From assembly GCF_013409345.1 (NCBI RefSeq), contig NZ_JACCBB010000001.1, positions 3,968,001-4,032,000 of the forward strand: 64,000 bases of DNA. The letters run 5' to 3'. Shown one piece after another: positions 1-64,000 of this stretch. The notes below the pieces were generated by a model. That model saw only the letters and a program-made list of their open reading frames with translations, made no database searches and was not told the origin of the DNA. Each line of letters begins with the position of its first letter. The stretch's first letter is position 1. This DNA comes from Kineococcus aurantiacus. Lineage in GTDB: Bacteria; Actinomycetota; Actinomycetes; Actinomycetales; Kineococcaceae. The position numbers were made by a program, and so were the translations under genes.

Positions 1-1503
1 GACGCCCCACACCCGGCTGTCCCGGTCGCAGACCGACGTGCCGTCGTCCTGCGCCCCCATGCGCACGCTGCCCTGGTAGTGCAGGGAAGCGCCGTTGGGG
101 AAGGTGAGGGGTTCGTCGTCCAGGGGGTCCCCGAGGGCCAGCGCGGCGCGGCGGACGGCGGCGCGGGCCTCCTCCAGGGTGCGGTGGTCGCGGGCGGTCA
201 GCGTGTAGTGCAGGCGCGGGGCGGGCATGCCGTTCTCGTCGACCTCGGTCTCGCTGAAGGCGACGCGGTCGCCGGCCTGGACGTCCTTGGCACAGAACCA
301 GCCGAGCCCGACGACGGAACCGGGCACGGGGTCGTCGCCGGCGGGCAGGGGAACGGGGGAGGCGTCGAGCTGCATGACCTGCCCGTGGAAGGGGTGCTCG
401 TCGGTGAAGGGCACCCAGCTGACCCCGCTCTGGGCGGTGATGCCGGGGGTGGTGCGCGGGTCCACGCCGAGGGTCTCCGGTTCCCCGGCGCTCTGCGGGA
501 CGTCGCGCAGGCGGACGGCGAAGACGACCTGGGGCTGGTCGTTGAGGTAGCGGCCCAGGGCCGGCGGCCGCACGCCGGAGGCCCACAGCAGCTGCGGGGT
601 GCGCAGGGCGTCGGCGGCGACCACGACGTGCGCGGCGGACACCTCGTGCTCGGGTCCGTCGGGACCGTCACCGGCGGACAGGTCGCGCACGCGCACCCCC
701 GTCACGCGGCGGCCCTCGGGGCCGTCGGTGGTGAGCACCCGCGTCACGAGCGCCTCGGGCACGAGGGTGAAGCGCGGGTTCTCGCGGGTGACCGCGCCGA
801 AGACGACGTCGGAGCCGGACCAGACGAGCCGCCCGGTCCCGTCGGGGCCGGTCTCGCGGCGCACGGCCAGCGGCATGGGCTGCACGCGGCGGCCCGGGGC
901 CCGCCCGGCGTCGAGGGCGTCCGCGAGGCGCCGGCGGACCTCCCCGGCCAGGGGCGCCCCGGCCAGGGCGGTGCTCGAAACCCCCAGGAGGCGCTCGCCC
1001 TCGGTGAGCAAGTCGTCGAGGTCGGGCAGGAAGGGGATGCGCTCGCTGTCACCGGGGCGGGGGCACGCGCCGGTCCAGTGCGCGGCCATCCCGCCGACGT
1101 TGGTCGACACCGCCGCGGCGGGCATCCCGTCCTCGCCCGGTTGCCGCCACCCGGTCGGCAGCAGGGACGTGCCGGGGCGCACGAGGCGGTGGGCGCCGTC
1201 GGCGTACCCGTCGAGGGTGTCGGTGGGGGTGTCCGCGGCGGCCGGCCGGCGCCCCTCGGAGGCGCGCTGGGCGGCGGCGCGGGCGGCGGGGTCGGCGATG
1301 TTCTTGACGTGCGCGCCGGGCGGGTCGCTGATGAGCGGGCCGGCCTCGAACAGCACGATCGTGGCGTGCGGGGCCTGCTCGCTGAGGACGCGCGCGTAGG
1401 CGGCCCCCGCCGGGCCGCTGCCCACGATGACGACGTCGACGTGGTCGGGCAGGTGATCGGGCAGGTGGTCGGGCCGGCGGGGGGCCGGGGCGGTGGGGGA
1501 CAT
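1..1503 (-). CDS. GMC-family FAD oxidoreductase resembling pyranose 2-oxidase (3' end outside window)
   Basis: Probably oxidises a sugar or glycoside hydroxyl with an FAD cofactor. The start is ATG at 1503, preceded by AGGAGG at a good distance. About 500 codons are visible and the C-terminus lies beyond base 1. The dinucleotide-binding motif VGSGPAG is at residues 27-33. A GGMAAHWT motif (His141) matches the STHW region of pyranose 2-oxidases, where the His carries FAD in the fungal enzymes. Near the edge, LHYQGSVRMG followed by CDRDSRVWG matches the pyranose-oxidase catalytic-His region; the partner Asn would lie outside the window. The gene is divergent from a sugar symporter, which supports a glycoside substrate. 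Bacterial members of this family are known to act on C- and O-glycosides. The family call is fairly secure; the substrate is inference. The N-terminus contains a short HLPD repeat. Confidence 0.8.
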   Translation of the reverse strand, partial: MSPTAPAPRRPDHLPDHLPDHVDVVIVGSGPAGAAYARVLSEQAPHATIVLFEAGPLISDPPGAHVKNIADPAARAAAQRASEGRRPAAADTPTDTLDGYADGAHRLVRPGTSLLPTGWRQPGEDGMPAAAVSTNVGGMAAHWTGACPRPGDSERIPFLPDLDDLLTEGERLLGVSSTALAGAPLAGEVRRRLADALDAGRAPGRRVQPMPLAVRRETGPDGTGRLVWSGSDVVFGAVTRENPRFTLVPEALVTRVLTTDGPEGRRVTGVRVRDLSAGDGPDGPEHEVSAAHVVVAADALRTPQLLWASGVRPPALGRYLNDQPQVVFAVRLRDVPQSAGEPETLGVDPRTTPGITAQSGVSWVPFTDEHPFHGQVMQLDASPVPLPAGDDPVPGSVVGLGWFCAKDVQAGDRVAFSETEVDENGMPAPRLHYTLTARDHRTLEEARAAVRRAALALGDPLDDEPLTFPNGASLHYQGSVRMGAQDDGTSVCDRDSRVWGV

Positions 1504-1598
1504 CGGTCCTCCTGGGCGGGGTGGCACGGGCACGCCGGCGCCGGGCGACCGGGTCGCGTCGGCGGGCGGAGGACGGGATCGTCCTCGACCACGCAGGC

Positions 1599-1627
1599 AA
1601 CTTATGTGCTCGCAGAGCAAAAGACAA
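1599..1627 (-). promoter_or_regulatory. Sigma70-type promoter for the pyranose-oxidase-like gene
   Basis: On the minus strand a -35 box TTGTCT (1627-1622) and a -10 box TAAGTT (1604-1599) are separated by exactly 17 bases. This lies about 95 bases upstream of the ATG at 1503, in an A/T-richer stretch that stands out from its surroundings. Predicted from sequence only. Confidence 0.5.
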
Positions 1628-1714
1628 CTATGTCGACCGGATGGCGCAACGGGGTGATCGCCGCGGCATCAGCGCACTGGATGACCCCCATTGGTGAGGG
1701 ACCGCCTCCGGGAG

Positions 1715-1749
1715 AAGGCAACTGCCTTGACTTTTGTTCCTTGTGAACA
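1715..1749. promoter_or_regulatory. Two inverted repeats before the symporter gene (candidate operators)
   Basis: AAGGCA-AC-TGCCTT (1715-1728) is a perfect 6-base inverted repeat. It is followed at once by TGTTC-CTTGT-GAACA (1735-1749). A TTGACT hexamer (1727-1732) overlaps both and could be a -35 element for the symporter gene starting at 1800. The two neighbouring regulators (ROK and LysR types) are the obvious candidates to bind here. Confidence 0.4.
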
Positions 1750-1799
1750 CAACCTGCTCCCACGCCACCGTCGGCGCCCTCTACACGAAGGACTCAACG

Positions 1800-3211
1800 A
1801 TGAGCGCGAGGCAAGACTCCACCCCCGCCGTCCGGCCCACCTCGCCCGCCACCCCACCCGGCACCCCGCCCGCACCGCTGCGCCTGCGCGAACGGAGCGC
1901 GTTCGTGCTGGGCGACGTGGCCGCGAACCTGGTGTGGACCACCATCTCCAGCTACCTGCTGTTCTTCTACACCGACGTCGCCCTCATCGGGGCCGCCGCC
2001 GCCGGCACCCTGATGCTGCTCGCGCGCCTGCTCGACGCCGTGTTCGACCCCATGGTGGGCGCCCTGCTCGACCGCACCAGCACCCGCTGGGGACGCGCCC
2101 GGCCCTACCTGCTCTTCGGCGCCCCGCTGCTCGGCGGGCTGACCGTCCTGACGTTCCTGGCCCCCGCCGGCGGCGGCGCCGGCACCGTGGCCTACGCCTA
2201 CGTCACGTTCATCCTCGTCGGCCTGGCCTACTCCCTGGTCAACGTCCCCTACGGGGCGCTGCTGTCCATGGCCACCACCGACTCCGACGTGCGCATGAAG
2301 CTCAGCGGGTACCGCGCCCTCGGCATCGGCCTGGGCCTGATCGTCGTCTCCACCGCCACCCAGCCGCTCATCGTGGCCGTCGGCGGCTCGCCCACCTCCC
2401 GCTCCGGGTTCGCCTGGGTGATCTCCGGGTACGCGCTGGTCAGCACCCTGCTGCTGTGGGTGGTCTTCGCCCAGGTCCGCGAACGCGTCCCCCACGCCCC
2501 GGTGAGCCGGGAGCGCGGGCAGCTCGGGGCGTCGCTGAAGGCGCTGCTGCGCAACAGGTCCTGGCTGTCGGTGTTCGCGTTCTCGGTGCTGTCCTTCACC
2601 CGCCTGGGCATCACCACCGCCGGCACCGTGTTCTTCGCCCTGCACGTCCTGCACGACCCGGCCGCCATCGCGGTCGTCCTCACCGCCTTCTCCCTGTCCG
2701 CCCTCGTCGGCGCCCCCCTGACGCCCTGGGTCCTGCAGCGGCTGGGGCACCGCCGCGGCATCGTCCTGGGCCTGGTGGCCGCCGCCGTCCTGACCGCGGC
2801 CCTCGTCCCGCTGACGGGGAACCTGGTCGCCTTCACCGCCGTGTTCTTCGTCGCCAACGTCGTCGGCGGCTTCGGCTTCGTCGCCGCCCCCGCGCTCACC
2901 GCCGACATCGTCGAGGAGCAGGAGTGGCGCAGCGGGCGGCGCGACGAGGGCCTGCTGTTCGCCGGGTACAGCATGAGCACCAAGATCGGGGCGGCGCTGG
3001 GTCGGCCCTGCTGGCCTGGGGCCTGGCCGCCGTCGGGTACGACCCGGCCGCCGTCACCGACGCCGTGGCCGACGGCATCACCTGGCTCTACCTCGGGCTG
3101 CCCATCGCGCTGGCCCTGCTGCAGATCGTCGCGATCGCCCCCTACGACCTGCAGCGACGCCTGCCTGCCCTCCGGGCCGAACTGGCCGCCCGGCGCGCCG
3201 CGGGCGTGTGA
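1800..3211 (+). pseudogene. GPH-family (MelB-like) sugar:cation symporter, frameshifted near 3000
   Basis: This reads as a 12-helix glycoside/pentoside/hexuronide:cation symporter of the MFS superfamily. The start is ATG 1800 with GAAGGA upstream. LLDRTSTRWGRARPY (around residues 92-106) is the typical GPH loop after helix 2, and RMKLSGYRALG follows helix 4. Up to KIGAALG (about residue 400) the protein is in one frame. The next helices (SALLAWGLAAVGYD to the stop at 3211) are in the next frame. Restoring one G at 2999-3001 gives a continuous protein of about 470 residues, the normal length for the family. As written, translation runs into an unrelated Pro/Ser/Thr-rich tail ending at 3254. 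This is either a real inactivating mutation or a base-calling error in a short G run. The gene is divergent from the pyranose-oxidase-like gene and upstream of a ROK regulator, so it probably imports a sugar or glycoside. Confidence 0.8.
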
Positions 3212-3264
3212 TAGGACGAGCCGTCCCGACGCACCGCGCACCGACCACTCGTAGCTGGGTTGCC

Positions 3265-4596
3265 ATGACCGACGCACCGACCGCCCCGCGCGCCCGCGCC
3301 GTCGGCGCACCGACGCCCCTCCTGGCCCCGGTGCCCGACCCCGACGCGGCGACCCTGGCCGGTGTCGTGGACCTGGTGCGCGCGGGGCGGGCCACCACCC
3401 GCCCCGCGCTGGTCGACGCCAGCCGGCTCAGCCGCAAGGTCGTGACCCAGCGGGTCGAGCAGGCGATCGGGCTGGGCCTGCTGGAGCACGGTGAGCTGGC
3501 GCCGTCCAGCGGGGGGCGTCCCTCGCGCACCCTGCGCTTCCGCGCCGGCAGCGGTCACGTCTACGCCGCCCTCATCGGCGCCGCCGAGATCACCGCCGCC
3601 GTGCTCGACCTCGGCGGCACCCTCGTCGGGACCGCCCACGAGGACTGGCCCGTCGCCGAGGGCCCGGAACCGACGCTGCAGCGGGTGCACGACCTGTTCA
3701 CCACGCTGGCCCGCCGCACCGGCGTCACCGTCCCCTGGGGCATCGGCGTCGGGGTCCCCGGGCCGGTGGAGTACGCCACCGGCCGGCTCGTCGCACCGCC
3801 GATCATGCCGGGCTGGAACGGGTTCAGCGTCCGCTCCTGGCTGCGCGACCACTACGACGCCCCCGTGTGGGTCGACAACGACGTCAACCTCATGGCCCTG
3901 GGGGAGTGGACGCGGGCCACCCCCCACGACGGCCGCGACATGCTCTTCGTCAAGGTCGGCAGCGGCATCGGCGCCGGCCTCGTCGTGCGCGGCCGGGTGC
4001 TGCGCGGCGACCGCGGCGCGGCCGGGGAGATCGGGCACGTCCACGTCTCCGACGACCCGCGCCTGTCCTGCCGGTGCGGCCGCACCGGGTGCCTGGAGGC
4101 CATCGCCGGGGGCTGGGCCCTCGAACGCGACGCGACCGAGCGCGCCCGGGCCGGCGACAGCCCGGCCCTGGCCGCCGCGCTGCAGCGCCGGGGCCACCTG
4201 ACGTCCCAGGACGTCGGCCGCGCGGCCCTCGCCGGGGACCCGGTCGCCGCCGGGCTCATCGACGCCTCGGCGCGCGCCGTCGCCGAGGTCACCGCGCACC
4301 TGGTGAACTTCTCCAACCCCGGCACCCTCGTCCTGGGCGGCGGGGTGCTGCGCACCGGGACGCGCTTCCTGGACGTCATGGCCGACACGGTCCGGCAGCG
4401 ATGCACCGACCTGGCCGTGCGCGACCTCGTGATCCGCGCGGCCTCCCTGGACCACCTGGAGGGGGTCGTCGGCGCCGGGCTGCTGGCCGCGGAGAACCTG
4501 CTGAACCCCGTGGCGCTGGGGCACTGGGTGGAGGACGGTCAGCCCCTGGGGCACGCCGCGACCCTCCAGCGGCTCTCGGCGGGGGTGGTCGCCTGA
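3265..4596 (+). CDS. ROK-family transcriptional regulator
   Basis: Likely a sugar-responsive repressor of the neighbouring symporter and oxidase genes. The N-terminal winged helix-turn-helix covers roughly residues 30-75 (RPALVDASRLSRKVVTQRVE). It is followed by a ROK sugar-binding fold with DLGG (phosphate loop), GVPGPVE and VDNDVN. The zinc motif GEIGHVHV...CRCGRTGCLE is complete, with the His and Cys ligands of the CxCGxxGCxE signature, and a C-terminal GGGVLRTG loop closes the fold. I chose the ATG at 3265. A GTG 57 bases upstream would add an unconvincing Arg-rich tail and lies only three bases before the symporter stop. The length of 443 residues is normal for HTH-carrying ROK regulators. 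The effector is unknown. Confidence 0.85.
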   Translation: MTDAPTAPRARAVGAPTPLLAPVPDPDAATLAGVVDLVRAGRATTRPALVDASRLSRKVVTQRVEQAIGLGLLEHGELAPSSGGRPSRTLRFRAGSGHVYAALIGAAEITAAVLDLGGTLVGTAHEDWPVAEGPEPTLQRVHDLFTTLARRTGVTVPWGIGVGVPGPVEYATGRLVAPPIMPGWNGFSVRSWLRDHYDAPVWVDNDVNLMALGEWTRATPHDGRDMLFVKVGSGIGAGLVVRGRVLRGDRGAAGEIGHVHVSDDPRLSCRCGRTGCLEAIAGGWALERDATERARAGDSPALAAALQRRGHLTSQDVGRAALAGDPVAAGLIDASARAVAEVTAHLVNFSNPGTLVLGGGVLRTGTRFLDVMADTVRQRCTDLAVRDLVIRAASLDHLEGVVGAGLLAAENLLNPVALGHWVEDGQPLGHAATLQRLSAGVVA

Positions 4597-4634
4597 CCCC
4601 CGCGGCCCCGGCGCCACGACCCGCGGGAGCCGGC

Positions 4635-5555
4635 GTGAACCTGCGCAACCTCGACCTGAACCTCCTCGTGGCCCTCGACGCCCTCCTGCAGGAGCGCAGC
4701 GTCACCCGCGCCGCCACCCGCATGGGCCTGAGCCAGCCCGCCCTGTCGGCCTCCCTGGCCCGCCTGCGCCGGCACTTCGACGACCCCCTGCTGACCCGGG
4801 TGGGCAACGACCACCAGCTCACCCCGCTGGCCGTGCGGCTGCGCGAGCAGGTCCGGGTCGCGCTGGCCGGGGTGGAGCGCGTCTTCAGCGCCGAACCGGA
4901 CTTCGACCCGGCCTCCTCCGTCCGCGACGTCCGCATCGTCAGCAGCGACTACGCCGAGACCGTCCTGGGGGGCCCGCTGGCCGCCCTGCTGGCGGCCGAG
5001 GCCCCCGGGATGCGGCTGCGGTTCTCGGTGAACACCCCGCCCGTCGTCGAGGACGCCGAACGCGTCCTCGTCGACGCCGACCTGCTGCTGCTGCCGCACG
5101 GCTTCCTCACCGACCTGCCCCACCAGGACCTGCACCGCGACCGCTGGGTCTGCCTGGTGGCCGAGGACAACCCCGACGTGGGGCCGGAGCTGACCGTCGG
5201 GCAGCTGCGCTCCATGCCGTGGGTGGTGACCTACCACGGGCCGGTCGCCTCCACCCCGGCCGCGCTGCAGATGCGGCTGCTGGGCGTCGAGCCGCACGTC
5301 CAGGTGGTCACCGAGCACTTCCTGGCCGTCCCGGCCCTCGTCGCCGGCAGCGGCCGGATCGCGCTGCTGCAGGAACGCCTCGCCGCGCGGCTGCCCCCCG
5401 GCTCCGGGGTGCGGGTGCTGCGCCCGCCGGTCGAGGTCGGCCTGCTGCTGGAGGCCATGTGGTGGCACCCGGTCTACACCGCCGACCCCGAGCACACCTG
5501 GCTGCGCGACCTCGTCCGGCGGGCCGCGGCCACGCTGCCCGACGTGGGGTCCTGA
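4635..5555 (+). CDS. LysR-family transcriptional regulator (NodD-like subgroup)
   Basis: DNA-binding regulator of 306 residues. The first residues, NLRNLDLNLLVALDALLQE, followed by SVTRAATRMGLSQPALSASLARLR, form the LysR winged HTH (about residues 1-60). The pattern matches the NodD/phenolic-responsive branch of the family. The remainder is a periplasmic-binding-protein-like effector domain. The start is GTG 4635 with a GGGAG element just upstream. It lies 38 bases after the ROK gene, so the two may be co-transcribed. The aromatic catabolic operon starts 1.5 kb downstream on the same strand, and this regulator is the best candidate to activate it in response to an aromatic compound. That link is inferred from position and subgroup only. 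Confidence 0.85.
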   Translation: MNLRNLDLNLLVALDALLQERSVTRAATRMGLSQPALSASLARLRRHFDDPLLTRVGNDHQLTPLAVRLREQVRVALAGVERVFSAEPDFDPASSVRDVRIVSSDYAETVLGGPLAALLAAEAPGMRLRFSVNTPPVVEDAERVLVDADLLLLPHGFLTDLPHQDLHRDRWVCLVAEDNPDVGPELTVGQLRSMPWVVTYHGPVASTPAALQMRLLGVEPHVQVVTEHFLAVPALVAGSGRIALLQERLAARLPPGSGVRVLRPPVEVGLLLEAMWWHPVYTADPEHTWLRDLVRRAAATLPDVGS

Positions 5556-5639
5556 CGGCGCCGCCCACCGCGCCATCCACGGCGCTGATGACCGACCTCA
5601 GCAGATCGCTCTGCCCAACGGTCCCGCCCCTCCCCGACA

Positions 5640-5680
5640 CTCCTGGCACCGCCTGCGACGGAGCAGGCGCACCCAGGAGG
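5640..5680 (+). promoter_or_regulatory. Predicted RNA helix that buries the Shine-Dalgarno of the following MFS gene
   Basis: CTCCTGG (5640-5646) pairs perfectly with CCAGGAG (5673-5679). Inside it GCCTGC (5651-5656) pairs with GCAGGC (5663-5668), leaving symmetrical 4-base internal loops and a 6-base apical loop. The 3' arm contains the AGGAGG ribosome binding site (5675-5680) of the GTG start at 5686. The helix could control translation or act as a weak terminator after the LysR gene. Confidence 0.5.
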
Positions 5681-5685
5681 TCCGC

Positions 5686-6900
5686 GTGCCCACTGCCCAG
5701 CCCCCCTCGCCCTGGACGACCGCCGCTCCCGCCCACCGCCGGGCCGGCCCGACCGGTGCCCGTGCCCCGCAAGGGGTCCTGCTCGTCGCCCTGAGCACCC
5801 TGGCGGTGCTGGGGGCCGTGCTCATCGCCCCGGTCCAGCCCAGCATCGCCCGAGCGTTCGCCGGGCAGCCCGGCGTCGACGTGCTCGTACCGCTGTCCCT
5901 CACCGTCCCCGCCGTCGCCATCGCGCTGCTCGCGCCCGTCGCCGGCCGCACCGTCGACCGGGTCGGCCGGCTGCGCGTCCTCACCGCGTCCCTGGTCCTG
6001 TACTCGGTGTTCGGGACCGCACCGCTGTGGCTGGACTCGCTGCCCGCCGTCGTGGTCAGCCGAGCCCTCGTCGGCGTCGCCGAGGCCGGCGTCATGACGT
6101 GCTGCACCACGCTCCTCGGCGACCTGTTCGAGGGCGCCCGCCGCAACCGCTACTTCGGCCTGCAGACCGTGGCGACGAGCCTGTCGGCGGTCGTGTTCAT
6201 CGCCGCCGGCGGTGCCCTGGCCGCCGGGGACTGGCGCACCCCCTTCTGGCTGTACGCGGTCGGGGTCGTCGGCGCCGTGGCCGTGCGCGTGCTGCTGCGC
6301 GAACCCGCACCGCGCCGGACCGGTGCGCTGCCGCCGCTGGACGCGCGCGCCCTGCGCCTGCCGCTGCTCGTCACGCTCGGGGGCGGCCTGGTGTTCTACA
6401 CCCCGATCGTGGAGCTGTCCTACGCGCTGGACGCCCTCGGCGTGGGGTCGAGCGCCACCATCGGCGCCGTCAGCGCCGCCGCCGCCGTCGCCACCTGCGT
6501 CGGGGCGGCCTCCTTCGCGCGGCTCGCGCCCCGCGGGTCCGGTGTCCTGCTGCCGGTGGCCTTCACCCTGGCCGGCGCGGGGCTGGTGGGCGTCGCCCTG
6601 GCCGGGTCCGTGCCGGTCGTGCTCCTGGGGGCCGCCGTCGCCTCGGCCGGCACCGGCCTGCTCCTGCCGTCGCTGCTGACGTGGGCGCTCGGGGGCCTGG
6701 ACCTGGACCAGCGCGGGCGGGCGACCGGCTGGTGGACCGCCGCCCTGTTCGCCGGCGAGTTCGCCTGCCCGCTGCTGGTGCTGGCCCTGACCGCCGCGCT
6801 GGGGAGCCTGTCCCCGGCCCTGGGCGGGGTCGCGCTGCTGGCCGTGCTGCTGGCCGCCGTCACGTGGCGCACCGCCGAGGGGCATCGACGTCGTGGATGA
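5686..6900 (+). CDS. MFS transporter
   Basis: Integral membrane transporter of 404 residues with about 12 hydrophobic segments. The motif-A-like loop GRTVDRVGRLRVL follows helix 2 and SRALVGVAEAG lies in helix 4. There are no large soluble domains. The start GTG 5686 has AGGAGG five bases upstream, held in a predicted helix. It sits directly before the aromatic catabolic operon, about 120 bases from its first gene, and may import the aromatic substrate or export an intermediate. Subfamily assignment is not possible by eye; DHA1-like drug exporters look most similar in length and motif spacing. Confidence 0.8.
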   Translation: MPTAQPPSPWTTAAPAHRRAGPTGARAPQGVLLVALSTLAVLGAVLIAPVQPSIARAFAGQPGVDVLVPLSLTVPAVAIALLAPVAGRTVDRVGRLRVLTASLVLYSVFGTAPLWLDSLPAVVVSRALVGVAEAGVMTCCTTLLGDLFEGARRNRYFGLQTVATSLSAVVFIAAGGALAAGDWRTPFWLYAVGVVGAVAVRVLLREPAPRRTGALPPLDARALRLPLLVTLGGGLVFYTPIVELSYALDALGVGSSATIGAVSAAAAVATCVGAASFARLAPRGSGVLLPVAFTLAGAGLVGVALAGSVPVVLLGAAVASAGTGLLLPSLLTWALGGLDLDQRGRATGWWTAALFAGEFACPLLVLALTAALGSLSPALGGVALLAVLLAAVTWRTAEGHRRRG

Positions 6901-7022
6901 CGGGCATCGCGAAAACGTTCTTCCCTGATGACCGCGGGATGCCGCACAGTCGTGACAGGCCGCGGCGCAGCGCCTCCCGCGCCTCCGGCGCCGCCCACGA
7001 AGACCCCGAGAGGACCCGTTCG

Positions 7023-8048
7023 ATGACGAACCTGCTGGCTCACCTGGCCCACCTCGAGATCGCCTCCCCCGACGTGGAGGCCTCCGTGCGCTTCTTCGAG
7101 CGGGGCTTCGGCCTGCGCGAGGTGCAGCGCGACGAGGACGGCAGCGTCTACCTGCGCTGCTGGGGCGACTACTACCCCTACAGCCTGGTGGTCTCGCCCG
7201 GCGCCCAGCCCGCGCTGGTGAACATGGCCTGGCGCACCACCAGCGAGCAGGCCCTCGAGGAGGCCGCCCGCCGCGTCCAGGGCAAGGGCGTCGAGGGGCA
7301 GTGGTCCGACAAGCGCCAGGGGCACGGCCGCTCGTTCAGGTTCACCGGCCCCTACGGCCACACCATGGAGCTGTACTGGGACGTCCCCAAGCACTCCGCC
7401 CCGGCCGAGCTGACGTCGATCTTCCCCGACCGCCCCGAGAAGCGGTCCTCGCACGCCGCCGCGCCCCGGTTCCTCGACCACGTCACGGTCGCCGCGACCG
7501 ACGTCAAGGGTTTCGCCGCCTGGTACTCCGAGGTCCTCGGGTTCCGCACCATGGCCTTCACCGAGCTCGACCACGCCCCCGTCACGGTGTTCGGGGTCCT
7601 GACGACCAACGAGAAGTCCCACGACCTGGGCTGCGTCCTGGACTCCTCCCAGCTCGGCGGCCGCGTCAACCACATCGCCTTCTGGACCGACAGCCACCAG
7701 GAACTCCTCGTGGCGGCCGACGTCCTCATGGAGAACGGCGTCGACATCGAGTACGGCCCCTCGATCCACGGCGTCGGGGAGCAGACCTTCCTGTACTTCC
7801 GCGAACCCGGCGGCATGCGCGTCGAGCTGAACACCGGCGGCTACCGCAACTACGTGCCGGACTGGGAACCGAACGCCTGGAAGCCGTCGCTGGGCTCGAA
7901 CAGCATCTACCGCAACGGCGCCATGCCGATGTCGATGACCGAGTCGTTCCCGCCGGACCCGGGCCGTCCCACCGCCACCGAGGAGGGTGTCCTGCCGGGC
8001 ACCGAGGACGCGCTGCTCAACCCGTACGCCCAGCAGGGCCAGGGCTGA
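7023..8048 (+). CDS. Extradiol ring-cleavage dioxygenase, catechol 2,3-dioxygenase (XylE-like)
   Basis: Opens a catecholic ring next to the two hydroxyls using Fe(II) and O2. The protein has 341 residues and two vicinal-oxygen-chelate domains (roughly 5-125 and 148-275). The metal ligands are clear: His153 (FLDHVTV), His217 (VNHIAFW) and Glu268 (RVELNTGG). These are at almost the same positions as the His153/His214/Glu265 triad of XylE. His200 (KSHDLG) and His249 (IHGVGEQ) match the catalytic and second-sphere histidines. The start ATG 7023 follows GAGAGGA. It is the first gene of an eight-gene operon ending at 14869. The C-terminal extension of about 65 residues after Glu268 is longer than in XylE. 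The ring substrate is unknown. Confidence 0.88.
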   Translation: MTNLLAHLAHLEIASPDVEASVRFFERGFGLREVQRDEDGSVYLRCWGDYYPYSLVVSPGAQPALVNMAWRTTSEQALEEAARRVQGKGVEGQWSDKRQGHGRSFRFTGPYGHTMELYWDVPKHSAPAELTSIFPDRPEKRSSHAAAPRFLDHVTVAATDVKGFAAWYSEVLGFRTMAFTELDHAPVTVFGVLTTNEKSHDLGCVLDSSQLGGRVNHIAFWTDSHQELLVAADVLMENGVDIEYGPSIHGVGEQTFLYFREPGGMRVELNTGGYRNYVPDWEPNAWKPSLGSNSIYRNGAMPMSMTESFPPDPGRPTATEEGVLPGTEDALLNPYAQQGQG

Positions 8049-8051
8049 AGG

Positions 8052-9206
8052 ATGTTCCAGTACTTCCCCGGCAACTACGTCTGGAACCTCTCCGTCAACC
8101 TCGCGATGGAGATGGGCGCCCGCATCGGCGAGGTCGACGCCATCTGCCGGCCGCTGCTGGAGGCCGCGACCCGCGGTGAGGACGCCGGCACCGAGGACCT
8201 CATGGCGGCGTGGGAACGGCAGGGCGACACCCTCGTCGAGCTCGCCGCCGAGGACGAGGCGGCCGGGCGGCTGCTGTCGGCCGGCGAGAAGCTCGGCCGT
8301 GCCGCGACGTACTTCCTCACGGGTGAGCGCATGCAGGCCGCCGGGCACGCCCCCCGCGTCGCCCTGTACGCGAAGTTCCGCCGCACCTTCGACCGCGGGG
8401 TCGAGCTCGCGGGCGAGAACGCCGAGCGCGTCGAGATCCCCTACGAGGGGACGGTGCTGACGGGCATCCTGACGAAGGCCCCCGGTGACGGGCCGAAACC
8501 GCTGCTCGTCGAGGTCAACGGCCTGGACTCCACCAAGGAGATGCTGCACCGCACCGGGCCCGGCGCGAAGCTGGCCGCCCGGGGGGTCTCCTCGCTGTGC
8601 CTGGACCAGCCGGGCACCGGGGAGGCGCTGCGGCTGCAGGACCTGCACGCGACACCGGAGTCCGAGCGCTGGGCCACCCCGGTCTACGAGTTCCTCGCCG
8701 CCCGCGAGGACGTCGACGCCGACCGGATCGGCCTGCTCGGGGTCTCCCTCGGCGGGTACTACGCCCCCCGCGCCGTCGCGTTCGAGCCGCGGTTCGCCCT
8801 CGGCGTGGCGTGGGGCGCCAACCACGACTGGCGCGCCGTGCAGAAGGCGCGGCGCGACCGCGAGGGCGAACGTCCCGTCCCGCACTACTGGGACCACGTG
8901 CAGTGGGTCTTCGGCACGAAGGACCTCGACGACTTCTTCGAGGTCGCCGAGCGGATGCACCTCGACGGCGTCGTGGAGAAGATCCAGGTGCCCTTCCTGG
9001 TCACCCACGGCGAGCACGACCGGCAGATCCCGCTGCAGTACGCCCACCGCACGTTCGAGCAGCTCGTGAACTCCCCCGACCGCGAACTGGTCGTGTTCAC
9101 CGACCGCACGGGCGGGACGGCGCACTCCAGCGTCGACAACGGGTCGGTCGCCACCGACCTCATCGCCGACTGGGTCGCCGAACGGCTGGGCGGGACCACC
9201 CGGTGA
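8052..9206 (+). CDS. Alpha/beta hydrolase, 2,6-dihydroxypseudooxynicotine-hydrolase-like (likely C-C bond hydrolase)
   Basis: Serine hydrolase of 384 residues. An N-terminal helical cap (about 1-125) precedes the catalytic core. The nucleophile elbow GVSLGG places Ser232, THGEHDRQIP gives Asp323 and GGTAHSS gives His358, so a complete triad is present. The layout of N-terminal cap plus core matches the family containing 2,6-dihydroxypseudooxynicotine hydrolase of nicotine catabolism, which breaks a C-C bond between an aromatic ring and a ketone side chain. In this operon it could cleave the product of the upstream dioxygenase or remove an acyl side chain. The gene starts three bases after the dioxygenase stop, and its TGA overlaps the GTG of the next gene. 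Confidence 0.8.
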   Translation: MFQYFPGNYVWNLSVNLAMEMGARIGEVDAICRPLLEAATRGEDAGTEDLMAAWERQGDTLVELAAEDEAAGRLLSAGEKLGRAATYFLTGERMQAAGHAPRVALYAKFRRTFDRGVELAGENAERVEIPYEGTVLTGILTKAPGDGPKPLLVEVNGLDSTKEMLHRTGPGAKLAARGVSSLCLDQPGTGEALRLQDLHATPESERWATPVYEFLAAREDVDADRIGLLGVSLGGYYAPRAVAFEPRFALGVAWGANHDWRAVQKARRDREGERPVPHYWDHVQWVFGTKDLDDFFEVAERMHLDGVVEKIQVPFLVTHGEHDRQIPLQYAHRTFEQLVNSPDRELVVFTDRTGGTAHSSVDNGSVATDLIADWVAERLGGTTR

Positions 9207-10189
9207 CCGTCGAACCGGCCACCCTGGACCGCACCGACCCCGAGGCGGCCATCGCGGCCACCGTCGCGCGCGTGTCCAACTGGGGACGGTGGGGCGAGGA
9301 CGACGTCAAGGGCACGCTGAACCTCATCACCGACGAGCACCGCCGCGCCGCGGCGGGGCTCGTCCGGCGGGGCCGCAGCTTCTCCCTGGCGCAGCAGTTC
9401 TCGATGGACGGGCCGCAGAAGGGGTGGCGCCGGCGGACGAACCCCGTCCACACCATGCTCGACACCGGGACCGACGCCGAGGCCGGGGTGCAGGGTTTCC
9501 CGCACGGCCTCGGCGGGGCCGACGACGTCGTCGCGATGCCCCTGCAGTGCTCGACCCAGTGGGACGGCCTGGGGCACATCTTCGACCACGGCCGCACCTG
9601 GAACGGGCGGCGGGCCGGGGAGGTCGTGACCTCGCTCGGCGACTCCCGCACCGGGATCGAGACGGTGGCCTCCGACTTCACGGGGCGCGGGGTCCTCCTC
9701 GACGTGGGCCGGGTGCTCGGCGACGGGTTCGGCGAGCTGCCCGACGGCTTCGCCATCACCCCCGAGCACCTCGACGCCACCATCGCCGCCCAGGGGGACA
9801 CCTCCCGGGTGGGCACCGGGGACCTGCTGCTGGTGCGCACCGGCCAGTACGGCCGGACCCGGCGCGAGGGCTGGGGCGAGTACGCCGGCGGCCCGGCCCC
9901 CGGGCTGTCGTTCACGTCGGCGGAGTGGCTGCACGAGCGCGACGTCGCCGCCGTCGCCACCGACACCTGGGGTTTCGAGGTCCGGCCGAACGAGTTCGAC
10001 GTCGCGTTCCAGCCGCTGCACCAGGTGGTCATCCCCAACATGGGGTTGTTCGTCGGGGAGATGTGGGCGCTGGAGGAGCTGGCCGACGACTGCGCGGCCG
10101 ACTCCCGCTACGATTTCCTGCTCGTGGCCGCGCCGCTGCCGGTGACCGGGGCCGTCGGGGCGCCGCTGAACCCGATCGCCGTCAAGTAG
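9203..10189 (+). CDS. Cyclase-family (kynurenine-formamidase-like fold) metal hydrolase
   Basis: Protein of 328 residues in the 'putative cyclase' family. The motif STQWDGLGHIFDHG (around residues 115-128) replaces the usual HGTHxDxPxH metal site, as in members found in aromatic-degradation operons. Family members hydrolyse amides or lactones, or act on ring-cleavage products. The GTG start at 9203 overlaps the stop of the hydrolase gene (GTGA), indicating translational coupling. The exact reaction cannot be deduced. A lactone- or enol-processing step after meta-cleavage is plausible. Confidence 0.75.
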   Translation: MTVEPATLDRTDPEAAIAATVARVSNWGRWGEDDVKGTLNLITDEHRRAAAGLVRRGRSFSLAQQFSMDGPQKGWRRRTNPVHTMLDTGTDAEAGVQGFPHGLGGADDVVAMPLQCSTQWDGLGHIFDHGRTWNGRRAGEVVTSLGDSRTGIETVASDFTGRGVLLDVGRVLGDGFGELPDGFAITPEHLDATIAAQGDTSRVGTGDLLLVRTGQYGRTRREGWGEYAGGPAPGLSFTSAEWLHERDVAAVATDTWGFEVRPNEFDVAFQPLHQVVIPNMGLFVGEMWALEELADDCAADSRYDFLLVAAPLPVTGAVGAPLNPIAVK

Positions 10190-10217
10190 TTCCGTCGTGT
10201 GGAGAGGTGGGGCGACG

Positions 10218-11357
10218 ATGCCCGCAGTCCGTTCAGTCCTGGTCGTCGGCGGGGGTGCCGCCGGGTGCGCCGCGGCGATCCTGCTCGCCCGGTCCGGGGT
10301 CGAGGTGGAGGTCGTCGAGGCGCGGCCGGGGACCTCCGACGCCGGCTCGGGGATCACGCTGCAGGGCAACGCGCTGCGCGTCCTGCGCGACCTCGGCGTC
10401 TGGCCCGCCGTACAGGCGCGCGGCTACGCCTTCGACTCCCTGGGGCTGCGGGCCCCCGACCCGGCCGGGACCGTCGTCGCCGAGATCCCGGACGTCCGCA
10501 CGGGGGGCCCGGACCTGCCGGCGACCCTGGGGATGCCGCGCCCGGTTCTGGCGGGGATCCTGCTGGACGCGGCCGCCGAGGTCGGCGCCAAGGTGCGCTT
10601 CGGCGTGTCGGCCACGGGCCTGGACCAGGACGCCGACGGCGTCGACGTCCGGTTCTCCGACGGCGGCTCGGGCCGGTACGACCTCGTGGTCGGCGCCGAC
10701 GGCATCCGCTCCTGGACGCGCCGGGCCGTCGGCGTCGACGTCGAGCCGCAGGGCACCGGCATGGGCATCTGGCGCGTCCACGTGCCCCGCCCCGCCGACG
10801 TCGTCCGCACCGACCTGACCTACGGCGGCCCCTGCCACATCGCGGGGTACTGCCCCACGGGTGAGGACTCCGTCTACGCCTACCTCGTCGAGGACGTCCA
10901 GGACCGCTCCGGCCTCACCCCGACCGAGCAGGTGGAGGTCGTCCGGGACCTGGCGCGGGCCTACCACGGCCCCTGGGACGAGATCCGCGAGAGCCTGACC
11001 CCCGACACCCACGTCAACTACACCCGCTTCGAGACGCACCTCGTCGACGGCGCCTGGCACCGCGGCCGCGTCGTGCTCGCCGGGGACGCGGTGCACTCCT
11101 GCCCGCCGACCATCGCCCAGGGCGCCGCGCAGGCGCTGGAGGACGCCGCCGTGCTCGCCGAGCTGCTCGTAGAGGCGGAGGGGTTCTCCGAGGACCTGCT
11201 CGTCACCTACGCCGACCGCCGCCGCGACCGGGCCCGCCAGGTCGTCGACGCCTCGGTGCAGCTGGGCCGCTGGCTGCTGGAGCGCACCCCGCGCGAGGAG
11301 ACCGACGTCCCGGGCCTCATGCGCCGCATCTCCGCGCTCGTGGCGGTGCCGGCATGA
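10218..11357 (+). CDS. Class A FAD-dependent aromatic hydroxylase
   Basis: NAD(P)H- and O2-dependent flavin monooxygenase that would hydroxylate an aromatic ring, preparing it for cleavage. VVGGGAAGCAAA (about 9-20) is the FAD-binding loop, VVGADGIRS (about 154-162) the DG motif and VVLAGDAVHSCPP (about 285-297) the GD motif, so all three signatures are present. The length is 379 residues. I chose ATG 10218, which follows GAGAGGTGGGG; the longer reading from 10197 has no better site. It is separated by 28 bases from the cyclase-family gene and overlaps the next gene by 4 bases. It resembles the hydroxylase/hydrolase pairing of nicotine-type pathways but could equally act on a resorcinol- or salicylate-like ring. 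Confidence 0.85.
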   Translation: MPAVRSVLVVGGGAAGCAAAILLARSGVEVEVVEARPGTSDAGSGITLQGNALRVLRDLGVWPAVQARGYAFDSLGLRAPDPAGTVVAEIPDVRTGGPDLPATLGMPRPVLAGILLDAAAEVGAKVRFGVSATGLDQDADGVDVRFSDGGSGRYDLVVGADGIRSWTRRAVGVDVEPQGTGMGIWRVHVPRPADVVRTDLTYGGPCHIAGYCPTGEDSVYAYLVEDVQDRSGLTPTEQVEVVRDLARAYHGPWDEIRESLTPDTHVNYTRFETHLVDGAWHRGRVVLAGDAVHSCPPTIAQGAAQALEDAAVLAELLVEAEGFSEDLLVTYADRRRDRARQVVDASVQLGRWLLERTPREETDVPGLMRRISALVAVPA

Positions 11358-12367
11358 GGTTCGCCCGCGCCCGCCACGCCGGGACCGAGTTCACCGCGGC
11401 CGTCGCCGGCGACCCGGGGCAGGAGGTCCTGCACGCGCTCAAGGGCACCACCTCGGTGCTGGACCTGGCCGCCGCGCCGGGGTCGGCCGCCGAGGCCACC
11501 GCCTGGGCGCTGCGTTCCAGCGCGGCCGTCCCCGTCGCCGACGCCCAGCTCCTGCCGCCGGTCCAGCCGCCGTCGGTGCGGGACTTCGTGACCTTCGAGG
11601 AGCACGTCGAGGGGGTCGTGCGCAGCGTCGACGGCTCCACGGCCGTCGTCCCGGAGTGGTACGAGGCGCCGACGTTCTACTTCACCAACCCGCACGGGCT
11701 CGTGGGCGCCCACGACGACGTGCCGGTCCCGCCGGGCAGTTCCGTCCTCGACTTCGAACTCGAGGTCGCGGTCGTCGTCGGGAGGGCCGGGCAGGACGTC
11801 GACCCGGCCCGCGCGGGCGAGCACGTGTTCGGGTACACGGTCTTCAACGACTGGTCGGCCCGCGACCTGCAGCGCCGGGAGATGCGGGTGAACCTGGGCC
11901 CGGCCAAGGGCAAGGACTCCGCGACGACCCTCGGGCCGTGGATCGTCACCCCCGACGAGCTGGAGGGTTTCCGCGACGACGAGGGTTTCCTGGCCCTGGA
12001 GCTGCAGGCCTTCGTCGACGGTGAGCGCGTCGGCCACGACCTGCTCTCCAACGCCGGGTGGACGTTCGAGGAGATGATCGCCTACGCCTCGCGCGGCACC
12101 TGGGTGCGGCCCGGTGACGTGCTGGGCTCGGGCACGTGCGGCAACGGCGGCTGCCTGGCCGAGCTGTGGGGCCGGCGGGGCCGGCAGGACCCGCCGCCGC
12201 TGCGGCCGGGCAACGTCGTGCGGCTGGAGGTCGAGGGGATCGGCGCGGTGCAGAACCGGGTCGTCCCGGGGGCGGACCTGGCGGCGCTGCCCGTCGTCCC
12301 GCCCGCGCGCACCCGGTCCCGGCGCCGCGAGCGCGCCGTCCCCGACGTGGTGGGGGGTGCGCGGTGA
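11354..12367 (+). CDS. Fumarylacetoacetate hydrolase (FAH) family protein
   Basis: The FAH-family fold hydrolyses or isomerises/decarboxylates beta-diketone-type ring-cleavage products with a divalent metal. The protein has 337 residues. FELEVAVVVG, followed by YTVFNDWSARDLQ, is the typical active-site core, with the acidic metal ligands in FELE and later in LELQAFVDG. GSGTCGNGGCLAE lies close to the C-terminus, where GTG-rich loops normally sit. ATG 11354 overlaps the FAD hydroxylase stop (ATGA). In combination with the following CoA transferase and thiolase, release of acetoacetate or another 3-oxoacid is a reasonable inference. Confidence 0.8.
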   Translation: MRFARARHAGTEFTAAVAGDPGQEVLHALKGTTSVLDLAAAPGSAAEATAWALRSSAAVPVADAQLLPPVQPPSVRDFVTFEEHVEGVVRSVDGSTAVVPEWYEAPTFYFTNPHGLVGAHDDVPVPPGSSVLDFELEVAVVVGRAGQDVDPARAGEHVFGYTVFNDWSARDLQRREMRVNLGPAKGKDSATTLGPWIVTPDELEGFRDDEGFLALELQAFVDGERVGHDLLSNAGWTFEEMIAYASRGTWVRPGDVLGSGTCGNGGCLAELWGRRGRQDPPPLRPGNVVRLEVEGIGAVQNRVVPGADLAALPVVPPARTRSRRRERAVPDVVGGAR

Positions 12368-13071
12368 GCAAGGTCCGCAGCAGCGCCGCGGAGGCGCTGG
12401 GTGACGTCCTGCGGGACGGCATGACGATCGCGGTCGGGGGTTTCGGGTTGTGCGGGGTGCCGTTCTCCCTGATCGAGGCCGTCCGCGACGCCGGGGTCCG
12501 GGACCTGACGGTCGTGTCGAACAACATGGGCGTCGACGGGCAGGGCCTGGGTCTGCTGCTGGAGAGCGACCAGGTCTCCCGGGTCCTGGCCTCCTACGTC
12601 GGGGAGAACAAGCTGTTCGCGCAGCGCTACCTCGACGGCGACCTGGACGTGGAGTTCGTCCCGCAGGGCACGCTGGCCGAGCGGCTGCGGGCCGGGGGCG
12701 CGGGCATCCCGGCGTTCTGGACCGCGACCGGGGTGGGGACCCCCGTCGCCGAGGGCAAACCCACGACGGAGTTCGACGGGCGGACCTACCTGCAGGAGCG
12801 GGCGATCGTGGCCGACCTGGCCCTGGTGCACGCCCGCACCGCCGACGGGGCGGGGAACCTGCGGTACCGGCTGACGGCCCGCAACTTCAACCCCGTCGTG
12901 GCCACGGCCGCCCCGGTCACCGTCGTCGACGCCGAGCACGTCCTGGACGAGGGGGAGTTCCTGGACCCCGACGACGTGCACACCCCCGGGGTGTTCGTGA
13001 CGTCGGTGGTCCGCACCGACCACGACCGGCCCATCGAGCAGCGCACGACGAGAGCGAGGGGTGCTTCGTGA
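12364..13071 (+). CDS. 3-oxoacid CoA-transferase, subunit A
   Basis: Alpha subunit of a succinyl-CoA:3-oxoacid (acetoacetate or 3-oxoadipate) CoA transferase, 235 residues. [19 protein letters not shown] (about 22-40) is the glycine-rich CoA-binding signature, and [32 protein letters not shown] and [10 protein letters not shown] are typical of the family. GTG 12364 overlaps the previous stop by four bases, and its own stop overlaps subunit B in the same way, so equal translation of the two subunits is likely. The substrate cannot be separated between the acetoacetate (SCOT) and 3-oxoadipate (PcaI) types by eye. Confidence 0.9.
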
Positions 13072-13709
13072 CCTGGACGCGGGAGGAGATGGCGGCGCGG
13101 GCGGCCTCGGAGCTGCGCGACGGTGACCACGTGAACCTGGGCATCGGGATCCCGACGCTGGTGGCCAACCACCTGCCGCCGGGGGTGCGGGTGACGTTGC
13201 AGAGCGAGAACGGGCTGCTGGGCCTGGGCCCGTTCCCCCTCGAGGGCGAGGAGGACGCCGACCTGGTCAACGCCGGGAAGCAGACGGTCACGATCCTGCC
13301 CGGGGGCAGCGTGTTCGACTCCGCGACGTCGTTCGCGATGATCCGCGGCGGGCACGTGGCGGTGGCGGTGCTGGGGGCGTTGCAGGTCTCGGCGCGGGGG
13401 GACCTGGCGAACTGGCAGATCCCGGGGAAGATGGTCAAGGGCATGGGCGGGGCGATGGACCTGGTCGCGGGCACCCCCCGGGTCGTGGTCGTCATGGAGC
13501 ACGTGGCCCGGGACGGGTCGCCGAAGCTGGTGGCCGAGTGCGACCTGCCGTTGACGGGTCAGGGCGTGGTGGACCGGGTCATCACCGACCGCGCGGTCTT
13601 CGACGTGACCGCCGAGGGGCTGGTGCTGGTGGAGGTCGCCGCGGGCCAGGACGTCGAGGAGCTGCGCGCCCTGACCGGTGCCCCGTTCTCGGTGGCGGTC
13701 CCGGCGTGA
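13068..13709 (+). CDS. 3-oxoacid CoA-transferase, subunit B
   Basis: Beta subunit carrying the catalytic glutamate that forms the glutamyl-CoA thioester: SENGLLG places it at Glu47. [15 protein letters not shown] at the N-terminus, [19 protein letters not shown] and [13 protein letters not shown] are conserved features. The length is 213 residues, as usual. Its GTG start overlaps the stop of subunit A, and its stop overlaps the thiolase start, continuing a chain of GTGA junctions. It works as a heteromer with subunit A. Confidence 0.92.
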
Positions 13710-14869
13710 ACAGCGTGGTCGCGGGCTGCGCCCGGACTCCCTTCGTCCGCTGGAACGGGGCGTTCGCGGCGGTCCCCGCGACGACGCTGGGCGCGGTGGC
13801 GGTCCGTGCCGCGCTGGGGCGGTCCGGGATCGACGCGGCCGCCGTCGAAGCCGTCGTGGGGGGCCAGGCGCTGCAGGCCGCGGCGGGGCAGAACCCCGCC
13901 CGGCAGTCCGCGGCCGGGGCGGGCGTCGGGTTGCAGGCCCCGGCCTGGACCGTCAACGCCGTGTGCCTGTCGGGGCTGGAGGCCGTCGTCCAGGCCGACC
14001 GCCTGCTGCGCACGGGCGAGTTCGACGTCGTCGTGGCGCTGGGCCAGGAGTCGATGTCGCTGGCCCCGCACGCCCTGACCCGCTCCCGGCAGGGTCTGGG
14101 GTACGGGGCGGCCGAGCTCGTCGACACCCTGCAGCGCGACGGGTTGTCCGACGCCTTCGACGGCCGCGCGATGGGGGAGGGCACCGACGCGGAGAACGCC
14201 GCGCTGGGTCTGGACCGGGCCGCGCAGGACGCCTGGGCGGCCCGTTCCCACCGGCGCGCCCACGAGGCCCGCGCGCGGCTGGCCGAGGAGGTCGTCCCCG
14301 TCGAGGTCCCCGGCCGCCGGGGCGCCACCACCGTCACCGAGGACGACGGGATCCGCCCCGACAGCTCCCCGGAGGTCCTGGCCCGGCTGCGGCCGGCGTT
14401 CTCCGCCGACGGCACGGTGACCGCGGGGAACTCCTCACAGCTGACCGACGGCGCGGCCGCGCTCGTCCTGGTCAGCGCCCGCTACGCCGAGCGGCACGCG
14501 GTCACCGGCCTGGCCGAGGTCGTCGCGCACGCCACCGTCGCCGGTCCGGGCACGACCCTGCACGCCCAGCCGGCGAACGCGCTGCGCCGGGCCGTGGACC
14601 GGGCCGGCGTCGACCCGGCCGACCTCGCGCACGTGGAGGTCAACGAGGCCTTCGCGGCCGTGGCGGTGCACTCGACGCGGCTGCTCGGGCTGGACGAGGC
14701 GGTCGTGAACCCGCACGGCGGCGCCATCGCCCTGGGGCACCCGCTGGGGGCGTCGGGAGCACGGATCGCGGGGTCGGTGGCGCTGCACCTGGCCCCGGGG
14801 GCGCTGGGCGCGGCCACGCTGTGCGGGGGCGGTGGTCAGGGGACCGCGGTGCTCCTGCGCGGGCGCTGA
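13706..14869 (+). CDS. Thiolase (acetyl-CoA acyltransferase type)
   Basis: Cleaves a 3-oxoacyl-CoA with CoA to acetyl-CoA plus a shortened acyl-CoA, the last step of the operon's presumed pathway. The protein has 387 residues. The nucleophilic cysteine is Cys87 (NAVCLSG). NEAFAAV, the catalytic His345 in [14 protein letters not shown] and Cys373 in CGGGGQG complete the thiolase active site. GTG 13706 overlaps the CoA-transferase B stop. It may act on acetoacetyl-CoA or 3-oxoadipyl-CoA. A hairpin two bases after the stop probably ends the operon. Confidence 0.92.
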
Positions 14870-14870
14870 C

Positions 14871-14895
14871 CGGGCCGGGCCACCCGTCCGGCCCG
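14871..14895 (+). terminator. Hairpin after the catabolic operon
   Basis: CGGGCCGG (14871-14878) pairs perfectly with CCGGCCCG (14888-14895) around a 9-base loop, starting right after the thiolase stop. There is no T-run, as is common in this GC class. A -10-like TAGGCT (14902-14907) for rnpB follows directly. Confidence 0.5.
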
Positions 14896-14914
14896 ATGCC
14901 CTAGGCTGTCCCGC

Positions 14915-15290
14915 GGACGAGTCGGCCGGGCGACCGCGTCGGCCGGGGCGACCCGGCCGCCGAGGAAAGTCCGGACTCCACAGGGCAGGGTGGTGGCTAA
15001 CAGCCACCCGGCGTGAGCCGCGGGACAGTGCCACAGAAAGGAAACCGCCACGCCGAGCGATCGGCGCGGTAAGGGTGAAACGGTGGTGCAAGAGACCACC
15101 AGCGTGCTGGGTGACCAGTGCGGCTAGGTAAACCCCACCCGGAGCAAGACCAGACAGGCAGCGTTCGAGGGCGGCCCGCCCGAGCTGCCGGGTAGGTCGC
15201 TTGAGGCGTGCGGCGACGCACGTCCTAGAGGGATGGTCGCCACCGCTCCCCGGAGCGGTACAGGATCCGGCTTACAGGCCGACTCGTCCC
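14915..15290 (+). ncRNA. rnpB: RNase P RNA (bacterial type A)
   Basis: Catalytic RNA that trims the 5' leader of tRNA precursors. The conserved core GAGGAAAGTCCGGAC is at 14962-14976, and the J3/4 and P4 region GGGCAGGGTGGTGGCTAACA follows. GGGTGAAACGGTG and AGAGGGATGGTCGC (15227-15240) are also present, and the 3' GGATCCGGCTTACAGGCC is close to the end. Helix P1 is unambiguous: the 13 bases at 14915-14927 are the exact reverse complement of 15277-15289. TAGGCT eight bases before the predicted 5' end is a plausible -10 box. The 3' end beyond P1 is estimated. Confidence 0.95.
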
Positions 15291-15380
15291 CCCATCGGGG
15301 GTCGCGCGGAACTCACCCGCACGGCCCTACGCTGCGCACCGGGCACAACGGCTGTGCCCGGCGCTCACATGGGGGGAACC

Positions 15381-16292
15381 ATGCGCATCCACCGCTCCAC
15401 CACGCTCGCCGCCGCAGCAGCGGTCGCGGCCGGCCTGCTGGGGGCAGGCACCGCACAGGCCGCGCCGGCCAGACCGGACCTCGTCGTCACGAAGGTCACC
15501 TGGGCCCCGCAGTCGGTCGCCGCCGGGCAGCAGCTCGCCTTCTCCGCGACCATCAAGAACCAGGGCACCGCTGCCACCCCTGCCGATGTCATCCACGGCG
15601 TCGGCTTCCAGGTCGACGGCAAGCTCCGCACCTGGTCCGACTACGTCACCTGGTCCCTCGCGCCGGGGGAGTCAACCACGGTCGTCGCCAGCGGCGGCCC
15701 CACCGGCTCCTCGACCTGGACCGCGACCACCGGCACGCACGAGATCCTGGCCTACGTCGACGACGCCGGCCGCATCGCGGAATCCAACGAGTCGAACAAC
15801 CGCACCAAGACCACCTTCACGGTCGCCGCCAAACCGACCATGACGACGAGCCTGCGTGGCCTCACGAGCTACTCGACCTTCCCCGCCGTGCCCGGCAAGA
15901 CCGGCATCGCCAGCTACCTCAGCGGCACCGGCTACGGGGCCTGCTTCGTGGGCGGGCGGGTGGTCCCCGGCACGGAGAAGTCCTTCGGGACGTACGGGGC
16001 GGGGAACACCGACTACTACTACAGCGGGCCGTTCAGCCAGTCCGGCAAGGTGGAGGTCCCGGCGCGGGCGACCAGCGCCACCAGCGCGGAGATCAACCTC
16101 GGCGAGATCTACAAGTGGCACTACGGCGACCCCGAGTACCTGCTCGACTGCGCCGCCGGCCAGACCCCGGACTTCACGCGCTGGCACGTCACGAAGCTGA
16201 CCACCAACCGGTGGACCGTCAGCGACACGACGTGGGGCGGGAACCTCCTCGCCACCGCGACGGCGACCCTCGACGTGGACCTGCCGCTCTGA
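15381..16292 (+). CDS. Secreted protein with a CARDB domain
   Basis: Exported protein of 303 residues. A classic signal peptide (MRIHRSTTLA followed by an Ala/Leu-rich core) ends at AQA, with cleavage likely after residue 27. Residues about 32-148 form a CARDB/CARDB-like Ig fold: PDLVVTKVTWAPQ at the start, FSATIKNQGTAAT in the middle and NESNNRTKTTFTV at the end. These domains occur in surface adhesion and carbohydrate-associated proteins. The C-terminal half is Tyr/Gly/Ser-rich with two cysteines (CFVGG, LLDCAAG) that could form a disulfide, and I recognise no family there. ATG 15381 follows GGGGGGAA. It stands alone between rnpB and a strong hairpin, and its codon use is a little less extreme than that of the core genes. 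Confidence 0.8.
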   Translation: MRIHRSTTLAAAAAVAAGLLGAGTAQAAPARPDLVVTKVTWAPQSVAAGQQLAFSATIKNQGTAATPADVIHGVGFQVDGKLRTWSDYVTWSLAPGESTTVVASGGPTGSSTWTATTGTHEILAYVDDAGRIAESNESNNRTKTTFTVAAKPTMTTSLRGLTSYSTFPAVPGKTGIASYLSGTGYGACFVGGRVVPGTEKSFGTYGAGNTDYYYSGPFSQSGKVEVPARATSATSAEINLGEIYKWHYGDPEYLLDCAAGQTPDFTRWHVTKLTTNRWTVSDTTWGGNLLATATATLDVDLPL

Positions 16293-16313
16293 CGCCCGCC
16301 CCTCCAGGCTGAA

Positions 16314-16343
16314 GGCCCCCGGCACCTCGAGGTGCCGGGGGCC
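16314..16343. terminator. Perfect 30-base palindrome, probable terminator
   Basis: An uninterrupted palindrome centred on CTCGAG with arms starting GGCCCCCGGCAC. It begins about 20 bases after the CARDB gene stop and could form a 13-15 bp stem. No T-run follows. Confidence 0.6.
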
Positions 16344-16610
16344 GTCCCGTGCCACGTCGGGAAAGGGGGCGGGCCGGCGCTTCCCCACACCGACCCGCCA
16401 CTCCGAACGCTACCAGGAGTCGAACGGGTGTTCGAGTCGAGCGGTTCCCACCGAGGTGTGTCACGTCGTAGGGCGTCGGTGACGGACATGGACGTCGCGG
16501 CCGTGCCGATGACCGGGGTGGGGCGGGTGCGGCGACCACTCCACCTCGATCCTGCCGGGAGGTCGGTCACGGGGTGGTCCGAGGACGGGCCGGTGGAGTA
16601 CCACTGACGG
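16344..16610. other. Non-coding stretch before the heptad-repeat gene
   Basis: About 270 bases of lower GC bias in which I see no convincing gene, operator or RNA. A promoter for the gene at 16611 is presumably here but is not recognisable. Confidence 0.4.
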
Positions 16611-17432
16611 GTGGAGGAGCAGAGGGGATCGCCGGCGGACCGGCGGACCGAGTCGGAGCGGCAACAGCTGCTGGAAGAGCAGTGGAAGGTGTTCACCACC
16701 CGCTGGCAGGCGCTGGACGAGCAGTGGCAGACGTCGGCGGACGGGCCTGACCTCGCGCAGACGCGGGGGCGCATCCTGGCCGACTTCGACCGACTGGCTG
16801 GAGACCGAGACACCTCAGCCGTCGATCGGGACCTCGCCGCCGGCGACCGCAACCACCGGGCCGAGCAGCGTGACGCCGCCGCCCAGGACCGCGACACCGC
16901 CGCCTTCGAACGCGACACGAGCGCCGACGACCGCGACGCCGCCGACGAGCGGGCCGACGCCGACCGCGGGGCGCAGGGGCAGGACACCAGCGCCTCGCAG
17001 GCCAGCCGGGAACAGGCCCGCGCCGACCGGCGGGCCGCCGCGCAGGACCGGCGCACGGCGTTCGCCGACCGCGAAGCCGCCGACCGGGACCGCCGCAGTG
17101 CCCGCAGTGACCGGAACTACTCCGCCGACGAACGCTTCTACTCCCGCGACGCTCGTCACCGCTCGGCGCGGCTGCGCGAGCAGCAGGACGCCCAGCAGGC
17201 AGCAGGCCGGGACCGGGAGCAGGAGATGGCCACCGCCGCGATCGCGGCGTGCGAGCAGCTGGCCTTGACGCTGGAGCACTGCAGCACGCTGTACGAGCAA
17301 CTGGCCGTGCGCGAGGACGATGCGGAGCGCGCGGCCCAGTTGCAGGTCATGGCCGAACGTCAGCGGTCCCGCGCCGGGCAGGTCTCGGCCCGGGCGCACC
17401 AGCTGGCAGCACGTGCGGGCACCGGCTCCTGA
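16611..17432 (+). CDS. Hypothetical charged coiled-coil protein with xDRDxxA heptads
   Basis: Function unknown. The 273-residue protein has no membrane segment or signal peptide. Residues 64-112 are seven consecutive heptads of the form x-D-R-D-x-x-A (for example GDRDTSA, VDRDLAA, QDRDTAA, FERDTSA). A further Arg/Asp/Ala-rich segment reaches to about residue 185, and a second helical region (about 200-270) is rich in Ala, Gln and Glu. The composition predicts a long, highly charged single helix or coiled coil. Similar DRD-repeat segments occur in actinobacterial signalling proteins near GAF or GGDEF domains, but here the segment stands alone. The start is GTG 16611 without a strong ribosome binding site. 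Coding is supported by the regular protein pattern over the whole length. Confidence 0.65.
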   Translation: MEEQRGSPADRRTESERQQLLEEQWKVFTTRWQALDEQWQTSADGPDLAQTRGRILADFDRLAGDRDTSAVDRDLAAGDRNHRAEQRDAAAQDRDTAAFERDTSADDRDAADERADADRGAQGQDTSASQASREQARADRRAAAQDRRTAFADREAADRDRRSARSDRNYSADERFYSRDARHRSARLREQQDAQQAAGRDREQEMATAAIAACEQLALTLEHCSTLYEQLAVREDDAERAAQLQVMAERQRSRAGQVSARAHQLAARAGTGS

Positions 17433-17541
17433 ACGACCCACGGATCCACGAGTTTGGGACTTCGACCGGGCGCAACCGCCTGCGTGGGTCGTGCTGGTCG
17501 AGCGTCCAACCGGGGCGAGAGCGCCGGCCACCGGAGCGGTG

Positions 17542-17670
17542 ATGAGCACTGTCGAAGACCCCGCCTTCGAGGTCCGGGTCGCTGCGTACGCCGCCAGACG
17601 GGCAGCGTGGATCCGCGACGTCCTGCCCGCCCACCTGTTCGGCGCGCCGCTGTGGATCGACGTGCCGTGA
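17542..17670 (+). CDS. Possible 42-residue small protein
   Basis: ATG 17542 opens a frame encoding MSTVEDPAFEVRVAAYAARR and a hydrophobic-ending tail with two Trp residues. No clear ribosome binding site and no recognisable family. Included because the amino-acid mix is protein-like; low confidence. Confidence 0.2.
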   Translation: MSTVEDPAFEVRVAAYAARRAAWIRDVLPAHLFGAPLWIDVP

Positions 17671-17859
17671 CCCTCTGCGCCGGGCACGACGTCACGGTCA
17701 CGGCGCGGGCCGCGTCGCGCACGGTCGTGGCGCGTGACGCGCACCCAGCGGTCTCGGCGCTCCTCACCTGCCCGTGCGGGTTCCCCGACGACACTCGGCC
17801 ACCACCTCCTCGCCACGGTCGAGCACTGCTCGGCCCGGGGAGGCGGTGCCTGCCACCGA

Positions 17860-17937
17860 CTACCGCTGTCCGACGGGAGTCCCGCCCTCGACGTCCGGCG
17901 GGTCGGGCGGGTCGGGCGGGTCGGGCAACGTGCTCAT
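17860..17937 (-). CDS. Possible 25-residue Pro/Asp repeat peptide
   Basis: ATG 17937 has an excellent AGGAGG about seven bases upstream. It encodes MSTLPDPPDPPDPPDVEGG and a short tail, in which the PDP unit comes from a 9-base tandem repeat (gtcgggcgg on the plus strand). Either a real micropeptide or a chance ORF across a simple repeat. Confidence 0.3.
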   Translation of the reverse strand: MSTLPDPPDPPDPPDVEGGTPVGQR

Positions 17938-18183
17938 GGCTGCACCCTCCTGTGAGATCACCACGCCGAGGAGTTCGACACCCCGTCGCCCACGACGAGC
18001 CGACTGCCTCTGTCCGAGAGGTCCAGGGGCAAGGGCCCGGTGCTGCGTGCAGCTGCAGTCCACGGTGGCCGTCCACACGGTCTCAGCGCATCGGGGAGAA
18101 CCCTGAGGCGTTCCTGAGACGCCGCGCGCGAAGTGCTCCACCGTCTCCCGCGACACCGCGACCCGGACGCCCTGCGGGCGGCG

Positions 18184-18435
18184 TCACGGTCGTGACGCGT
18201 TCGAGCCCGGTCGTGCTCCTCCCTCGCCGAGGCGGAGGCCGTGCTCGTGGTCGGCCAGCCACTGCGGCAGGGCCGTCGCCTCCTCAGCGGCCGGTGGGCT
18301 CACCGGCACGCCGGCCGCGGAGGTGGAGCCGGGAGCCGCCGCGCGACACGGTCGAGCGGGAGCGTCGGGGTCCTCGTGCCCGATGGGCGCGCCGGCGATC
18401 GCGCCGCCGCCGGAGGTGGCTGAACACCGGGCCAC
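18184..18435 (-). CDS. Possible 83-residue hypothetical protein
   Basis: GTG 18435 starts 25 bases after the chemoreceptor stop on the same strand. The C-terminal part (PQWLADHEHGLRLGEGG) looks protein-like. The first half is Ala/Pro/Gly-rich, and third-position GC (roughly 85 %) is below that of neighbouring genes. No family recognised. Confidence 0.25.
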   Translation of the reverse strand: MARCSATSGGGAIAGAPIGHEDPDAPARPCRAAAPGSTSAAGVPVSPPAAEEATALPQWLADHEHGLRLGEGGARPGSNASRP

Positions 18436-18459
18436 TGCGTCAGAGCCGTGGAGCGGTCC

Positions 18460-20022
18460 TCAGCCGACGATGTCGCGCGTGACGGCGAACTGCTCGGTCA
18501 GCACGCCGCCGATGATCGACTGCGTCTGGTTGATCTCCTCCACCGCGGCGTGGATCTGCACCAGCGAGGCGGTGACCGCACCCACCCGCGCCTGGATCGT
18601 GGCGACCTTGCTGCTCACGCTCGACGTCGCCTGCTCGGTCTGACCCGACAGCTCCTTGACCTCCTCGGCCACGATCGCGAAACCCCGTCCGGCGTCCCCG
18701 GCCCGGGCCGCCTCGATGGTGGCGTTCAGGGCCAGCAGCTTGGTCTGGGCCGCGATGGCCTGGATGGCGCGCACGACGTCGTTGATCTCCGCGCTGGCCC
18801 GTTCCAGGGCGGCCACCTCGGCGTTGGCCTCCACCGCCAGGGTCTCCCCGTGCGCGGCGACCCCGGTGGCGGCGACCACGTTGCGCTCCACCTCCCCGAT
18901 GGACGCCAGCAGGTCCCCGCCGGCCCGGGTGAGGCGGTCGGCGGCGGCGAACCGCTCCATCGCCTGGCCGATGAGGAAAGCCGTGTTGCGCAGGGCGCTC
19001 TCGCGGCTGGCCGACATGATGAGGGTGCGGGTGGCGAAGAAGTCCATGGTCCCCACCACGCGCCCGGCCACCACCACCGGCAGGCACACCCCCGACTTCA
19101 CCCCCGCCCGCTGGGCCGCCGGGGCCCGCACGCAGTCGGTCATCTCGCCCAGGTCCTCCACGAACACGAAGTCCTGCTTGGCCCACGTCCGCCCCGACAA
19201 CCCGACGCCCTTGGCGAAGGACGCGTTCAAGGTCACCTGCCGGAACTCCGCCCCGGCGTCCCCGGACTCCAGCCCGAAGCGCAGCACGTGCTTCGACGCC
19301 GGCCCGGACTCGTCCAGGCGCCAGAAGGAGCCGTACTGCCAGTCGAACTCGGCGCGGATCGTGTCCAGCGCCGTGCGCAGCGCCTGCTCCTCGCTGGTCG
19401 CCGACGTCAGCGCGTGGATCAGGGTGGAGACCGCCTCGACGTCCTGAGCGGCCTTCTCCTGCCGCACGGCCTCCTCGAGCCGGGCCACCGTCGCCGAGAT
19501 CAGCCGGGCGACCGTGCGCAGCACCGACAGCCGGCCGGCGGAGGGGGTGATCTGCTCGGTGGTGAAGAAGTCCAGCGTCCCGGCCACCTGCCCGCCCTGC
19601 AGCACCGGGAAGCAGATCCCCGAGCGGATCCCGGCCCGCTGCGCCACGGGTGCCCGCACGCAGTCGCTCAGCTCGCTCAGGTCCGCCACGAACACCAGGT
19701 CGCGCTGGCGCCAGGCCCGGCCCGACAGCCCGACGCCCTCGGCGAAGGTGGCCGCCAGGGTCACCCGGCGGAACTCCTCGCCGGCCGTCCCGCTCTCCTG
19801 CTCGAAGCGCAGGACGCGGGCGGCGCGGTCCAGCCGCCAGAACGAGGCGTAGGCCCAGCCGAAGCGGGTCCGGACGGTCTCCAGCGCGATCCCGACGGCC
19901 TCGGCCGGCGTCCGGGCCGTCTCCAGCGCCTGCACGAGGTCGGTCACGGCCTCGACGTCGGCGCGCCCCTCGGCGAGCTCGCGCGCCACGGCGGCGGTTC
20001 CAGCGGTCCGTCGACCGAGCAT
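18460..20022 (-). CDS. Cytosolic chemoreceptor-like protein with two tandem GAF domains
   Basis: Soluble methyl-accepting-chemotaxis-type sensor of 520 residues. Two GAF domains lie at about 25-180 and 205-350. They are near-duplicates: each contains F-W-R-L-D, G-x-E-F-R-x-V-T-L, F-A-x-G-V-G-L-S-G-R, D-C-V-R-A-P and S-G-x-C-x-P-V. An MCP signalling hairpin follows, with the tip sequence [20 protein letters not shown] and [11 protein letters not shown]. No transmembrane helix or HAMP domain is visible, so it should sense an internal signal and couple to CheW/CheA. I chose ATG 20022 (AGGAGA six bases upstream) over 20067, because the longer start would read through a 32-base palindrome. It is divergent from a MarR regulator. 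Confidence 0.87.
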
Positions 20023-20041
20023 CGTCCATCTCCTGTCACTG

Positions 20042-20073
20042 GGCGCGGTGACGACCCGGGTCGTCACCGCGCC
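20042..20073. promoter_or_regulatory. Perfect 32-base palindrome in the chemoreceptor leader
   Basis: Every base from 20042 to 20073 matches its reverse complement, with the centre CCCGGG and arms starting GGCGCGGTGACGAC. It ends eight bases upstream of the AGGAGA site of the chemoreceptor gene, so the transcript could fold into a hairpin next to the ribosome binding site. Alternatively it is a protein-binding site. Confidence 0.6.
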
Positions 20074-20079
20074 GGACTC

Positions 20080-20109
20080 CTTCAGCGCTGAAGTTCTCCA
20101 GCACTGGAG
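20080..20109. promoter_or_regulatory. Two tandem palindromic operators between chemoreceptor and marR-type gene
   Basis: CTTCAGCGCTGAAG (20080-20093) and CTCCAGCACTGGAG (20096-20109) share 11 of 14 bases. Each is palindromic, and their centres are 16 bases apart. This is the expected look of a double site for a dimeric repressor. The MarR protein encoded 134 bases downstream is the natural candidate. Confidence 0.55.
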
Positions 20110-20242
20110 TGATCGACTGCCCGGTGGGACGGCTTGACTACTGCATCCGGAGGATCGTGGCCCCCGACCACCTCCCGGGCCCTGCCCGCCCCCTCCGCCG
20201 GCCCCCGGTCAAGCACCGGAGGTCCTCGACCGATGAAGGACC

Positions 20243-20818
20243 GTGCTGACCACCCCGAGCGCCCACCCGACCGACGCAGCCGGTGTCGACCCGGACCAGG
20301 GCTCCGCCGAGCTCCACCCGGTTCCCGTGGACCGGCTGCCGGGGGTGCGGGAGGAACTGGACGTGATCGCCCGGTCGCCGTTCTCCGGCTCCGAACTCGG
20401 TCACCTGACCCTGCAGGCGGGGCTGGGGGTCCTCGGCATCCTGGACAGCGCCGCCGACCGGGTCGGGCTCCTGGCCAGCGACCTGCGCGCCATGTACCTG
20501 CTGCAGGTCCTCGGGGACCAGAGCGCCGGCTCGCTGGCCCGCCACATGCTGGTGCCCCAGTCCTGCGTGACCCTCATCGCCAAGAGGCTCCAGGAGGAGG
20601 GGCTGGTCACCCGGGCCAAGGACCCGCACGACGGGCGCAAGGTCATCCTCGGCATCACCGGCGCCGGCCGGTGCCGTCTCGACGAGGCCTCCGTCCTGGT
20701 CCGCGCCGAGCTCAGGACGTTCTTCGCCCCCCTGTCACCGGCCAGCGCGGTCGCGCTGGCGGCGCTGCTCGCCGACGTCGTCGAACCCGGTACCTCCGGG
20801 GCAGGGCAGGGGCGCTGA
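20243..20818 (+). CDS. MarR-family transcriptional regulator
   Basis: DNA-binding protein of 191 residues. The winged helix-turn-helix spans about 80-150: SAGSLARHMLVPQSCVTLIAKRLQEEGLVTRAKDP contains the recognition helix, and DGRKVILGITGAGR the wing with the conserved DxR pattern. An N-terminal extension of about 40 residues precedes the usual dimerisation helix. The start is GTG 20243 with GAAGGA upstream. It is divergent from the tandem-GAF chemoreceptor, and two related palindromes lie between them, suggesting autoregulation and control of the sensor gene. The ligand is unknown. Confidence 0.82.
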   Translation: MLTTPSAHPTDAAGVDPDQGSAELHPVPVDRLPGVREELDVIARSPFSGSELGHLTLQAGLGVLGILDSAADRVGLLASDLRAMYLLQVLGDQSAGSLARHMLVPQSCVTLIAKRLQEEGLVTRAKDPHDGRKVILGITGAGRCRLDEASVLVRAELRTFFAPLSPASAVALAALLADVVEPGTSGAGQGR

Positions 20819-20863
20819 CCGCAGCGCACCCCGGCACCGCGGCCGCGCACCGCCCGTGCCCCG

Positions 20864-21706
20864 TCAGGTGGTCGACACGTCGGTGGAACGGGCGACCCCC
20901 TCGCCGGCCTCGACCTCCTCGCGGCGGGCGTCCAGCGCGCCGAGCGCGAGGGAGAACGAGTCCGAGCCCAGCAGGTGGCGCAACCGGCCGCCGTTGCCGG
21001 ACACCCCGAGGTCGACGAGGGCCGCGGCGGCCTTGACCGGGTCACCCAGCTGGGTCCCCGGCATCCGCAGGTGCGCCTGCGTCATCTCGCGCAGGGCGGG
21101 GTAGGCGTCGGTGGTCCTCTCGGGCAGCACCAGGGAGTCCGGGGTCAGGAAGTCGGTGCGGAAGTAGCCGGGCTCGACGAGGCTGACCTGGATCCCGAGG
21201 TCGGCGACCTCCGCGGCGAGGGACTCGGTGAGCCCCTCGAGGGCGAACTTGCCCGCGCAGTACAGGCCCCAGCCGGGGAAGGACGTCATCCCCAGGATGG
21301 AGGAGACGTTGACGACGTGACCTGACCGCTGGGCCCGCAGGATCGGCAGCGCCGCGCGCAGGACGTTCCACACCCCGACGACCTGCACGTCGAGCATGGC
21401 GCGGACCTCGGCGTCGGAGGTCTCCTCGACGGCGCCGAGGAAGCCGTAACCGGCGTTGTTGACGACGACGTCGAGGGTGCCGAACCGCTCGCGGGTCCGC
21501 TGCACCGCCCGCGTGACGGCGGCTCCGTCGGTCAGGTCGAGTTCCAGCGCCAGCAGCCGGGAGGTGTCGACGTCACCGCCGAGGGCAGCGGTCAACCGCT
21601 GCGTCGAGCGGGTGGTGGCCGCGACGTCCTCGCCGCGGTCCAGCAGTCGGGTGACGAGCTCGCGGCCCAGGCCGCGGGAGGTGCCGGTGACGAACCAGGT
21701 GGACAC
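20864..21706 (-). CDS. Short-chain dehydrogenase/reductase (SDR)
   Basis: NAD(P)-dependent oxidoreductase of 280 residues. TGTSRGLG (7-14) is the cofactor-binding loop, NNAG (83-86) the structural motif, and Ser135/136, Tyr149 and Lys153 (YCAGK) the catalytic residues. It belongs to the classical SDRs used on small carbonyl compounds. I chose GTG 21706 because GAAGGAGA precedes it directly and the fold starts at residue 4; an earlier start at 21742 has no such site. It is divergent from an XRE-type regulator, a common SDR/regulator pair in actinobacteria. The substrate is unknown. Confidence 0.88.
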   Translation of the reverse strand: MSTWFVTGTSRGLGRELVTRLLDRGEDVAATTRSTQRLTAALGGDVDTSRLLALELDLTDGAAVTRAVQRTRERFGTLDVVVNNAGYGFLGAVEETSDAEVRAMLDVQVVGVWNVLRAALPILRAQRSGHVVNVSSILGMTSFPGWGLYCAGKFALEGLTESLAAEVADLGIQVSLVEPGYFRTDFLTPDSLVLPERTTDAYPALREMTQAHLRMPGTQLGDPVKAAAALVDLGVSGNGGRLRHLLGSDSFSLALGALDARREEVEAGEGVARSTDVSTT

Positions 21707-21857
21707 GAGGTCTCCTTCGGTCGGAGGAGGTGGGGACAGCACCAGCCTGGGCCGTCAGCAGGGGCCGGGGAGGCCGCTGCCCCGCCCACTCCTGCCTGGG
21801 TACGGCGTACCCCCCTTCGACCTGTCCGTGCCCCGTCCGGACCGGCACACTGGTCGG

Positions 21858-22745
21858 GTGACCTCCCACGGCGAGCACCGCAGGGACCTGGGTGACTTCC
21901 TCCGCAGCCGGCGCGCGGCGACGTCCCCGGAGGCGGTGGGGCTGCCGGTGGCGCCGGGGCGCCGGGTCGCCGGGCTGCGCCGGGAGGAGGTCGCCCGGCT
22001 CGCCGGGGTGAGCGTGGACTACTACACGCGCCTGGAGCAGGGCCGCCACGCCAGCCCGTCGGGCGCTGTGCTGGACGCGCTGGCCCGCGCGCTGGGCCTG
22101 GACCCGGCGGGTCGCGCGCACCTGCACGACCTGGCGGGGCCGTCCACGGCGAGGCACGAACGCCCGGTGGTGCAGCGGGTGCGGCCCGCGGTCCACCAGT
22201 TGCTGGACTCCCTGCGTGACCACCCGGCGTTCGTGGTCGGCCGGCGCACCGACGTGCTGGCCTCCAACGCGCTGGCCCGGGCGCTGCTGACCGACTGGGA
22301 CGCGCTGCCGCCTCGCCGGCGCAACTACGTCCGCTGGCTCCTGCTGGACCCGGGTGCGCGTGCGCTGTTCCCCGACTGGCCGGTGCTGGCGGCCGAGGCG
22401 GTCGGCACGTTGCGCCTGGACGCCGGCCGCCACCCCGACGACCCGCTGCTCAACGCCCTCGTCGGGGAGCTGACGATCGGCTGCCCGGAGTTCGCCCGGT
22501 GGTGGTCCGACCGCCGCGTGCACGAACGCACCCACGGGACCAAGCGCCTGCACCACCGCGTGGTGGGGGACGTCACGATCCACTTCGAGGCGCTGGTGCT
22601 GGCCGGGGAGGACGACCAGACGCTGTTCACGTACTCGGCCGAGCCGGGGAGCGCTTCGGCGGACAACCTGCGGCTGCTGTCGTCGTGGGCCACGGACCCC
22701 GGTCCTGCCGGGTCCCGCCGGCCGCGCGATCCGGCGACGCCCTGA
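21858..22745 (+). CDS. XRE-family regulator with MmyB-like ligand domain
   Basis: Transcriptional regulator of 295 residues. The N-terminal helix-turn-helix has the sequence PGRRVAGLRREEVARLAGVS followed by VDYYTRLEQGR, the hallmark of this actinobacterial group. It is joined to an MmyB-type C-terminal domain (about 105-280), with RNYVRWLLLDP, LFPDW and THGTKRLHHRVVGDVTIHFEAL. Such domains are thought to bind small hydrophobic ligands. The start is GTG 21858. It is divergent from the SDR gene, which it probably regulates. Confidence 0.88.
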   Translation: MTSHGEHRRDLGDFLRSRRAATSPEAVGLPVAPGRRVAGLRREEVARLAGVSVDYYTRLEQGRHASPSGAVLDALARALGLDPAGRAHLHDLAGPSTARHERPVVQRVRPAVHQLLDSLRDHPAFVVGRRTDVLASNALARALLTDWDALPPRRRNYVRWLLLDPGARALFPDWPVLAAEAVGTLRLDAGRHPDDPLLNALVGELTIGCPEFARWWSDRRVHERTHGTKRLHHRVVGDVTIHFEALVLAGEDDQTLFTYSAEPGSASADNLRLLSSWATDPGPAGSRRPRDPATP

Positions 22746-22784
22746 CGTCTCGGCCGTCGCGGGGTCCCCGGGGCACCGCGGGGC

Positions 22785-22955
22785 TCACCAGAGCTTGCCG
22801 CGCCAGCTCAGCCCCTTCAGCAGGCGGACGCTCACGCGCCCCGTGGAGGACACCGTCGCGCGCCCGATCCGCTTCGTGACGCTCACCCCGGAGCGCCCGG
22901 CGTTCACGCGCACGCCCTTGCCGAGGTCCTTGGCCCAGCGGAACGAGAACGGCAC
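22785..22955 (-). CDS. Small DUF4236-like protein
   Basis: A 56-residue protein: an N-terminal FSFRWAKDLGKGVRVNAGRSG and then SVTKRIGRATVSSTGRVSVRL. The pattern F-x-F-R, basic-G-V-R-x-N, S-G-V-S-V matches the DUF4236 family of very short proteins of unknown function, which are often at the N-terminus of envelope-associated proteins. The start is GTG 22955, five bases after AGGAG; the GTG at 22961 would leave no spacing. It stands alone on the minus strand, convergent with the XRE regulator gene and in tandem with the ABC transporter operon upstream of it. Too short to confirm by composition, but codon use is typical of the genome. Confidence 0.6.
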   Translation of the reverse strand: MPFSFRWAKDLGKGVRVNAGRSGVSVTKRIGRATVSSTGRVSVRLLKGLSWRGKLW

Positions 22956-23066
22956 CTGCACTCCTGACGTCGGACGGTCACGGGACTCGCCCGCGCAACG
23001 CGCGGACCGGCCCGCGGGGTTCCCGCCGCACCGCCGCGTCCCCCTCGGGGCAGCGGGCCCACCCGC

Positions 23067-23084
23067 ACGGCACCACGGTGCCCG
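23067..23084 (-). terminator. Hairpin after the first ABC transporter operon
   Basis: GGCACC-AC-GGTGCC (23069-23082) is a perfect 6-base inverted repeat 14 bases after the stop of the permease gene at 23097. Short, and without a T-run; tentative. Confidence 0.35.
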
Positions 23085-23096
23085 GAGGGGAGGGGG

Positions 23097-23990
23097 TCAG
23101 CCCTTCAGGGCGCCGCCGAAGTTGAACGCCCCGCCTAGCCGGCGGGACAGCAGCACGTACAGGACGACGACGGGCAGCGTGTACAGGACCGAGTACGCCG
23201 CCAGCTGACCCCACTGGACCGACCCGTACTGCCCGAAGAAGGTGAAGATGCTCACCGAGGCGGGCAGCCGGTCGGGGGACAGCAGCAGGACGAAGGGGAT
23301 GAAGAAGTTCCCCCACATCCCGATGAACGTGAAGATCGTCACGACGGACAGCCCGGGCCACATGAGGGGCAGGACGATGTGGCGCAGCGTCTGCATGGAG
23401 CTGGCCCCGTCGGTCCAGGCCGCCTCCTCCAGCGTCAGCGGCACGCCGTCCATGAAGTTCTTGCACAGGAAGATCGACATGGGCAGCGCGGTCGTCGCCA
23501 TGAACGCGACCGTCCCGCCGATGGTGTCGACGAGGTTGAGCTGCACGAACAGCCCGTACACCGGGACCATGATCGCCGTGATGGGCAGGCCGGTCGAGAA
23601 GAGGATGGTCAGCAGGAACGGCCGCTTGTAGCGCGTCTCGAAGCGGGACAGCGGGTAGGCGGCCAGCGTCGCCACGACGATGGCGATGAACGTCGAGCCC
23701 ACGCACAGGACCAGGCCGTTCCACATCGGCCGGTACGTGGTCTCCGGGGTCAGGACGGCCCGGAAGTTGTCGAAGCTGAAGCCCGTGCCGGGCCACTCCA
23801 GCTTCAGCCCCGCGCGGGCGTCGAAGGCCGCGAAGACGACCCACAGCAGCGGGACGAGGAACATCACGCCGAGCACGGCGGTGACGACGTTCACGACGGC
23901 CGTGGCGACCCAGGTGCGGGGTCCCACGGGGCGGTGCGAGGTGACCGCGAGGGGGGTGGCGGTCGGCGTGGTGGAGGTCTCGGTGGTCAT
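23097..23990 (-). CDS. Carbohydrate ABC transporter permease (MalG/UgpE type)
   Basis: Second membrane subunit of a CUT1 sugar importer, 297 residues with about six transmembrane helices. The EAA loop EEAAWTDGASSMQTLRHIVLP (about residues 190-210), which contacts the ATPase, is intact. A soluble N-terminus of about 28 residues precedes helix 1. It starts at ATG 23990, four bases after the stop of the other permease, so the two are co-translated. The order binding protein, MalF-type, MalG-type is standard. No ATPase gene follows, so a shared ATPase (MsiK-like) encoded elsewhere is expected. Confidence 0.9.
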   Translation of the reverse strand: MTTETSTTPTATPLAVTSHRPVGPRTWVATAVVNVVTAVLGVMFLVPLLWVVFAAFDARAGLKLEWPGTGFSFDNFRAVLTPETTYRPMWNGLVLCVGSTFIAIVVATLAAYPLSRFETRYKRPFLLTILFSTGLPITAIMVPVYGLFVQLNLVDTIGGTVAFMATTALPMSIFLCKNFMDGVPLTLEEAAWTDGASSMQTLRHIVLPLMWPGLSVVTIFTFIGMWGNFFIPFVLLLSPDRLPASVSIFTFFGQYGSVQWGQLAAYSVLYTLPVVVLYVLLSRRLGGAFNFGGALKG

Positions 23991-23994
23991 CGCG

Positions 23995-24915
23995 TCAGTC
24001 CTCGCGCAGCAGGCGCATGTAGACGATGGAGAAGACGCCGCCGACCGCGAGCAGGACGAGCGCGATGGCGGTGCCGTAGCCGATCTGGCTGAACGAGAAG
24101 GCCTGCTCGTACATGTACAGCGGCAGGGTCTGGCTCTTGGTCCCCGGGCCGCCCTTGGTCATGGTGTAGATCAGGCCGAAGACCGACAGGGTCTGCAGGG
24201 TGATGAGCATGAGGTTCGTCGTCACGGTCCGCTTGATCATGGGGATCGTGACGTGCCGCAGCCGGGCCCAGCCCGTCGCGCCGTCCATCTCCGCTGCCTC
24301 CTCGATCTCGGCCGGGATCTCCGAGAGCGCCGCGTTGTAGACGAGCATCGAGAAGGCCGTCCCGCGCCAGACGTTCGCCAGCGAGACCGCGATGATCGGC
24401 AGGGTGTAGAGCCAGTTCTGGCCCAGCCCCAGCACGCCGATGACCTCGTTGAGCGTGCCGTCCTTGGCCAGGAAGGCGTACCAGAGGTACCCGGCGACGA
24501 CCTCGGGGATGACCCAGGCGCCGATGACGGTGATGCCGACGAGGGTGCGGACCACCTTGGCGGCCCGCTTCTGCAGCAGGGCCAGGGCCAGCCCCAGGAC
24601 GTTCTGCCCGACGACGGCGGACAGGATGGTGAACACCAGCGTCAGGACCACGGAGTTCCCGAACGCCTCGCTGCCGAAGGCGGCCCGGAAGTTGTCCAGG
24701 CCGACGAACTGCGTGTCGCCCGACCCCGCACCGGTCAGCGCCGTGTTCGTGAACGCGGCGTAGACGCACCACAGGATCGGGCCGGCCAGGAACACCAGCA
24801 GCAGCACGACCGCCGGGGTCAGCGGCAGCGCCCTGGCGATGTCGACCCGGACCGGGTGCGTCCTGCGCCGCAGCTGGGGGCCGGACGGTGCCCCCGGTCG
24901 TGTCAGCGTGGCCAC
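23995..24915 (-). CDS. Carbohydrate ABC transporter permease (MalF/UgpA type)
   Basis: First membrane subunit of the same CUT1 importer, 306 residues. The hydrophobic N-terminus starts at PLTPAVVLLLVFLAGPILWC. The EAA loop IEEAAEMDGATGWARLRHVTIPM (about 200-222) is present, and six helices can be counted. The start is ATG 24915 with GGAGGAG upstream, 19 bases after the binding-protein gene. The substrate is not deducible from the permease. Confidence 0.9.
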   Translation of the reverse strand: MATLTRPGAPSGPQLRRRTHPVRVDIARALPLTPAVVLLLVFLAGPILWCVYAAFTNTALTGAGSGDTQFVGLDNFRAAFGSEAFGNSVVLTLVFTILSAVVGQNVLGLALALLQKRAAKVVRTLVGITVIGAWVIPEVVAGYLWYAFLAKDGTLNEVIGVLGLGQNWLYTLPIIAVSLANVWRGTAFSMLVYNAALSEIPAEIEEAAEMDGATGWARLRHVTIPMIKRTVTTNLMLITLQTLSVFGLIYTMTKGGPGTKSQTLPLYMYEQAFSFSQIGYGTAIALVLLAVGGVFSIVYMRLLRED

Positions 24916-24934
24916 CGGAACTCCTCCCTGCGAC

Positions 24935-26296
24935 TCACAGCGTCGCGGTCTTGTCCTCGCCGACGATGCCCTTGACGGCCTCGTCGTAGGCCTTCGCGGC
25001 CTCGTCGGGGCTGGCCTGACCGGTGACGACGGCCTCCATCGCGACCTGGATCTCGTTGGACACCCGCGGGTAGTCGGTGTTCTGCGGGCGGTACTGGGTC
25101 ACCGGGACGAGGCTGGAGAAGAACTCCAGCGTCGGGTTGGAGCCGGTGTACGTCGGGTCGGCGGCGACGTCCTTGCGGACGGCGACGGCGGCGGAGTTGA
25201 TGTTGTAGCGCAGGTTGTTGTCGAAGGACGTCAGGGTCGAGATGACCTTCCAGGCGTCGTCGGCGTTGGAGGCGTTCTTCGTCATGGCCCACGTCCAGCC
25301 GCCGGACATCGAGATCTTCCCGTCGCCGGAGCCGTCCTTCGTCGGCATGGGGGCCTGGCCCATGACGTCGTTCCACTGGGGCCAGGGGGCGCCGCCGGTG
25401 TCCAGCCAGGTGCTGGAGACCCAGGAACCGTCCAGGTCGATGGCCAGGGTGCCGCCGGGCAGGAACTCCTCCTGCACCCGGGTGCCCACCTGCGCGTCGA
25501 GCGCGACCGAGGGGTCCGGGGCGAGCTTCTCGTCGAAGATCGTCTTGATGAACCGCAGGGAGTCGACGAACTCGGGGCTGCCGACGTTCCACTTGTCCTG
25601 GCCGGGGTCGTACAGCGTGGAGCCGGTGCCGTAGAACAGCATCTCGAACCCCTGCATGGACGCCGCCTCACCGGCGGCCTTGCCGGCGAACACGTTGATC
25701 GGCGTGACGCCCGGCACCTTGCCCTTGATCTCGCGGCAGGCCGCGAGGATGTCGTCCCACGAGGTGGGCGCCCAGTCCGCGGCCAGGCCCGCCTTGGTGA
25801 GCAGGTCCTTGTTGAACCACAGGGCGCGGGTGTCGGTGCCGTCGGGGACCCCGTACGTCTTGCCGTCGGCGGCCTTGGCGGCGCCCTTGGCGACGTCCTG
25901 GAACTGGTCCCACTCGTCCCACTGGCCCAGCCAGCTGTCCAGGGGCTGCAGGTACCCGGCGGTGATGTCGGAGTTGATGAGGAACGTGTCCTCGTACACC
26001 ACGTCCGGGGAGGTGCGCGGCGAGCGCATCATGAGCTGGAGCTTGGTGTAGTAGTCGTTCTCGGAGGCGACGATCGGGACGAGCTCCACGGTCTTGCCGG
26101 AGTTCGCCTTCTCGTAGGCGCTCTTGACCGTGGTGAGGTAGTCCTTCATCACGGTGCCCGAGCCCCACTGCTGGTAGGCGACCTTGATCGCCCCGGACGA
26201 GTCATCGCCGCCCTGGGACCCGCCGCCGCAGGCTGCGGTTCCGAGCACGGTTCCGGCACCCAGGCCGGCATAGGTCAGGAAGCTACGACGACGCAC
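24935..26296 (-). CDS. Sugar ABC transporter substrate-binding lipoprotein
   Basis: Extracellular solute-binding protein of family 1, 453 residues. The N-terminus MRRRSFLTYAGLGAGTVLGTAAC combines a twin-arginine-like motif (RRRSF) with a lipobox, so it is a membrane-anchored lipoprotein, possibly exported folded. The mature part has ITVxL-like strands (VELVPIV, DVVYEDTFLIN, GVPDGTDTRALWFNKDLLTKAGL) and a Trp-rich binding region typical of oligosaccharide binders. It is the first gene of the operon reading 26296 to 23097. Its promoter overlaps that of the divergent ROK gene. Confidence 0.9.
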   Translation of the reverse strand: MRRRSFLTYAGLGAGTVLGTAACGGGSQGGDDSSGAIKVAYQQWGSGTVMKDYLTTVKSAYEKANSGKTVELVPIVASENDYYTKLQLMMRSPRTSPDVVYEDTFLINSDITAGYLQPLDSWLGQWDEWDQFQDVAKGAAKAADGKTYGVPDGTDTRALWFNKDLLTKAGLAADWAPTSWDDILAACREIKGKVPGVTPINVFAGKAAGEAASMQGFEMLFYGTGSTLYDPGQDKWNVGSPEFVDSLRFIKTIFDEKLAPDPSVALDAQVGTRVQEEFLPGGTLAIDLDGSWVSSTWLDTGGAPWPQWNDVMGQAPMPTKDGSGDGKISMSGGWTWAMTKNASNADDAWKVISTLTSFDNNLRYNINSAAVAVRKDVAADPTYTGSNPTLEFFSSLVPVTQYRPQNTDYPRVSNEIQVAMEAVVTGQASPDEAAKAYDEAVKGIVGEDKTATL

Positions 26297-26377
26297 AACC
26301 CACTCCCTCGTGGCGGTGTCCGATCTCTGGCCGGCCGGCCGGGCGGTCCGGGGATCGTCCGGCCGGCCGTTGCGAGG

Positions 26378-26407
26378 AGACTAAATCCAGTGGATTGACG
26401 GTGTCAA
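26378..26407 (-). promoter_or_regulatory. Overlapping divergent promoters with a ROK-type operator
   Basis: Minus strand: TTGACA (26407-26402), 18 bases, TAGTCT (26383-26378), driving the binding-protein gene. Plus strand: TTGACG (26395-26400) with CATCAT 18 bases on (26419-26424), driving the ROK gene. The two -35 boxes face each other and form the inverted repeat TTGAC-GGT-GTCAA. A second inverted repeat, AATCC-AGT-GGATT (26384-26396), fills the minus promoter's spacer and would block both promoters if occupied, most likely by the ROK protein. Confidence 0.6.
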
Positions 26408-26482
26408 CGGATGGGCCGCATCATTCTGGGAACGATCCCAACGTCGCTCCCCGAGCGGGGCGGCGAGCGCGAGGAGGCGCGG

Positions 26483-27784
26483 GTGCGACGAGGCACGAAC
26501 CTGCCCTGGGTGGGCGACTACAACCAGGCCGTCGTCCTCGACGGCGTCCGCCGCCACCCCGGCACGTCCCGGACCGACCTGGCCGCGGCCACCGGCCTGA
26601 CCCTGCAGACGGTGTCCAACATCGTCCGGCGGCTCATCGAGCGCGGCCTCGTCCAGGAGGGGGAGCCGCTGCTGCGCCCGGGCGCCCGCGCCGGCGGCAA
26701 GCCGCGGACCGCCCTGGCGGTCCGGCCCGGCGCGGCGCTGGCCGTCGGCCTGCAGTTCGAGCGCGAGCACGTCGACGCGGTCCTGCTCGACCTGACCGGG
26801 GACGTGCTGGCCGTCGACCGCGAACCGCTGCCGGACCCCCCGGACGCGACCGGCGGGGCGACCGGCGGGGCGGCCGAGGCCGCGGTGGCCCGCGCGACGG
26901 CCGTGGTGCGGCGGCTGGTCCGCACCCGCGGGTCCGCCGACGCCGTGCTCGGCGTCGGGGTGGCCGTCCCCGGGCCGCTCGACTTCGCCGGGCCCGTGCG
27001 CAGCTCGGCGATCAACCTGCCCGGCTGGCGCGGGGTCGCCGTCGCCGACATGCTCACGGCCTCGACCGGGCTGCCGGTCCTGGTGGAGAACGACGCGACC
27101 GCCGCCGCCGTCGGCGACCTGTGGCGCTCGCGGCGGGTCGGGCGCAGCTTCCTCTACGTCCACGTCGGCGCCGGGATCGGTGGCGGGGTGGTCGTGCGCG
27201 ACGAGGTCCTGCGGGGGGAGTCGGGCAACGCGGGGGAGATCGGGCACGTCGTCGTCGAACCCGCCGGGCCGCCCTGCTCCTGCGGTGCCGTCGGGTGCCT
27301 GGAGGCCGTGGCCGCCCCCGCGGCGGTCGTGCGCCGCTACGCCGAACGGGTCGGGCGCGAGGCCGCCCGCGCCGCGGGCCTGCGGCTGGCCGAGCGCAGC
27401 GTCCTGGACGACCACGACCGCCTCGGCGTGCGCGCCGCCGCGGGGGACGAGGTCGCCGCCGCGGAGCTGCGGACCGCGGCGCTGGCCGTCGCCCGCGTCG
27501 TGCTGGGCGTGGTCAACGTCGTCGACGTCAGCGAGGTCGTGCTCGGCGGTGCGGGCCTGCGCCACGCGGGGGAACGGGTCCGCGACGCCGTGCGGGCGGG
27601 GCTGGGCCTGGCCATGACCCGCGAGGTGCACCCCGTCGAGGTCCGCTTCAGCGACGCCGGCGAGCAGGCCGGTGCGCTGGGGGCGGCCAGCGCCGTCCTG
27701 CACGAGGCGCTGTCCTCGACGTGGGTGGGTGTGCACGTGCCCGCGCGCGAGATCGTGATCTCCCCGGTGGCACCCGTGCACTGA
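26483..27784 (+). CDS. ROK-family transcriptional repressor
   Basis: Sugar-responsive regulator of 433 residues, probably controlling the divergent ABC importer. The HTH is at about 25-65 ([30 protein letters not shown]). The ROK kinase-like fold shows GVAVPGPLDFAG, VENDATAAAVGDLW, HVGAGIGGG, and the zinc motif GEIGHVVV...CSCGAVGCLEAV, all intact, then VLGGAGL. I chose GTG 26483, preceded by GAGGAGG; the upstream ATG 26411 would include promoter DNA. A likely operator lies in the shared promoter region at 26384-26396. The inducer is unknown, presumably the transported sugar. Confidence 0.88.
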   Translation: MRRGTNLPWVGDYNQAVVLDGVRRHPGTSRTDLAAATGLTLQTVSNIVRRLIERGLVQEGEPLLRPGARAGGKPRTALAVRPGAALAVGLQFEREHVDAVLLDLTGDVLAVDREPLPDPPDATGGATGGAAEAAVARATAVVRRLVRTRGSADAVLGVGVAVPGPLDFAGPVRSSAINLPGWRGVAVADMLTASTGLPVLVENDATAAAVGDLWRSRRVGRSFLYVHVGAGIGGGVVVRDEVLRGESGNAGEIGHVVVEPAGPPCSCGAVGCLEAVAAPAAVVRRYAERVGREAARAAGLRLAERSVLDDHDRLGVRAAAGDEVAAAELRTAALAVARVVLGVVNVVDVSEVVLGGAGLRHAGERVRDAVRAGLGLAMTREVHPVEVRFSDAGEQAGALGAASAVLHEALSSTWVGVHVPAREIVISPVAPVH

Positions 27785-27868
27785 GCCGGGCCCCGGCGTT
27801 CTGGCAGGATGCCGCTCGGCTCCGAGGGCGTGGCCGCACACGACGTTCGACCGATCACCGAGGTTCCG

Positions 27869-29335
27869 ATGGCCGTCACCGCCCCCCCGTCCGCGATCGA
27901 CCGCTGGTTCGAGGTCAGCGCCCGCGGGTCCACCGTGGGCCGGGAGGTCCGCGGCGGCCTCGCGACCTTCTTCACGATGGCCTACATCGTGGTGCTCAAC
28001 CCGCTGATCATCGGCACGCACGCCGACGCCACCGGGAAGTACCTCGGCGGTGGGGACAGCCCGAACCTGGCCGCGGTCGCCGCCGGCACCGCCCTGGTGG
28101 CCGGGGTCGTGACGCTGCTCATGGGGTTCGTCGCCAACTACCCCCTCGCCCTGGCGACCGGGCTGGGCCTGAACGCCTTCCTCGCCTTCGGGGTGGCCAG
28201 CCTGCCGGACATGACGTGGGCCGACGCCATGGGGCTGGTCGTCATCGAGGGGCTCGTCATCCTCGTGCTCGTCCTCACCGGGCTGCGCGAGGCCGTCTTC
28301 CGGGCCGTGCCGGCACCGCTGAAGACGGCCATCAGCGTGGGCATCGGCCTGTTCATCACCATCGTCGGGCTCGTCGACGCCGGGTTCGTCCGGGCCGGCA
28401 GCGGCACGCCCCTCGAACTGGGCATCGGCGGCTTCCTCGCCGGCTGGCCCACGCTCGTCTTCGTCGTCGGCCTCGTGCTGATGATCGTCCTCATGGCCCG
28501 CGGCGTGCGCGGCGCCATCCTCGGCGGGATCGTCGCGGCGACCGTCCTCGCGGTGGTCGTCGAGGCCGTGGCCCACCTCGGGCCGCGCACCGGGGCCGAC
28601 GGGTCGGTCGTCAACCCCCGCGCCTGGGGCCTGAACGTCCCCGCGCTGCCGGACTCGTGGGTCTCCGCCCCCGACTTCGCCACGCTGGGGCACTTCTCCC
28701 TGCTGGGCTCGTTCGAGGCCGTCGGCTGGGTCACGGTCGTCCTGCTGGTCTTCACCCTGCTGCTGGCCGACTTCTTCGACACCATGGGCACGGTCGTCGC
28801 GATCGGCGCCGAGGGCGACCTGCTCGACGCGGAGGGCAACCCCCCGCGCATGCGCCGGATCCTCGTCGTCGACTCCATCGCCGCCGCCGCCGGGGGCGCC
28901 GGCGGCGTCTCGAGCAACACGAGCTTCATCGAGTCCGCCACGGGTGTGGGCGAGGGGGCCCGCACCGGGCTGGCCAGCGTCGTGACGGGCGTCGCGTTCC
29001 TGCTCACGACGTTCCTGGCCCCCGTCGTGGCGATCGTGCCCTACGAGGCGGCGACCCCCGCCCTGGTCGTCGTCGGGTTCCTCATGATGACCCAGGTCAA
29101 GGGCATCGACTGGACCGACCTGGAGATCGCCGTCCCGGCGTTCCTGACGATCGTGCTCATGCCGTTCACGTACTCCATCAGCGCCGGCATCGGGGCGGGG
29201 TTCGTCGCGTTCGTCGTGGTCAAGCTCGCCCGCGGCAAGGCCCGCGCGGTCCACCCCGTGATGTGGGTGGTGGCGGCCCTGTTCGTCGTCTACTTCGCCA
29301 TCGACCCGATCAAGCAGCTGCTCGGGGTCTCCTGA
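27869..29335 (+). CDS. NCS2-family purine permease (AzgA/PbuG-like)
   Basis: Proton-coupled importer of hypoxanthine, guanine or adenine, 488 residues. FFTMAYIVVLNPLIIG near the N-terminus, GLGLNAFLAFG (substrate-binding TM segment), FDTMGTVVAIG, SSNTSFIESATGVGEGARTGL and PALVVVGFLMM are the signatures of the AzgA branch of nucleobase transporters. About 13 membrane segments can be counted. The start is ATG 27869 with GAGG upstream, chosen over the in-frame start at 27809, which would add an unrelated leader. It follows the ROK gene by 84 bases, but its function is unrelated to sugar uptake. It is convergent with the dehydrogenase gene. Confidence 0.92.
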   Translation: MAVTAPPSAIDRWFEVSARGSTVGREVRGGLATFFTMAYIVVLNPLIIGTHADATGKYLGGGDSPNLAAVAAGTALVAGVVTLLMGFVANYPLALATGLGLNAFLAFGVASLPDMTWADAMGLVVIEGLVILVLVLTGLREAVFRAVPAPLKTAISVGIGLFITIVGLVDAGFVRAGSGTPLELGIGGFLAGWPTLVFVVGLVLMIVLMARGVRGAILGGIVAATVLAVVVEAVAHLGPRTGADGSVVNPRAWGLNVPALPDSWVSAPDFATLGHFSLLGSFEAVGWVTVVLLVFTLLLADFFDTMGTVVAIGAEGDLLDAEGNPPRMRRILVVDSIAAAAGGAGGVSSNTSFIESATGVGEGARTGLASVVTGVAFLLTTFLAPVVAIVPYEAATPALVVVGFLMMTQVKGIDWTDLEIAVPAFLTIVLMPFTYSISAGIGAGFVAFVVVKLARGKARAVHPVMWVVAALFVVYFAIDPIKQLLGVS

Positions 29336-29374
29336 CCCGGGCGCCGGGGGAGCACCCGGGGCACCCGCGGCGGC

Positions 29375-30424
29375 TCAGGCGTCGGGCCAGACGATGCCGA
29401 CCTTGCCGTGGGTGCCGCTGTCGGCGATCCGGTACGCCTCGCCGGCCTCGGCGAGGGGCCGGGTGTCGGTCACGACGACCTGCGGGTGCAGGCCCGTGCG
29501 GTCCAGCAGCTCCAGCAGCTCGGCCATGTGCACCGTCGAGGTGACCCACGACCCGTGGATCGTCAGCTGCTGGTGGATGACGTGCTCGCTGACGTCGACC
29601 GACAGGTGACCGCCCTCGCCGACGAGGGCCACCCGCCCCCAGCGCCGGGTGTGCTGCAGGGCGAACAGCTGCCCCGCACCGGACCCGCTGCAGTCCACGG
29701 CCGTCTCGGCCCCGCCGGGCAGCACCGCCTCGAACGCCTCGCGGGTGGGTTCGGCGGCCCCGCTCACCGCGCCCAGGCGCAGGGCCAGGTCCCGGCGCTC
29801 GGCCGAGGGGTCCACCCCGACGACGGTGCGGACGCCCAGCGCCTGGGCCAGCAGCCCAGCGGCCAGGCCGACCGGGCCCAGCCCGACGACGAGCAGGCGG
29901 TCGGCGCCGTTGACGTCCAGGCGGCGCAGCGCCTCGTAGGCGGTGCCGAACCCGCACGCCACGCACGCGCCGTCGAGGTAGGTGAGGCTGTCGGGCAGGA
30001 CGAGCAGGTCGCGCTCCTCGGCGAGCAGGTAGTCGGCGTGGCCGCCGTCGCGCTGCCAGCCGTAGGCCGCGCGCCGCGGCGACGTGCAGCTGATCTGGTA
30101 CCCGCGGCGGCAGTCGTCGCACTGCCCGCAGCCGGAGATGTGGTAGACGACGACGCGGTCGCCGGGGCGCACGCGGTCCACGCCCGTCCCGACGCCCACG
30201 ACCCGGCCCGCCGGTTCGTGACCGCCCACGACGCCCTGGTAGGCCTCGGGCCCCTCGCCCAGGTGCTCGCGGTAGATGGCCCGCAGGTCGCTGCCGCAGA
30301 TCGTCGAGGCCCGCACCGCGAGGAGGACCTGCCCGTGCCCGGGCGCGGGGACGGGGACCTCCTGCAGGTCCACCACCCGCCCACCGGGCAGGAAGGCCGC
30401 GTTCATCGTGGGCGGGATCGTCAT
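29375..30424 (-). CDS. Zinc-dependent alcohol/polyol dehydrogenase (MDR superfamily)
   Basis: NAD(P)-dependent dehydrogenase of 349 residues. Catalytic zinc ligands are in ICGSD (Cys) and GGHEPAG (His-Glu). The structural zinc site has four cysteines in CGQCDDCRRGYQISC. The Rossmann loop GLGPVGLAAG (about 175-184) is followed by an acidic residue in VVGVDPSAE, favouring NAD. The start is ATG 30424 with GGAGG upstream. The architecture resembles sorbitol/threonine dehydrogenases. It lies between the two sugar ABC systems and is divergent from the second one, so a role in sugar or polyol oxidation is plausible. A 6-base hairpin (30444-30461) lies in its leader. Confidence 0.88.
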   Translation of the reverse strand: MTIPPTMNAAFLPGGRVVDLQEVPVPAPGHGQVLLAVRASTICGSDLRAIYREHLGEGPEAYQGVVGGHEPAGRVVGVGTGVDRVRPGDRVVVYHISGCGQCDDCRRGYQISCTSPRRAAYGWQRDGGHADYLLAEERDLLVLPDSLTYLDGACVACGFGTAYEALRRLDVNGADRLLVVGLGPVGLAAGLLAQALGVRTVVGVDPSAERRDLALRLGAVSGAAEPTREAFEAVLPGGAETAVDCSGSGAGQLFALQHTRRWGRVALVGEGGHLSVDVSEHVIHQQLTIHGSWVTSTVHMAELLELLDRTGLHPQVVVTDTRPLAEAGEAYRIADSGTHGKVGIVWPDA

Positions 30425-30666
30425 CGTGGACCTCCGGTCGTGGGCCCCCGACGGTGGGGGCACGGGTGCAGCGGACGTTAGCGCCTGCCCCGGGGGCCCG
30501 GGCGCCCGCCCGGAGGCATGCCGTGCCGCCCACAGGGGCGGTACACGCTTTCCCGGAGGGCGCGGGACGCCCCGGCGCGGGAAGTGGGCGCTGAACGCTT
30601 GACGAGCGGTGCGGCACGTCCCCAAACTCGGGGCTACCGCTTTGAATCGTGTCAGGCGGTGCAAGA

Positions 30667-30684
30667 ACCGGCGCAGCCGCCGGT
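30667..30684 (+). promoter_or_regulatory. Leader hairpin before the second ABC operon
   Basis: ACCGGCG-CAGC-CGCCGGT forms a perfect 7-bp stem 26 bases before the GTG at 30711. The remaining intergenic DNA (30425-30666) contains TTGACG at 30599-30604 without a convincing -10 partner, and the 4-base repeat CCCC-N6-GGGG at 30620-30633. I see no gene in it. Confidence 0.35.
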
Positions 30685-30710
30685 CCGTGGTCTCGAAGAG
30701 GAGACGAACC

Positions 30711-32042
30711 GTGACACGCAAGAACCCCCGACCCGCCCGGCTCGCCCTCGCCCTCGCGGTCGCCCTGACGCTGACCCCCCTCACGGCCTGCAGCGCCGGG
30801 AGCCTCGGCTCGTCCTCGGAGTCCTCCGACGGCGGGACGACCATCACGTGGCTCACCGGCTCCGACGAGACGGCCCAGACGACCGCCAGGACCATCGTCG
30901 CGGCGTTCGAGAAGGCCAACCCCGACATCACCGTCGAGCTCGACGGCCGCCCGGCCGGGGCCGAGGGGGACAACCTCGTCAAGACCCGGTTGCAGACCGG
31001 CAGCATGCCGGACGTCTTCGACTACAACTCCGGCTCGCTGTTCCAGCAGATCGCCCCCGAGAAGAACCTCACCGACCTCACCGGGGACGCCGCCGTCGCC
31101 GCCGTCGACGAGGCGTTCAGCCCGCAGGTCTCGGTCGGCGACGACGTCTACGGCGTTCCCTACGGCACCGCCTTCGGCGGCGGCGTCATGTACAACAAGA
31201 AGGTCTACGAGGAGCTGGGCCTGGAGGTCCCGACGACGTGGGCGGAGTTCCTCGCCAACGCCGACGCGATCAAGGCCGCCGGCAAGACCGCCGTCATCCA
31301 GACCTACGGCGAGACGTGGACCGCGCAGCTGCCCATCCTCGGCGACTTCCACAACGTGGCCGCCGCGGACCCGGACTGGGCGCAGGAGTACACGGCCAAC
31401 CGGAGGAAGTACGCCACCGACCCCGTGGCCCTCGCCGGGTTCCAGCACCTGCAGGAGATCCACGACCGCGGCTACGCGAACGCCGACTTCGCCTCGGCCA
31501 AGGTCCCCGACGGCATGCGCCTGCTCGCCGCCGGCGACGGCGTCATGTACCCGATCCTGTCGGGGAACATCACGACGCTGGCGGCGGCCGCCCCCGACAA
31601 GGTGAACGACGTCGGGTTCTTCGCCCTGCCGGGCACCGACGCGGCGTCCAACGGCCTGACGGCGTGGTTCCCCAACGCGGTCTACATCCCCAACACGACC
31701 GAGGACGCCCAGCTGACGGCGGCCAAGAAGCTGCTCGCCTTCATCGCCAGCCCCGCCGGCTGCGAGGCCCAGAGCCAGGCCAGCCCGCCCACCGGTCCGT
31801 ACCTGGTCGAGGGCTGCACCCTGCCGGCCGACGTCCCGCAGGTCACCAAGGACGTCCAGGCCTACTTCGACGCCGACAAGCAGTCGCCCGCCCTGGAGTT
31901 CCTGTCCCCGGTCAAGGGCCCGAACCTCGAGCAGCTGTGCGTCGAGGTCGGCTCGGGCATCACTCCGGCCGCCGACGCGGCGAAGCTCTACGACCAGGAC
32001 GTCGAGAAGCAGGCCCAGCAGCTCGGCCTCGAGGGCTGGTGA
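30711..32042 (+). CDS. Sugar ABC transporter substrate-binding lipoprotein
   Basis: Family 1 extracellular binding protein, 443 residues. The signal sequence MTRKNPRPARLALALAVALT ends in a lipobox LTAC, making it a lipoprotein. The mature domain starts with ITWLTGSDETAQTTARTIVAAF and contains MPDVFDYNSGS, YGVPYGTAFGGGVMYNKKVYEELGL and LSGNITTLAAAAPD, all normal for CUT1 binding proteins. The start is GTG 30711 with GAGGAGA upstream. It is the first gene of an operon with two permeases and a GH78 rhamnosidase, so a rhamnosylated oligosaccharide or rhamnose is the likely ligand. Confidence 0.9.
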   Translation: MTRKNPRPARLALALAVALTLTPLTACSAGSLGSSSESSDGGTTITWLTGSDETAQTTARTIVAAFEKANPDITVELDGRPAGAEGDNLVKTRLQTGSMPDVFDYNSGSLFQQIAPEKNLTDLTGDAAVAAVDEAFSPQVSVGDDVYGVPYGTAFGGGVMYNKKVYEELGLEVPTTWAEFLANADAIKAAGKTAVIQTYGETWTAQLPILGDFHNVAAADPDWAQEYTANRRKYATDPVALAGFQHLQEIHDRGYANADFASAKVPDGMRLLAAGDGVMYPILSGNITTLAAAAPDKVNDVGFFALPGTDAASNGLTAWFPNAVYIPNTTEDAQLTAAKKLLAFIASPAGCEAQSQASPPTGPYLVEGCTLPADVPQVTKDVQAYFDADKQSPALEFLSPVKGPNLEQLCVEVGSGITPAADAAKLYDQDVEKQAQQLGLEGW

Positions 32043-32048
32043 GCTGAG

Positions 32049-32987
32049 GTGTCGGCGACGATCAGCACCCCACCACCCGCCACGCGCACCGGTGCGGGCG
32101 GGCGCGCGCGAGGGGACGGGCGGCAGCGTCGCCGGCGCAGCCCCTACCCCCACTGGTTCTACCTGCCCGCCGCGGTCGTCTACGCGGTCCTCTTCCTGGT
32201 CCCCACCCTGCTGTCGTTCTACTTCAGCCTCACGCGCTGGACGATCTTCGACAGCGAGTTCATCGGGCTGGGCAACTTCGCCCAGTTCTTCTCCGAACCG
32301 GCCCTGACGAAGGGCTTCGTCAACACCTTCGTCTACGCCGTCGTCACCTCCGGGGCCAAGGTCGTCCTGGGGATGGCCCTGGGCCTGCTGCTGACCTCCC
32401 GGATCGTCGGCCGGGGGTACCTGCGGTCGGTGGTGTTCTTCCCCGTCCTGGTCTCCACGGTCGGGGTCGGGATCACCTTCCAGGTGCTCATGAACCCCGA
32501 GAAGGGCGTCATCAACCACGCTCTCGCGGTCTTCGGGATCGACCAGGTCGGCTGGCTCACCAACCCCTCCCTCGCCCTCTTCTCGGTGGCCCTGGTCGAC
32601 GTCTGGAAGGGCGTCGGCCTGGCCACCGTCATCTACATGGCCGGGATCGTCTCGATCCCGAACGAGTACCGCGAAGCGGCCAAGGTCGACGGGGCCGGTG
32701 CGTGGAGCACGTTCCGCAACATCGTCCTGCCGCTGTCCTGGCCCGCGACGTCGACCGTCGTGACGCTCTCGCTCATCGGGGGCCTGCGGTCGTTCGACCT
32801 CATCTGGGCCATGACCCGGGGCGGGCCCGGCTTCACCTCCGACGTCATCGCCTCGGTGATCTACAAGCAGTACCAGGCCGGGTTCTACGGCCTGTCGACG
32901 GCCGGCAACGTCATCCTCTTCCTCGCCGTCACCGCCATCGTCGTCCCGCTGACGCGGTACCTGTCCCGCAAGGAGGTGGAGATGTGA
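32049..32987 (+). CDS. Carbohydrate ABC transporter permease (MalF type)
   Basis: Membrane subunit of 312 residues with a basic N-terminus (about 35 residues), then six helices starting at FYLPAAVVYAVLFLVPTLLSFY. The EAA loop YREAAKVDGAGAWSTFRNIVLPL is intact. GTG 32049 starts six bases after the binding-protein stop, and its own stop overlaps the next permease (GTGA). No ATPase gene belongs to this set. Confidence 0.9.
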   Translation: MSATISTPPPATRTGAGGRARGDGRQRRRRSPYPHWFYLPAAVVYAVLFLVPTLLSFYFSLTRWTIFDSEFIGLGNFAQFFSEPALTKGFVNTFVYAVVTSGAKVVLGMALGLLLTSRIVGRGYLRSVVFFPVLVSTVGVGITFQVLMNPEKGVINHALAVFGIDQVGWLTNPSLALFSVALVDVWKGVGLATVIYMAGIVSIPNEYREAAKVDGAGAWSTFRNIVLPLSWPATSTVVTLSLIGGLRSFDLIWAMTRGGPGFTSDVIASVIYKQYQAGFYGLSTAGNVILFLAVTAIVVPLTRYLSRKEVEM

Positions 32988-33874
32988 GCACCCTCGCCGA
33001 CGCCCCCGTCAAGAGGCCCCTCGCCCCCGCGCGGAACACCCGCACGGCCTCCGCGCTCACCCGGTGGGGACTGGGGGGCCTGGCGATCGTGGCCAGCGTC
33101 GTCGTGTTCCTCGTGCCGTTCGCGTTCATCGTCACCACCGCCGTCATGGACGCCCAGCAGGCCGGGGAGTTCGCCCTGGCCTGGCCGCGGAACCTGCAGT
33201 TCGTGGAGAACTTCACCACCGTCCTGCAGGCGCGGGACTACCTGCTGGTCATCGCCTTCATCAACTCCACCATCCTCACCGTGGTGTCGGTGACGGCACT
33301 GGTCGTGCTCGGGGCGATGGTCGCCTTCGTGCTGCAGCGCCGCCGGTCCCGCCTCACCGGGCTGGTGAACTTCCTCGTGCTGGCCGGGCTCATCATGCCC
33401 CCGGCCGTCGTCCCGACGATCTGGGTCCTGCAGCGGCTGGGCCTGTTCGGGGGGATGCCCGGGCTCATCCTCGTCGAGATCGCCTACGGCCTCTCGTTCA
33501 CGGTCCTGCTGTTCCGCGCCTTCCTGGGCACCGTCCCGCGGGAACTGGACGAGGCGGCCGTCCTCGACGGCGCCGGCCCGTTCCGGCTGTTCTTCCGGGT
33601 GATCCTGCCGCTGCTGCGGCCGGTCACGGTGACGATCATCGTGGTGCAGTCGGTGACCATCTTCAACGACTTCACCAACCCGCTGTACTTCGCCCCCGGC
33701 GACCAGAACGCGACGGTGCAGCTGACGCTGTTCAACTTCCAGAGCCAGAACCTCACGTCCTACAACCTGCTGTTCATGGACATCCTGCTCATCACGATCC
33801 CGCCGCTGGTCATGTACCTGTTCTTCAACCGTCAGATCGTCGCCGGCATGACGTCCGGCGCCGTCAAGGGCTAG
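32984..33874 (+). CDS. Carbohydrate ABC transporter permease (MalG type)
   Basis: Second membrane subunit, 296 residues. Helix 1 starts at GLAIVASVVVFLVPFAFIVT. The EAA loop ELDEAAVLDGAGPFRLFFRVILPLL is well conserved. GTG 32984 overlaps the stop of the previous permease by four bases, implying coupled translation. The rhamnosidase gene begins 25 bases downstream. Confidence 0.9.
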   Translation: MSTLADAPVKRPLAPARNTRTASALTRWGLGGLAIVASVVVFLVPFAFIVTTAVMDAQQAGEFALAWPRNLQFVENFTTVLQARDYLLVIAFINSTILTVVSVTALVVLGAMVAFVLQRRRSRLTGLVNFLVLAGLIMPPAVVPTIWVLQRLGLFGGMPGLILVEIAYGLSFTVLLFRAFLGTVPRELDEAAVLDGAGPFRLFFRVILPLLRPVTVTIIVVQSVTIFNDFTNPLYFAPGDQNATVQLTLFNFQSQNLTSYNLLFMDILLITIPPLVMYLFFNRQIVAGMTSGAVKG

Positions 33875-33899
33875 ACCGCTCCCAGGAGGAGACCACCCG

Positions 33900-36185
33900 A
33901 TGTCCCCACGCTGGCAGGCCGCGATGATCGCGGCCGACGACGTGACCCAGGCCCCACTGCTGCGCACCGCGTTCACCCTCGACCCCGGCCACGGGGAGGT
34001 GACGTCGGCCGTCCTGCACCTGTCCGCCCTCGGTGTCGTCGAACCCCACCTCGACGGCGAACCCGTCGGGGAGGACGTCCTCACCCCCGGCTGGAGCTCC
34101 TACGAGTGGCGGCTGCGGTACGTCAGCCACGACGTGACCGCGCGGCTGGCGGCGGGGGACACGGCGGGGGACACGGCGGGGGGCACGGGGGAGGACCACG
34201 TGCTCGGCCTGGCCCTCGGCAACGGCTGGGCCGTGGGCCGGCTGGCCTGGAGCGGCCACCGCGGCCTGTACGCGCCCGAGCCCAGCGCCATCGCCCAGCT
34301 CGAGGTCACCTTCGCCGACGGCCACCGGCAGACCGTCGCCACGGGCCCGGACTGGCAGGCGCGCGCCTCGGCCGTCACGGCCGACGAGATCTACGACGGC
34401 CAGGACGTCGACGCCCGGCTCCTCGTCCCCCGCTGGGCCGCGGTGGACGGGCCCGCCGACGGGTGGTCCGGCGTGCACGTCGTCGACTTCGACACCGCCC
34501 GGCTCACCGAGCACCTCGGGCCGCCCGTGCGGCGGCAGGAGGTCGTCCGCCCCGTCGCGGTCACGACCTCCCCGAGCGGGAAGACGCTCGTCGACTTCGG
34601 GCAGAACCTCGTCGGCTGGCTGCGGTTCACCGTGGCCGGCGGAGCAGGCTCGACCATCACGGTCCGGCACGCCGAGGTCCTCGAGCACGGCGAGCTCGGC
34701 ACCCGTCCGCTGCGCACCGCGAAGGCCACCGACCGCTTCACGCTCTCGGGCGGCACCGACACCTTCGAGCCGACGTTCACGTTCCACGGGTTCCGGTACG
34801 CCGAGGTCACCGGCTGGCCCGGCGAGCTCACCGTCGACGACCTCGAAGCCGTCGTCGTGCACTCCGAACTGCGCCGCACGGGCGAGTTCGAGTGCTCCCA
34901 CGAGCTCGTCAACCAGCTGCACCGCAACGTCGTGTGGGGGCAGAAGGGCAACTTCCTCGACGTGCCCACCGACTGCCCGCAGCGCGACGAGCGCCTCGGC
35001 TGGACCGGTGACCTCGCCGTGTTCGGCCCCACCGCCGCGTACCTGTTCGACGTCTCGGCGTTCCTGCGGGACTGGCTGCGCGACCTGGACGCCGAGCAGG
35101 CCCACGACGACGGCATCACCCCGTACGTCGTCCCGGACGTCCTGAAGTTCTCCCCGCCCAAGGAGCTGCGCGGCAAACCCGACTCCACGTGCTTCTGGTC
35201 CGACGTCGCGGTGTGGCTGCCGTGGACGCTGTACCAGGCCTACGGGGACCGCGAGGCGCTGGCCGAGGCCTACCCGGCCGCGGCCGCGCACGTCCGCCAC
35301 GTCGCCACGCTCCTGTCGCCGACCGACCTGTGGGACCAGGGGTTCCAGTTCGCCGACTGGCTCGACCCCGACGCGCCGCCGGACGACCCGGCCGCGGCCA
35401 AGGCGGACAAGGGCGTCGTGGCGACGGCGGCGATCTTCCGCTCCGCCCGCACGGCCGCGGACACCGCCCGCGTGCTCGGGAAGGAGGAGGACGCCGCCGA
35501 GTTCGACGCCCTCGCCGCCCGGCTGCGCACCGCCTTCGGCCGGCACTACGTCTCCGACGACGGCACCGTGCTCTCGGACTGCGCCACCGTCTACGCCCTG
35601 GCCATCGAGTTCGGGCTGCTCGACGGTGACCTGGAGGTGAAGGCGGGCGACCGGCTCGCCGAGGTCGTCGAGAAGGCGGGCTACCGCGTCTCGACCGGTT
35701 TCGCGGGGACCCCCTACGTCACCGACGCGCTCACCTCGACCGGCCACCTGGACGAGGCGTACAGGCTGCTGCTGGAGGAGGGCTGCCCGTCCTGGCTGTA
35801 CCCCGTGACCATGGGGGCCACGACGATCTGGGAGCGCTGGGACTCGATGCTGCCCGACGGGACCATCAACCCCGGCCAGATGACGAGCTTCAACCACTAC
35901 GCCCTCGGCGCGGTGGCGGACTGGGTGCACCGCGTCGTCGCGGGCCTGTCCCCGCTGGAGCCCGGGTACGCGAAGTCGCTCGTCGCCCCGCGGCCCGGCG
36001 GCGGGATCACCTGGGCCAGGGGGTCGCTGGACACCCCCCACGGCCGGCTCGCCGTGAGCTGGCGGCAGGAGGACGGCGGGCTCAGCGTGGACGTCACGGT
36101 GCCGCCCGGCACGAGCGCGGTCCTGCGGCTGCCCGACGGCCGCGAGCACGAGCTGGCCGCCGGCGACCACCGCGTCACGGCCTGA
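33900..36185 (+). CDS. Glycoside hydrolase family 78, alpha-L-rhamnosidase
   Basis: Releases terminal alpha-L-rhamnose from rhamnosides such as plant phenolic or flavonoid glycosides; likely cytoplasmic because no signal peptide is present. The protein has 761 residues. An N-terminal rhamnosidase beta-domain contains GWSSYEWRLRY, then HYD-like ALGNGWAVGRL. The central beta-sandwich is followed by the (alpha/alpha)6 catalytic barrel with the family signature DCPQRDERLGWTGD (358-371; Glu364 the likely general acid). TIWERWDS follows, with Glu645 as the probable base partner, and a C-terminal beta-domain with SFNHYALGAV before it. ATG 33900 has AGGAGGAG upstream. A short in-frame repeat (GDTAGDTAGG, residues 86-95) lies in a surface loop. 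Import of an intact rhamnoside by the preceding ABC system and hydrolysis inside is the simplest model. Confidence 0.9.
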   Translation: MSPRWQAAMIAADDVTQAPLLRTAFTLDPGHGEVTSAVLHLSALGVVEPHLDGEPVGEDVLTPGWSSYEWRLRYVSHDVTARLAAGDTAGDTAGGTGEDHVLGLALGNGWAVGRLAWSGHRGLYAPEPSAIAQLEVTFADGHRQTVATGPDWQARASAVTADEIYDGQDVDARLLVPRWAAVDGPADGWSGVHVVDFDTARLTEHLGPPVRRQEVVRPVAVTTSPSGKTLVDFGQNLVGWLRFTVAGGAGSTITVRHAEVLEHGELGTRPLRTAKATDRFTLSGGTDTFEPTFTFHGFRYAEVTGWPGELTVDDLEAVVVHSELRRTGEFECSHELVNQLHRNVVWGQKGNFLDVPTDCPQRDERLGWTGDLAVFGPTAAYLFDVSAFLRDWLRDLDAEQAHDDGITPYVVPDVLKFSPPKELRGKPDSTCFWSDVAVWLPWTLYQAYGDREALAEAYPAAAAHVRHVATLLSPTDLWDQGFQFADWLDPDAPPDDPAAAKADKGVVATAAIFRSARTAADTARVLGKEEDAAEFDALAARLRTAFGRHYVSDDGTVLSDCATVYALAIEFGLLDGDLEVKAGDRLAEVVEKAGYRVSTGFAGTPYVTDALTSTGHLDEAYRLLLEEGCPSWLYPVTMGATTIWERWDSMLPDGTINPGQMTSFNHYALGAVADWVHRVVAGLSPLEPGYAKSLVAPRPGGGITWARGSLDTPHGRLAVSWRQEDGGLSVDVTVPPGTSAVLRLPDGREHELAAGDHRVTA

Positions 36186-36201
36186 GACCCGGCCCGGGCG
36201 T

Positions 36202-36238
36202 CCCGGCGCGGCGCGTGCCCCGCGCGCGCCGCGCTGGG
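36202..36238 (+). terminator. Strong hairpin after the rhamnosidase operon
   Basis: GCGCGGCGCG (36206-36215) pairs perfectly with CGCGCCGCGC (36225-36234). The stem extends outwards by CCCG/TGGG with one G-T pair. It begins 17 bases after the rhamnosidase stop. No T-run. Confidence 0.55.
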
Positions 36239-36249
36239 ACACTGCCCGC

Positions 36250-37095
36250 ATGACCCCCGCCCCGGTGCGACCGTCCCCGTTCGCGCCCCAGGTGCGGCCC
36301 GACGGGTCGCGCCGGTTCAGCCACGACGCCGTCGTCGCGCGGCGCACGCTGCTGGCCGGGCTCGTCGTCGCGGGAGCCAGCGGCGGCGTCCTGCTCACCC
36401 AGCTGCGGTCCCCGCACGAGACCGCCTCGGCGGCCGACCCGGCCGTGCACGACCCCGTCGCGCTCACCGCCCCCGAACCGGCCCCCGGCACCGCCCCCGC
36501 GACGGCCCCGCCACCGGGCCCGTCGACGACGGACGCGGCCAGCCCGTGGGTCGTCGTCAACAAGCAGCACCCGCTGAACCCCCTGGAGTACGCCCCCGAG
36601 CTGGCCGTCGTGGGCGGCAAGGAGGTCGCCGCCTCCATCGCCGGGGACCTGCGGGCCCTGCTGGACGCGGCCCGCGCCGAGGGGGTCTCGCTGAGCATCA
36701 CCAGCGGGTACCGCTCCTTCAGCCGGCAGCGGTCCGTGCACGACAGCTCGGTCGCCCGCAACGGGCTGGAGAGCGCCGAGAGCCTGTCGGCCCGCCCCGG
36801 CTACAGCGAGCACCAGACCGGCCTGGCCGTCGACTTCGGCGGCAGCTCCGCGCCGGGCTGCCTGCTGGAGAACTGCTTCGGCCAGACACCGGAGTCGGCC
36901 TGGCTGCGGGCCCGCGCCGGCGCGTTCGGGTTCCTGCTGCGCTACCCCGAGGGCGCGACCCCCGTCACCGGGTACGAGCCGGAGCCGTGGCACTGGCGCT
37001 GGGTCGGCACCGACCTGCTGGCGCGCATGGCCGAGCGGGGCGTCACCACGCTGGAGGAGTTCTTCGGGATCAGCGGCGGGACGGCGTACGCCTGA
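36250..37095 (+). CDS. Secreted D,D-carboxypeptidase of the M15 (VanY) family
   Basis: Peptidoglycan peptidase of 281 residues that trims the terminal D-Ala of stem peptides outside the membrane. The N-terminal VARRTLLAGLVVAGASGGVLL is a Tat-like or uncleaved signal segment, followed by a Pro/Ala/Thr linker (about 55-98). The catalytic domain has SGYRSFSRQ, SEHQTGLAVDFGG (zinc His and Asp) and EPWHWRW (catalytic Glu and zinc His), so the site is complete. ATG 36250 starts 12 bases after a terminator. It is monocistronic or followed by the acylphosphatase gene 27 bases on. Confidence 0.9.
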   Translation: MTPAPVRPSPFAPQVRPDGSRRFSHDAVVARRTLLAGLVVAGASGGVLLTQLRSPHETASAADPAVHDPVALTAPEPAPGTAPATAPPPGPSTTDAASPWVVVNKQHPLNPLEYAPELAVVGGKEVAASIAGDLRALLDAARAEGVSLSITSGYRSFSRQRSVHDSSVARNGLESAESLSARPGYSEHQTGLAVDFGGSSAPGCLLENCFGQTPESAWLRARAGAFGFLLRYPEGATPVTGYEPEPWHWRWVGTDLLARMAERGVTTLEEFFGISGGTAYA

Positions 37096-37122
37096 GCCGC
37101 TCCGGTGCGGCAGGCTGATCGC

Positions 37123-37401
37123 GTGGAACGACTCACCGCACTCGTCACCGGCCGCGTCCAGGGCGTCGGCTTCCGGTGGTGGACCAAGGCCCAGGCCGAC
37201 GAGCTCGGCCTCGCGGGCAGCGCCACCAACACCTCCGACGGCCACGTCGAGGTGGTCGCCGAGGGGGAGCGCGAGCCGCTGCGCCAGCTGCTGTCCCGCC
37301 TGCGCGCGGACCCCTCCGCCCACGGGCGCCCCGGTCGGGTCACCCGGGTCACCGACCACTGGGGACCCGCCGAGGGCGCCCGGGGGTTCGAGACGACCTA
37401 G
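37123..37401 (+). CDS. acyP: Acylphosphatase
   Basis: Small cytosolic enzyme (92 residues) hydrolysing acyl phosphates. GRVQGVGFRWW (about 9-19) is the phosphate-binding signature with the catalytic Arg, and the conserved Asn is in ATNTSDGHVEV. The C-terminal RGFETT ends as in the family. I chose GTG 37123; an in-frame GTG 18 bases upstream (37105) also exists. In many actinobacteria acylphosphatase lies just upstream of smc, as here. Its TAG stop is interleaved with the stop of the convergent exporter gene. Confidence 0.92.
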   Translation: MERLTALVTGRVQGVGFRWWTKAQADELGLAGSATNTSDGHVEVVAEGEREPLRQLLSRLRADPSAHGRPGRVTRVTDHWGPAEGARGFETT

Positions 37402-38735
37402 CCCTTGGCCGGGGCCTCGACCGCGGCGAGCCGGGCCGCGGTGGCCGGGCGCGCCACGGTGAACAGCACCAGCGCCGCCGCCGCCGTGCAGCCCAGCATC
37501 ACCGTCACCATCGGCACCGCCGAGTGCTCACCGGCCAGCCCGACCAGCGGGGACACCAGCGCCCCCACGGTGAACTGCAGCGCCCCCTGCAGGGCCGAGC
37601 CCGTCCCGGAGGCGAAGCGCACCTCGTCGGCGGCCAGCGCCGTGGCGTTGCCGAAGATGAGGCCGCAGCTGAAGACGTTGAACCACAGCAGGACCAGGAC
37701 GGCGGGCGTCCAGGCGTCGAGGGCGACGACGGCCGTGAACAGCCCGGCGGCGCAGACGAGCTGGAGGAGCACCCCGGCCGTCAGGACCTGCACGGGGGAG
37801 CGGCGGCGCAGGGCGCGGGTCGAGACCGCGCCCCCGGCGGCGATGCCCACCGCGTTGGCCGCGAAGACGAGGGAGAAGGTCCCCTGCGACAGCCCCACGA
37901 CGTTCTGCAGCACGAACGGCGACGCGGACACGTAGGAGAAGACCGTCGCGAAGACCAGGACGAGGGTGCCGACGTAGCCGACGTACCCGCGGCGCGAGAG
38001 CACCGCCCGGCACGTCACCAGCACGTCGCGCACCCCGCCGGAGTGCCGGCGCTCGCGCGGCAGCGTCTCGGGCACGGCGAACCAGGCCGCGACCGCCATG
38101 ACCAGGGCGGCCAGGGCCGTGACGCCGAAGATCCCGCGCCAGCCGCCGTGGCCGGCGACGAGACCGCCCAGCAGCGGGGCGACGACGGGGGCGACGCCAC
38201 CGATGACGCCCAGGGTGGAGAACGCCCGCGCCGCGGCGCGCCCGGTGGCCAGGTCCGCGACGACGGCGCGGCCGATGACGACCCCCGCGGCCCCCGCGAA
38301 GCCCTGCACGAGCCGTGCCACGACGAGCACGGCGATGGAGGGGCTCAGCGCGCACACGACCCCGGCGGCGAACGTCACGAGCGTCCCGGCCAGCAGCAGC
38401 CGGCGCCGGCCGAGGCGGTCCGACAGCGGCCCCAGGACGAGCTGGCCGGTGGCCATGCCCAGCATGAACGTCGTCAGCGTCAGCTGGACGTGCGCCGCGC
38501 TCGTCGACAGGTCCGAGGCCAGGCCGGGGAAGGTCGGCAGGTACATGTCGACGGCGAACGGCCCGATCGCGACGAGCAGCGCGAGCGTCACCAGCAGGCG
38601 CACCGGGACGTCCTGGCCGGCCGGGCCGGGCAGCGGGCCCGCGGGCGAGCCGGGGACGGTCCGCGGCTGCGGGAGGAACCGGCGGCTGCGGGCGGGGCGG
38701 GCGGGGCGGGAACGACCGGCGGGGCGGGTCGGCAC
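37398..38735 (-). CDS. MFS drug exporter of the Bcr/CflA type
   Basis: Proton-driven exporter of 445 residues with 12 helices. IGPFAVDMYLPTFPGLASDL is the Bcr/CflA signature at helix 1, GPLSDRLGRRRLLLAG is motif A, and GFAGAAGVVIGRAVVADL follows in helices 4-5. I chose GTG 38735, preceded by GAAGGA. The longer reading from ATG 38801 would translate two 21-base repeats that look like operators. The N-terminus before helix 1 is about 45 residues, rich in Pro and Arg. The gene converges on acylphosphatase, and the two stop codons share the CTAG tetranucleotide 37398-37401. The drug spectrum is unknown. Confidence 0.88.
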   Translation of the reverse strand: MPTRPAGRSRPARPARSRRFLPQPRTVPGSPAGPLPGPAGQDVPVRLLVTLALLVAIGPFAVDMYLPTFPGLASDLSTSAAHVQLTLTTFMLGMATGQLVLGPLSDRLGRRRLLLAGTLVTFAAGVVCALSPSIAVLVVARLVQGFAGAAGVVIGRAVVADLATGRAAARAFSTLGVIGGVAPVVAPLLGGLVAGHGGWRGIFGVTALAALVMAVAAWFAVPETLPRERRHSGGVRDVLVTCRAVLSRRGYVGYVGTLVLVFATVFSYVSASPFVLQNVVGLSQGTFSLVFAANAVGIAAGGAVSTRALRRRSPVQVLTAGVLLQLVCAAGLFTAVVALDAWTPAVLVLLWFNVFSCGLIFGNATALAADEVRFASGTGSALQGALQFTVGALVSPLVGLAGEHSAVPMVTVMLGCTAAAALVLFTVARPATAARLAAVEAPAKG

Positions 38736-38765
38736 GGAGGTCCTTCCGGGTGGGACGGCCGGGAC

Positions 38766-38807
38766 GGCGAGGTGTTCCACCGTCGTGGCGAGGTGTTCCA
38801 CCGTTGT
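38766..38807. promoter_or_regulatory. Two tandem 21-base repeats upstream of the exporter gene
   Basis: Copies at 38766-38786 and 38787-38807 differ at one base. Each contains the inverted repeat GGTG-TTC-CACC. A period of 21 bases (two helical turns) places both on the same DNA face, as expected for a double repressor site. They lie 31 bases upstream of the chosen GTG. Confidence 0.5.
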
Positions 38808-38935
38808 ACAGCGCCGGGGCGTCGCGGGCCGAGCGCATCGCGTGTCGTCCCGGGCGTCATTCCACCTCGTGATGGGAGCGGCCCACCGCCCGGCCTCACC
38901 GGATCACGGGCCGTTCCTCGTTAGGCTTCCCGACC

Positions 38936-41900
38936 GTGCACCTGAAGACCCTCACCCTCAAGGGGTTCAAGTCGTTCGCCTCCGCGACGACGCTGCGGCT
39001 GCAGCCGGGGATCACGTGCGTCGTCGGCCCCAACGGCTCGGGCAAGTCCAACGTCCTGGACGCCCTCACCTGGGTGATGGGGGAGAGCAGCGCCAAGAGC
39101 CTGCGCGGCGGGAAGATGGAGGACGTCATCTTCGCCGGCACCACCGGCGCGGAGGGCCGCGCGGCCCTGGGCCGGGCCGAGGTGTCCCTGACGATCGACA
39201 ACTCCGACGGGGCCCTGCCCATCGAGTTCGCCGAGGTGACGATCACCCGGACGATGTTCCGCACGGGCGGCTCGGAGTACCGGATCAACGGCCAGACGTG
39301 CCGGCTGCTGGACGTGCAGGAACTGCTGTCCGACTCCGGCATCGGCCGCGAGATGCACGTCGTCGTCGGCCAGGGGCAGATCGACGCCGTCCTGCACGCC
39401 TCCCCCGAGGAGCGCCGCGCGTTCGTCGAGGAGGCCGCGGGCGTCCTGAAGCACCGGCGCCGCAAGGAGAAGGCGCTGCGCAAGCTCGACGCGATGGAGG
39501 CCAACCTCACGCGCGTGGCGGACCTGATCACCGAGATCCGCCGGCAGCTGCGGCCCCTGGGCCGGCAGGCCGAGGCCGCCCGCCGGGCCCAGGTCGTCCA
39601 GGCCGACCTGCGCGACGCCCGGCTGCGCCTGCTGGCCGACGACCTCGTGCAGGCCAGCAGCTCCCTGCGCCGCGACGAGGCCGACGAGGCCGCGCTGAAG
39701 ACCCGGCAGGCCCAGGTCGAGGCCGACCTCGCCGAGGCCGCGACCCGCCTGGCCGCCGCCGAGCGGGCCGCCGCGGCCGCCGCCCCGGACCTGGCCCGCG
39801 CCGTCGAGACCCACCACCGGCTCGACGCCCTGGCCGAGCGCCTGCGGGGCGTCCAGGCGCTCGCCGCCGAACGGCTGCGGCTGCTGGCGGCCGAACCGGA
39901 GGAGCAGACCGGCCGCCGCGACCCCGAGGAGCTGGCCGCCCAGGCCGACCGCGTCCGCGCCGAGGAGGCCGAGCTCGCCGGGCAGGTCGCCGCCCACCGC
40001 GCGGCCCTCGACGACGTGCTCGCCGCGCGCGCCGAGGCCGACCGGGCCGCCCGCGCCGAGGACCAGCGCGTGGCCGCCGCCCTGCGCGCCGCCGCCGACC
40101 GCCGCGAGGGCCTGGCCCGCCTCGGCGGGCAGGTCGCCGCCCGCACCTCGCGCGTGGAGGCCGCCGAGGCCGAGCTCGAACGGCTCTCGGCGACGCTGGC
40201 CGACGCCGAGGCGCGCCGGGCGAAGGCGCAGTCGCAGTTCACGGCGCTGGAGACGCAGGTCGCCGGGGTCGAGGAGGGCGAGGAGAGCCTCGACGCCGAG
40301 CACGAGGCCGCCGCCGAGCAGCTCCAGCTCGCCGAGGCCGCCCACGAGGACGCCCGCACCGAGCTGCAGGCCGCCGAGCGCGACCGCGCCGCGTGGGCCG
40401 CGCGCAAGGAGGCCCTCGAGATCGGCCTGACCCGCGGCGACGGCGCCGGGGCCCTGCTGGCCGCCGGACCCGCCGTCTCCGGGGTGCTGGGGTCGGTCGC
40501 CGCGCTGCTGGACGTCGAACCCGGCTACGAGCAGGCCGTCGCGGCCGCCCTCGGCTCGGCCGCGGACGCCGTCGCGGTCGCCACCCCCGGCGACGCCGTG
40601 CGCGCCATCGAGCACCTCAAGGCCGGCGACGCCGGCCGGGCCGGGCTGGTCGTGGCCACCGCCGGTGACACCGGCGCGGTGGCCGGCGCGCCCGCGGGCT
40701 CGCGCGCCGCGCTGGACCTCGTGCGGGTGCCGGAGGACCTGCGCCCGGCGCTGACCCGGCTGCTGGGCGACGTCGTGGTCGTCGACGGGCTCGAGCAGGC
40801 CCAGCACCTCGTGCAGACCTCCCCGGGGCTGGTCGCCGTCACCCGCGACGGGGACCTGCTCGGTGCCCACGTCGCCGCGGGAGGCTCCTCCTCCGCCCCG
40901 AGCCTGCTGCAGGTCCAGGCCGCCGTCGACGAGGCCGCCGACGCCCTGGCCGCCGCCTCGCACCGCGCCCAGCGCGCGCAGTTCGCCCTCCAGCAGACCC
41001 AGACCGCCCGCGCCGCCGCCACCGAGCGCGTCGAGGCCGCCCTGGACCGGCTGCACGACTCCGACGCCCGCATGAACGCCGTCGCCGAGCAGCTCGGGCA
41101 GCTCGGCTCGGCCGTGCGCGGCGCCGCGGCCGAGGCCGACCGCGTCCGCACCGCGCGCGAGCAGGTCACCGCCCGGCTGGAGGCCGACCGCGCCGAGCTG
41201 GCCGAGCTGACCGAGCGGTTCGAGGCCGCCTCGGCCGCCCCGGCCGACGACGGCGACGTGTCCACCGACGAGCGCGACCGCCTCGCCGAGGCGGCCCGCG
41301 GGTTCGGCCGGGCCGAGACCGAGGCCCGGCTGGCGCTGCGCACGACCGAGGAGCGGGCCCGCGCCCTCGCCGGTCGCGCCGACTCCCTGCAGCGGCAGGC
41401 CCGTGAGGAGCTGGCCGCCCGCGAGCGCGCCGCCGCCCGCCGGGAGCGGCGCGCCGAGCAGTCCCGCGTGGCCACGGCCGTGCGGGACGGGGCCCAGCGG
41501 GCGCTGGCGGCGTGGGAGTCGTCCCACGCCCAGGCCGCGCGCCTGCGCGAAGCGGCCGAGGCGGCCCGCGCGCGGTTCGAGGAGGAGCTCACCGGCGCGC
41601 GGCGCACGGTGGAGTCGCTGAAGGCCGAGCAGCAGCGCCTGGGCGACACCCGACACGCCGACGAGGTCGCCCGCGCCCAGCAGCGCTGGAAGATCGACCA
41701 GCTGCGGCAGCGGGCGCTGGACGAGCTGGGCACCGACCCCGACGTCCTCGTCGAGGAGTTCGGCCCCGACCAGCTCGTCCCGCCCTCCCCGCCGGCCCCC
41801 GGCGAGACCGCCGCCGCGACGGAGCCGCGGCCCTACGTGCGCGCCGAGCAGGACAAGCGCCGCCGCGCGGCCGAGCGCGCCCTGTCCCAGCTCGGTCAGG

Positions 41901-42499
41901 TCAACCCGCTGGCGCTGGAGGAGTACGCGGCGATGGAGGAGCGGCACCAGTTCCTCGTTACCCAGTCCGACGACCTCAAGACCTCCCGCAAGGACCTCCT
42001 CGACATCGTCAAGGAGGTCGACGAGCGCGTCGAGCGGGTCTTCACCGAGGCGTTCGCGGAGGTCGCCCAGCAGTACGAGGAGGTGTTCCCGCGGCTGTTC
42101 CCCGGCGGGGAGGGCCGGCTCGTGCTGACCGACCCCGCCGACATGCTGACCACGGGCATCGAGGTGGAGGCGCGACCGGCGGGCAAGAAGGTCAAGCGGC
42201 TGTCGCTGCTGTCCGGCGGGGAGCGGTCGCTGGCCGCCGTCGCGATGCTCGTCGCGATCTTCCGCGCCCGCCCCAGCCCGTTCTACGTCATGGACGAGGT
42301 GGAGGCCGCGCTCGACGACGCGAACCTGTCCCGGCTGATCACCCTGTTCGAGGAGCTGCGCGCCACCAGCCAGCTGATCATCATCACGCACCAGAAGCGC
42401 ACCATGCAGATCGCCGACGCCCTCTACGGCGTGACGATGCGCGGGGACGGGATCAGCACCGTCGTCAGCCAGCGGCTGCGTGAGGGGCAGCCCACCTGA
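38936..42499 (+). CDS. smc: Chromosome segregation protein SMC
   Basis: ATPase of the bacterial condensin complex, working with ScpA and ScpB to organise and segregate the chromosome. The protein has 1187 residues, the normal length. The Walker A motif GPNGSGKS is at 31-38. Two long Ala/Glu/Arg-rich coiled-coil arms flank the hinge (about 500-640, with VSGVLGSVAALLDVEPGYE). The C-terminal head carries LSGGERSLAAVAM (about 1091) and Walker B FYVMDEVEAALDDAN (about 1116-1130). The start is GTG 38936. It is upstream of a small membrane protein gene and ftsY, the usual actinobacterial order. Confidence 0.97.
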   Translation: MHLKTLTLKGFKSFASATTLRLQPGITCVVGPNGSGKSNVLDALTWVMGESSAKSLRGGKMEDVIFAGTTGAEGRAALGRAEVSLTIDNSDGALPIEFAEVTITRTMFRTGGSEYRINGQTCRLLDVQELLSDSGIGREMHVVVGQGQIDAVLHASPEERRAFVEEAAGVLKHRRRKEKALRKLDAMEANLTRVADLITEIRRQLRPLGRQAEAARRAQVVQADLRDARLRLLADDLVQASSSLRRDEADEAALKTRQAQVEADLAEAATRLAAAERAAAAAAPDLARAVETHHRLDALAERLRGVQALAAERLRLLAAEPEEQTGRRDPEELAAQADRVRAEEAELAGQVAAHRAALDDVLAARAEADRAARAEDQRVAAALRAAADRREGLARLGGQVAARTSRVEAAEAELERLSATLADAEARRAKAQSQFTALETQVAGVEEGEESLDAEHEAAAEQLQLAEAAHEDARTELQAAERDRAAWAARKEALEIGLTRGDGAGALLAAGPAVSGVLGSVAALLDVEPGYEQAVAAALGSAADAVAVATPGDAVRAIEHLKAGDAGRAGLVVATAGDTGAVAGAPAGSRAALDLVRVPEDLRPALTRLLGDVVVVDGLEQAQHLVQTSPGLVAVTRDGDLLGAHVAAGGSSSAPSLLQVQAAVDEAADALAAASHRAQRAQFALQQTQTARAAATERVEAALDRLHDSDARMNAVAEQLGQLGSAVRGAAAEADRVRTAREQVTARLEADRAELAELTERFEAASAAPADDGDVSTDERDRLAEAARGFGRAETEARLALRTTEERARALAGRADSLQRQAREELAARERAAARRERRAEQSRVATAVRDGAQRALAAWESSHAQAARLREAAEAARARFEEELTGARRTVESLKAEQQRLGDTRHADEVARAQQRWKIDQLRQRALDELGTDPDVLVEEFGPDQLVPPSPPAPGETAAATEPRPYVRAEQDKRRRAAERALSQLGQVNPLALEEYAAMEERHQFLVTQSDDLKTSRKDLLDIVKEVDERVERVFTEAFAEVAQQYEEVFPRLFPGGEGRLVLTDPADMLTTGIEVEARPAGKKVKRLSLLSGGERSLAAVAMLVAIFRARPSPFYVMDEVEAALDDANLSRLITLFEELRATSQLIIITHQKRTMQIADALYGVTMRGDGISTVVSQRLREGQPT

Positions 42500-42602
42500 C
42501 GGTGACGCCCCGATGAGCATCCGGTCACGGACCAGCAACGACGGCGTGGGCGGAGTGGTGCGGGCGTGACCCCCGGGGCAAGGTGGACCTCGTGGTGAGG
42601 AC

Positions 42603-42860
42603 ATGGTGACGACCCTGCTGGTGACGTTCGCCCTCACGGTGGGCCTGGCGCTCGTCGTGCTGCTGTCGGTCGCGGCCCCCACGCTGCGCCGCCGCGGCAG
42701 CCGGACCATGGCCCGGATCGACGCCGCGGCCGAACGGGCCCTGCCAGTCCTGCGGCACCACCGCGACCGCGCCGCCGCCCAGCTCGCCGACCGGCTCGAG
42801 GCCCAGCGCCGCGCCGCCCGGTCCCCGCGCGACGACCACGGGGCCGCGCGCGCCCGCTGA
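42603..42860 (+). CDS. Small membrane protein between smc and ftsY
   Basis: An 85-residue protein of unknown function. One N-terminal transmembrane helix (TTLLVTFALTVGLALVVLLSVA, about 3-24) is followed by an Arg-rich cytoplasmic tail predicted to be helical. It has an ATG start 103 bases after smc. A small membrane protein at this site recurs in actinobacteria. A long hairpin follows. Confidence 0.6.
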   Translation: MVTTLLVTFALTVGLALVVLLSVAAPTLRRRGSRTMARIDAAAERALPVLRHHRDRAAAQLADRLEAQRRAARSPRDDHGAARAR

Positions 42861-42868
42861 CGCGCCCC

Positions 42869-42930
42869 GCTCGAAGCACGGTTCGCGCCCTCCCGGACCC
42901 GTTCCCGGGGGCGCGAACCGTGCTCGGAGC
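42869..42930. terminator. Long interrupted hairpin before ftsY
   Basis: GCACGGTTCGCGCCC (42876-42890) pairs perfectly with GGGCGCGAACCGTGC (42909-42923). GCTC/GAGC outside and CCGG/CCGG-type pairing inside extend it. A probable terminator of the smc transcript or an mRNA-stability element. Confidence 0.6.
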
Positions 42931-42998
42931 GGTGACCGGCGAGCCGCGGGGCAGCGGCCGACCCGCAGGGGGCCGGCGGTCTGGGAAGATCGGGGCTC

Positions 42999-44168
42999 GT
43001 GGAGACCCTCGAGATCGTCATCGGCCTCATCGCGGTCATCGCCCTGGCGGCGGTGGGCGCGGTGGTCGGCTTCGTCCGGCCCCGTCGGCGCCGCTCGCTG
43101 CCGCCGCGACCGGCCCGGCGGCCCGGCACCGCGGACGCGGAGCACCTGCCGGGCGTCGGTGACGACGCGGAGGTGCCGCGGGACAGCCCCACCCGCACCG
43201 TCGAGGACGTCACCCTGCCCGAGGGCCCGGTCCTGGAGCGCCCGGCCCCCGTGCTGGGCCGCCTGGTGCGCCTGCGGGGGCGCCTGGCCCGCTCCAACTC
43301 CGCCCTGGGCCAGGGCCTGCTCGCCCTGCTCTCGCGCGACACCCTCGACGAGGCCACGTGGGAGGAGGTCGAGGAGACCCTGCTGCTGGCCGACGTCGGG
43401 TTCGAGCCGACCACCCGCATCGTCGACGCCCTGCGCGAGCGCGTGAAGGTCCTCGGCACCCGCGACCCCGAGCACCTGCGCGGCATGCTCCGCGAGGAGC
43501 TGCTGTCCGTCATCGGCCCCGACCTCGACCGCTCCCTGACGGTCGAGCGCCAGGGCTCGCGCCCGGCCGTCGTCATGGTCGTCGGCGTCAACGGCACGGG
43601 GAAGACGACGACCGTCGGCAAGATCGCCCGCATGCTCGTCGCGCAGGACAAGGACGTCGTCCTCGGCGCGGCCGACACCTTCCGCGCCGCCGCCGCCGAC
43701 CAGCTCGCGACGTGGGGCGACCGCGTGGGCGTGCCCACGGTCCGCTCCGACCGCGACGGCGCCGACCCCGCCGCCGTCGCCTTCGACGCCGTCAAGCAGG
43801 GCATCGAGGCCGAGGTCGACGTCGTGCTCATCGACACCGCCGGCCGGCTGCAGAACAAGGTCGGGCTGATGGACGAGCTCGGCAAGGTCAAGCGCGTCGT
43901 CGAGCGGCACGGGCCGGTCGACGAGGTGCTCCTGGTCCTGGACGCGACCACCGGCCAGAACGGGCTGCGGCAGGCGGCCGTCTTCTCCGAGGTCGTCGAC
44001 GTCACCGGCATCGTCCTGACCAAGCTCGACGGGACCGCCAAGGGCGGCATCGTCGTGGCCGTGCAGCGGTCCCTGGGGGTCCCGGTCAAGCTCGTGGGGC
44101 TGGGCGAGGGCGCCGACGACCTCGCGCCGTTCGAGCCGGAGGCCTTCGTCGACGCCCTGCTCGGCTGA
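42999..44168 (+). CDS. ftsY: Signal recognition particle receptor FtsY
   Basis: SRP receptor GTPase that docks ribosome-nascent-chain complexes at the membrane. The protein has 389 residues. An N-terminal hydrophobic segment (about 5-27) serves as anchor, and the acidic A-domain is short. The N domain follows (LGRLVRLRGRLARSNSALGQGL). The G domain has GVNGTGKTTT (about 197), AADTFRAAAADQL, DTAGRLQ (about 279) and TKLDGTAKGG. The start is GTG 42999. It partners with Ffh encoded 5 kb downstream. Confidence 0.97.
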   Translation: METLEIVIGLIAVIALAAVGAVVGFVRPRRRRSLPPRPARRPGTADAEHLPGVGDDAEVPRDSPTRTVEDVTLPEGPVLERPAPVLGRLVRLRGRLARSNSALGQGLLALLSRDTLDEATWEEVEETLLLADVGFEPTTRIVDALRERVKVLGTRDPEHLRGMLREELLSVIGPDLDRSLTVERQGSRPAVVMVVGVNGTGKTTTVGKIARMLVAQDKDVVLGAADTFRAAAADQLATWGDRVGVPTVRSDRDGADPAAVAFDAVKQGIEAEVDVVLIDTAGRLQNKVGLMDELGKVKRVVERHGPVDEVLLVLDATTGQNGLRQAAVFSEVVDVTGIVLTKLDGTAKGGIVVAVQRSLGVPVKLVGLGEGADDLAPFEPEAFVDALLG

Positions 44169-44185
44169 GGCGCGCGGGGCGCGGC

Positions 44186-44267
44186 GTAACGCGAAGTTCA
44201 CACGGACGGCGGCTCCGTCACACGGGTGAAACACGACGTGCGAGGGCCTGTAACGAGGTCACGTCAC
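44186..44267 (+). promoter_or_regulatory. GlnR-type binding sites upstream of amt
   Basis: GTCAC-N6-GAAAC (44217-44232) matches the actinobacterial GlnR half-site pair exactly in sequence and spacing. GTAAC-N6-TTCAC (44186-44201) is a weaker pair, and GTAAC at 44250 is followed by two GTCAC copies at 44258 and 44263. GlnR activates amt-glnK-glnD under nitrogen limitation in related genera. Confidence 0.65.
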
Positions 44268-44331
44268 CTTTGACCTCGCTCACCCCCGACGTCCCGCCGG
44301 TTCTGCCGGCCCTGCGGAAGGCCCGTTGCCC

Positions 44332-46001
<1,670 letters not shown>

Positions 46002-46027
46002 CCCACCCCGGCAGGAGGAAGCACCTG

Positions 46028-46057
46028 ATGGACGCTCCCGTGGCAGGCCGGCGCTGA
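46028..46057 (+). other. Nine-codon reading frame with strong Shine-Dalgarno just before glnD
   Basis: AGGAGGAA (46013-46020) precedes ATG 46028, which reads MDAPVAGRR and stops at 46055-46057. One added base near 46054 would fuse this frame to the glnD frame ([14 protein letters not shown]...). It may therefore be the true glnD N-terminus with a frameshift, or a short upstream ORF coupled to glnD. Confidence 0.45.
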
Positions 46058-46092
46058 GCGCCGACCTGCGCACCGAGCGACTCGCGCTGGCG

Positions 46093-48408
46093 GTGCGGGC
46101 CGGGCGACCCGGCCCGCACCGCCGCGCCGAGCTGGTCCAGCTCGTCGAGTCCCGGTTGCGCGACGTGTGGGACGAGGCCGTGGAGCCGTTCGGCGACCTG
46201 CCCGACGGGGTGGCCCTGGCCTGCGTGGGGTCCCTGGCCCGCCGCGACGCCGGACCGGCCAGCGACGTCGACCTCGTCCTGCTGCACGACGGCCGCCGGC
46301 TGTCCCGCGACGACGTCGCGGTGCTCGCCGACCGCGTCTGGTACCCGCTGTGGGACAACGGGCTGCGGCTGGACCACTCGGTGCGCACCGCCAAGGAGTG
46401 CCGGGAGGTCGCGGCCACCGACCTCGCCGCGGCCACCGGGCTGCTGGACCTGCGGGTCGTCGCCGGCGACGGCGGCCTCGTCGCCCGCACCCGCGGGCAC
46501 CTGCTCGACGACTGGCGCGCCGGGGCCCGCCGCCGGCTGCCGCAGGTCCTCGACGCCCTCGCCGAGCGCGCCGCGCGCTTCGGGGAGCTGGCCTACCTGC
46601 TCGAACCGGACCTGAAGGAGGCCCGCGGCGGGCTGCGCGACGCCATCACGCTGCGCGCCCTCGCCGCGAGCTGGCTGACCGACCGGCCGCACGGCGCGGT
46701 CGACGAGGCCCACGCGGTCCTGCTCGACGTCCGCGACGGGCTGCAGACCTCCTCGGGCCGCCCCGGTGACCGGCTCGTCCTGCCCGAGCAGGACGCCACC
46801 GCCGTCGTCTGCGGCTACGCCGACGCCGACCTCATGCTCGCCGCCGTCGCCCAGGCCGCCCGCACGATCTCCGCGGCCGTCGACCTCACCGCGCGCCGCG
46901 CCCGCCAGTCCATGCCCTCGCGCCGGTTCCGCGCCCAGGGCCGGCGCCCCCGGCTGCGCTCGCTGGGGCACGGCCTCGTCGAGCACGACGGCGAGGTGGT
47001 CCTCGGCGCCGGTGCCGCCCCGGCGCAGGACCCCGCGCTGCCGCTGCGGGCCGCCGCGACCGCGGTCCGGGTGGGGCTGCCGCTGTCGCCGGTGACCCTG
47101 GAGCACTTCGTCGCCACCTGCCCGCCGCTGCCCACCCCGTGGCCGGCCCCGGCCCGCGAGGCGCTGCTGGAGCTGCTGGCCGCCGGGCCCGCGCAGGTGC
47201 CCGTCTGGGAGTCCCTCGACATGGTCGGGCTCGTCGAGCGGTGGGTGCCGCAGTGGACGGCGATCCGCAACCGGCCCCAGCGCAACGCCGTGCACCGCTG
47301 GACCGTCGACCGCCACCTCATCGAGACCGCCGTGGCCGCGCAGCCGTTCCTGCGCGAGGTCGAACGCCCCGACCTGCTGCTGCTGGCCGCCCTGACGCAC
47401 GACCTGGGCAAGCTGCCCGGCGCGCAGGACCACGCCCGCACCGGGGCGCCCCTGGCCCGGGCCGTCGCGCAGCGCCTGGGGTTCGAGGCCGAGGACGTGG
47501 AGGTCGTGGGCCGGCTCGTCGCCGAGCACCTGACCCTCGTCGACCTCGCCACCCGGCGCGACCCCGACGACCCGCAGACCGTCGCCGCCCTCGTCGAGGC
47601 CGTCGGCGGCCGGCTGGAGACGCTGCAGCTGCTGCGCGCCCTCACCGAGGCCGACGCCCGCGCCGCGGGTCCCACGGCGTGGTCGCCGTGGCGGGCCCGG
47701 CTCGTCGACGACCTCGTCGCGCGCGCCACCCGGTCCCTGGCAGGGGAGCAGGCTCCCGGCCCGGCGCCCTTCGACGCCGCCGAGCAGGCCCTGGCCACGG
47801 CCGCGGCCGCCGACGGGCGCACGCGCGTCGACGTGCGCGAGGTCGACGGCTTCTTCGTGGTCACCGTCGTGACCCCCGACCGGACGGGGCTGTTCGCCGA
47901 CCTCGCCGGGCTGCTGGCCGGGCACCGCTTCCTCGTCCGCTCGGCCCTGGTCCGCACGCTCGACGGCGTGGCCGTCGACTCCTGGTGGGTGGAGTCGCCG
48001 ACGGGGGACCCGCCGTCGCCGGACCTGCTGCGCCAGAGCCTGGACCGCATCGTCGGGGGCGACGTCACCCTGCTGGACCGGCTCTCGGCCCGCGACGCCC
48101 AGGCCCGCCGGCCCGCCGGCGGGGGACGCTCGCTCGTGGCGCACCCGCGGGTGGTCATCCTGCCCGGGGCCTCCGAGCGCGCCACCGTGCTGGAGGTGCG
48201 CTGCGGCGACCGCCCCGGCCTGCTGCACGCCCTGGGGCGCGCGCTGGCCGCCGAGGGCGTCGACATCCGGTCCGCGCACGTCGCGACGTACGCCGCGCAG
48301 GCCGTCGACGTGCTCTACCTGGCCGAGCCGTCGGGGGACCGGCTGAGCCCGCCGCGGGTGGCCCGGGCGATCCAGGTGCTGTCCGACGCGGCCGAGGTCC
48401 CCGGTTAG
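46093..48408 (+). CDS. glnD: PII uridylyl/adenylyltransferase GlnD
   Basis: Bifunctional enzyme that modifies and demodifies the PII protein according to glutamine level. From GTG 46093 it has 771 residues. The nucleotidyltransferase site [22 protein letters not shown] is at about 46-67, followed by [13 protein letters not shown] and [10 protein letters not shown]. The HD domain has [16 protein letters not shown] (about 432-447). Two C-terminal ACT domains start at [18 protein letters not shown] and [17 protein letters not shown]. In actinobacteria it adenylylates rather than uridylylates PII. GTG 46093 has no good ribosome binding site, whereas a strong one serves a nine-codon frame just upstream; the true start is uncertain. 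Confidence 0.93.
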
Positions 48409-48422
48409 TTAAGGTGGGGGTC

Positions 48423-49991
48423 GTGTTCGCCACGCTCTCCGACCGTCTCACCGCCACGTTCAAGTCGCTGCGCGGCAAGGGGCGGTTGACCGAAGCCGAC
48501 GTCGACGCGACCGTCCGGGAGATCCGGCGGGCGCTGCTCGACGCCGACGTCGCGCTGCCCGTCGTCCGGGACTTCACCGCCCGCGTGCGCGAGCGCGCCA
48601 CCGGCACGGAGGTCGTGGGGCACCTCAACCCGGCCCAGCAGATCGTCAAGATCGTCAACGAGGAGCTCGTCGGCATCCTCGGCGGCGAGACCCGCCGGCT
48701 GCGGTTCGCCAAGAACCCCCCGACCGTGATCATGCTCGCCGGTCTGCAGGGGGCCGGGAAGACGACGCTGGCCGGCAAGCTGGGCCGCTGGCTGAAGGGC
48801 AACGGCAACCGCCCGCTGCTCGTGGCTTGCGACCTGCAGCGCCCCAACGCCGTCAACCAGCTGCAGATCACCGGTGAGCGCGCCGGGGTCGACGTCTTCG
48901 CCCCCGAGCCGGGCAACGGCGTGGGGGACCCGGTCTCGGTCGCGCAGCGCGGCATCGAGCACGCCCGGCACCACCACTACGACGTCGTCGTCGTCGACAC
49001 CGCCGGCCGCACCGGCGTGGACGCCAAGATGATGCAGCAGGCCATCGACATCCGGGCCGCCGTCCAGCCCGACGAGGTCCTCTTCGTCCTCGACGCCATG
49101 ATCGGCCAGGACGCCGTCGCCACCGCCGAGGCGTTCCGCGACGGCGTCGGCTTCGACGGCGTCGTGCTCACCAAGCTCGACGGCGACGCCCGCGGTGGCG
49201 CGGCCCTGTCGGTGCGCCACGTCACGGGCCAGCCCGTCATGTTCGCCTCCACGGGCGAGAAGCTCGACGACTTCGAGCTCTTCCACCCCGACCGGATGGC
49301 CTCGCGCATCCTCGACATGGGTGACGTGATGTCGCTCATCGAGCAGGCCGAGAAGGCCTTCGACGCCGACCAGGCCCAGGCCATGGCGGCCAAGTTCGCC
49401 GGCGACGAGGACTTCACCCTCGACGACTTCCTGCAGCAGCTGCAGGCCGTCCGGAACATGGGCTCGCTGAAGAAGATGCTCGGGATGCTGCCGGGCATGG
49501 CCCAGATGCGCCAGCAGCTCGACGCCTTCGACGAGCGCGAGTTCGACCGCATCGAGGCCATGGTGCGGTCCATGACGCCGCTGGAGCGCCGCCAGCCGAA
49601 GATCATGAACGGCTCGCGCCGGGCCCGCGTCGCCGCCGGCTGCGGGCAGAGCGTCTCGTCCGTCAACGACATGCTCGAACGCTTCGGGCAGGCGCAGAAG
49701 ATGATGCGCTCGCTGAAGAACGGCCTCGGCGGCGGCGGGCTGCCCGGCATCCCGGGGATGCCCGGGGTCGGCGGCGGGGCGTCGAAGAAGCAGAAGGCGC
49801 GCATCGCCGCCTCCAAGGGCAAGAAGAGCAAGAGCGGCAACCCCGCCAAGCGCGCCCAGCAGGAAGCCGCCGCCGCCGAGAGGGCGACGTCCCAGCCGGG
49901 CTCGGCCTTCGGGCTGCCCGACCCCTCCAAGGGCTTCGACCCCGCCGACCTCAACCTGCCCAAGGGGTTCGACAAGTACCTGGGCCAGTGA
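48423..49991 (+). CDS. ffh: Signal recognition particle protein Ffh
   Basis: SRP GTPase that binds signal peptides and 4.5S RNA, 522 residues. The N domain begins LSDRLTATFKSLRGKGRLTE. The G domain has GLQGAGKTT (about 107-115), DTAGRTGVD (about 192) and TKLDGDARGG. The methionine-rich M domain (about 310-440) includes MLGMLPGM and the RNA-binding GSRRARVAAGCGQSV. The Gly/Met/Pro and Lys-rich C-terminal tail is longer than in E. coli. I chose GTG 48423 (AAGGTGGGG upstream); GTG 48414 is in frame as an alternative. Its stop overlaps the start of the amidohydrolase gene. Confidence 0.97.
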   Translation: MFATLSDRLTATFKSLRGKGRLTEADVDATVREIRRALLDADVALPVVRDFTARVRERATGTEVVGHLNPAQQIVKIVNEELVGILGGETRRLRFAKNPPTVIMLAGLQGAGKTTLAGKLGRWLKGNGNRPLLVACDLQRPNAVNQLQITGERAGVDVFAPEPGNGVGDPVSVAQRGIEHARHHHYDVVVVDTAGRTGVDAKMMQQAIDIRAAVQPDEVLFVLDAMIGQDAVATAEAFRDGVGFDGVVLTKLDGDARGGAALSVRHVTGQPVMFASTGEKLDDFELFHPDRMASRILDMGDVMSLIEQAEKAFDADQAQAMAAKFAGDEDFTLDDFLQQLQAVRNMGSLKKMLGMLPGMAQMRQQLDAFDEREFDRIEAMVRSMTPLERRQPKIMNGSRRARVAAGCGQSVSSVNDMLERFGQAQKMMRSLKNGLGGGGLPGIPGMPGVGGGASKKQKARIAASKGKKSKSGNPAKRAQQEAAAAERATSQPGSAFGLPDPSKGFDPADLNLPKGFDKYLGQ

Positions 49992-51061
49992 GCCTGCACC
50001 TCTCCGGGCCGGTCCTCGTCGGCCCGGACGAGGTGGTCGCCCAGGCGTGGGTCGTCGGCGGTCGCCTGACGTTCTCCCGCCCGGCCTCGGTGAGCGCCAC
50101 CCTGCCCGGCTGGGTCGTGCCCGGGCTGGTCGACGCGCACTGCCACGTGGGGATCGGGCCGCACGGGCAGGTCCCCGACGACGTCTCCGAAGCCCAGGCG
50201 CTCGCCGACCGCGACGCCGGGGCGCTCCTGCTGCGTGACGCCGGGTCGGCGTCGCGGACGCGCTGGATCGACGACCGCGAGGACCTGCCGCGCATCGTCC
50301 GCGCGGGCCGGCACCTGGCGCGGACCAGGCGGTACCTGCGGGGGCTGGCCCACGAGATCGAACCCGAGGACCTCGTCGAGCACGTCCGCGTCGAGGCCCG
50401 CCGCGGCGACGGCTGGGTCAAGCTCGTCGGCGACTGGATCGACCGCACCACCGGGGACCTGGCCCCGTGCTGGCCCGCCGACGTGCTCGCCGCGGGGGTG
50501 GCCGCGGCGCACGAGCTCGGCGCGCGCGTCACCGTGCACCAGTTCGGCGAGGACGGCGTCGAGGACCTCCTCGCCGCGGGGGTCGACGGGATCGAGCACG
50601 GGACGGGGCTGTCCGCCGACGTCCTGCCCCGGCTGGCCGCCGCCGGGGTCGCCGTCGTGCCGACGCTGGTGAACATCGCGACGTTCCCCGGCATCGCCGA
50701 CCGGGGCGAGCCGAAGTTCCCGGCGTACGCCGCGCACATGAGGGCGCTGCACGCGCGGCGGTACGCCAACGTCGCCGCCCTGCACGAGGCGGGCGTGCCG
50801 CTGTTCGCCGGGACCGACGCCGGCAGCGTCCTGCCGCACGGGCTGGTCGTCGACGAGCTGCACGAGCTCGTCGCCGCGGGGTTGTCCCCGACCGCCGCGC
50901 TGGACGCCGCGACGTGGTCGGCCCGGCGCTGGCTGGGGCACCCCGGGCTGGAGGAGGGGGCCAGCGCGGACCTGCTCGTCCTCGACGGCGACCCGCGCGC
51001 CGACCCGGGCGTGCTGCGCCGGCCGCGGGTCGTGCTGCGCGGCCGGCTCCTCACCGGCTGA
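49988..51061 (+). CDS. Metal-dependent amidohydrolase (imidazolonepropionase/prolidase-like)
   Basis: TIM-barrel hydrolase of 357 residues. Metal ligands: VDAHCHVG (HxH, about 51-53), KLVGDW (possible bridging Lys), VTVHQFG (His), GIEHGTG (His) and FAGTDAG (Asp, about 279). The C-terminal SADLLVLDGDPRADPGVL is the usual composite beta-domain end. Its GTG start overlaps the ffh stop (GTGA). An amidohydrolase after ffh is common in actinobacteria, but the substrate is not known. Confidence 0.85.
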   Translation: MSLHLSGPVLVGPDEVVAQAWVVGGRLTFSRPASVSATLPGWVVPGLVDAHCHVGIGPHGQVPDDVSEAQALADRDAGALLLRDAGSASRTRWIDDREDLPRIVRAGRHLARTRRYLRGLAHEIEPEDLVEHVRVEARRGDGWVKLVGDWIDRTTGDLAPCWPADVLAAGVAAAHELGARVTVHQFGEDGVEDLLAAGVDGIEHGTGLSADVLPRLAAAGVAVVPTLVNIATFPGIADRGEPKFPAYAAHMRALHARRYANVAALHEAGVPLFAGTDAGSVLPHGLVVDELHELVAAGLSPTAALDAATWSARRWLGHPGLEEGASADLLVLDGDPRADPGVLRRPRVVLRGRLLTG

Positions 51062-51286
51062 GGCCCGCCACGACCGGGAGGTCGACCGGGTGCTCCACCG
51101 CGGCGTCGGGACGGTGCCGGGCGGACGTGTCGAGAGGCCTGCGCGACCTCTGGCATGATGGACGCGCACTCGTTCGTCCAGGGACCCTCTCACCCGGGAC
51201 GCGCGCGTCCATGGACAGTCCGGCCCGGCGTCCCCACACCGGGTCCGTGCCGTCCGCCACTCCAGAACCGGGAGACACCCCACACC

Positions 51287-51685
51287 GTGGCTGTCAAGAT
51301 TCGCCTCAAGCGCATGGGCCAGATCCGCGCGCCGTTCTACCGCGTCGTCGTCGCCGACTCGCGCAGCAAGCGCGACGGTCGCGCGATCGAGGAGATCGGG
51401 CTCTACAACCCGATGACCGACCCCTCGACCATCGAGATCAAGTCCGACCGCGCGCAGTACTGGCTCGGTGTCGGCGCGCAGCCGACCGAGCAGGTCGCCG
51501 CGCTGCTGAAGGTCACCGGTGACTGGCAGAAGTTCAAGAACCTGCCCGGCACCGAGGGCACCTACCGCGTCCCGGCCGCCAACACCAAGCCCCCGCGCAT
51601 CCCCGCCGGTGGCGTCGTGAAGACCGCCGAGACCCCGGCCGAGGCGCCCGCCGCCGACGCCGAGACCCCGGCCGAAGAGTCCTGA
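51287..51685 (+). CDS. rpsP: 30S ribosomal protein S16
   Basis: Small-subunit protein, 132 residues. [25 protein letters not shown] and [10 protein letters not shown] are the canonical S16 sequence. The C-terminal Ala/Pro/Glu-rich extension (about 105-132) is typical of actinobacteria. GTG 51287 follows GGGAG. It opens the rpsP-khpA-rimM-trmD-rplS operon. The upstream 225 bases hold CATGATGG, a possible -10 region at 51153-51160, and the short repeat AGAGG-N9-CCTCT (51131-51149). Confidence 0.97.
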
Positions 51686-51689
51686 CCCG

Positions 51690-51929
51690 GTGCTCGCGGA
51701 CGCCCTCGAGCACCTCGTGCGCGGCATCGTCGGTCACCCCGACGACGTGCAGGTGACGTCGAAGACGTTGCGGCGCGGCGCGTTGCTCGAAGTTCGCGTG
51801 CACCCGGACGACCTGGGCCGGGTCATCGGCCGCTCGGGTCGGACGGCCAAGGCGCTGCGCACCGTCGTCGGTGCCCTCGCCGGCGGCAAGCAGGTGCGGG
51901 TCGACCTCGTCGACGTCGACCGCCGCTGA
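51690..51929 (+). CDS. khpA: KH-domain RNA-binding protein KhpA
   Basis: Single KH domain of 79 residues with the GxxG loop in VIGRSGRTAKALRTVV (about 50-65). It binds RNA and in other bacteria pairs with KhpB (Jag). GTG 51690 starts five bases after the rpsP stop. A perfect 13-bp hairpin follows the gene. Confidence 0.93.
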   Translation: MLADALEHLVRGIVGHPDDVQVTSKTLRRGALLEVRVHPDDLGRVIGRSGRTAKALRTVVGALAGGKQVRVDLVDVDRR

Positions 51930-51947
51930 GGACCAGCACTTCCCGGG

Positions 51948-51977
51948 ACGCCGGGGCCGCATGAGCGGCCCCGGCGT
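51948..51977 (+). terminator. Perfect 13-bp hairpin between khpA and rimM
   Basis: ACGCCGGGGCCGC (51948-51960), loop ATGA, GCGGCCCCGGCGT (51965-51977). Very stable; no T-run. It may terminate part of the transcripts or protect the rpsP-khpA mRNA, separating the operon into two expression levels. rimM starts 30 bases downstream. Confidence 0.65.
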
Positions 51978-52006
51978 TCCGCCGTTCCCGACTTGGAGTT
52001 CGTGAC

Positions 52007-52528
52007 GTGGAGTACGTCGTCGCCCGCATCGGGCGCCCGCACGGGGTGCGCGGTGAGGTCACCGTCGAGGTCCGCACCGACGACCCCGACGAGCGGTTCG
52101 TCCCCGGCGCGGTCCTGCGCACCGACCCCGACCGGGGCCGGCTCACCGTCGCCTCGGCGCGCTGGCACAACGGCACCCTGCTGCTGACGTTCAGCGAGGT
52201 GACCGACCGCACGGCCGTGGAGGCGCTGCGGGACACGCTCCTGCTCGTCGACATCGACGACGAGGCCGACGAGACCGACGACGCCTGGTACCCGCACCAG
52301 CTGCGCGGTCTGGCCGCCGTCACGGTGACCGGCACCCCGCTGGGGGTCGTCGCGGACCTGCTGACCGGCACCGCCCAGGACGTCCTCGTCGTCACCGGCA
52401 CCGACGGCCGCGAGGTCCTCGTGCCGTTCGTGCGCTCCATCGTCCCGACCGTCGACGTGCGCCGGCGCAAGGTCGTGCTCAACCCGCCGGGCGGGCTGTT
52501 CGTCGAGCTGCCCGGGGACGCCGACTAG
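52007..52528 (+). CDS. rimM: Ribosome maturation factor RimM
   Basis: Assembly factor for the 30S head that binds S19, 173 residues. The N-terminal barrel begins [24 protein letters not shown]. The PRC-like C-terminal domain has [31 protein letters not shown] and [11 protein letters not shown], as in the family. The start is GTG 52007 with GGAG upstream. Its TAG stop shares its G with the GTG start of trmD. Confidence 0.95.
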
Positions 52529-53370
52529 TGCGCCTGGACGTCGTCACGATCTTCGCCGACTACCTGGCCCCGCTGCAGCTCTCGCTCATCGGCAAGGCCC
52601 AGCAGCAGGGCCTGCTGGACGTGCGGGTCCACGACCTGCGCGAGCACACCCACGACCGGCACCGCACGGTCGACGACACCCCCTACGGCGGGGGCGCCGG
52701 GCTGCTCATGAAGCCCGAGCCGTGGGGCGAGGCGCTGGACGCCCTGCTGGCCGACCCACCCGCCGGCGCGCGCGAGGAGGGCCCCGTGCTGGTCGTGCCC
52801 TCGCCGGTGGGGGAGGTCTTCAGCCAGCGCGCCGCGGTGGAGCTGGCCGCCGAGCCGTGGCTCGTCTTCGCCTGCGGCCGCTACGAGGGCATCGACGCGC
52901 GCGTCGTGGAGCACTACCGGACGCGGATCCGCGTCCGCGAGGTCTCGCTGGGCGACTACGTCCTCAACGGCGGTGAGGTCGCGGTGCTGGCCATCACCGA
53001 GGCCGTCGTCCGGCTGGTGCCCGGCGTCATCGGCAACGCCGCGTCGCTGACGGAGGAGAGCCACGCCCCCGAGCACGACGGCCTGCTGGAGCACCCGGCC
53101 TACACCAAGCCCGCCTCCTGGCGGGGGCTGGACGTGCCGGCGGTCCTGGCGGGCGGCAACCACGGGGCCGTGGAGCGCTGGCGCCGGGACGAGGCGTTGC
53201 GCCGCACCGCTTCCCGGCGTCCCGACGTGCTGCGGCGGCTGGACCCGGCGCGCTGCGACCGCCACGACCTCGCCGTCCTGGCCGACCTCGGCTGGGTCCC
53301 CGGTGATCACGGATTCTCGCTCGGGTCCCCGCCTGTGGCAGACTCGTCAGCTGACAACACCACGCCGTGA
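52528..53370 (+). CDS. trmD: tRNA (guanine-37-N1)-methyltransferase TrmD
   Basis: Methylates G37 next to the anticodon using S-adenosylmethionine. The protein has 280 residues. [31 protein letters not shown] and [15 protein letters not shown] are the SAM-binding deep-trefoil-knot motifs. The C-terminal helices include [24 protein letters not shown]. The last 30 residues are a family-poor tail. The start overlaps the rimM stop by one base. Confidence 0.96.
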
Positions 53371-53380
53371 CGACCGGTGA

Positions 53381-53477
53381 CCGCTGCCCCCGGGCAGCGG
53401 GGGTGCGCCCGCCACAGGGGGCCAGCCCGCCGGACCTCCCGCCACGGGACCGATCCCTGCGCCGATGACCTGTGGCG
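53381..53477 (+). promoter_or_regulatory. Structured leader between trmD and rplS
   Basis: CCGCTGCCC-CC-GGGCAGCGG (53381-53400) forms a 9-bp hairpin right after trmD. CGCCACAGG (53410-53418) is the exact complement of CCTGTGGCG (53469-53477), closing a 50-base domain that ends six bases before the AGGAGG of rplS. It could serve attenuation or translational control of L19. Confidence 0.45.
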
Positions 53478-53502
53478 TCCTGCAGGAGGAAAGAGCAGAG
53501 CC

Positions 53503-53865
53503 GTGAACGTGCTCGACAGCATCGACGCAGCCTCGCTGCGCTCGGACGTCCCCGAGTTCCGCGCCGGGGACACCCTGAAGGTCCACGTCAAGGTCATCGA
53601 GGGCAGCCGCTCCCGTGTCCAGGTCTTCCAGGGCGTCGTCATCCGCCGCACCGGCGGTGGCGTCCGCGAGGCCTTCACCGTCCGCAAGGTCAGCTTCGGC
53701 GTCGGCGTGGAGCGCACCTTCCCGCTGCACACCCCGGTCATCGAGAAGATCGAGGTCGTGACCCGCGGTGACGTCAAGCGCGCCAAGCTGTACTACCTGC
53801 GCGACCTGCGCGGCAAGGCCGCCAAGATCAAGGAGCGTCGCGACGCGGTGAACCCGCGCGGCTGA
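53503..53865 (+). CDS. rplS: 50S ribosomal protein L19
   Basis: Large-subunit protein at the 30S interface, 120 residues. [51 protein letters not shown] and [20 protein letters not shown] are canonical. GTG 53503 follows AGGAGG; a GTG two codons later is possible. It ends the rpsP operon; a strong terminator starts 15 bases after the stop. Confidence 0.97.
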
Positions 53866-53879
53866 CACCAGCGCACACC

Positions 53880-53915
53880 CACGAGCCGGGTCCCCTCCAG
53901 GGGGCCCGGCTCGTG
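53880..53915 (+). terminator. Strong hairpin after rplS
   Basis: CACGAGCCGGG (53880-53890) pairs with CCCGGCTCGTG (53905-53915), and CCCC/GGGG extends the stem towards the loop. It probably ends the ribosomal protein operon. A -10-like TAGACT (53945-53950) for lepB follows 30 bases on. Confidence 0.75.
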
Positions 53916-54000
53916 TCGTCCCCAGGCCGTGGAGACGTTCTGACTAGACTCGCCGGGCCGCGCCGCTCGCGGCGCGCAGTCCCCGCGAGGCAGGAGTTCC

Positions 54001-54663
54001 GTGACGACCACCCCACCGCGGCCGTCGGCCCCGGCGAGGCGCAGTTCCCGCGGCGGGCGGGCCGTGCTCGTCCTCGCGATCGCGCTGCTGCTGGTCCTGC
54101 TCGTGCGGACCTTCGTCGTGCAGTCCTTCTCGATCCCCTCCGACTCGATGCAGCCCACCCTCGACCCCGGCGAACGGGTCCTGGTCTGGCGCGTCGACGC
54201 GACCGACGTCCGCCGGGGCGACGTGATCGTCTTCGACGGCACGGGGACCTTCGCCGACACCCCCGCCGCGCCCCGGGGGCTGGCCCGGCTCGGTGCCGGG
54301 ATCGGCGAGCTGCTCGGGTTCCGGCCCGGGGAGTCCGACTACGTCAAGCGCGTCGTCGGGCTGCCGGGGGACCGCATCACCTGCTGCGACGCCCAGGGGC
54401 GCCTGCTCGTCGACGGGCAGCCGCTGGAGGAGCCGTACGTCCACCCCGGTGACGCCGCCAGCGACGTCGAGTTCGACATCGCCGTGCCGGAAGGGAGACT
54501 GTGGGTGATGGGCGACCACCGCAGCGACTCCGTCGACTCCCGCTCCCACCTCGGTTCGCCCGGGGGCGGCACGATCGCGCTCGAGGACGTCATCGGGCGC
54601 GTGGTCGCCATCACCTGGCCGCTCGGCGCGGCCGGCACCGTCGAACGGGGGAACGGTTCGTGA
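54001..54663 (+). CDS. lepB: Type I signal peptidase (first copy)
   Basis: Membrane-bound serine protease removing signal peptides, 220 residues. One N-terminal transmembrane helix ([20 protein letters not shown], about 22-41) is followed by the catalytic serine in [10 protein letters not shown] (about Ser48). The catalytic lysine is in [11 protein letters not shown]. The box E motif is [17 protein letters not shown] at 53945-53950 may be its -10 box. Its stop overlaps the second signal peptidase gene (GTGA), with which it shares only moderate similarity, so the two are not recent duplicates. Confidence 0.95.
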
Positions 54664-55403
54664 GCACCGAGCACGACGCGCACCAGGGCGCGGCCGCACC
54701 CGAGCCGCCCCCGGCCCGGCGCAGCCCGGCCGGCGGTGTCCTCGCCGCCGTCAAGGAGACCGTCCTCGTCGTGGCGGTGGCCCTGGTCGTCTCCCTGGTC
54801 GTCAAGACGTTCCTGCTGCAGGCGTTCTTCATCCCCTCGCAGTCCATGGAGCGGACCCTGGACATCGGCGACCGCGTCATCGTCAGCAAGCTGACGCCGG
54901 GACCGTTCGAGCTGCACCGCGGCGACGTCGTGGTCTTCTCCGACCCCGGCGGCTGGCTGGGCGAGACCGCGCCGACGCAGCGGGGCGCCGTGGGGACGGT
55001 CGTGGCCGAGGCGCTGACCTTCGTCGGGCTCCTGCCGGAGGACTCCGACGACCACCTCATCAAGCGCGTCGTCGGCCTGCCCGGCGACCACGTCGTGTGC
55101 GCCCCCGACGGGAGCGTCACCGTGAACGACACCCCGATCGGCGAGCCGTACGTCTCCTCCGACTCCCCGAACCAGCTGACGTGCGACGTCACCGTGCCCG
55201 AGGGCTCGCTGTGGGTCATGGGCGACAACCGCGCCGAGTCGGCCGACTCGCGCTACAACACCGACAAGCCGCACCAGGGGTTCGTGCCGATCGACCTCGT
55301 CGTGGGCCGGGCCTACGCCGTCGTGTGGCCCGTGGGGCACTGGACCTGGCTGAGCACCCCGCACGACTTCGACTCCGTCAGCGGCGCCTCGGGCGCGGAG
55401 TGA
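54660..55403 (+). CDS. lepB: Type I signal peptidase (second copy)
   Basis: Second signal peptidase, 247 residues. An Ala/Pro-rich cytoplasmic N-terminus of about 30 residues precedes one membrane helix ([20 protein letters not shown]). The catalytic serine is in [10 protein letters not shown], the lysine in [11 protein letters not shown], and box E is [11 protein letters not shown]. It has a longer insertion between the serine and lysine boxes than the first copy. Actinobacteria often carry several tandem lepB genes. GTG 54660 overlaps the previous stop, and its stop overlaps rnhB. Confidence 0.95.
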
Positions 55404-56194
55404 GCGCCCGTCCCACCGGCCGGTCCGCGTCGGTCCCGCCGTCCCTGCGCCTGGAGCGGCAGTTCCTGCGCGAGGGCCACACCCTGGTCGCGGGGATCGA
55501 CGAGGTGGGCCGCGGGGCGCTGGCCGGTCCCGTCAGCGTCGGCGTCCTCGTCGTCGACGCCGCCACCAGGACGGCGCCGGCGGGGCTGCGCGACTCCAAG
55601 CTGCTGACGCCCGCGGCCCGCGACGCCCTGACCCCCAAGGTGCAGCGCTGGGCCGTGGCCTGGGCCGTCGGGCACACCGAACCGGCCGAGATCGACGCCG
55701 TGGGGATCACCGCGGCCCTGCGGCTGGCCGGCCGGCGCGCCCTCGCGCAGCTGCCCGTCGCCCCGGACGTCGTCATCCTCGACGGCAACCACGACTACCT
55801 CAGCGACCCGCGCGAACCGTCCCTGCTCGACGACCTCGGCGGTCCGGCGTGGGACGCCCCGCTCGTCACGACGCGCATCAAGGCCGACGTGACCTGCGCC
55901 GCCGTCGCCGGGGCCAGCGTGCTGGCCAAGACGACCCGTGACGCGCTGATGGCGCAGCGGCACGAGCTGTTCCCGCACTACGGCTGGGCGGGGAACAAGG
56001 GCTACAGCGCCCCCGACCACCTCCAGGCCCTGGCGCTGCACGGTGCCTGCGAGCAGCACCGGCGCAGCTGGCGGCTGCCCGGGGTCGCCGTCCCGGCGCC
56101 CCGCACCGTCCAGCCGTCGGCCCGGACCCTCGACCTCGGGCCGGCCGCCGGCGACGCGCTGGGGGACCCGGCCCCCGGTGGCGTCCACCACTGA
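55400..56194 (+). CDS. rnhB: Ribonuclease HII
   Basis: Removes RNA from RNA-DNA hybrids and single ribonucleotides, 264 residues. Metal-binding acidic residues are in [12 protein letters not shown] (Asp, Glu), VILDGNHDY (Asp) and [18 protein letters not shown] (Asp). [15 protein letters not shown] is the typical C-terminal motif. The last 45 residues are a family-poor Pro/Ala tail. It is translationally coupled to lepB by a GTGA overlap. Confidence 0.95.
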
Positions 56195-56221
56195 CCGGGC
56201 CGCGGAAGGCATGATGGGCAC

Positions 56222-56548
56222 GTGAGCGCAGAGGACCTCGAGAACTACGAGACCGAGATGGAGCTGCAGCTCTACCGCGAGTACCGGGACGTCGTGTCGC
56301 TCTTCTCCTACGTGGTGGAGACCGAACGGCGCTTCTACCTCGCCAACTCGGTGGACCTGCAGGTGCGGACGGCCGACGGCGAGACCTACTTCGAGGTGAC
56401 GCTGCACGACGCCTGGGTCTGGGACGTGTACCGGCCGGCGCGGTTCGTGCGCGACGTGCGGGTCGTGACCTTCAAGGACGTCAACGTCGAGGAGCTGCAG
56501 AAGCGCGACATCGAGGTGCCCGACACCCCGGAGCTGCGCGACCGCTGA
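56222..56548 (+). CDS. DUF2469 family protein
   Basis: Conserved actinobacterial protein of 108 residues and unknown function. It starts MSAEDLENYETEMELQLYREYRD and contains FSYVVETERRFYLANSVDLQ, very highly conserved in the phylum. The position after rnhB and before yraN is also conserved. GTG 56222 follows 27 bases after rnhB. Confidence 0.93.
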   Translation: MSAEDLENYETEMELQLYREYRDVVSLFSYVVETERRFYLANSVDLQVRTADGETYFEVTLHDAWVWDVYRPARFVRDVRVVTFKDVNVEELQKRDIEVPDTPELRDR

Positions 56549-56816
56549 CGCCGGCGCCCCGGCGTCGTCCCGGGACGATCCGCACCTCGCGCGCGGAGAT
56601 CGGTAACGCTCCCGCGTCCGCTGCCGATGGACCGTCGGGACGCGCCCCACTGCCGGGGGGTCGTTGGGGCGCGTTCCCTCCAGCACCGGTCGACGTGTCG
56701 ACGGGCCGCGGCACCGGCGCCCCGGTGTCCACAGGCCCCCACCGTCCACAGCGGGCACCGCACCGCCCCGGCCACCACCGCAGGACGCCGCAGTCTTGGC
56801 GGCGGAGGTGGTGCAC

Positions 56817-57176
56817 GTGCGTGCGAAGGACGCCGTCGGGCGGTACGGGGAGCGGGTCGCCGCTCGGTGGCTGAGCGAAGCCGGGATGACCGTCGTGGAG
56901 CGCAACTGGCGGTGCCGGCGGGGGGAGATCGACATCCTCGCCCGCGACGGGGACGTCCTCGTCGTCTGCGAGGTCAAGACCCGGCGCAGCGGCCGCGCCG
57001 GGACCGCGGCCGAGGCCGTCACCCCCGACAAGCTGCGGCGCCTGCGCGACCTGACGCAGGAGTGGCTGCGGGCCCGCCCCGACGTGCGGTACGGCGCCAT
57101 CCGCTTCGACGTGGTCGCCGTGACCCCCGCCGACCGCGGCCCGGCCCACGTCGAGCACCTGCGCGCGGTGCTCTGA
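56817..57176 (+). CDS. YraN family endonuclease-like protein (UPF0102)
   Basis: Predicted nuclease-fold protein of 119 residues. GRYGERVAARWLSEAGMTVVERNWRC, followed by GEIDILARDGDVLVVCEVKTR, is the family signature, with the restriction-endonuclease-like D/E-x-K residues. I chose GTG 56817, eight bases after GGAGG; GTG 56811 and 56808 are alternatives. It overlaps the comM-like gene by one base. The 268 bases upstream contain no gene that I can support. Family members are linked to DNA uptake or repair by neighbourhood, as here with comM and dprA. Confidence 0.88.
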   Translation: MRAKDAVGRYGERVAARWLSEAGMTVVERNWRCRRGEIDILARDGDVLVVCEVKTRRSGRAGTAAEAVTPDKLRRLRDLTQEWLRARPDVRYGAIRFDVVAVTPADRGPAHVEHLRAVL

Positions 57177-58729
57177 TGGCCCTGGCGCGCTGCCTCGCGG
57201 TCGGGCTCATCGGGCTCGACGGGCACCTCGTGGAGGTGGAGGCCGACATCTCCGCCGGCATCCCCGCCTTCGTCCTCGTCGGACTGCCCGACGCCTCGCT
57301 CAACGAGGCCAAGGACCGGGTCCGGGCCGCGGCCGCCAACTCCGGCTTCCCCCTGCCCTCCCAGCGCATCACCGTCAACCTGTCCCCGGCCACGCTGCCC
57401 AAGAACGGGTCCGCGTTCGACCTCAGCGTCGCCGTCGCCACGCTCACCGCCGCGGGCGTCCTGCCCCCCGAGGCGTCGGCCGAGACCGTCCACCTCGGCG
57501 AACTGGGCCTGGACGGCAGCGTCCGGGCCGTCGACGGCGTCCTGCCGGCCGTCCTGGCCGCGGCCCGGGCCGGTGTGCGGCGCGTCGTCGTGCCCGAGGC
57601 CACGGCCGGTGAGGCCGCCCTCGTGCCCGGCATCACCGTGCGCGGCGCGCGCTGGCTGGCCGAGCTCGTCGCCGAGTACCGCGGGGACCCGCCCCTGGAG
57701 CTGCCCGACCCGCCGCGGGCCTTCGTCCCGCCCGCCCGGCCCGTGACCGCCCGCCCACTCGACCTCGCCGACGTCGTCGGCCAGACCGAGGCCCGGTTCG
57801 CGCTGGAGGTGGCCGCCGCCGGTGGCCACCACCTGCTCATGAACGGCCCACCCGGGGCCGGCAAGACCATGCTCGCCGCGCGCCTGCCCGGCCTGCTGCC
57901 CGACCTCGACGAGGACGCGGCCCTGGAGGTCACCGCCGTCCACTCCGTGGCCGGCACCCTGCGCGGGCGCCCCGGGACCGCCCTCATCACGCGCCCGCCC
58001 TACGAGGACCCCCACCACACCGCGTCGGTGGCCTCCCTCGTCGGCGGCGGCAGCGGCGTACCGCGCCCCGGTGCCGTCTCCCGCGCCCACCGCGGCGTGC
58101 TGTTCCTCGACGAGGCGCCCGAGTTCGAGGCGCGGGTGCTCGACGCGCTGCGCCAGCCGCTGGAGCACGGCGAGCTGGTGCTGCACCGCGCCCGGGGCAC
58201 CGCCCGCTACCCGGCCCGCTTCCAGCTCGTCCTCGCGGCCAACCCCTGCCCGTGCGGCCGGGCCGTGGGCAAGGGCGTCGACTGCACCTGCACCCCGCAG
58301 GCCCGCCGCCGCTACGCCACGAAGCTGTCCGGGCCGCTGCTGGACCGCGTCGACGTCCAGCTGCAGGTGCACGCCGTGACCCGCGCCGACGTCGCCGACC
58401 CCGTCGCGGGGGAGAGCACCGCCGTCGTGGCCGCCCGCGTCGCCGCCGCCCGCGCCGTGCAGCGCGAGCGCCTGGCCCGCCACGGCGTGCTCACCAACGG
58501 CGAGCTGCGGGGGCCGCTGCTGCGCGGGCCCCTGCGGCTGCCCGCCGAGACCACCCGCGACCTCGACCGCGCGCTGGACCGGGGCCTGCTGACCCTGCGC
58601 GGCGTCGACCGCGTCCTGCGGCTGGCGTGGACGGTCGCCGACCTGCGCGGCGCCCCCGCTCCGGACCGCGACGACGTCGGGCGGGCCCTGGCCCTGCGCG
58701 GCGCCCTCACCTCGGCGGTGGCCGCGTGA
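57176..58729 (+). CDS. YifB/ComM-type Mg chelatase-like AAA+ ATPase
   Basis: Protein of 517 residues. The N-terminal domain (about 20-175) resembles the Lon protease S5-fold (DASLNEAKDRVRAAAANSG, RITVNLSPATLPKNGSAFDL). The AAA+ core has Walker A NGPPGAGKTML (about 223) and Walker B GVLFLDEAPEF, with ANPCPCG and a cysteine set (CPCG...CTCTP) that could bind zinc. The C-terminal domain is the Mg chelatase lid. The ComM homologue is a helicase promoting branch migration in natural transformation. It is coupled with yraN and dprA, which fits DNA uptake/recombination. Confidence 0.93.
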   Translation: MALARCLAVGLIGLDGHLVEVEADISAGIPAFVLVGLPDASLNEAKDRVRAAAANSGFPLPSQRITVNLSPATLPKNGSAFDLSVAVATLTAAGVLPPEASAETVHLGELGLDGSVRAVDGVLPAVLAAARAGVRRVVVPEATAGEAALVPGITVRGARWLAELVAEYRGDPPLELPDPPRAFVPPARPVTARPLDLADVVGQTEARFALEVAAAGGHHLLMNGPPGAGKTMLAARLPGLLPDLDEDAALEVTAVHSVAGTLRGRPGTALITRPPYEDPHHTASVASLVGGGSGVPRPGAVSRAHRGVLFLDEAPEFEARVLDALRQPLEHGELVLHRARGTARYPARFQLVLAANPCPCGRAVGKGVDCTCTPQARRRYATKLSGPLLDRVDVQLQVHAVTRADVADPVAGESTAVVAARVAAARAVQRERLARHGVLTNGELRGPLLRGPLRLPAETTRDLDRALDRGLLTLRGVDRVLRLAWTVADLRGAPAPDRDDVGRALALRGALTSAVAA

Positions 58730-59904
58730 GCGCCACCCCCGCGCGGGGCACCCCGGCCCCGCGCCCCGTGCCGCCCGCGCTGAGGCCCGCCCTGGCCGAC
58801 GACCGGCTCGCCCGCGCCGCCTGGAGCCGGCTCGCCGAACCGGGCGACGCCGCCGCGGCCCGGCTCGTCGCCGAGGTGGGCGCCCCGCTGGCGCTCGAAG
58901 CCGTCGTCTCCGGTCGCGGCCCCGACCGCTGGCGGACCCGGCTGCACGAGACGGACCCCGCCTCCGACGTCGCCGCCGTCCGTGCCGCCGGCGGGCGGCT
59001 CGTCGTGCCCGGCGACGAGGAGTGGCCCACCACCCTGTCCGACCTCGACGTCGACGCCACCGGCGACCGGTCCCTGGGAGCGCCGTTCTGCCTGTGGGTC
59101 CGCGGGCCCGCCCGGCTCGCCGGCGTCACCGCCCGCAGCGCCGCCCTCGTGGGGTCGCGGGCGGCCACCGGCTACGGCCAGCACGTCGCCTCCGAGCTCT
59201 CCGCCGGCCTCGCCGAGCGGGGGTTCGCCGTCGTCAGCGGCGGCGCGTTCGGCATCGACGCGGCCGCGCACCGCGCGGCGCTCGCGGTCGGCGGCGTGAG
59301 CGTCGCCGTGCTGGCCTGCGGGGTGGACCGCACGTACCCGGCCGGCAACGCGGCCCTGCTGGCGACGCTGGGGCGCACCGGCGCGCTGGTCTCGGAGGTG
59401 CCGCCGGGGTCCACGCCCACCCGGTGGCGCTTCCTGGAGCGCAACCGCCTCATCGCGGCGCTGACGCGGGGGACCGTGGTCGTCGAGGCGGCCTGGCGCT
59501 CGGGTGCGCTGTCCACGGCCGACCGGGCCGAGCGGCTGATGCGCCCGGTCGGGGCCGTCCCCGGGCCGGTGACGTCGGCGGCCTCGGCGGGCTGCCACCG
59601 GCTGCTGCGCGAGCGGGGGGCCGTCTGCGTCACGAGCGCCGAGGAGGTCGCCGAGCTCCTCGGCGACCTCGGCCGCGAGGCCGTCACGGCCCGGCAGGCC
59701 GAACGCCGGCCCTTCGACGGGCTGGAGCGGGACGAGCTGCGGGTCGCCGAGTGCCTGCCGCGACGGGGCGGGGCGGACCTGGACCGGCTGGCGCGGGACG
59801 CCGGCCTGGACGTCGCCGCGGTGCAGGCCGTGCTGGGCCGGCTGGAGCTGTCGGCCCACGCGGCGCGGGCCGGCGACGGCTGGTGCCGGGGGCCGGCGGC
59901 GTGA
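58726..59904 (+). CDS. dprA: DNA-processing protein DprA
   Basis: Protects incoming single-stranded DNA and loads RecA. The protein has 392 residues. The Rossmann-type DprA core starts about 125 with VTARSAALVGSRAATGYGQHVA, SGGAFGIDAAAHRAAL and GGVSVAVLACGVDRTYPAGN. RNRLIAALTRGTVVVEA and the GSALSTA-like SGALSTADRA follow. A C-terminal winged-helix-like segment (about 325-392) is present. The GTG start overlaps the comM-like stop (GTGA). Confidence 0.95.
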   Translation: MSATPARGTPAPRPVPPALRPALADDRLARAAWSRLAEPGDAAAARLVAEVGAPLALEAVVSGRGPDRWRTRLHETDPASDVAAVRAAGGRLVVPGDEEWPTTLSDLDVDATGDRSLGAPFCLWVRGPARLAGVTARSAALVGSRAATGYGQHVASELSAGLAERGFAVVSGGAFGIDAAAHRAALAVGGVSVAVLACGVDRTYPAGNAALLATLGRTGALVSEVPPGSTPTRWRFLERNRLIAALTRGTVVVEAAWRSGALSTADRAERLMRPVGAVPGPVTSAASAGCHRLLRERGAVCVTSAEEVAELLGDLGREAVTARQAERRPFDGLERDELRVAECLPRRGGADLDRLARDAGLDVAAVQAVLGRLELSAHAARAGDGWCRGPAA

Positions 59905-60000
59905 AAACCGGTGGGCGGCCGGCGGGGGCGGTGCGTATCGTCGATCCCCGGCCTGGCGCGGGAACCGTTGCCGCGCAGGCCTGTCGAGAGAGGTGGAACG

Positions 60001-61170
60001 GTGGAGCGGCTCGCGGACAAGCTGGTGAACTGGGCGTCGATCCTGGAGGAGAAGACCCGCCGTCAGGCGGAGACCGCCGCGACGATGCCCTTCATCCACC
60101 CGCACATCGCGCTGATGCCCGACGCCCACCTCGGCAAGGGGGCGACCGTCGGGTCGGTCATCCCGACCGACGGCGCCATCATCCCGGCGGCCGTCGGGGT
60201 CGACATCGGCTGCGGCATGATCGCGGTGCGGACGCAGTTCTCGGCCGCGGACCTGGCCGGCCGGGACCTGTCGGTCCTGCGGGTGGCGATCGAGCGGTCG
60301 GTGCCGCTGTCGGCGGGTGCGGCGAACCGGGTCGTGGAGCCGACGGCCGTCCCGCGCGTGGCCGAGCTCGAGCAGCTCGAACCGCACCGGGCCGGGTTCC
60401 GCGAGGCGCTGGCCCCGGCGTGGCGCACGGCGCTGGGGACGCTGGGGTCGGGCAACCACTTCATCGAGGTGTCCCTCGACGAGACGGGCGCGGTGTGGCT
60501 GTTCCTGCACTCGGGGTCCCGGGGGCCGGGCAACAAGCTCGCGACCCACCACATCGCCGTCGCCCAGCGGCTGTGCGCGCAGTGGTTCGTGCCGCTGCCC
60601 GACCGCGACCTGGCCTACCTGGTCGAGGGCACGGCCGAGTTCGACGACTACGTCAGCGACCTGCGGTGGGCGCAGCAGTTCGCGCTGCTGAACCGCGAGG
60701 AGATGGTGGACCGGGTCGCGGCCCGGCTCGGGGAGTTCCTGGGGGTCGAGGTCCAGGAGCAGGAGCGGATCAACTGCCACCACAACTACACCTCGCGCGA
60801 GAGGCACTTCGGCCGGGAGGTGTGGTTGTCGCGCAAGGGGGCGATCCGCGCCGACGAGGGGCGCCCCGGTCTGGTCCCGGGGTCGATGGGCACCGCCAGC
60901 TACGTCGTGGTGGGCAAGGGGAACCGGATGGCGCTGGACTCCTCGCCGCACGGCGCGGGCCGGGAGTACAGCCGGTCCGCCGCGCGGCGGAGGTTCACCC
61001 GCGAGCAGCTGCGGGAGGCCATGGCGGGCATCGAGTACCGCGACACCGACGCGTTCCTCGACGAGATCCCCGCCGCCTACAAGGACATCGACCGGGTCAT
61101 GGCCGACGCCGCCGACCTCGTGGAGGTGCGCCACACGCTGCGGCAGGTCGTGAACGTGAAGGGCGACTGA
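60001..61170 (+). CDS. rtcB: RNA-splicing ligase RtcB
   Basis: GTP- and Mn-dependent ligase joining 2',3'-cyclic phosphate and 5'-OH RNA ends, 389 residues. Metal ligands: Asp68 and Cys71 in VGVDIGCGM, His in GSGNHFIEV, His in LFLHSGSRG, and CHHNYTSRE. The guanylylated histidine is His317 in SSPHGAGREYSR. The start is GTG 60001 with GAGAGAGG upstream. It is preceded by a 96-base gap after dprA, so it is probably its own unit. This class is the shorter bacterial form lacking a C-terminal extension. No archease gene is adjacent. Confidence 0.95.
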   Translation: MERLADKLVNWASILEEKTRRQAETAATMPFIHPHIALMPDAHLGKGATVGSVIPTDGAIIPAAVGVDIGCGMIAVRTQFSAADLAGRDLSVLRVAIERSVPLSAGAANRVVEPTAVPRVAELEQLEPHRAGFREALAPAWRTALGTLGSGNHFIEVSLDETGAVWLFLHSGSRGPGNKLATHHIAVAQRLCAQWFVPLPDRDLAYLVEGTAEFDDYVSDLRWAQQFALLNREEMVDRVAARLGEFLGVEVQEQERINCHHNYTSRERHFGREVWLSRKGAIRADEGRPGLVPGSMGTASYVVVGKGNRMALDSSPHGAGREYSRSAARRRFTREQLREAMAGIEYRDTDAFLDEIPAAYKDIDRVMADAADLVEVRHTLRQVVNVKGD

Positions 61171-61764
61171 CGGGCGCGGCGGCGGGCCGGCGGTCCGGGA
61201 CTCTCCCGGCCGCGGTCCGCCGTCGGCCGTCCTGCCGCGGATCGGGCACAGGGCGAGGGTGGGGGAGGGGTGCGCCCGGCCCGGCTGCACCCTCCCGTCG
61301 GCCCCGGCCTCGGCAGGAGCCCGGCCCACGTGGGGCCGTGGCCACGTGCAGCCGGTGCCCTGGCCGCCGTGGTGCCCTCGTCGCGACCCGCCGCGACGGT
61401 CTGCTCCACCCGGGTCGTCGGGGGACCGGCCGCTGCGTGCGCCGCGGGGTGGTCCGGGCGCTGCTGGTCGGCCCGTGGGGCTCGAGGGTCGGTGGGCACC
61501 GCCCGGGGTGCGGCTGCGTCGCCGGGGGAGGATCGTGGTGCCGGCCTGCCGCGGGTTGCGGCGGCGCCGCCGGCCGATCCGCGGCGGTGAGGCCCCCCGG
61601 CGGGACGGACCGACGGACGAGCTGACCTTCGTAGCGTACAGGAGTTGCCTGGTCACGCTACGCTGTCAACGACGCAGATCGACACGCACGTCTGCGTGCA
61701 ACGTCTGCGGAGTTTCGCACCGTCAGGCCCATCCCGGGGCGTGGCGGTCGGGGGGAGGACCACG
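61171..61764. other. 594-base intergenic region upstream of the sigma factor gene
   Basis: No convincing gene. It begins with a small hairpin CCGGGA-CTC-TCCCGG (61195-61209), a possible rtcB terminator. Near the sigma gene are a perfect 8-base inverted repeat CGTAGCGT/ACGCTACG (61630-61637 and 61655-61662) and the hairpin CACGCA-CGTC-TGCGTG (61683-61698). TACGCT (61659-61664) could be a -10 box. These suggest regulated transcription of the sigma gene with a long 5' leader. Confidence 0.45.
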
Positions 61765-62766
61765 GTGGAACCAGGAGCGGGGCGCAACCGTGCCTCCACC
61801 GCGCAGTCGGAACGCGAGTCCGGCCTGCGAGTGGTCGACGACGGTAAGGAGCGCGGCATCGACACCACCGGCACGACCGAGCAGCAGTCCGCCGACAGCG
61901 CGCAGCCCCCCGTCGAGGAGGTCCAGCCGGCCGGTCGGCCCCAGGCGAACGCCCGGTTCAGCAGCCGCAAGGGCAAGGGACCCCTCACACCGGAGCAGGA
62001 GGCGGCCGAGGCCGCCCTGCGGGCCATGTGGGAGGAGTTCAAGGCCTCCGCGGACCCCTACGTCCGCGAGAAGCTGATCATGCACTACTCGCCGCTGGTC
62101 AAGTACGTCGCCGGGCGCGTGGGTGTGGGCCTGCCGCCGAACATCGAGCAGGCCGACCTGGTCTCCTACGGGATCTTCGGCCTCATCGACGCCATCGAGA
62201 AGTTCGACATCGAGCGCGCCATCAAGTTCGAGACGTACGCCATCTCCCGCATCCGCGGCGCCATCATCGACGAGCTGCGCGCCATCGACTGGATCCCGCG
62301 GTCGGTGCGCAGCAAGGCCCGCGAGGTCGAGCGGACCTACGCGACCCTGGAGGGGGAGCTGCACCGCACCCCCACCGAGGCCGAGGTCGCCGAGCGGATG
62401 GGCATCCCGCTCTCGGACCTGCACCACATCTTCAGCCAGGTCTCCTACGTCAACGTCGTCGCGCTCGACGAGCTGCTGAGCGTGTCCGGTGAGAAGGGCG
62501 ACAAGCTCTCCCTCGTCGACACCCTGGAGGACACCAAGGCCGAGGACCCCGTCGCGGCCTTCGAGAGCGAGGAGACGAAGTTCCTCCTGTCGCGGGCCAT
62601 CAACCAGCTGCCCGAGCGGGAGAAGATCGTCGTCACCCTCTACTACTACGAGGGCCTGACGCTGGCCGAGATCGGCCGCGTCCTCGGCGTCACCGAGTCG
62701 CGGATCTGCCAGATGCACACCAAGGCGGTCCTGCAGCTGCGCGGGAAGCTCTCCGACGCCAGCTGA
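61765..62766 (+). CDS. whiG: RNA polymerase sigma factor, WhiG/FliA type
   Basis: Sigma factor of the sporulation/motility class, 333 residues. A non-conserved N-terminus of about 90 residues precedes region 2 ([67 protein letters not shown]). It also has region 3 ([18 protein letters not shown]) and region 4 ([37 protein letters not shown]). I chose GTG 61765, with GGGAGGA upstream; the reading could extend to 61645, but that part covers inverted repeats. In flagellated actinobacteria this class may drive flagellar and chemotaxis genes. It converges on the M23-type gene with three bases between them. Confidence 0.92.
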
Positions 62767-62769
62767 GCC

Positions 62770-63288
62770 TCACGCCTGGCCCAGCGGCAGCAGCACGGGA
62801 GCGGCCGGGCGCAGGCGCAGGGCCGGGTCGAGGTAGACCTCGCCGGCGCGGGCGCCCAGGTGCAGGCACGGCACCGCGCAGTGCGCCGGTGTCGCCGCCA
62901 CGACCCCCAGCGGCTGGCCGCCGGCGACCGTCGAGCCGGCGGTGACGAGGGGGGCGACCGGTTCGTACGTCGTCCGAACACCGTCGGCGTGCAGCACCAC
63001 GACGACGGACCGGCCGGCCACGGGACCGGCGAACGTGACCGACCCGGCCGCGACGGCGACGACCGGCCGGCCGGGGGAGACGGCCAGGTCCAGCCCACGG
63101 TGCCCGGCGGCGTACCGCCCGACGTCGTCGAAACCGCGCAGGACCCGGTGCGGCGTCACGGGCCACCCCCACGCCGCGACCGGGGTGCGCGCGGGCCCGG
63201 GCGCGGCGGGAGGACCGCTCAGCGCGGCCACGGCCAGCCCGGCCGCCGCCAGCGGGACCAGGACCGGGGGGACGGAGGAGCTCAGCAC
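62770..63288 (-). CDS. M23-type peptidase-fold protein with a degenerate active site
   Basis: Secreted LytM-fold protein of 172 residues. A signal-like N-terminus (VPPVLVPLAAAGLAVAALSG) leads to the M23 domain, with HRGLDLA (His63, Asp67). The usual second motif HxH reads CLH (141-143): the first histidine is replaced by cysteine, as in several actinobacterial homologues near whiG and rpsB. It may therefore bind rather than cut peptidoglycan. AVPC just before gives a possible disulfide-free cysteine cluster. GTG 63288 is the likely start. Confidence 0.82.
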   Translation of the reverse strand: MLSSSVPPVLVPLAAAGLAVAALSGPPAAPGPARTPVAAWGWPVTPHRVLRGFDDVGRYAAGHRGLDLAVSPGRPVVAVAAGSVTFAGPVAGRSVVVVLHADGVRTTYEPVAPLVTAGSTVAGGQPLGVVAATPAHCAVPCLHLGARAGEVYLDPALRLRPAAPVLLPLGQA

Positions 63289-63400
63289 CGGCCCACCCTC
63301 ACCCGCCCCGGCGCGGTGCGGCGGGCCGGGACCGGCCCGCTGTGGACGGTCGGCCCCTGTGCACGCGGACCCCGCACCCGCGGGCGGTGCCCCGGCCGGG

Positions 63401-63775
63401 TCAGCGCGCGGCGCACCCCACGCACGTCGTGGCCCACGGCCGCGCCGCCAGCCGGTCCGCCGCGATGGGCCGCCCGCACCGGGTGCACACCCCGAAACCG
63501 GGGTCGTCGAACCGGGCCAGCGCGTCGTCCAGGGCGACCAGCCGCCCGCGCACCTGCTCCAGGACGGCCGCCACCTGCGCCCGCTCGAAGGCCGTGGTCG
63601 AGCCCTCCGGGTCGTGCTCGTCGTCGGCGGTGCCCTCGGCCGCGGCCTCCAGCGCGCTGGCCAGCTCGCGCTCCAGGCCCGCCACGCGCACCAGCGCCTC
63701 GGCCCGCTCGGCCTCCAGCGCGGCCCGCAGCTCCGGCCCCGGTCGCGGCTGCGGGTGCGGCTGCGGGGACGGCAT
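63401..63775 (-). CDS. DksA/TraR-type C4 zinc-finger protein
   Basis: Protein of 124 residues. The N-terminal helical hairpin (LRAALEAERAEALVRVAGLERELASAL) and the segment DDEHDPEGSTTAFERAQV are typical. They precede a C4 zinc finger with Cys97, Cys100, Cys118 and Cys121 (CTRCGRPI...TTCVGC). Members may bind in the RNA polymerase secondary channel, though many actinobacterial ones are uncharacterised. ATG 63775 overlaps the stop of the upstream aminotransferase by one base, so the two are co-transcribed. The 112 bases between this gene and the M23 gene hold nothing recognisable. Confidence 0.88.
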   Translation of the reverse strand: MPSPQPHPQPRPGPELRAALEAERAEALVRVAGLERELASALEAAAEGTADDEHDPEGSTTAFERAQVAAVLEQVRGRLVALDDALARFDDPGFGVCTRCGRPIAADRLAARPWATTCVGCAAR

Positions 63776-64000
63776 CAGCGCGACTGCAGCACCTGCAGCC
63801 GCTCGACCGCGGAGTGCAGGACGGCGTCGGACTTGCAGAAGGTGAACCGCACCAGCGGTGCGCAGGCCTGCGCCGCGGCGGAGCCGGGGTCGCAGAACGC
63901 CGAGACGGGCACCCCCACCACCCCGGCCAGCTCGGGCAGCCGGCGGCACAGGTCGGTGCCGTCGGCGAAGCCCAGCGGCCGCGGGTCGGCCACCGCGAAG
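63775..64000 (-). CDS. Class I/II aminotransferase, C-terminal fragment (5' part outside window)
   Basis: Only about 75 C-terminal residues are visible. PLGFADGTDLCRRLPELAGVVGVPVSAFCD, followed by PLVRFTFCKSDAVLHSAVERL, is the typical small-domain end of PLP aminotransferases of the methionine/kynurenine group, with the Arg of LVRFTFCK binding the substrate carboxylate. The stop is shared with the start of the zinc-finger gene. The substrate is unknown. Confidence 0.75.
   Translation of the reverse strand, partial: FAVADPRPLGFADGTDLCRRLPELAGVVGVPVSAFCDPGSAAAQACAPLVRFTFCKSDAVLHSAVERLQVLQSR

Follow-up and report, generated by a model that had tools for sequence, protein, structure and literature searches.

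An exact 32-bp palindrome in the leader of a Kineococcus aurantiacus chemoreceptor gene, and its possible role as an mRNA hairpin

Hairpins in 5' leaders that stabilize the mRNA are established for a number of bacterial genes, including ompA, ermC, and aprE (excerpts of PMC7148126 and PMC3997798). Because such hairpins are known (same excerpts), one formed by the palindrome described here would be of a familiar kind, and at most the palindrome works like leader hairpins already known. A consensus has also been given for flagellar promoters, with TAAA at -35 and GCCGATAA at -10 (excerpt of PMC8325347); the motif TCAAG-N15-GTCGAT found at this locus resembles it. The literature searched yielded no study of the chemoreceptor leader itself.

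The window (the whole stretch of Kineococcus aurantiacus DNA analyzed, 64,000 nucleotides) contains, at positions 20042-20073, the sequence GGCGCGGTGACGACCC followed directly by GGGTCGTCACCGCGCC. Together these make 32 bp identical to their own reverse complement, with no spacer, so that the mismatch-free palindrome claimed in a sequence-only reading of this DNA is indeed there. No exact palindrome in the window is longer; the runner-up, at 16314-16343, has 30 bp, and the next after it 20 bp. Under a first-order Markov model derived from the window, 0.0004 exact palindromes of 32 bp or more would be expected per 64 kb, or 0.03 per 5.03 Mb. In 20 stretches sampled elsewhere from this genome, 400 kb in all, the longest was 24 bp, in two cases. 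The earlier judgment that such a sequence is very unlikely by chance is borne out by both figures. The palindrome is real and too long for chance; it is ordinary in kind, and striking in its perfection alone. The 30-bp palindrome lies 22 bp past the stop codon of a CARDB-domain gene, and looks like a terminator.

The gene downstream is on the minus strand (18460-20022) and encodes a soluble chemoreceptor of 520 amino acids with GAF_2, GAF, and MCPsignal domains. In alignments, its start codon, ATG 20022-20020, matches the M[FL] start of its orthologs. A Shine-Dalgarno sequence, AGGAG, can be read on the same strand at 20030-20034, separated by 7 nt from both the ATG and the palindrome; the palindrome's edge and the start codon are 20 bases apart. 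The palindrome therefore does adjoin the ribosome binding site, as had been noted, but with a gap of seven bases instead of eight. The chemoreceptor reading frame remains open upstream through the palindrome, and includes an in-frame GTG at 20067, within the stem, preceded by its own Shine-Dalgarno-like GAAGGAG (score 5 of 6).

On the other side of the palindrome, a putative flagellar-type (FliA/WhiG) promoter motif, TCAAG-N15-GTCGAT(CA), is found on the minus strand at 20110-20137 (20112-20137 without the CA), assigned by comparison with ortholog leaders and with the consensus. It aligns with the same spacing in the leaders of four orthologs from the genus (G001, G003, G004, and G005) and as a variant in a fifth (G009), and a close form precedes many Actinoplanes orthologs. 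A loosened form has 26 matches in the genome, vs. none for a reversed control. At FliA/WhiG-type promoters, transcription starts some 7 bases past the -10 element, and a start near 20103 would be expected here. Since the motif lies upstream on the coding strand, the palindrome should be transcribed; a start downstream of 20042 seems unlikely. Two FliA/WhiG-family sigma factor genes are found in the genome, one WhiG-type and one a second member of the family. The WhiG-type gene is in the window, at 61645-62766 (NF004935, 437.7 bits vs. a cut-off of 343).

As minus-strand RNA, the palindrome is predicted to form a stem of 14 bp capped by a 4-nt CCGG loop (-29.5 kcal/mol). For the leader from the expected transcript start to the Shine-Dalgarno sequence, none of 500 shuffled versions was as stable (z = -4.8), and in the predicted fold the Shine-Dalgarno sequence is free of stem pairing. 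Of the 126 leaders from this genome used as controls, one (L143) has a perfect stem as long or longer, and in our reading it looks like the terminator of a converging gene. The control sets (42 and 126 leaders) were drawn up with a crude gene finder based on third-position GC, so that some of their starts will be wrong. Leader hairpins do not appear to be a property of the promoter class: 13 promoter-motif leaders, the chemoreceptor's among them, did not differ from 42 controls in fold z-score (p = 0.57), and a regulon-wide explanation was rejected. These 13 were chosen by hand from the 26 motif matches, leaving out those with no start with a usable Shine-Dalgarno sequence in range, those inside genes, and those whose leader was too short; one further leader (L133), the copy on contig C2 discussed below, was dropped as identical to another (L129). 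Rfam covariance models gave no matches at E ≤ 1 in 19500-20600 of the window.

A genome-wide search for further copies, as had been suggested, found just two sites within three mismatches of the 32-mer: the one in the window and an exact copy on contig C2 (174,614 bp). The second is inside a 16.4-kb repeat, in which C2:2-16410 corresponds to window positions 18459-34849 at 99.7% identity, and is therefore not independent evidence. The 50 differing positions are nearly all one-base indels, between 24.4 and 34.0 kb of the window, which suggests either assembly noise or a recent duplication. With this as its sole additional copy, the palindrome is not a dispersed (REP-like) repeat. Loose matches (three mismatches) to its 22-bp core number five in this genome, four of them inside predicted coding sequences (one at a gene edge) and one intergenic, and between zero and three in each of 10 other genomes of the genus. 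An origin in a mobile or phage element was also rejected: no viral contigs had the core, and no plasmid records resembled window positions 19000-20300. A separate 1,410-bp element, 99.5% alike on contigs C1 and C2 (L011:15552-16961 and L014:3920-5329), is perhaps an insertion sequence.

The sequence-only reading had taken a lack of conservation in relatives to count against it, and such a lack is what was found: the palindrome is absent from all five orthologous leaders of the genus (G001, G003, G004, G005, and G009), and would seem, from these comparisons, to be peculiar to this genome or lineage. Nor was a shared structure of another kind found. None of the five leaders exceeded its shuffles in a test for short-loop stems, and RNAalifold on the six leaders gave no supported common structure, with a covariation term (+2.39) that speaks against one; the conservation or compensation in close relatives that would support a stabilizing hairpin was not seen. 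In the six-leader alignment, G001, G003, G004, and G005 have all or part of the left arm CCGGCGCGG, and the right arm is unaligned. Strong folds of other sequence are predicted for the G001 and G005 leaders (z = -2.1 and -3.2); those of G003, G004, and G009 are not beyond shuffles. The G001 stem has a left arm, GCGCGG, in common with the one described here, but paired to G001's own right arm, and no homology is claimed for it because its inner stretch is 17 nt and there is no aligned right arm (alignment A2).

Orthologs of the Actinoplanes type have a different, 7-bp stem, GAGYGRC-N5-GYCRCTC, immediately upstream of the ribosome site and typically ending 14-24 nt before the start codon. Over 20 orthologs, 83.6% of alignment cells pair at this stem, vs. 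37-50% in slid controls; four of the seven pairs have changes on both sides, and 9 of 500 shuffles reach the covariation score. Short-loop stems in these leaders are modestly beyond shuffles (Wilcoxon p = 0.015), with three of the 20 singly at p < 0.05. The alignment (A1) is of 20 of the 30 loci L018-L047, excluding those of Pseudokineococcus, Kineosporia, Cellulomonas, Mobilicoccus, and Acidobacteria; four rows are gapped at the stem and six (L018, L019, L024, L026, L031, and L046) misfit it, and all were counted. Two loci with wrong start picks (L090 and L094) and one with no start (L091) were left out of the ortholog rows. Examples of the covarying stem are at about L023:2929-2947 and L039:2896-2914, and it occurs in some of the leaders of L018-L046. 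The alignment suggests that a stem in the position of the palindrome has been modestly selected for. As this is a different hairpin in a like place, it supports a mode of action by analogy, not by homology.

The region upstream also has smaller inverted repeats. A MarR-family regulator gene, by family assignment, is divergent from the chemoreceptor gene (20243-20818, plus strand), and between them, near the expected transcript start, is a 14-bp exact dyad, CTTCAGCGCTGAAG (20080-20093), which is a candidate MarR operator. A second, near-perfect copy, CTCCAGCACTGGAG (20096-20109), is part of a tandem duplication of 16 bp that none of the five orthologs has. In G004, where the MarR protein is 65% identical and the divergent MarR-receptor pair is kept, the 32-mer is absent and a dyad, CTTCAGTTCTGAAG, is found beside the -10 element. 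The search form TTCAGNNCTGAAG occurs in three of 11 genomes of the genus. In this genome (with its duplicate on C2) and in G004 it stands at the chemoreceptor promoter, and G001 has a single match at another place. Because it sits at this promoter in both of the former, the dyad is a better candidate for a MarR site than is the palindrome, and we take its doubled form in this leader to be the likelier site.

Of the functions the earlier reading had offered, an mRNA hairpin is the best supported, with a promoter motif upstream and a fold far beyond shuffles; a repressor site is weakened by G004. Our preferred explanation, to which we would give a probability of about 0.5, is that the palindrome acts as a lineage-specific hairpin in the 5' leader of the chemoreceptor mRNA, shielding the transcript and leaving the ribosome site open. 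A sigma factor of the FliA/WhiG class would start transcription near 20103. The 32 transcribed bases, between the promoter motif and the Shine-Dalgarno sequence, would then fold in the cell into the 14-bp stem with its 4-nt loop. The stem would end at the start of the 30S footprint, and the Shine-Dalgarno sequence and start codon would therefore remain single-stranded. It could stabilize the message by blocking decay from the 5' end (entry of RNase J or E), and could insulate the ribosome site by preventing upstream sequence from pairing with it.

The palindrome might also have no function, having arisen when template switching during replication perfected a quasi-palindrome that was then tolerated in the leader. 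Its restriction to this genome, its exactness to the base, and the fast-changing leader around it would all fit, as would a left arm held in whole or in part by orthologs next to a right arm that does not align. This is possible but rather unlikely, given that the palindrome stops 7 nt short of the Shine-Dalgarno sequence and that selection seems modestly to favor a stem in the corresponding position of Actinoplanes leaders. At the DNA level, the palindrome could be the binding site of a regulator, dimeric or tetrameric and possibly the MarR protein encoded divergently, that represses the chemoreceptor gene as a roadblock. The perfect symmetry, a position downstream of the promoter, and the adjacent MarR gene speak for this, but we consider it doubtful. 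A MarR operator would be expected to be kept together with the MarR ortholog and the promoter, and in G004, with the same divergent gene pair, there is the dyad and no palindrome. There is no second, unlinked copy within three mismatches in the genome, four of the five loose core matches are within predicted coding sequences, and the TTCAGNNCTGAAG dyad is the better candidate for MarR.

The remaining possibilities seem to us improbable. A terminator or attenuator, at which transcription of the leader would halt unless overridden, could be suspected from the very stable, GC-rich stem and from the terminator-like character of the other long palindrome in the window, 22 bp past a stop codon. There is, however, no run of T on either strand at the 32-bp palindrome, a terminator scan there was empty, the Shine-Dalgarno sequence directly follows the stem, and Rfam offers no match; it would be quite surprising if this were its role. 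Slightly harder still to credit is selection of the start codon, in which the stem would conceal GTG 20067 and so force translation from ATG 20022. The frame is open through the palindrome and the GTG, with its Shine-Dalgarno score of 5 of 6, is in the stem, but orthologs begin at the position of ATG 20022 and there is no sign that the GTG is used. The most elaborate scheme is also the one we believe least: a two-layer switch in which the tandem CTTCAG dyads would give MarR control of the sigma-28-type start, and the hairpin, with or without a bound protein, would choose between GTG and ATG or set the level of translation. No RNA control of this kind was described for this receptor family in the literature searched.

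If the leader hairpin explanation is right, a motile actinobacterium has a chemotaxis gene that depends on a strong hairpin in its leader, at the edge of the ribosome site, and Actinoplanes has taken up unrelated hairpins in the same position. Leader structure could then be a recurring and fast-evolving means of tuning chemoreceptor levels, with an effect expected to be modest and of a known sort.

Each of the known systems most like this locus shares some of its features. Like MarR-family operators at divergent promoters, it has a divergent MarR gene and intergenic inverted repeats, but instead of the 32-mer it is CTTCAGNNCTGAAG that it has in common with the relative that keeps MarR. With the flagellar promoters (sigma-28, FliA/WhiG) known from motile actinobacteria it shares TCAA at -35 and GYCGAT at -10, ahead of a gene for chemotaxis, and the genome has FliA/WhiG sigma factor genes; the palindrome, however, is outside the promoter and is absent from the other motif-bearing genes examined. 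The leader hairpins of ompA in E. coli, ermC and aprE in B. subtilis, and pufBA in Rhodobacter are a further comparison. Unlike these, the stem predicted here is free of mismatches, and is directly before the Shine-Dalgarno sequence and not at the extreme 5' end; like them, it would be a strong stem-loop in a 5' leader, upstream of the ribosome binding site and separate from it.
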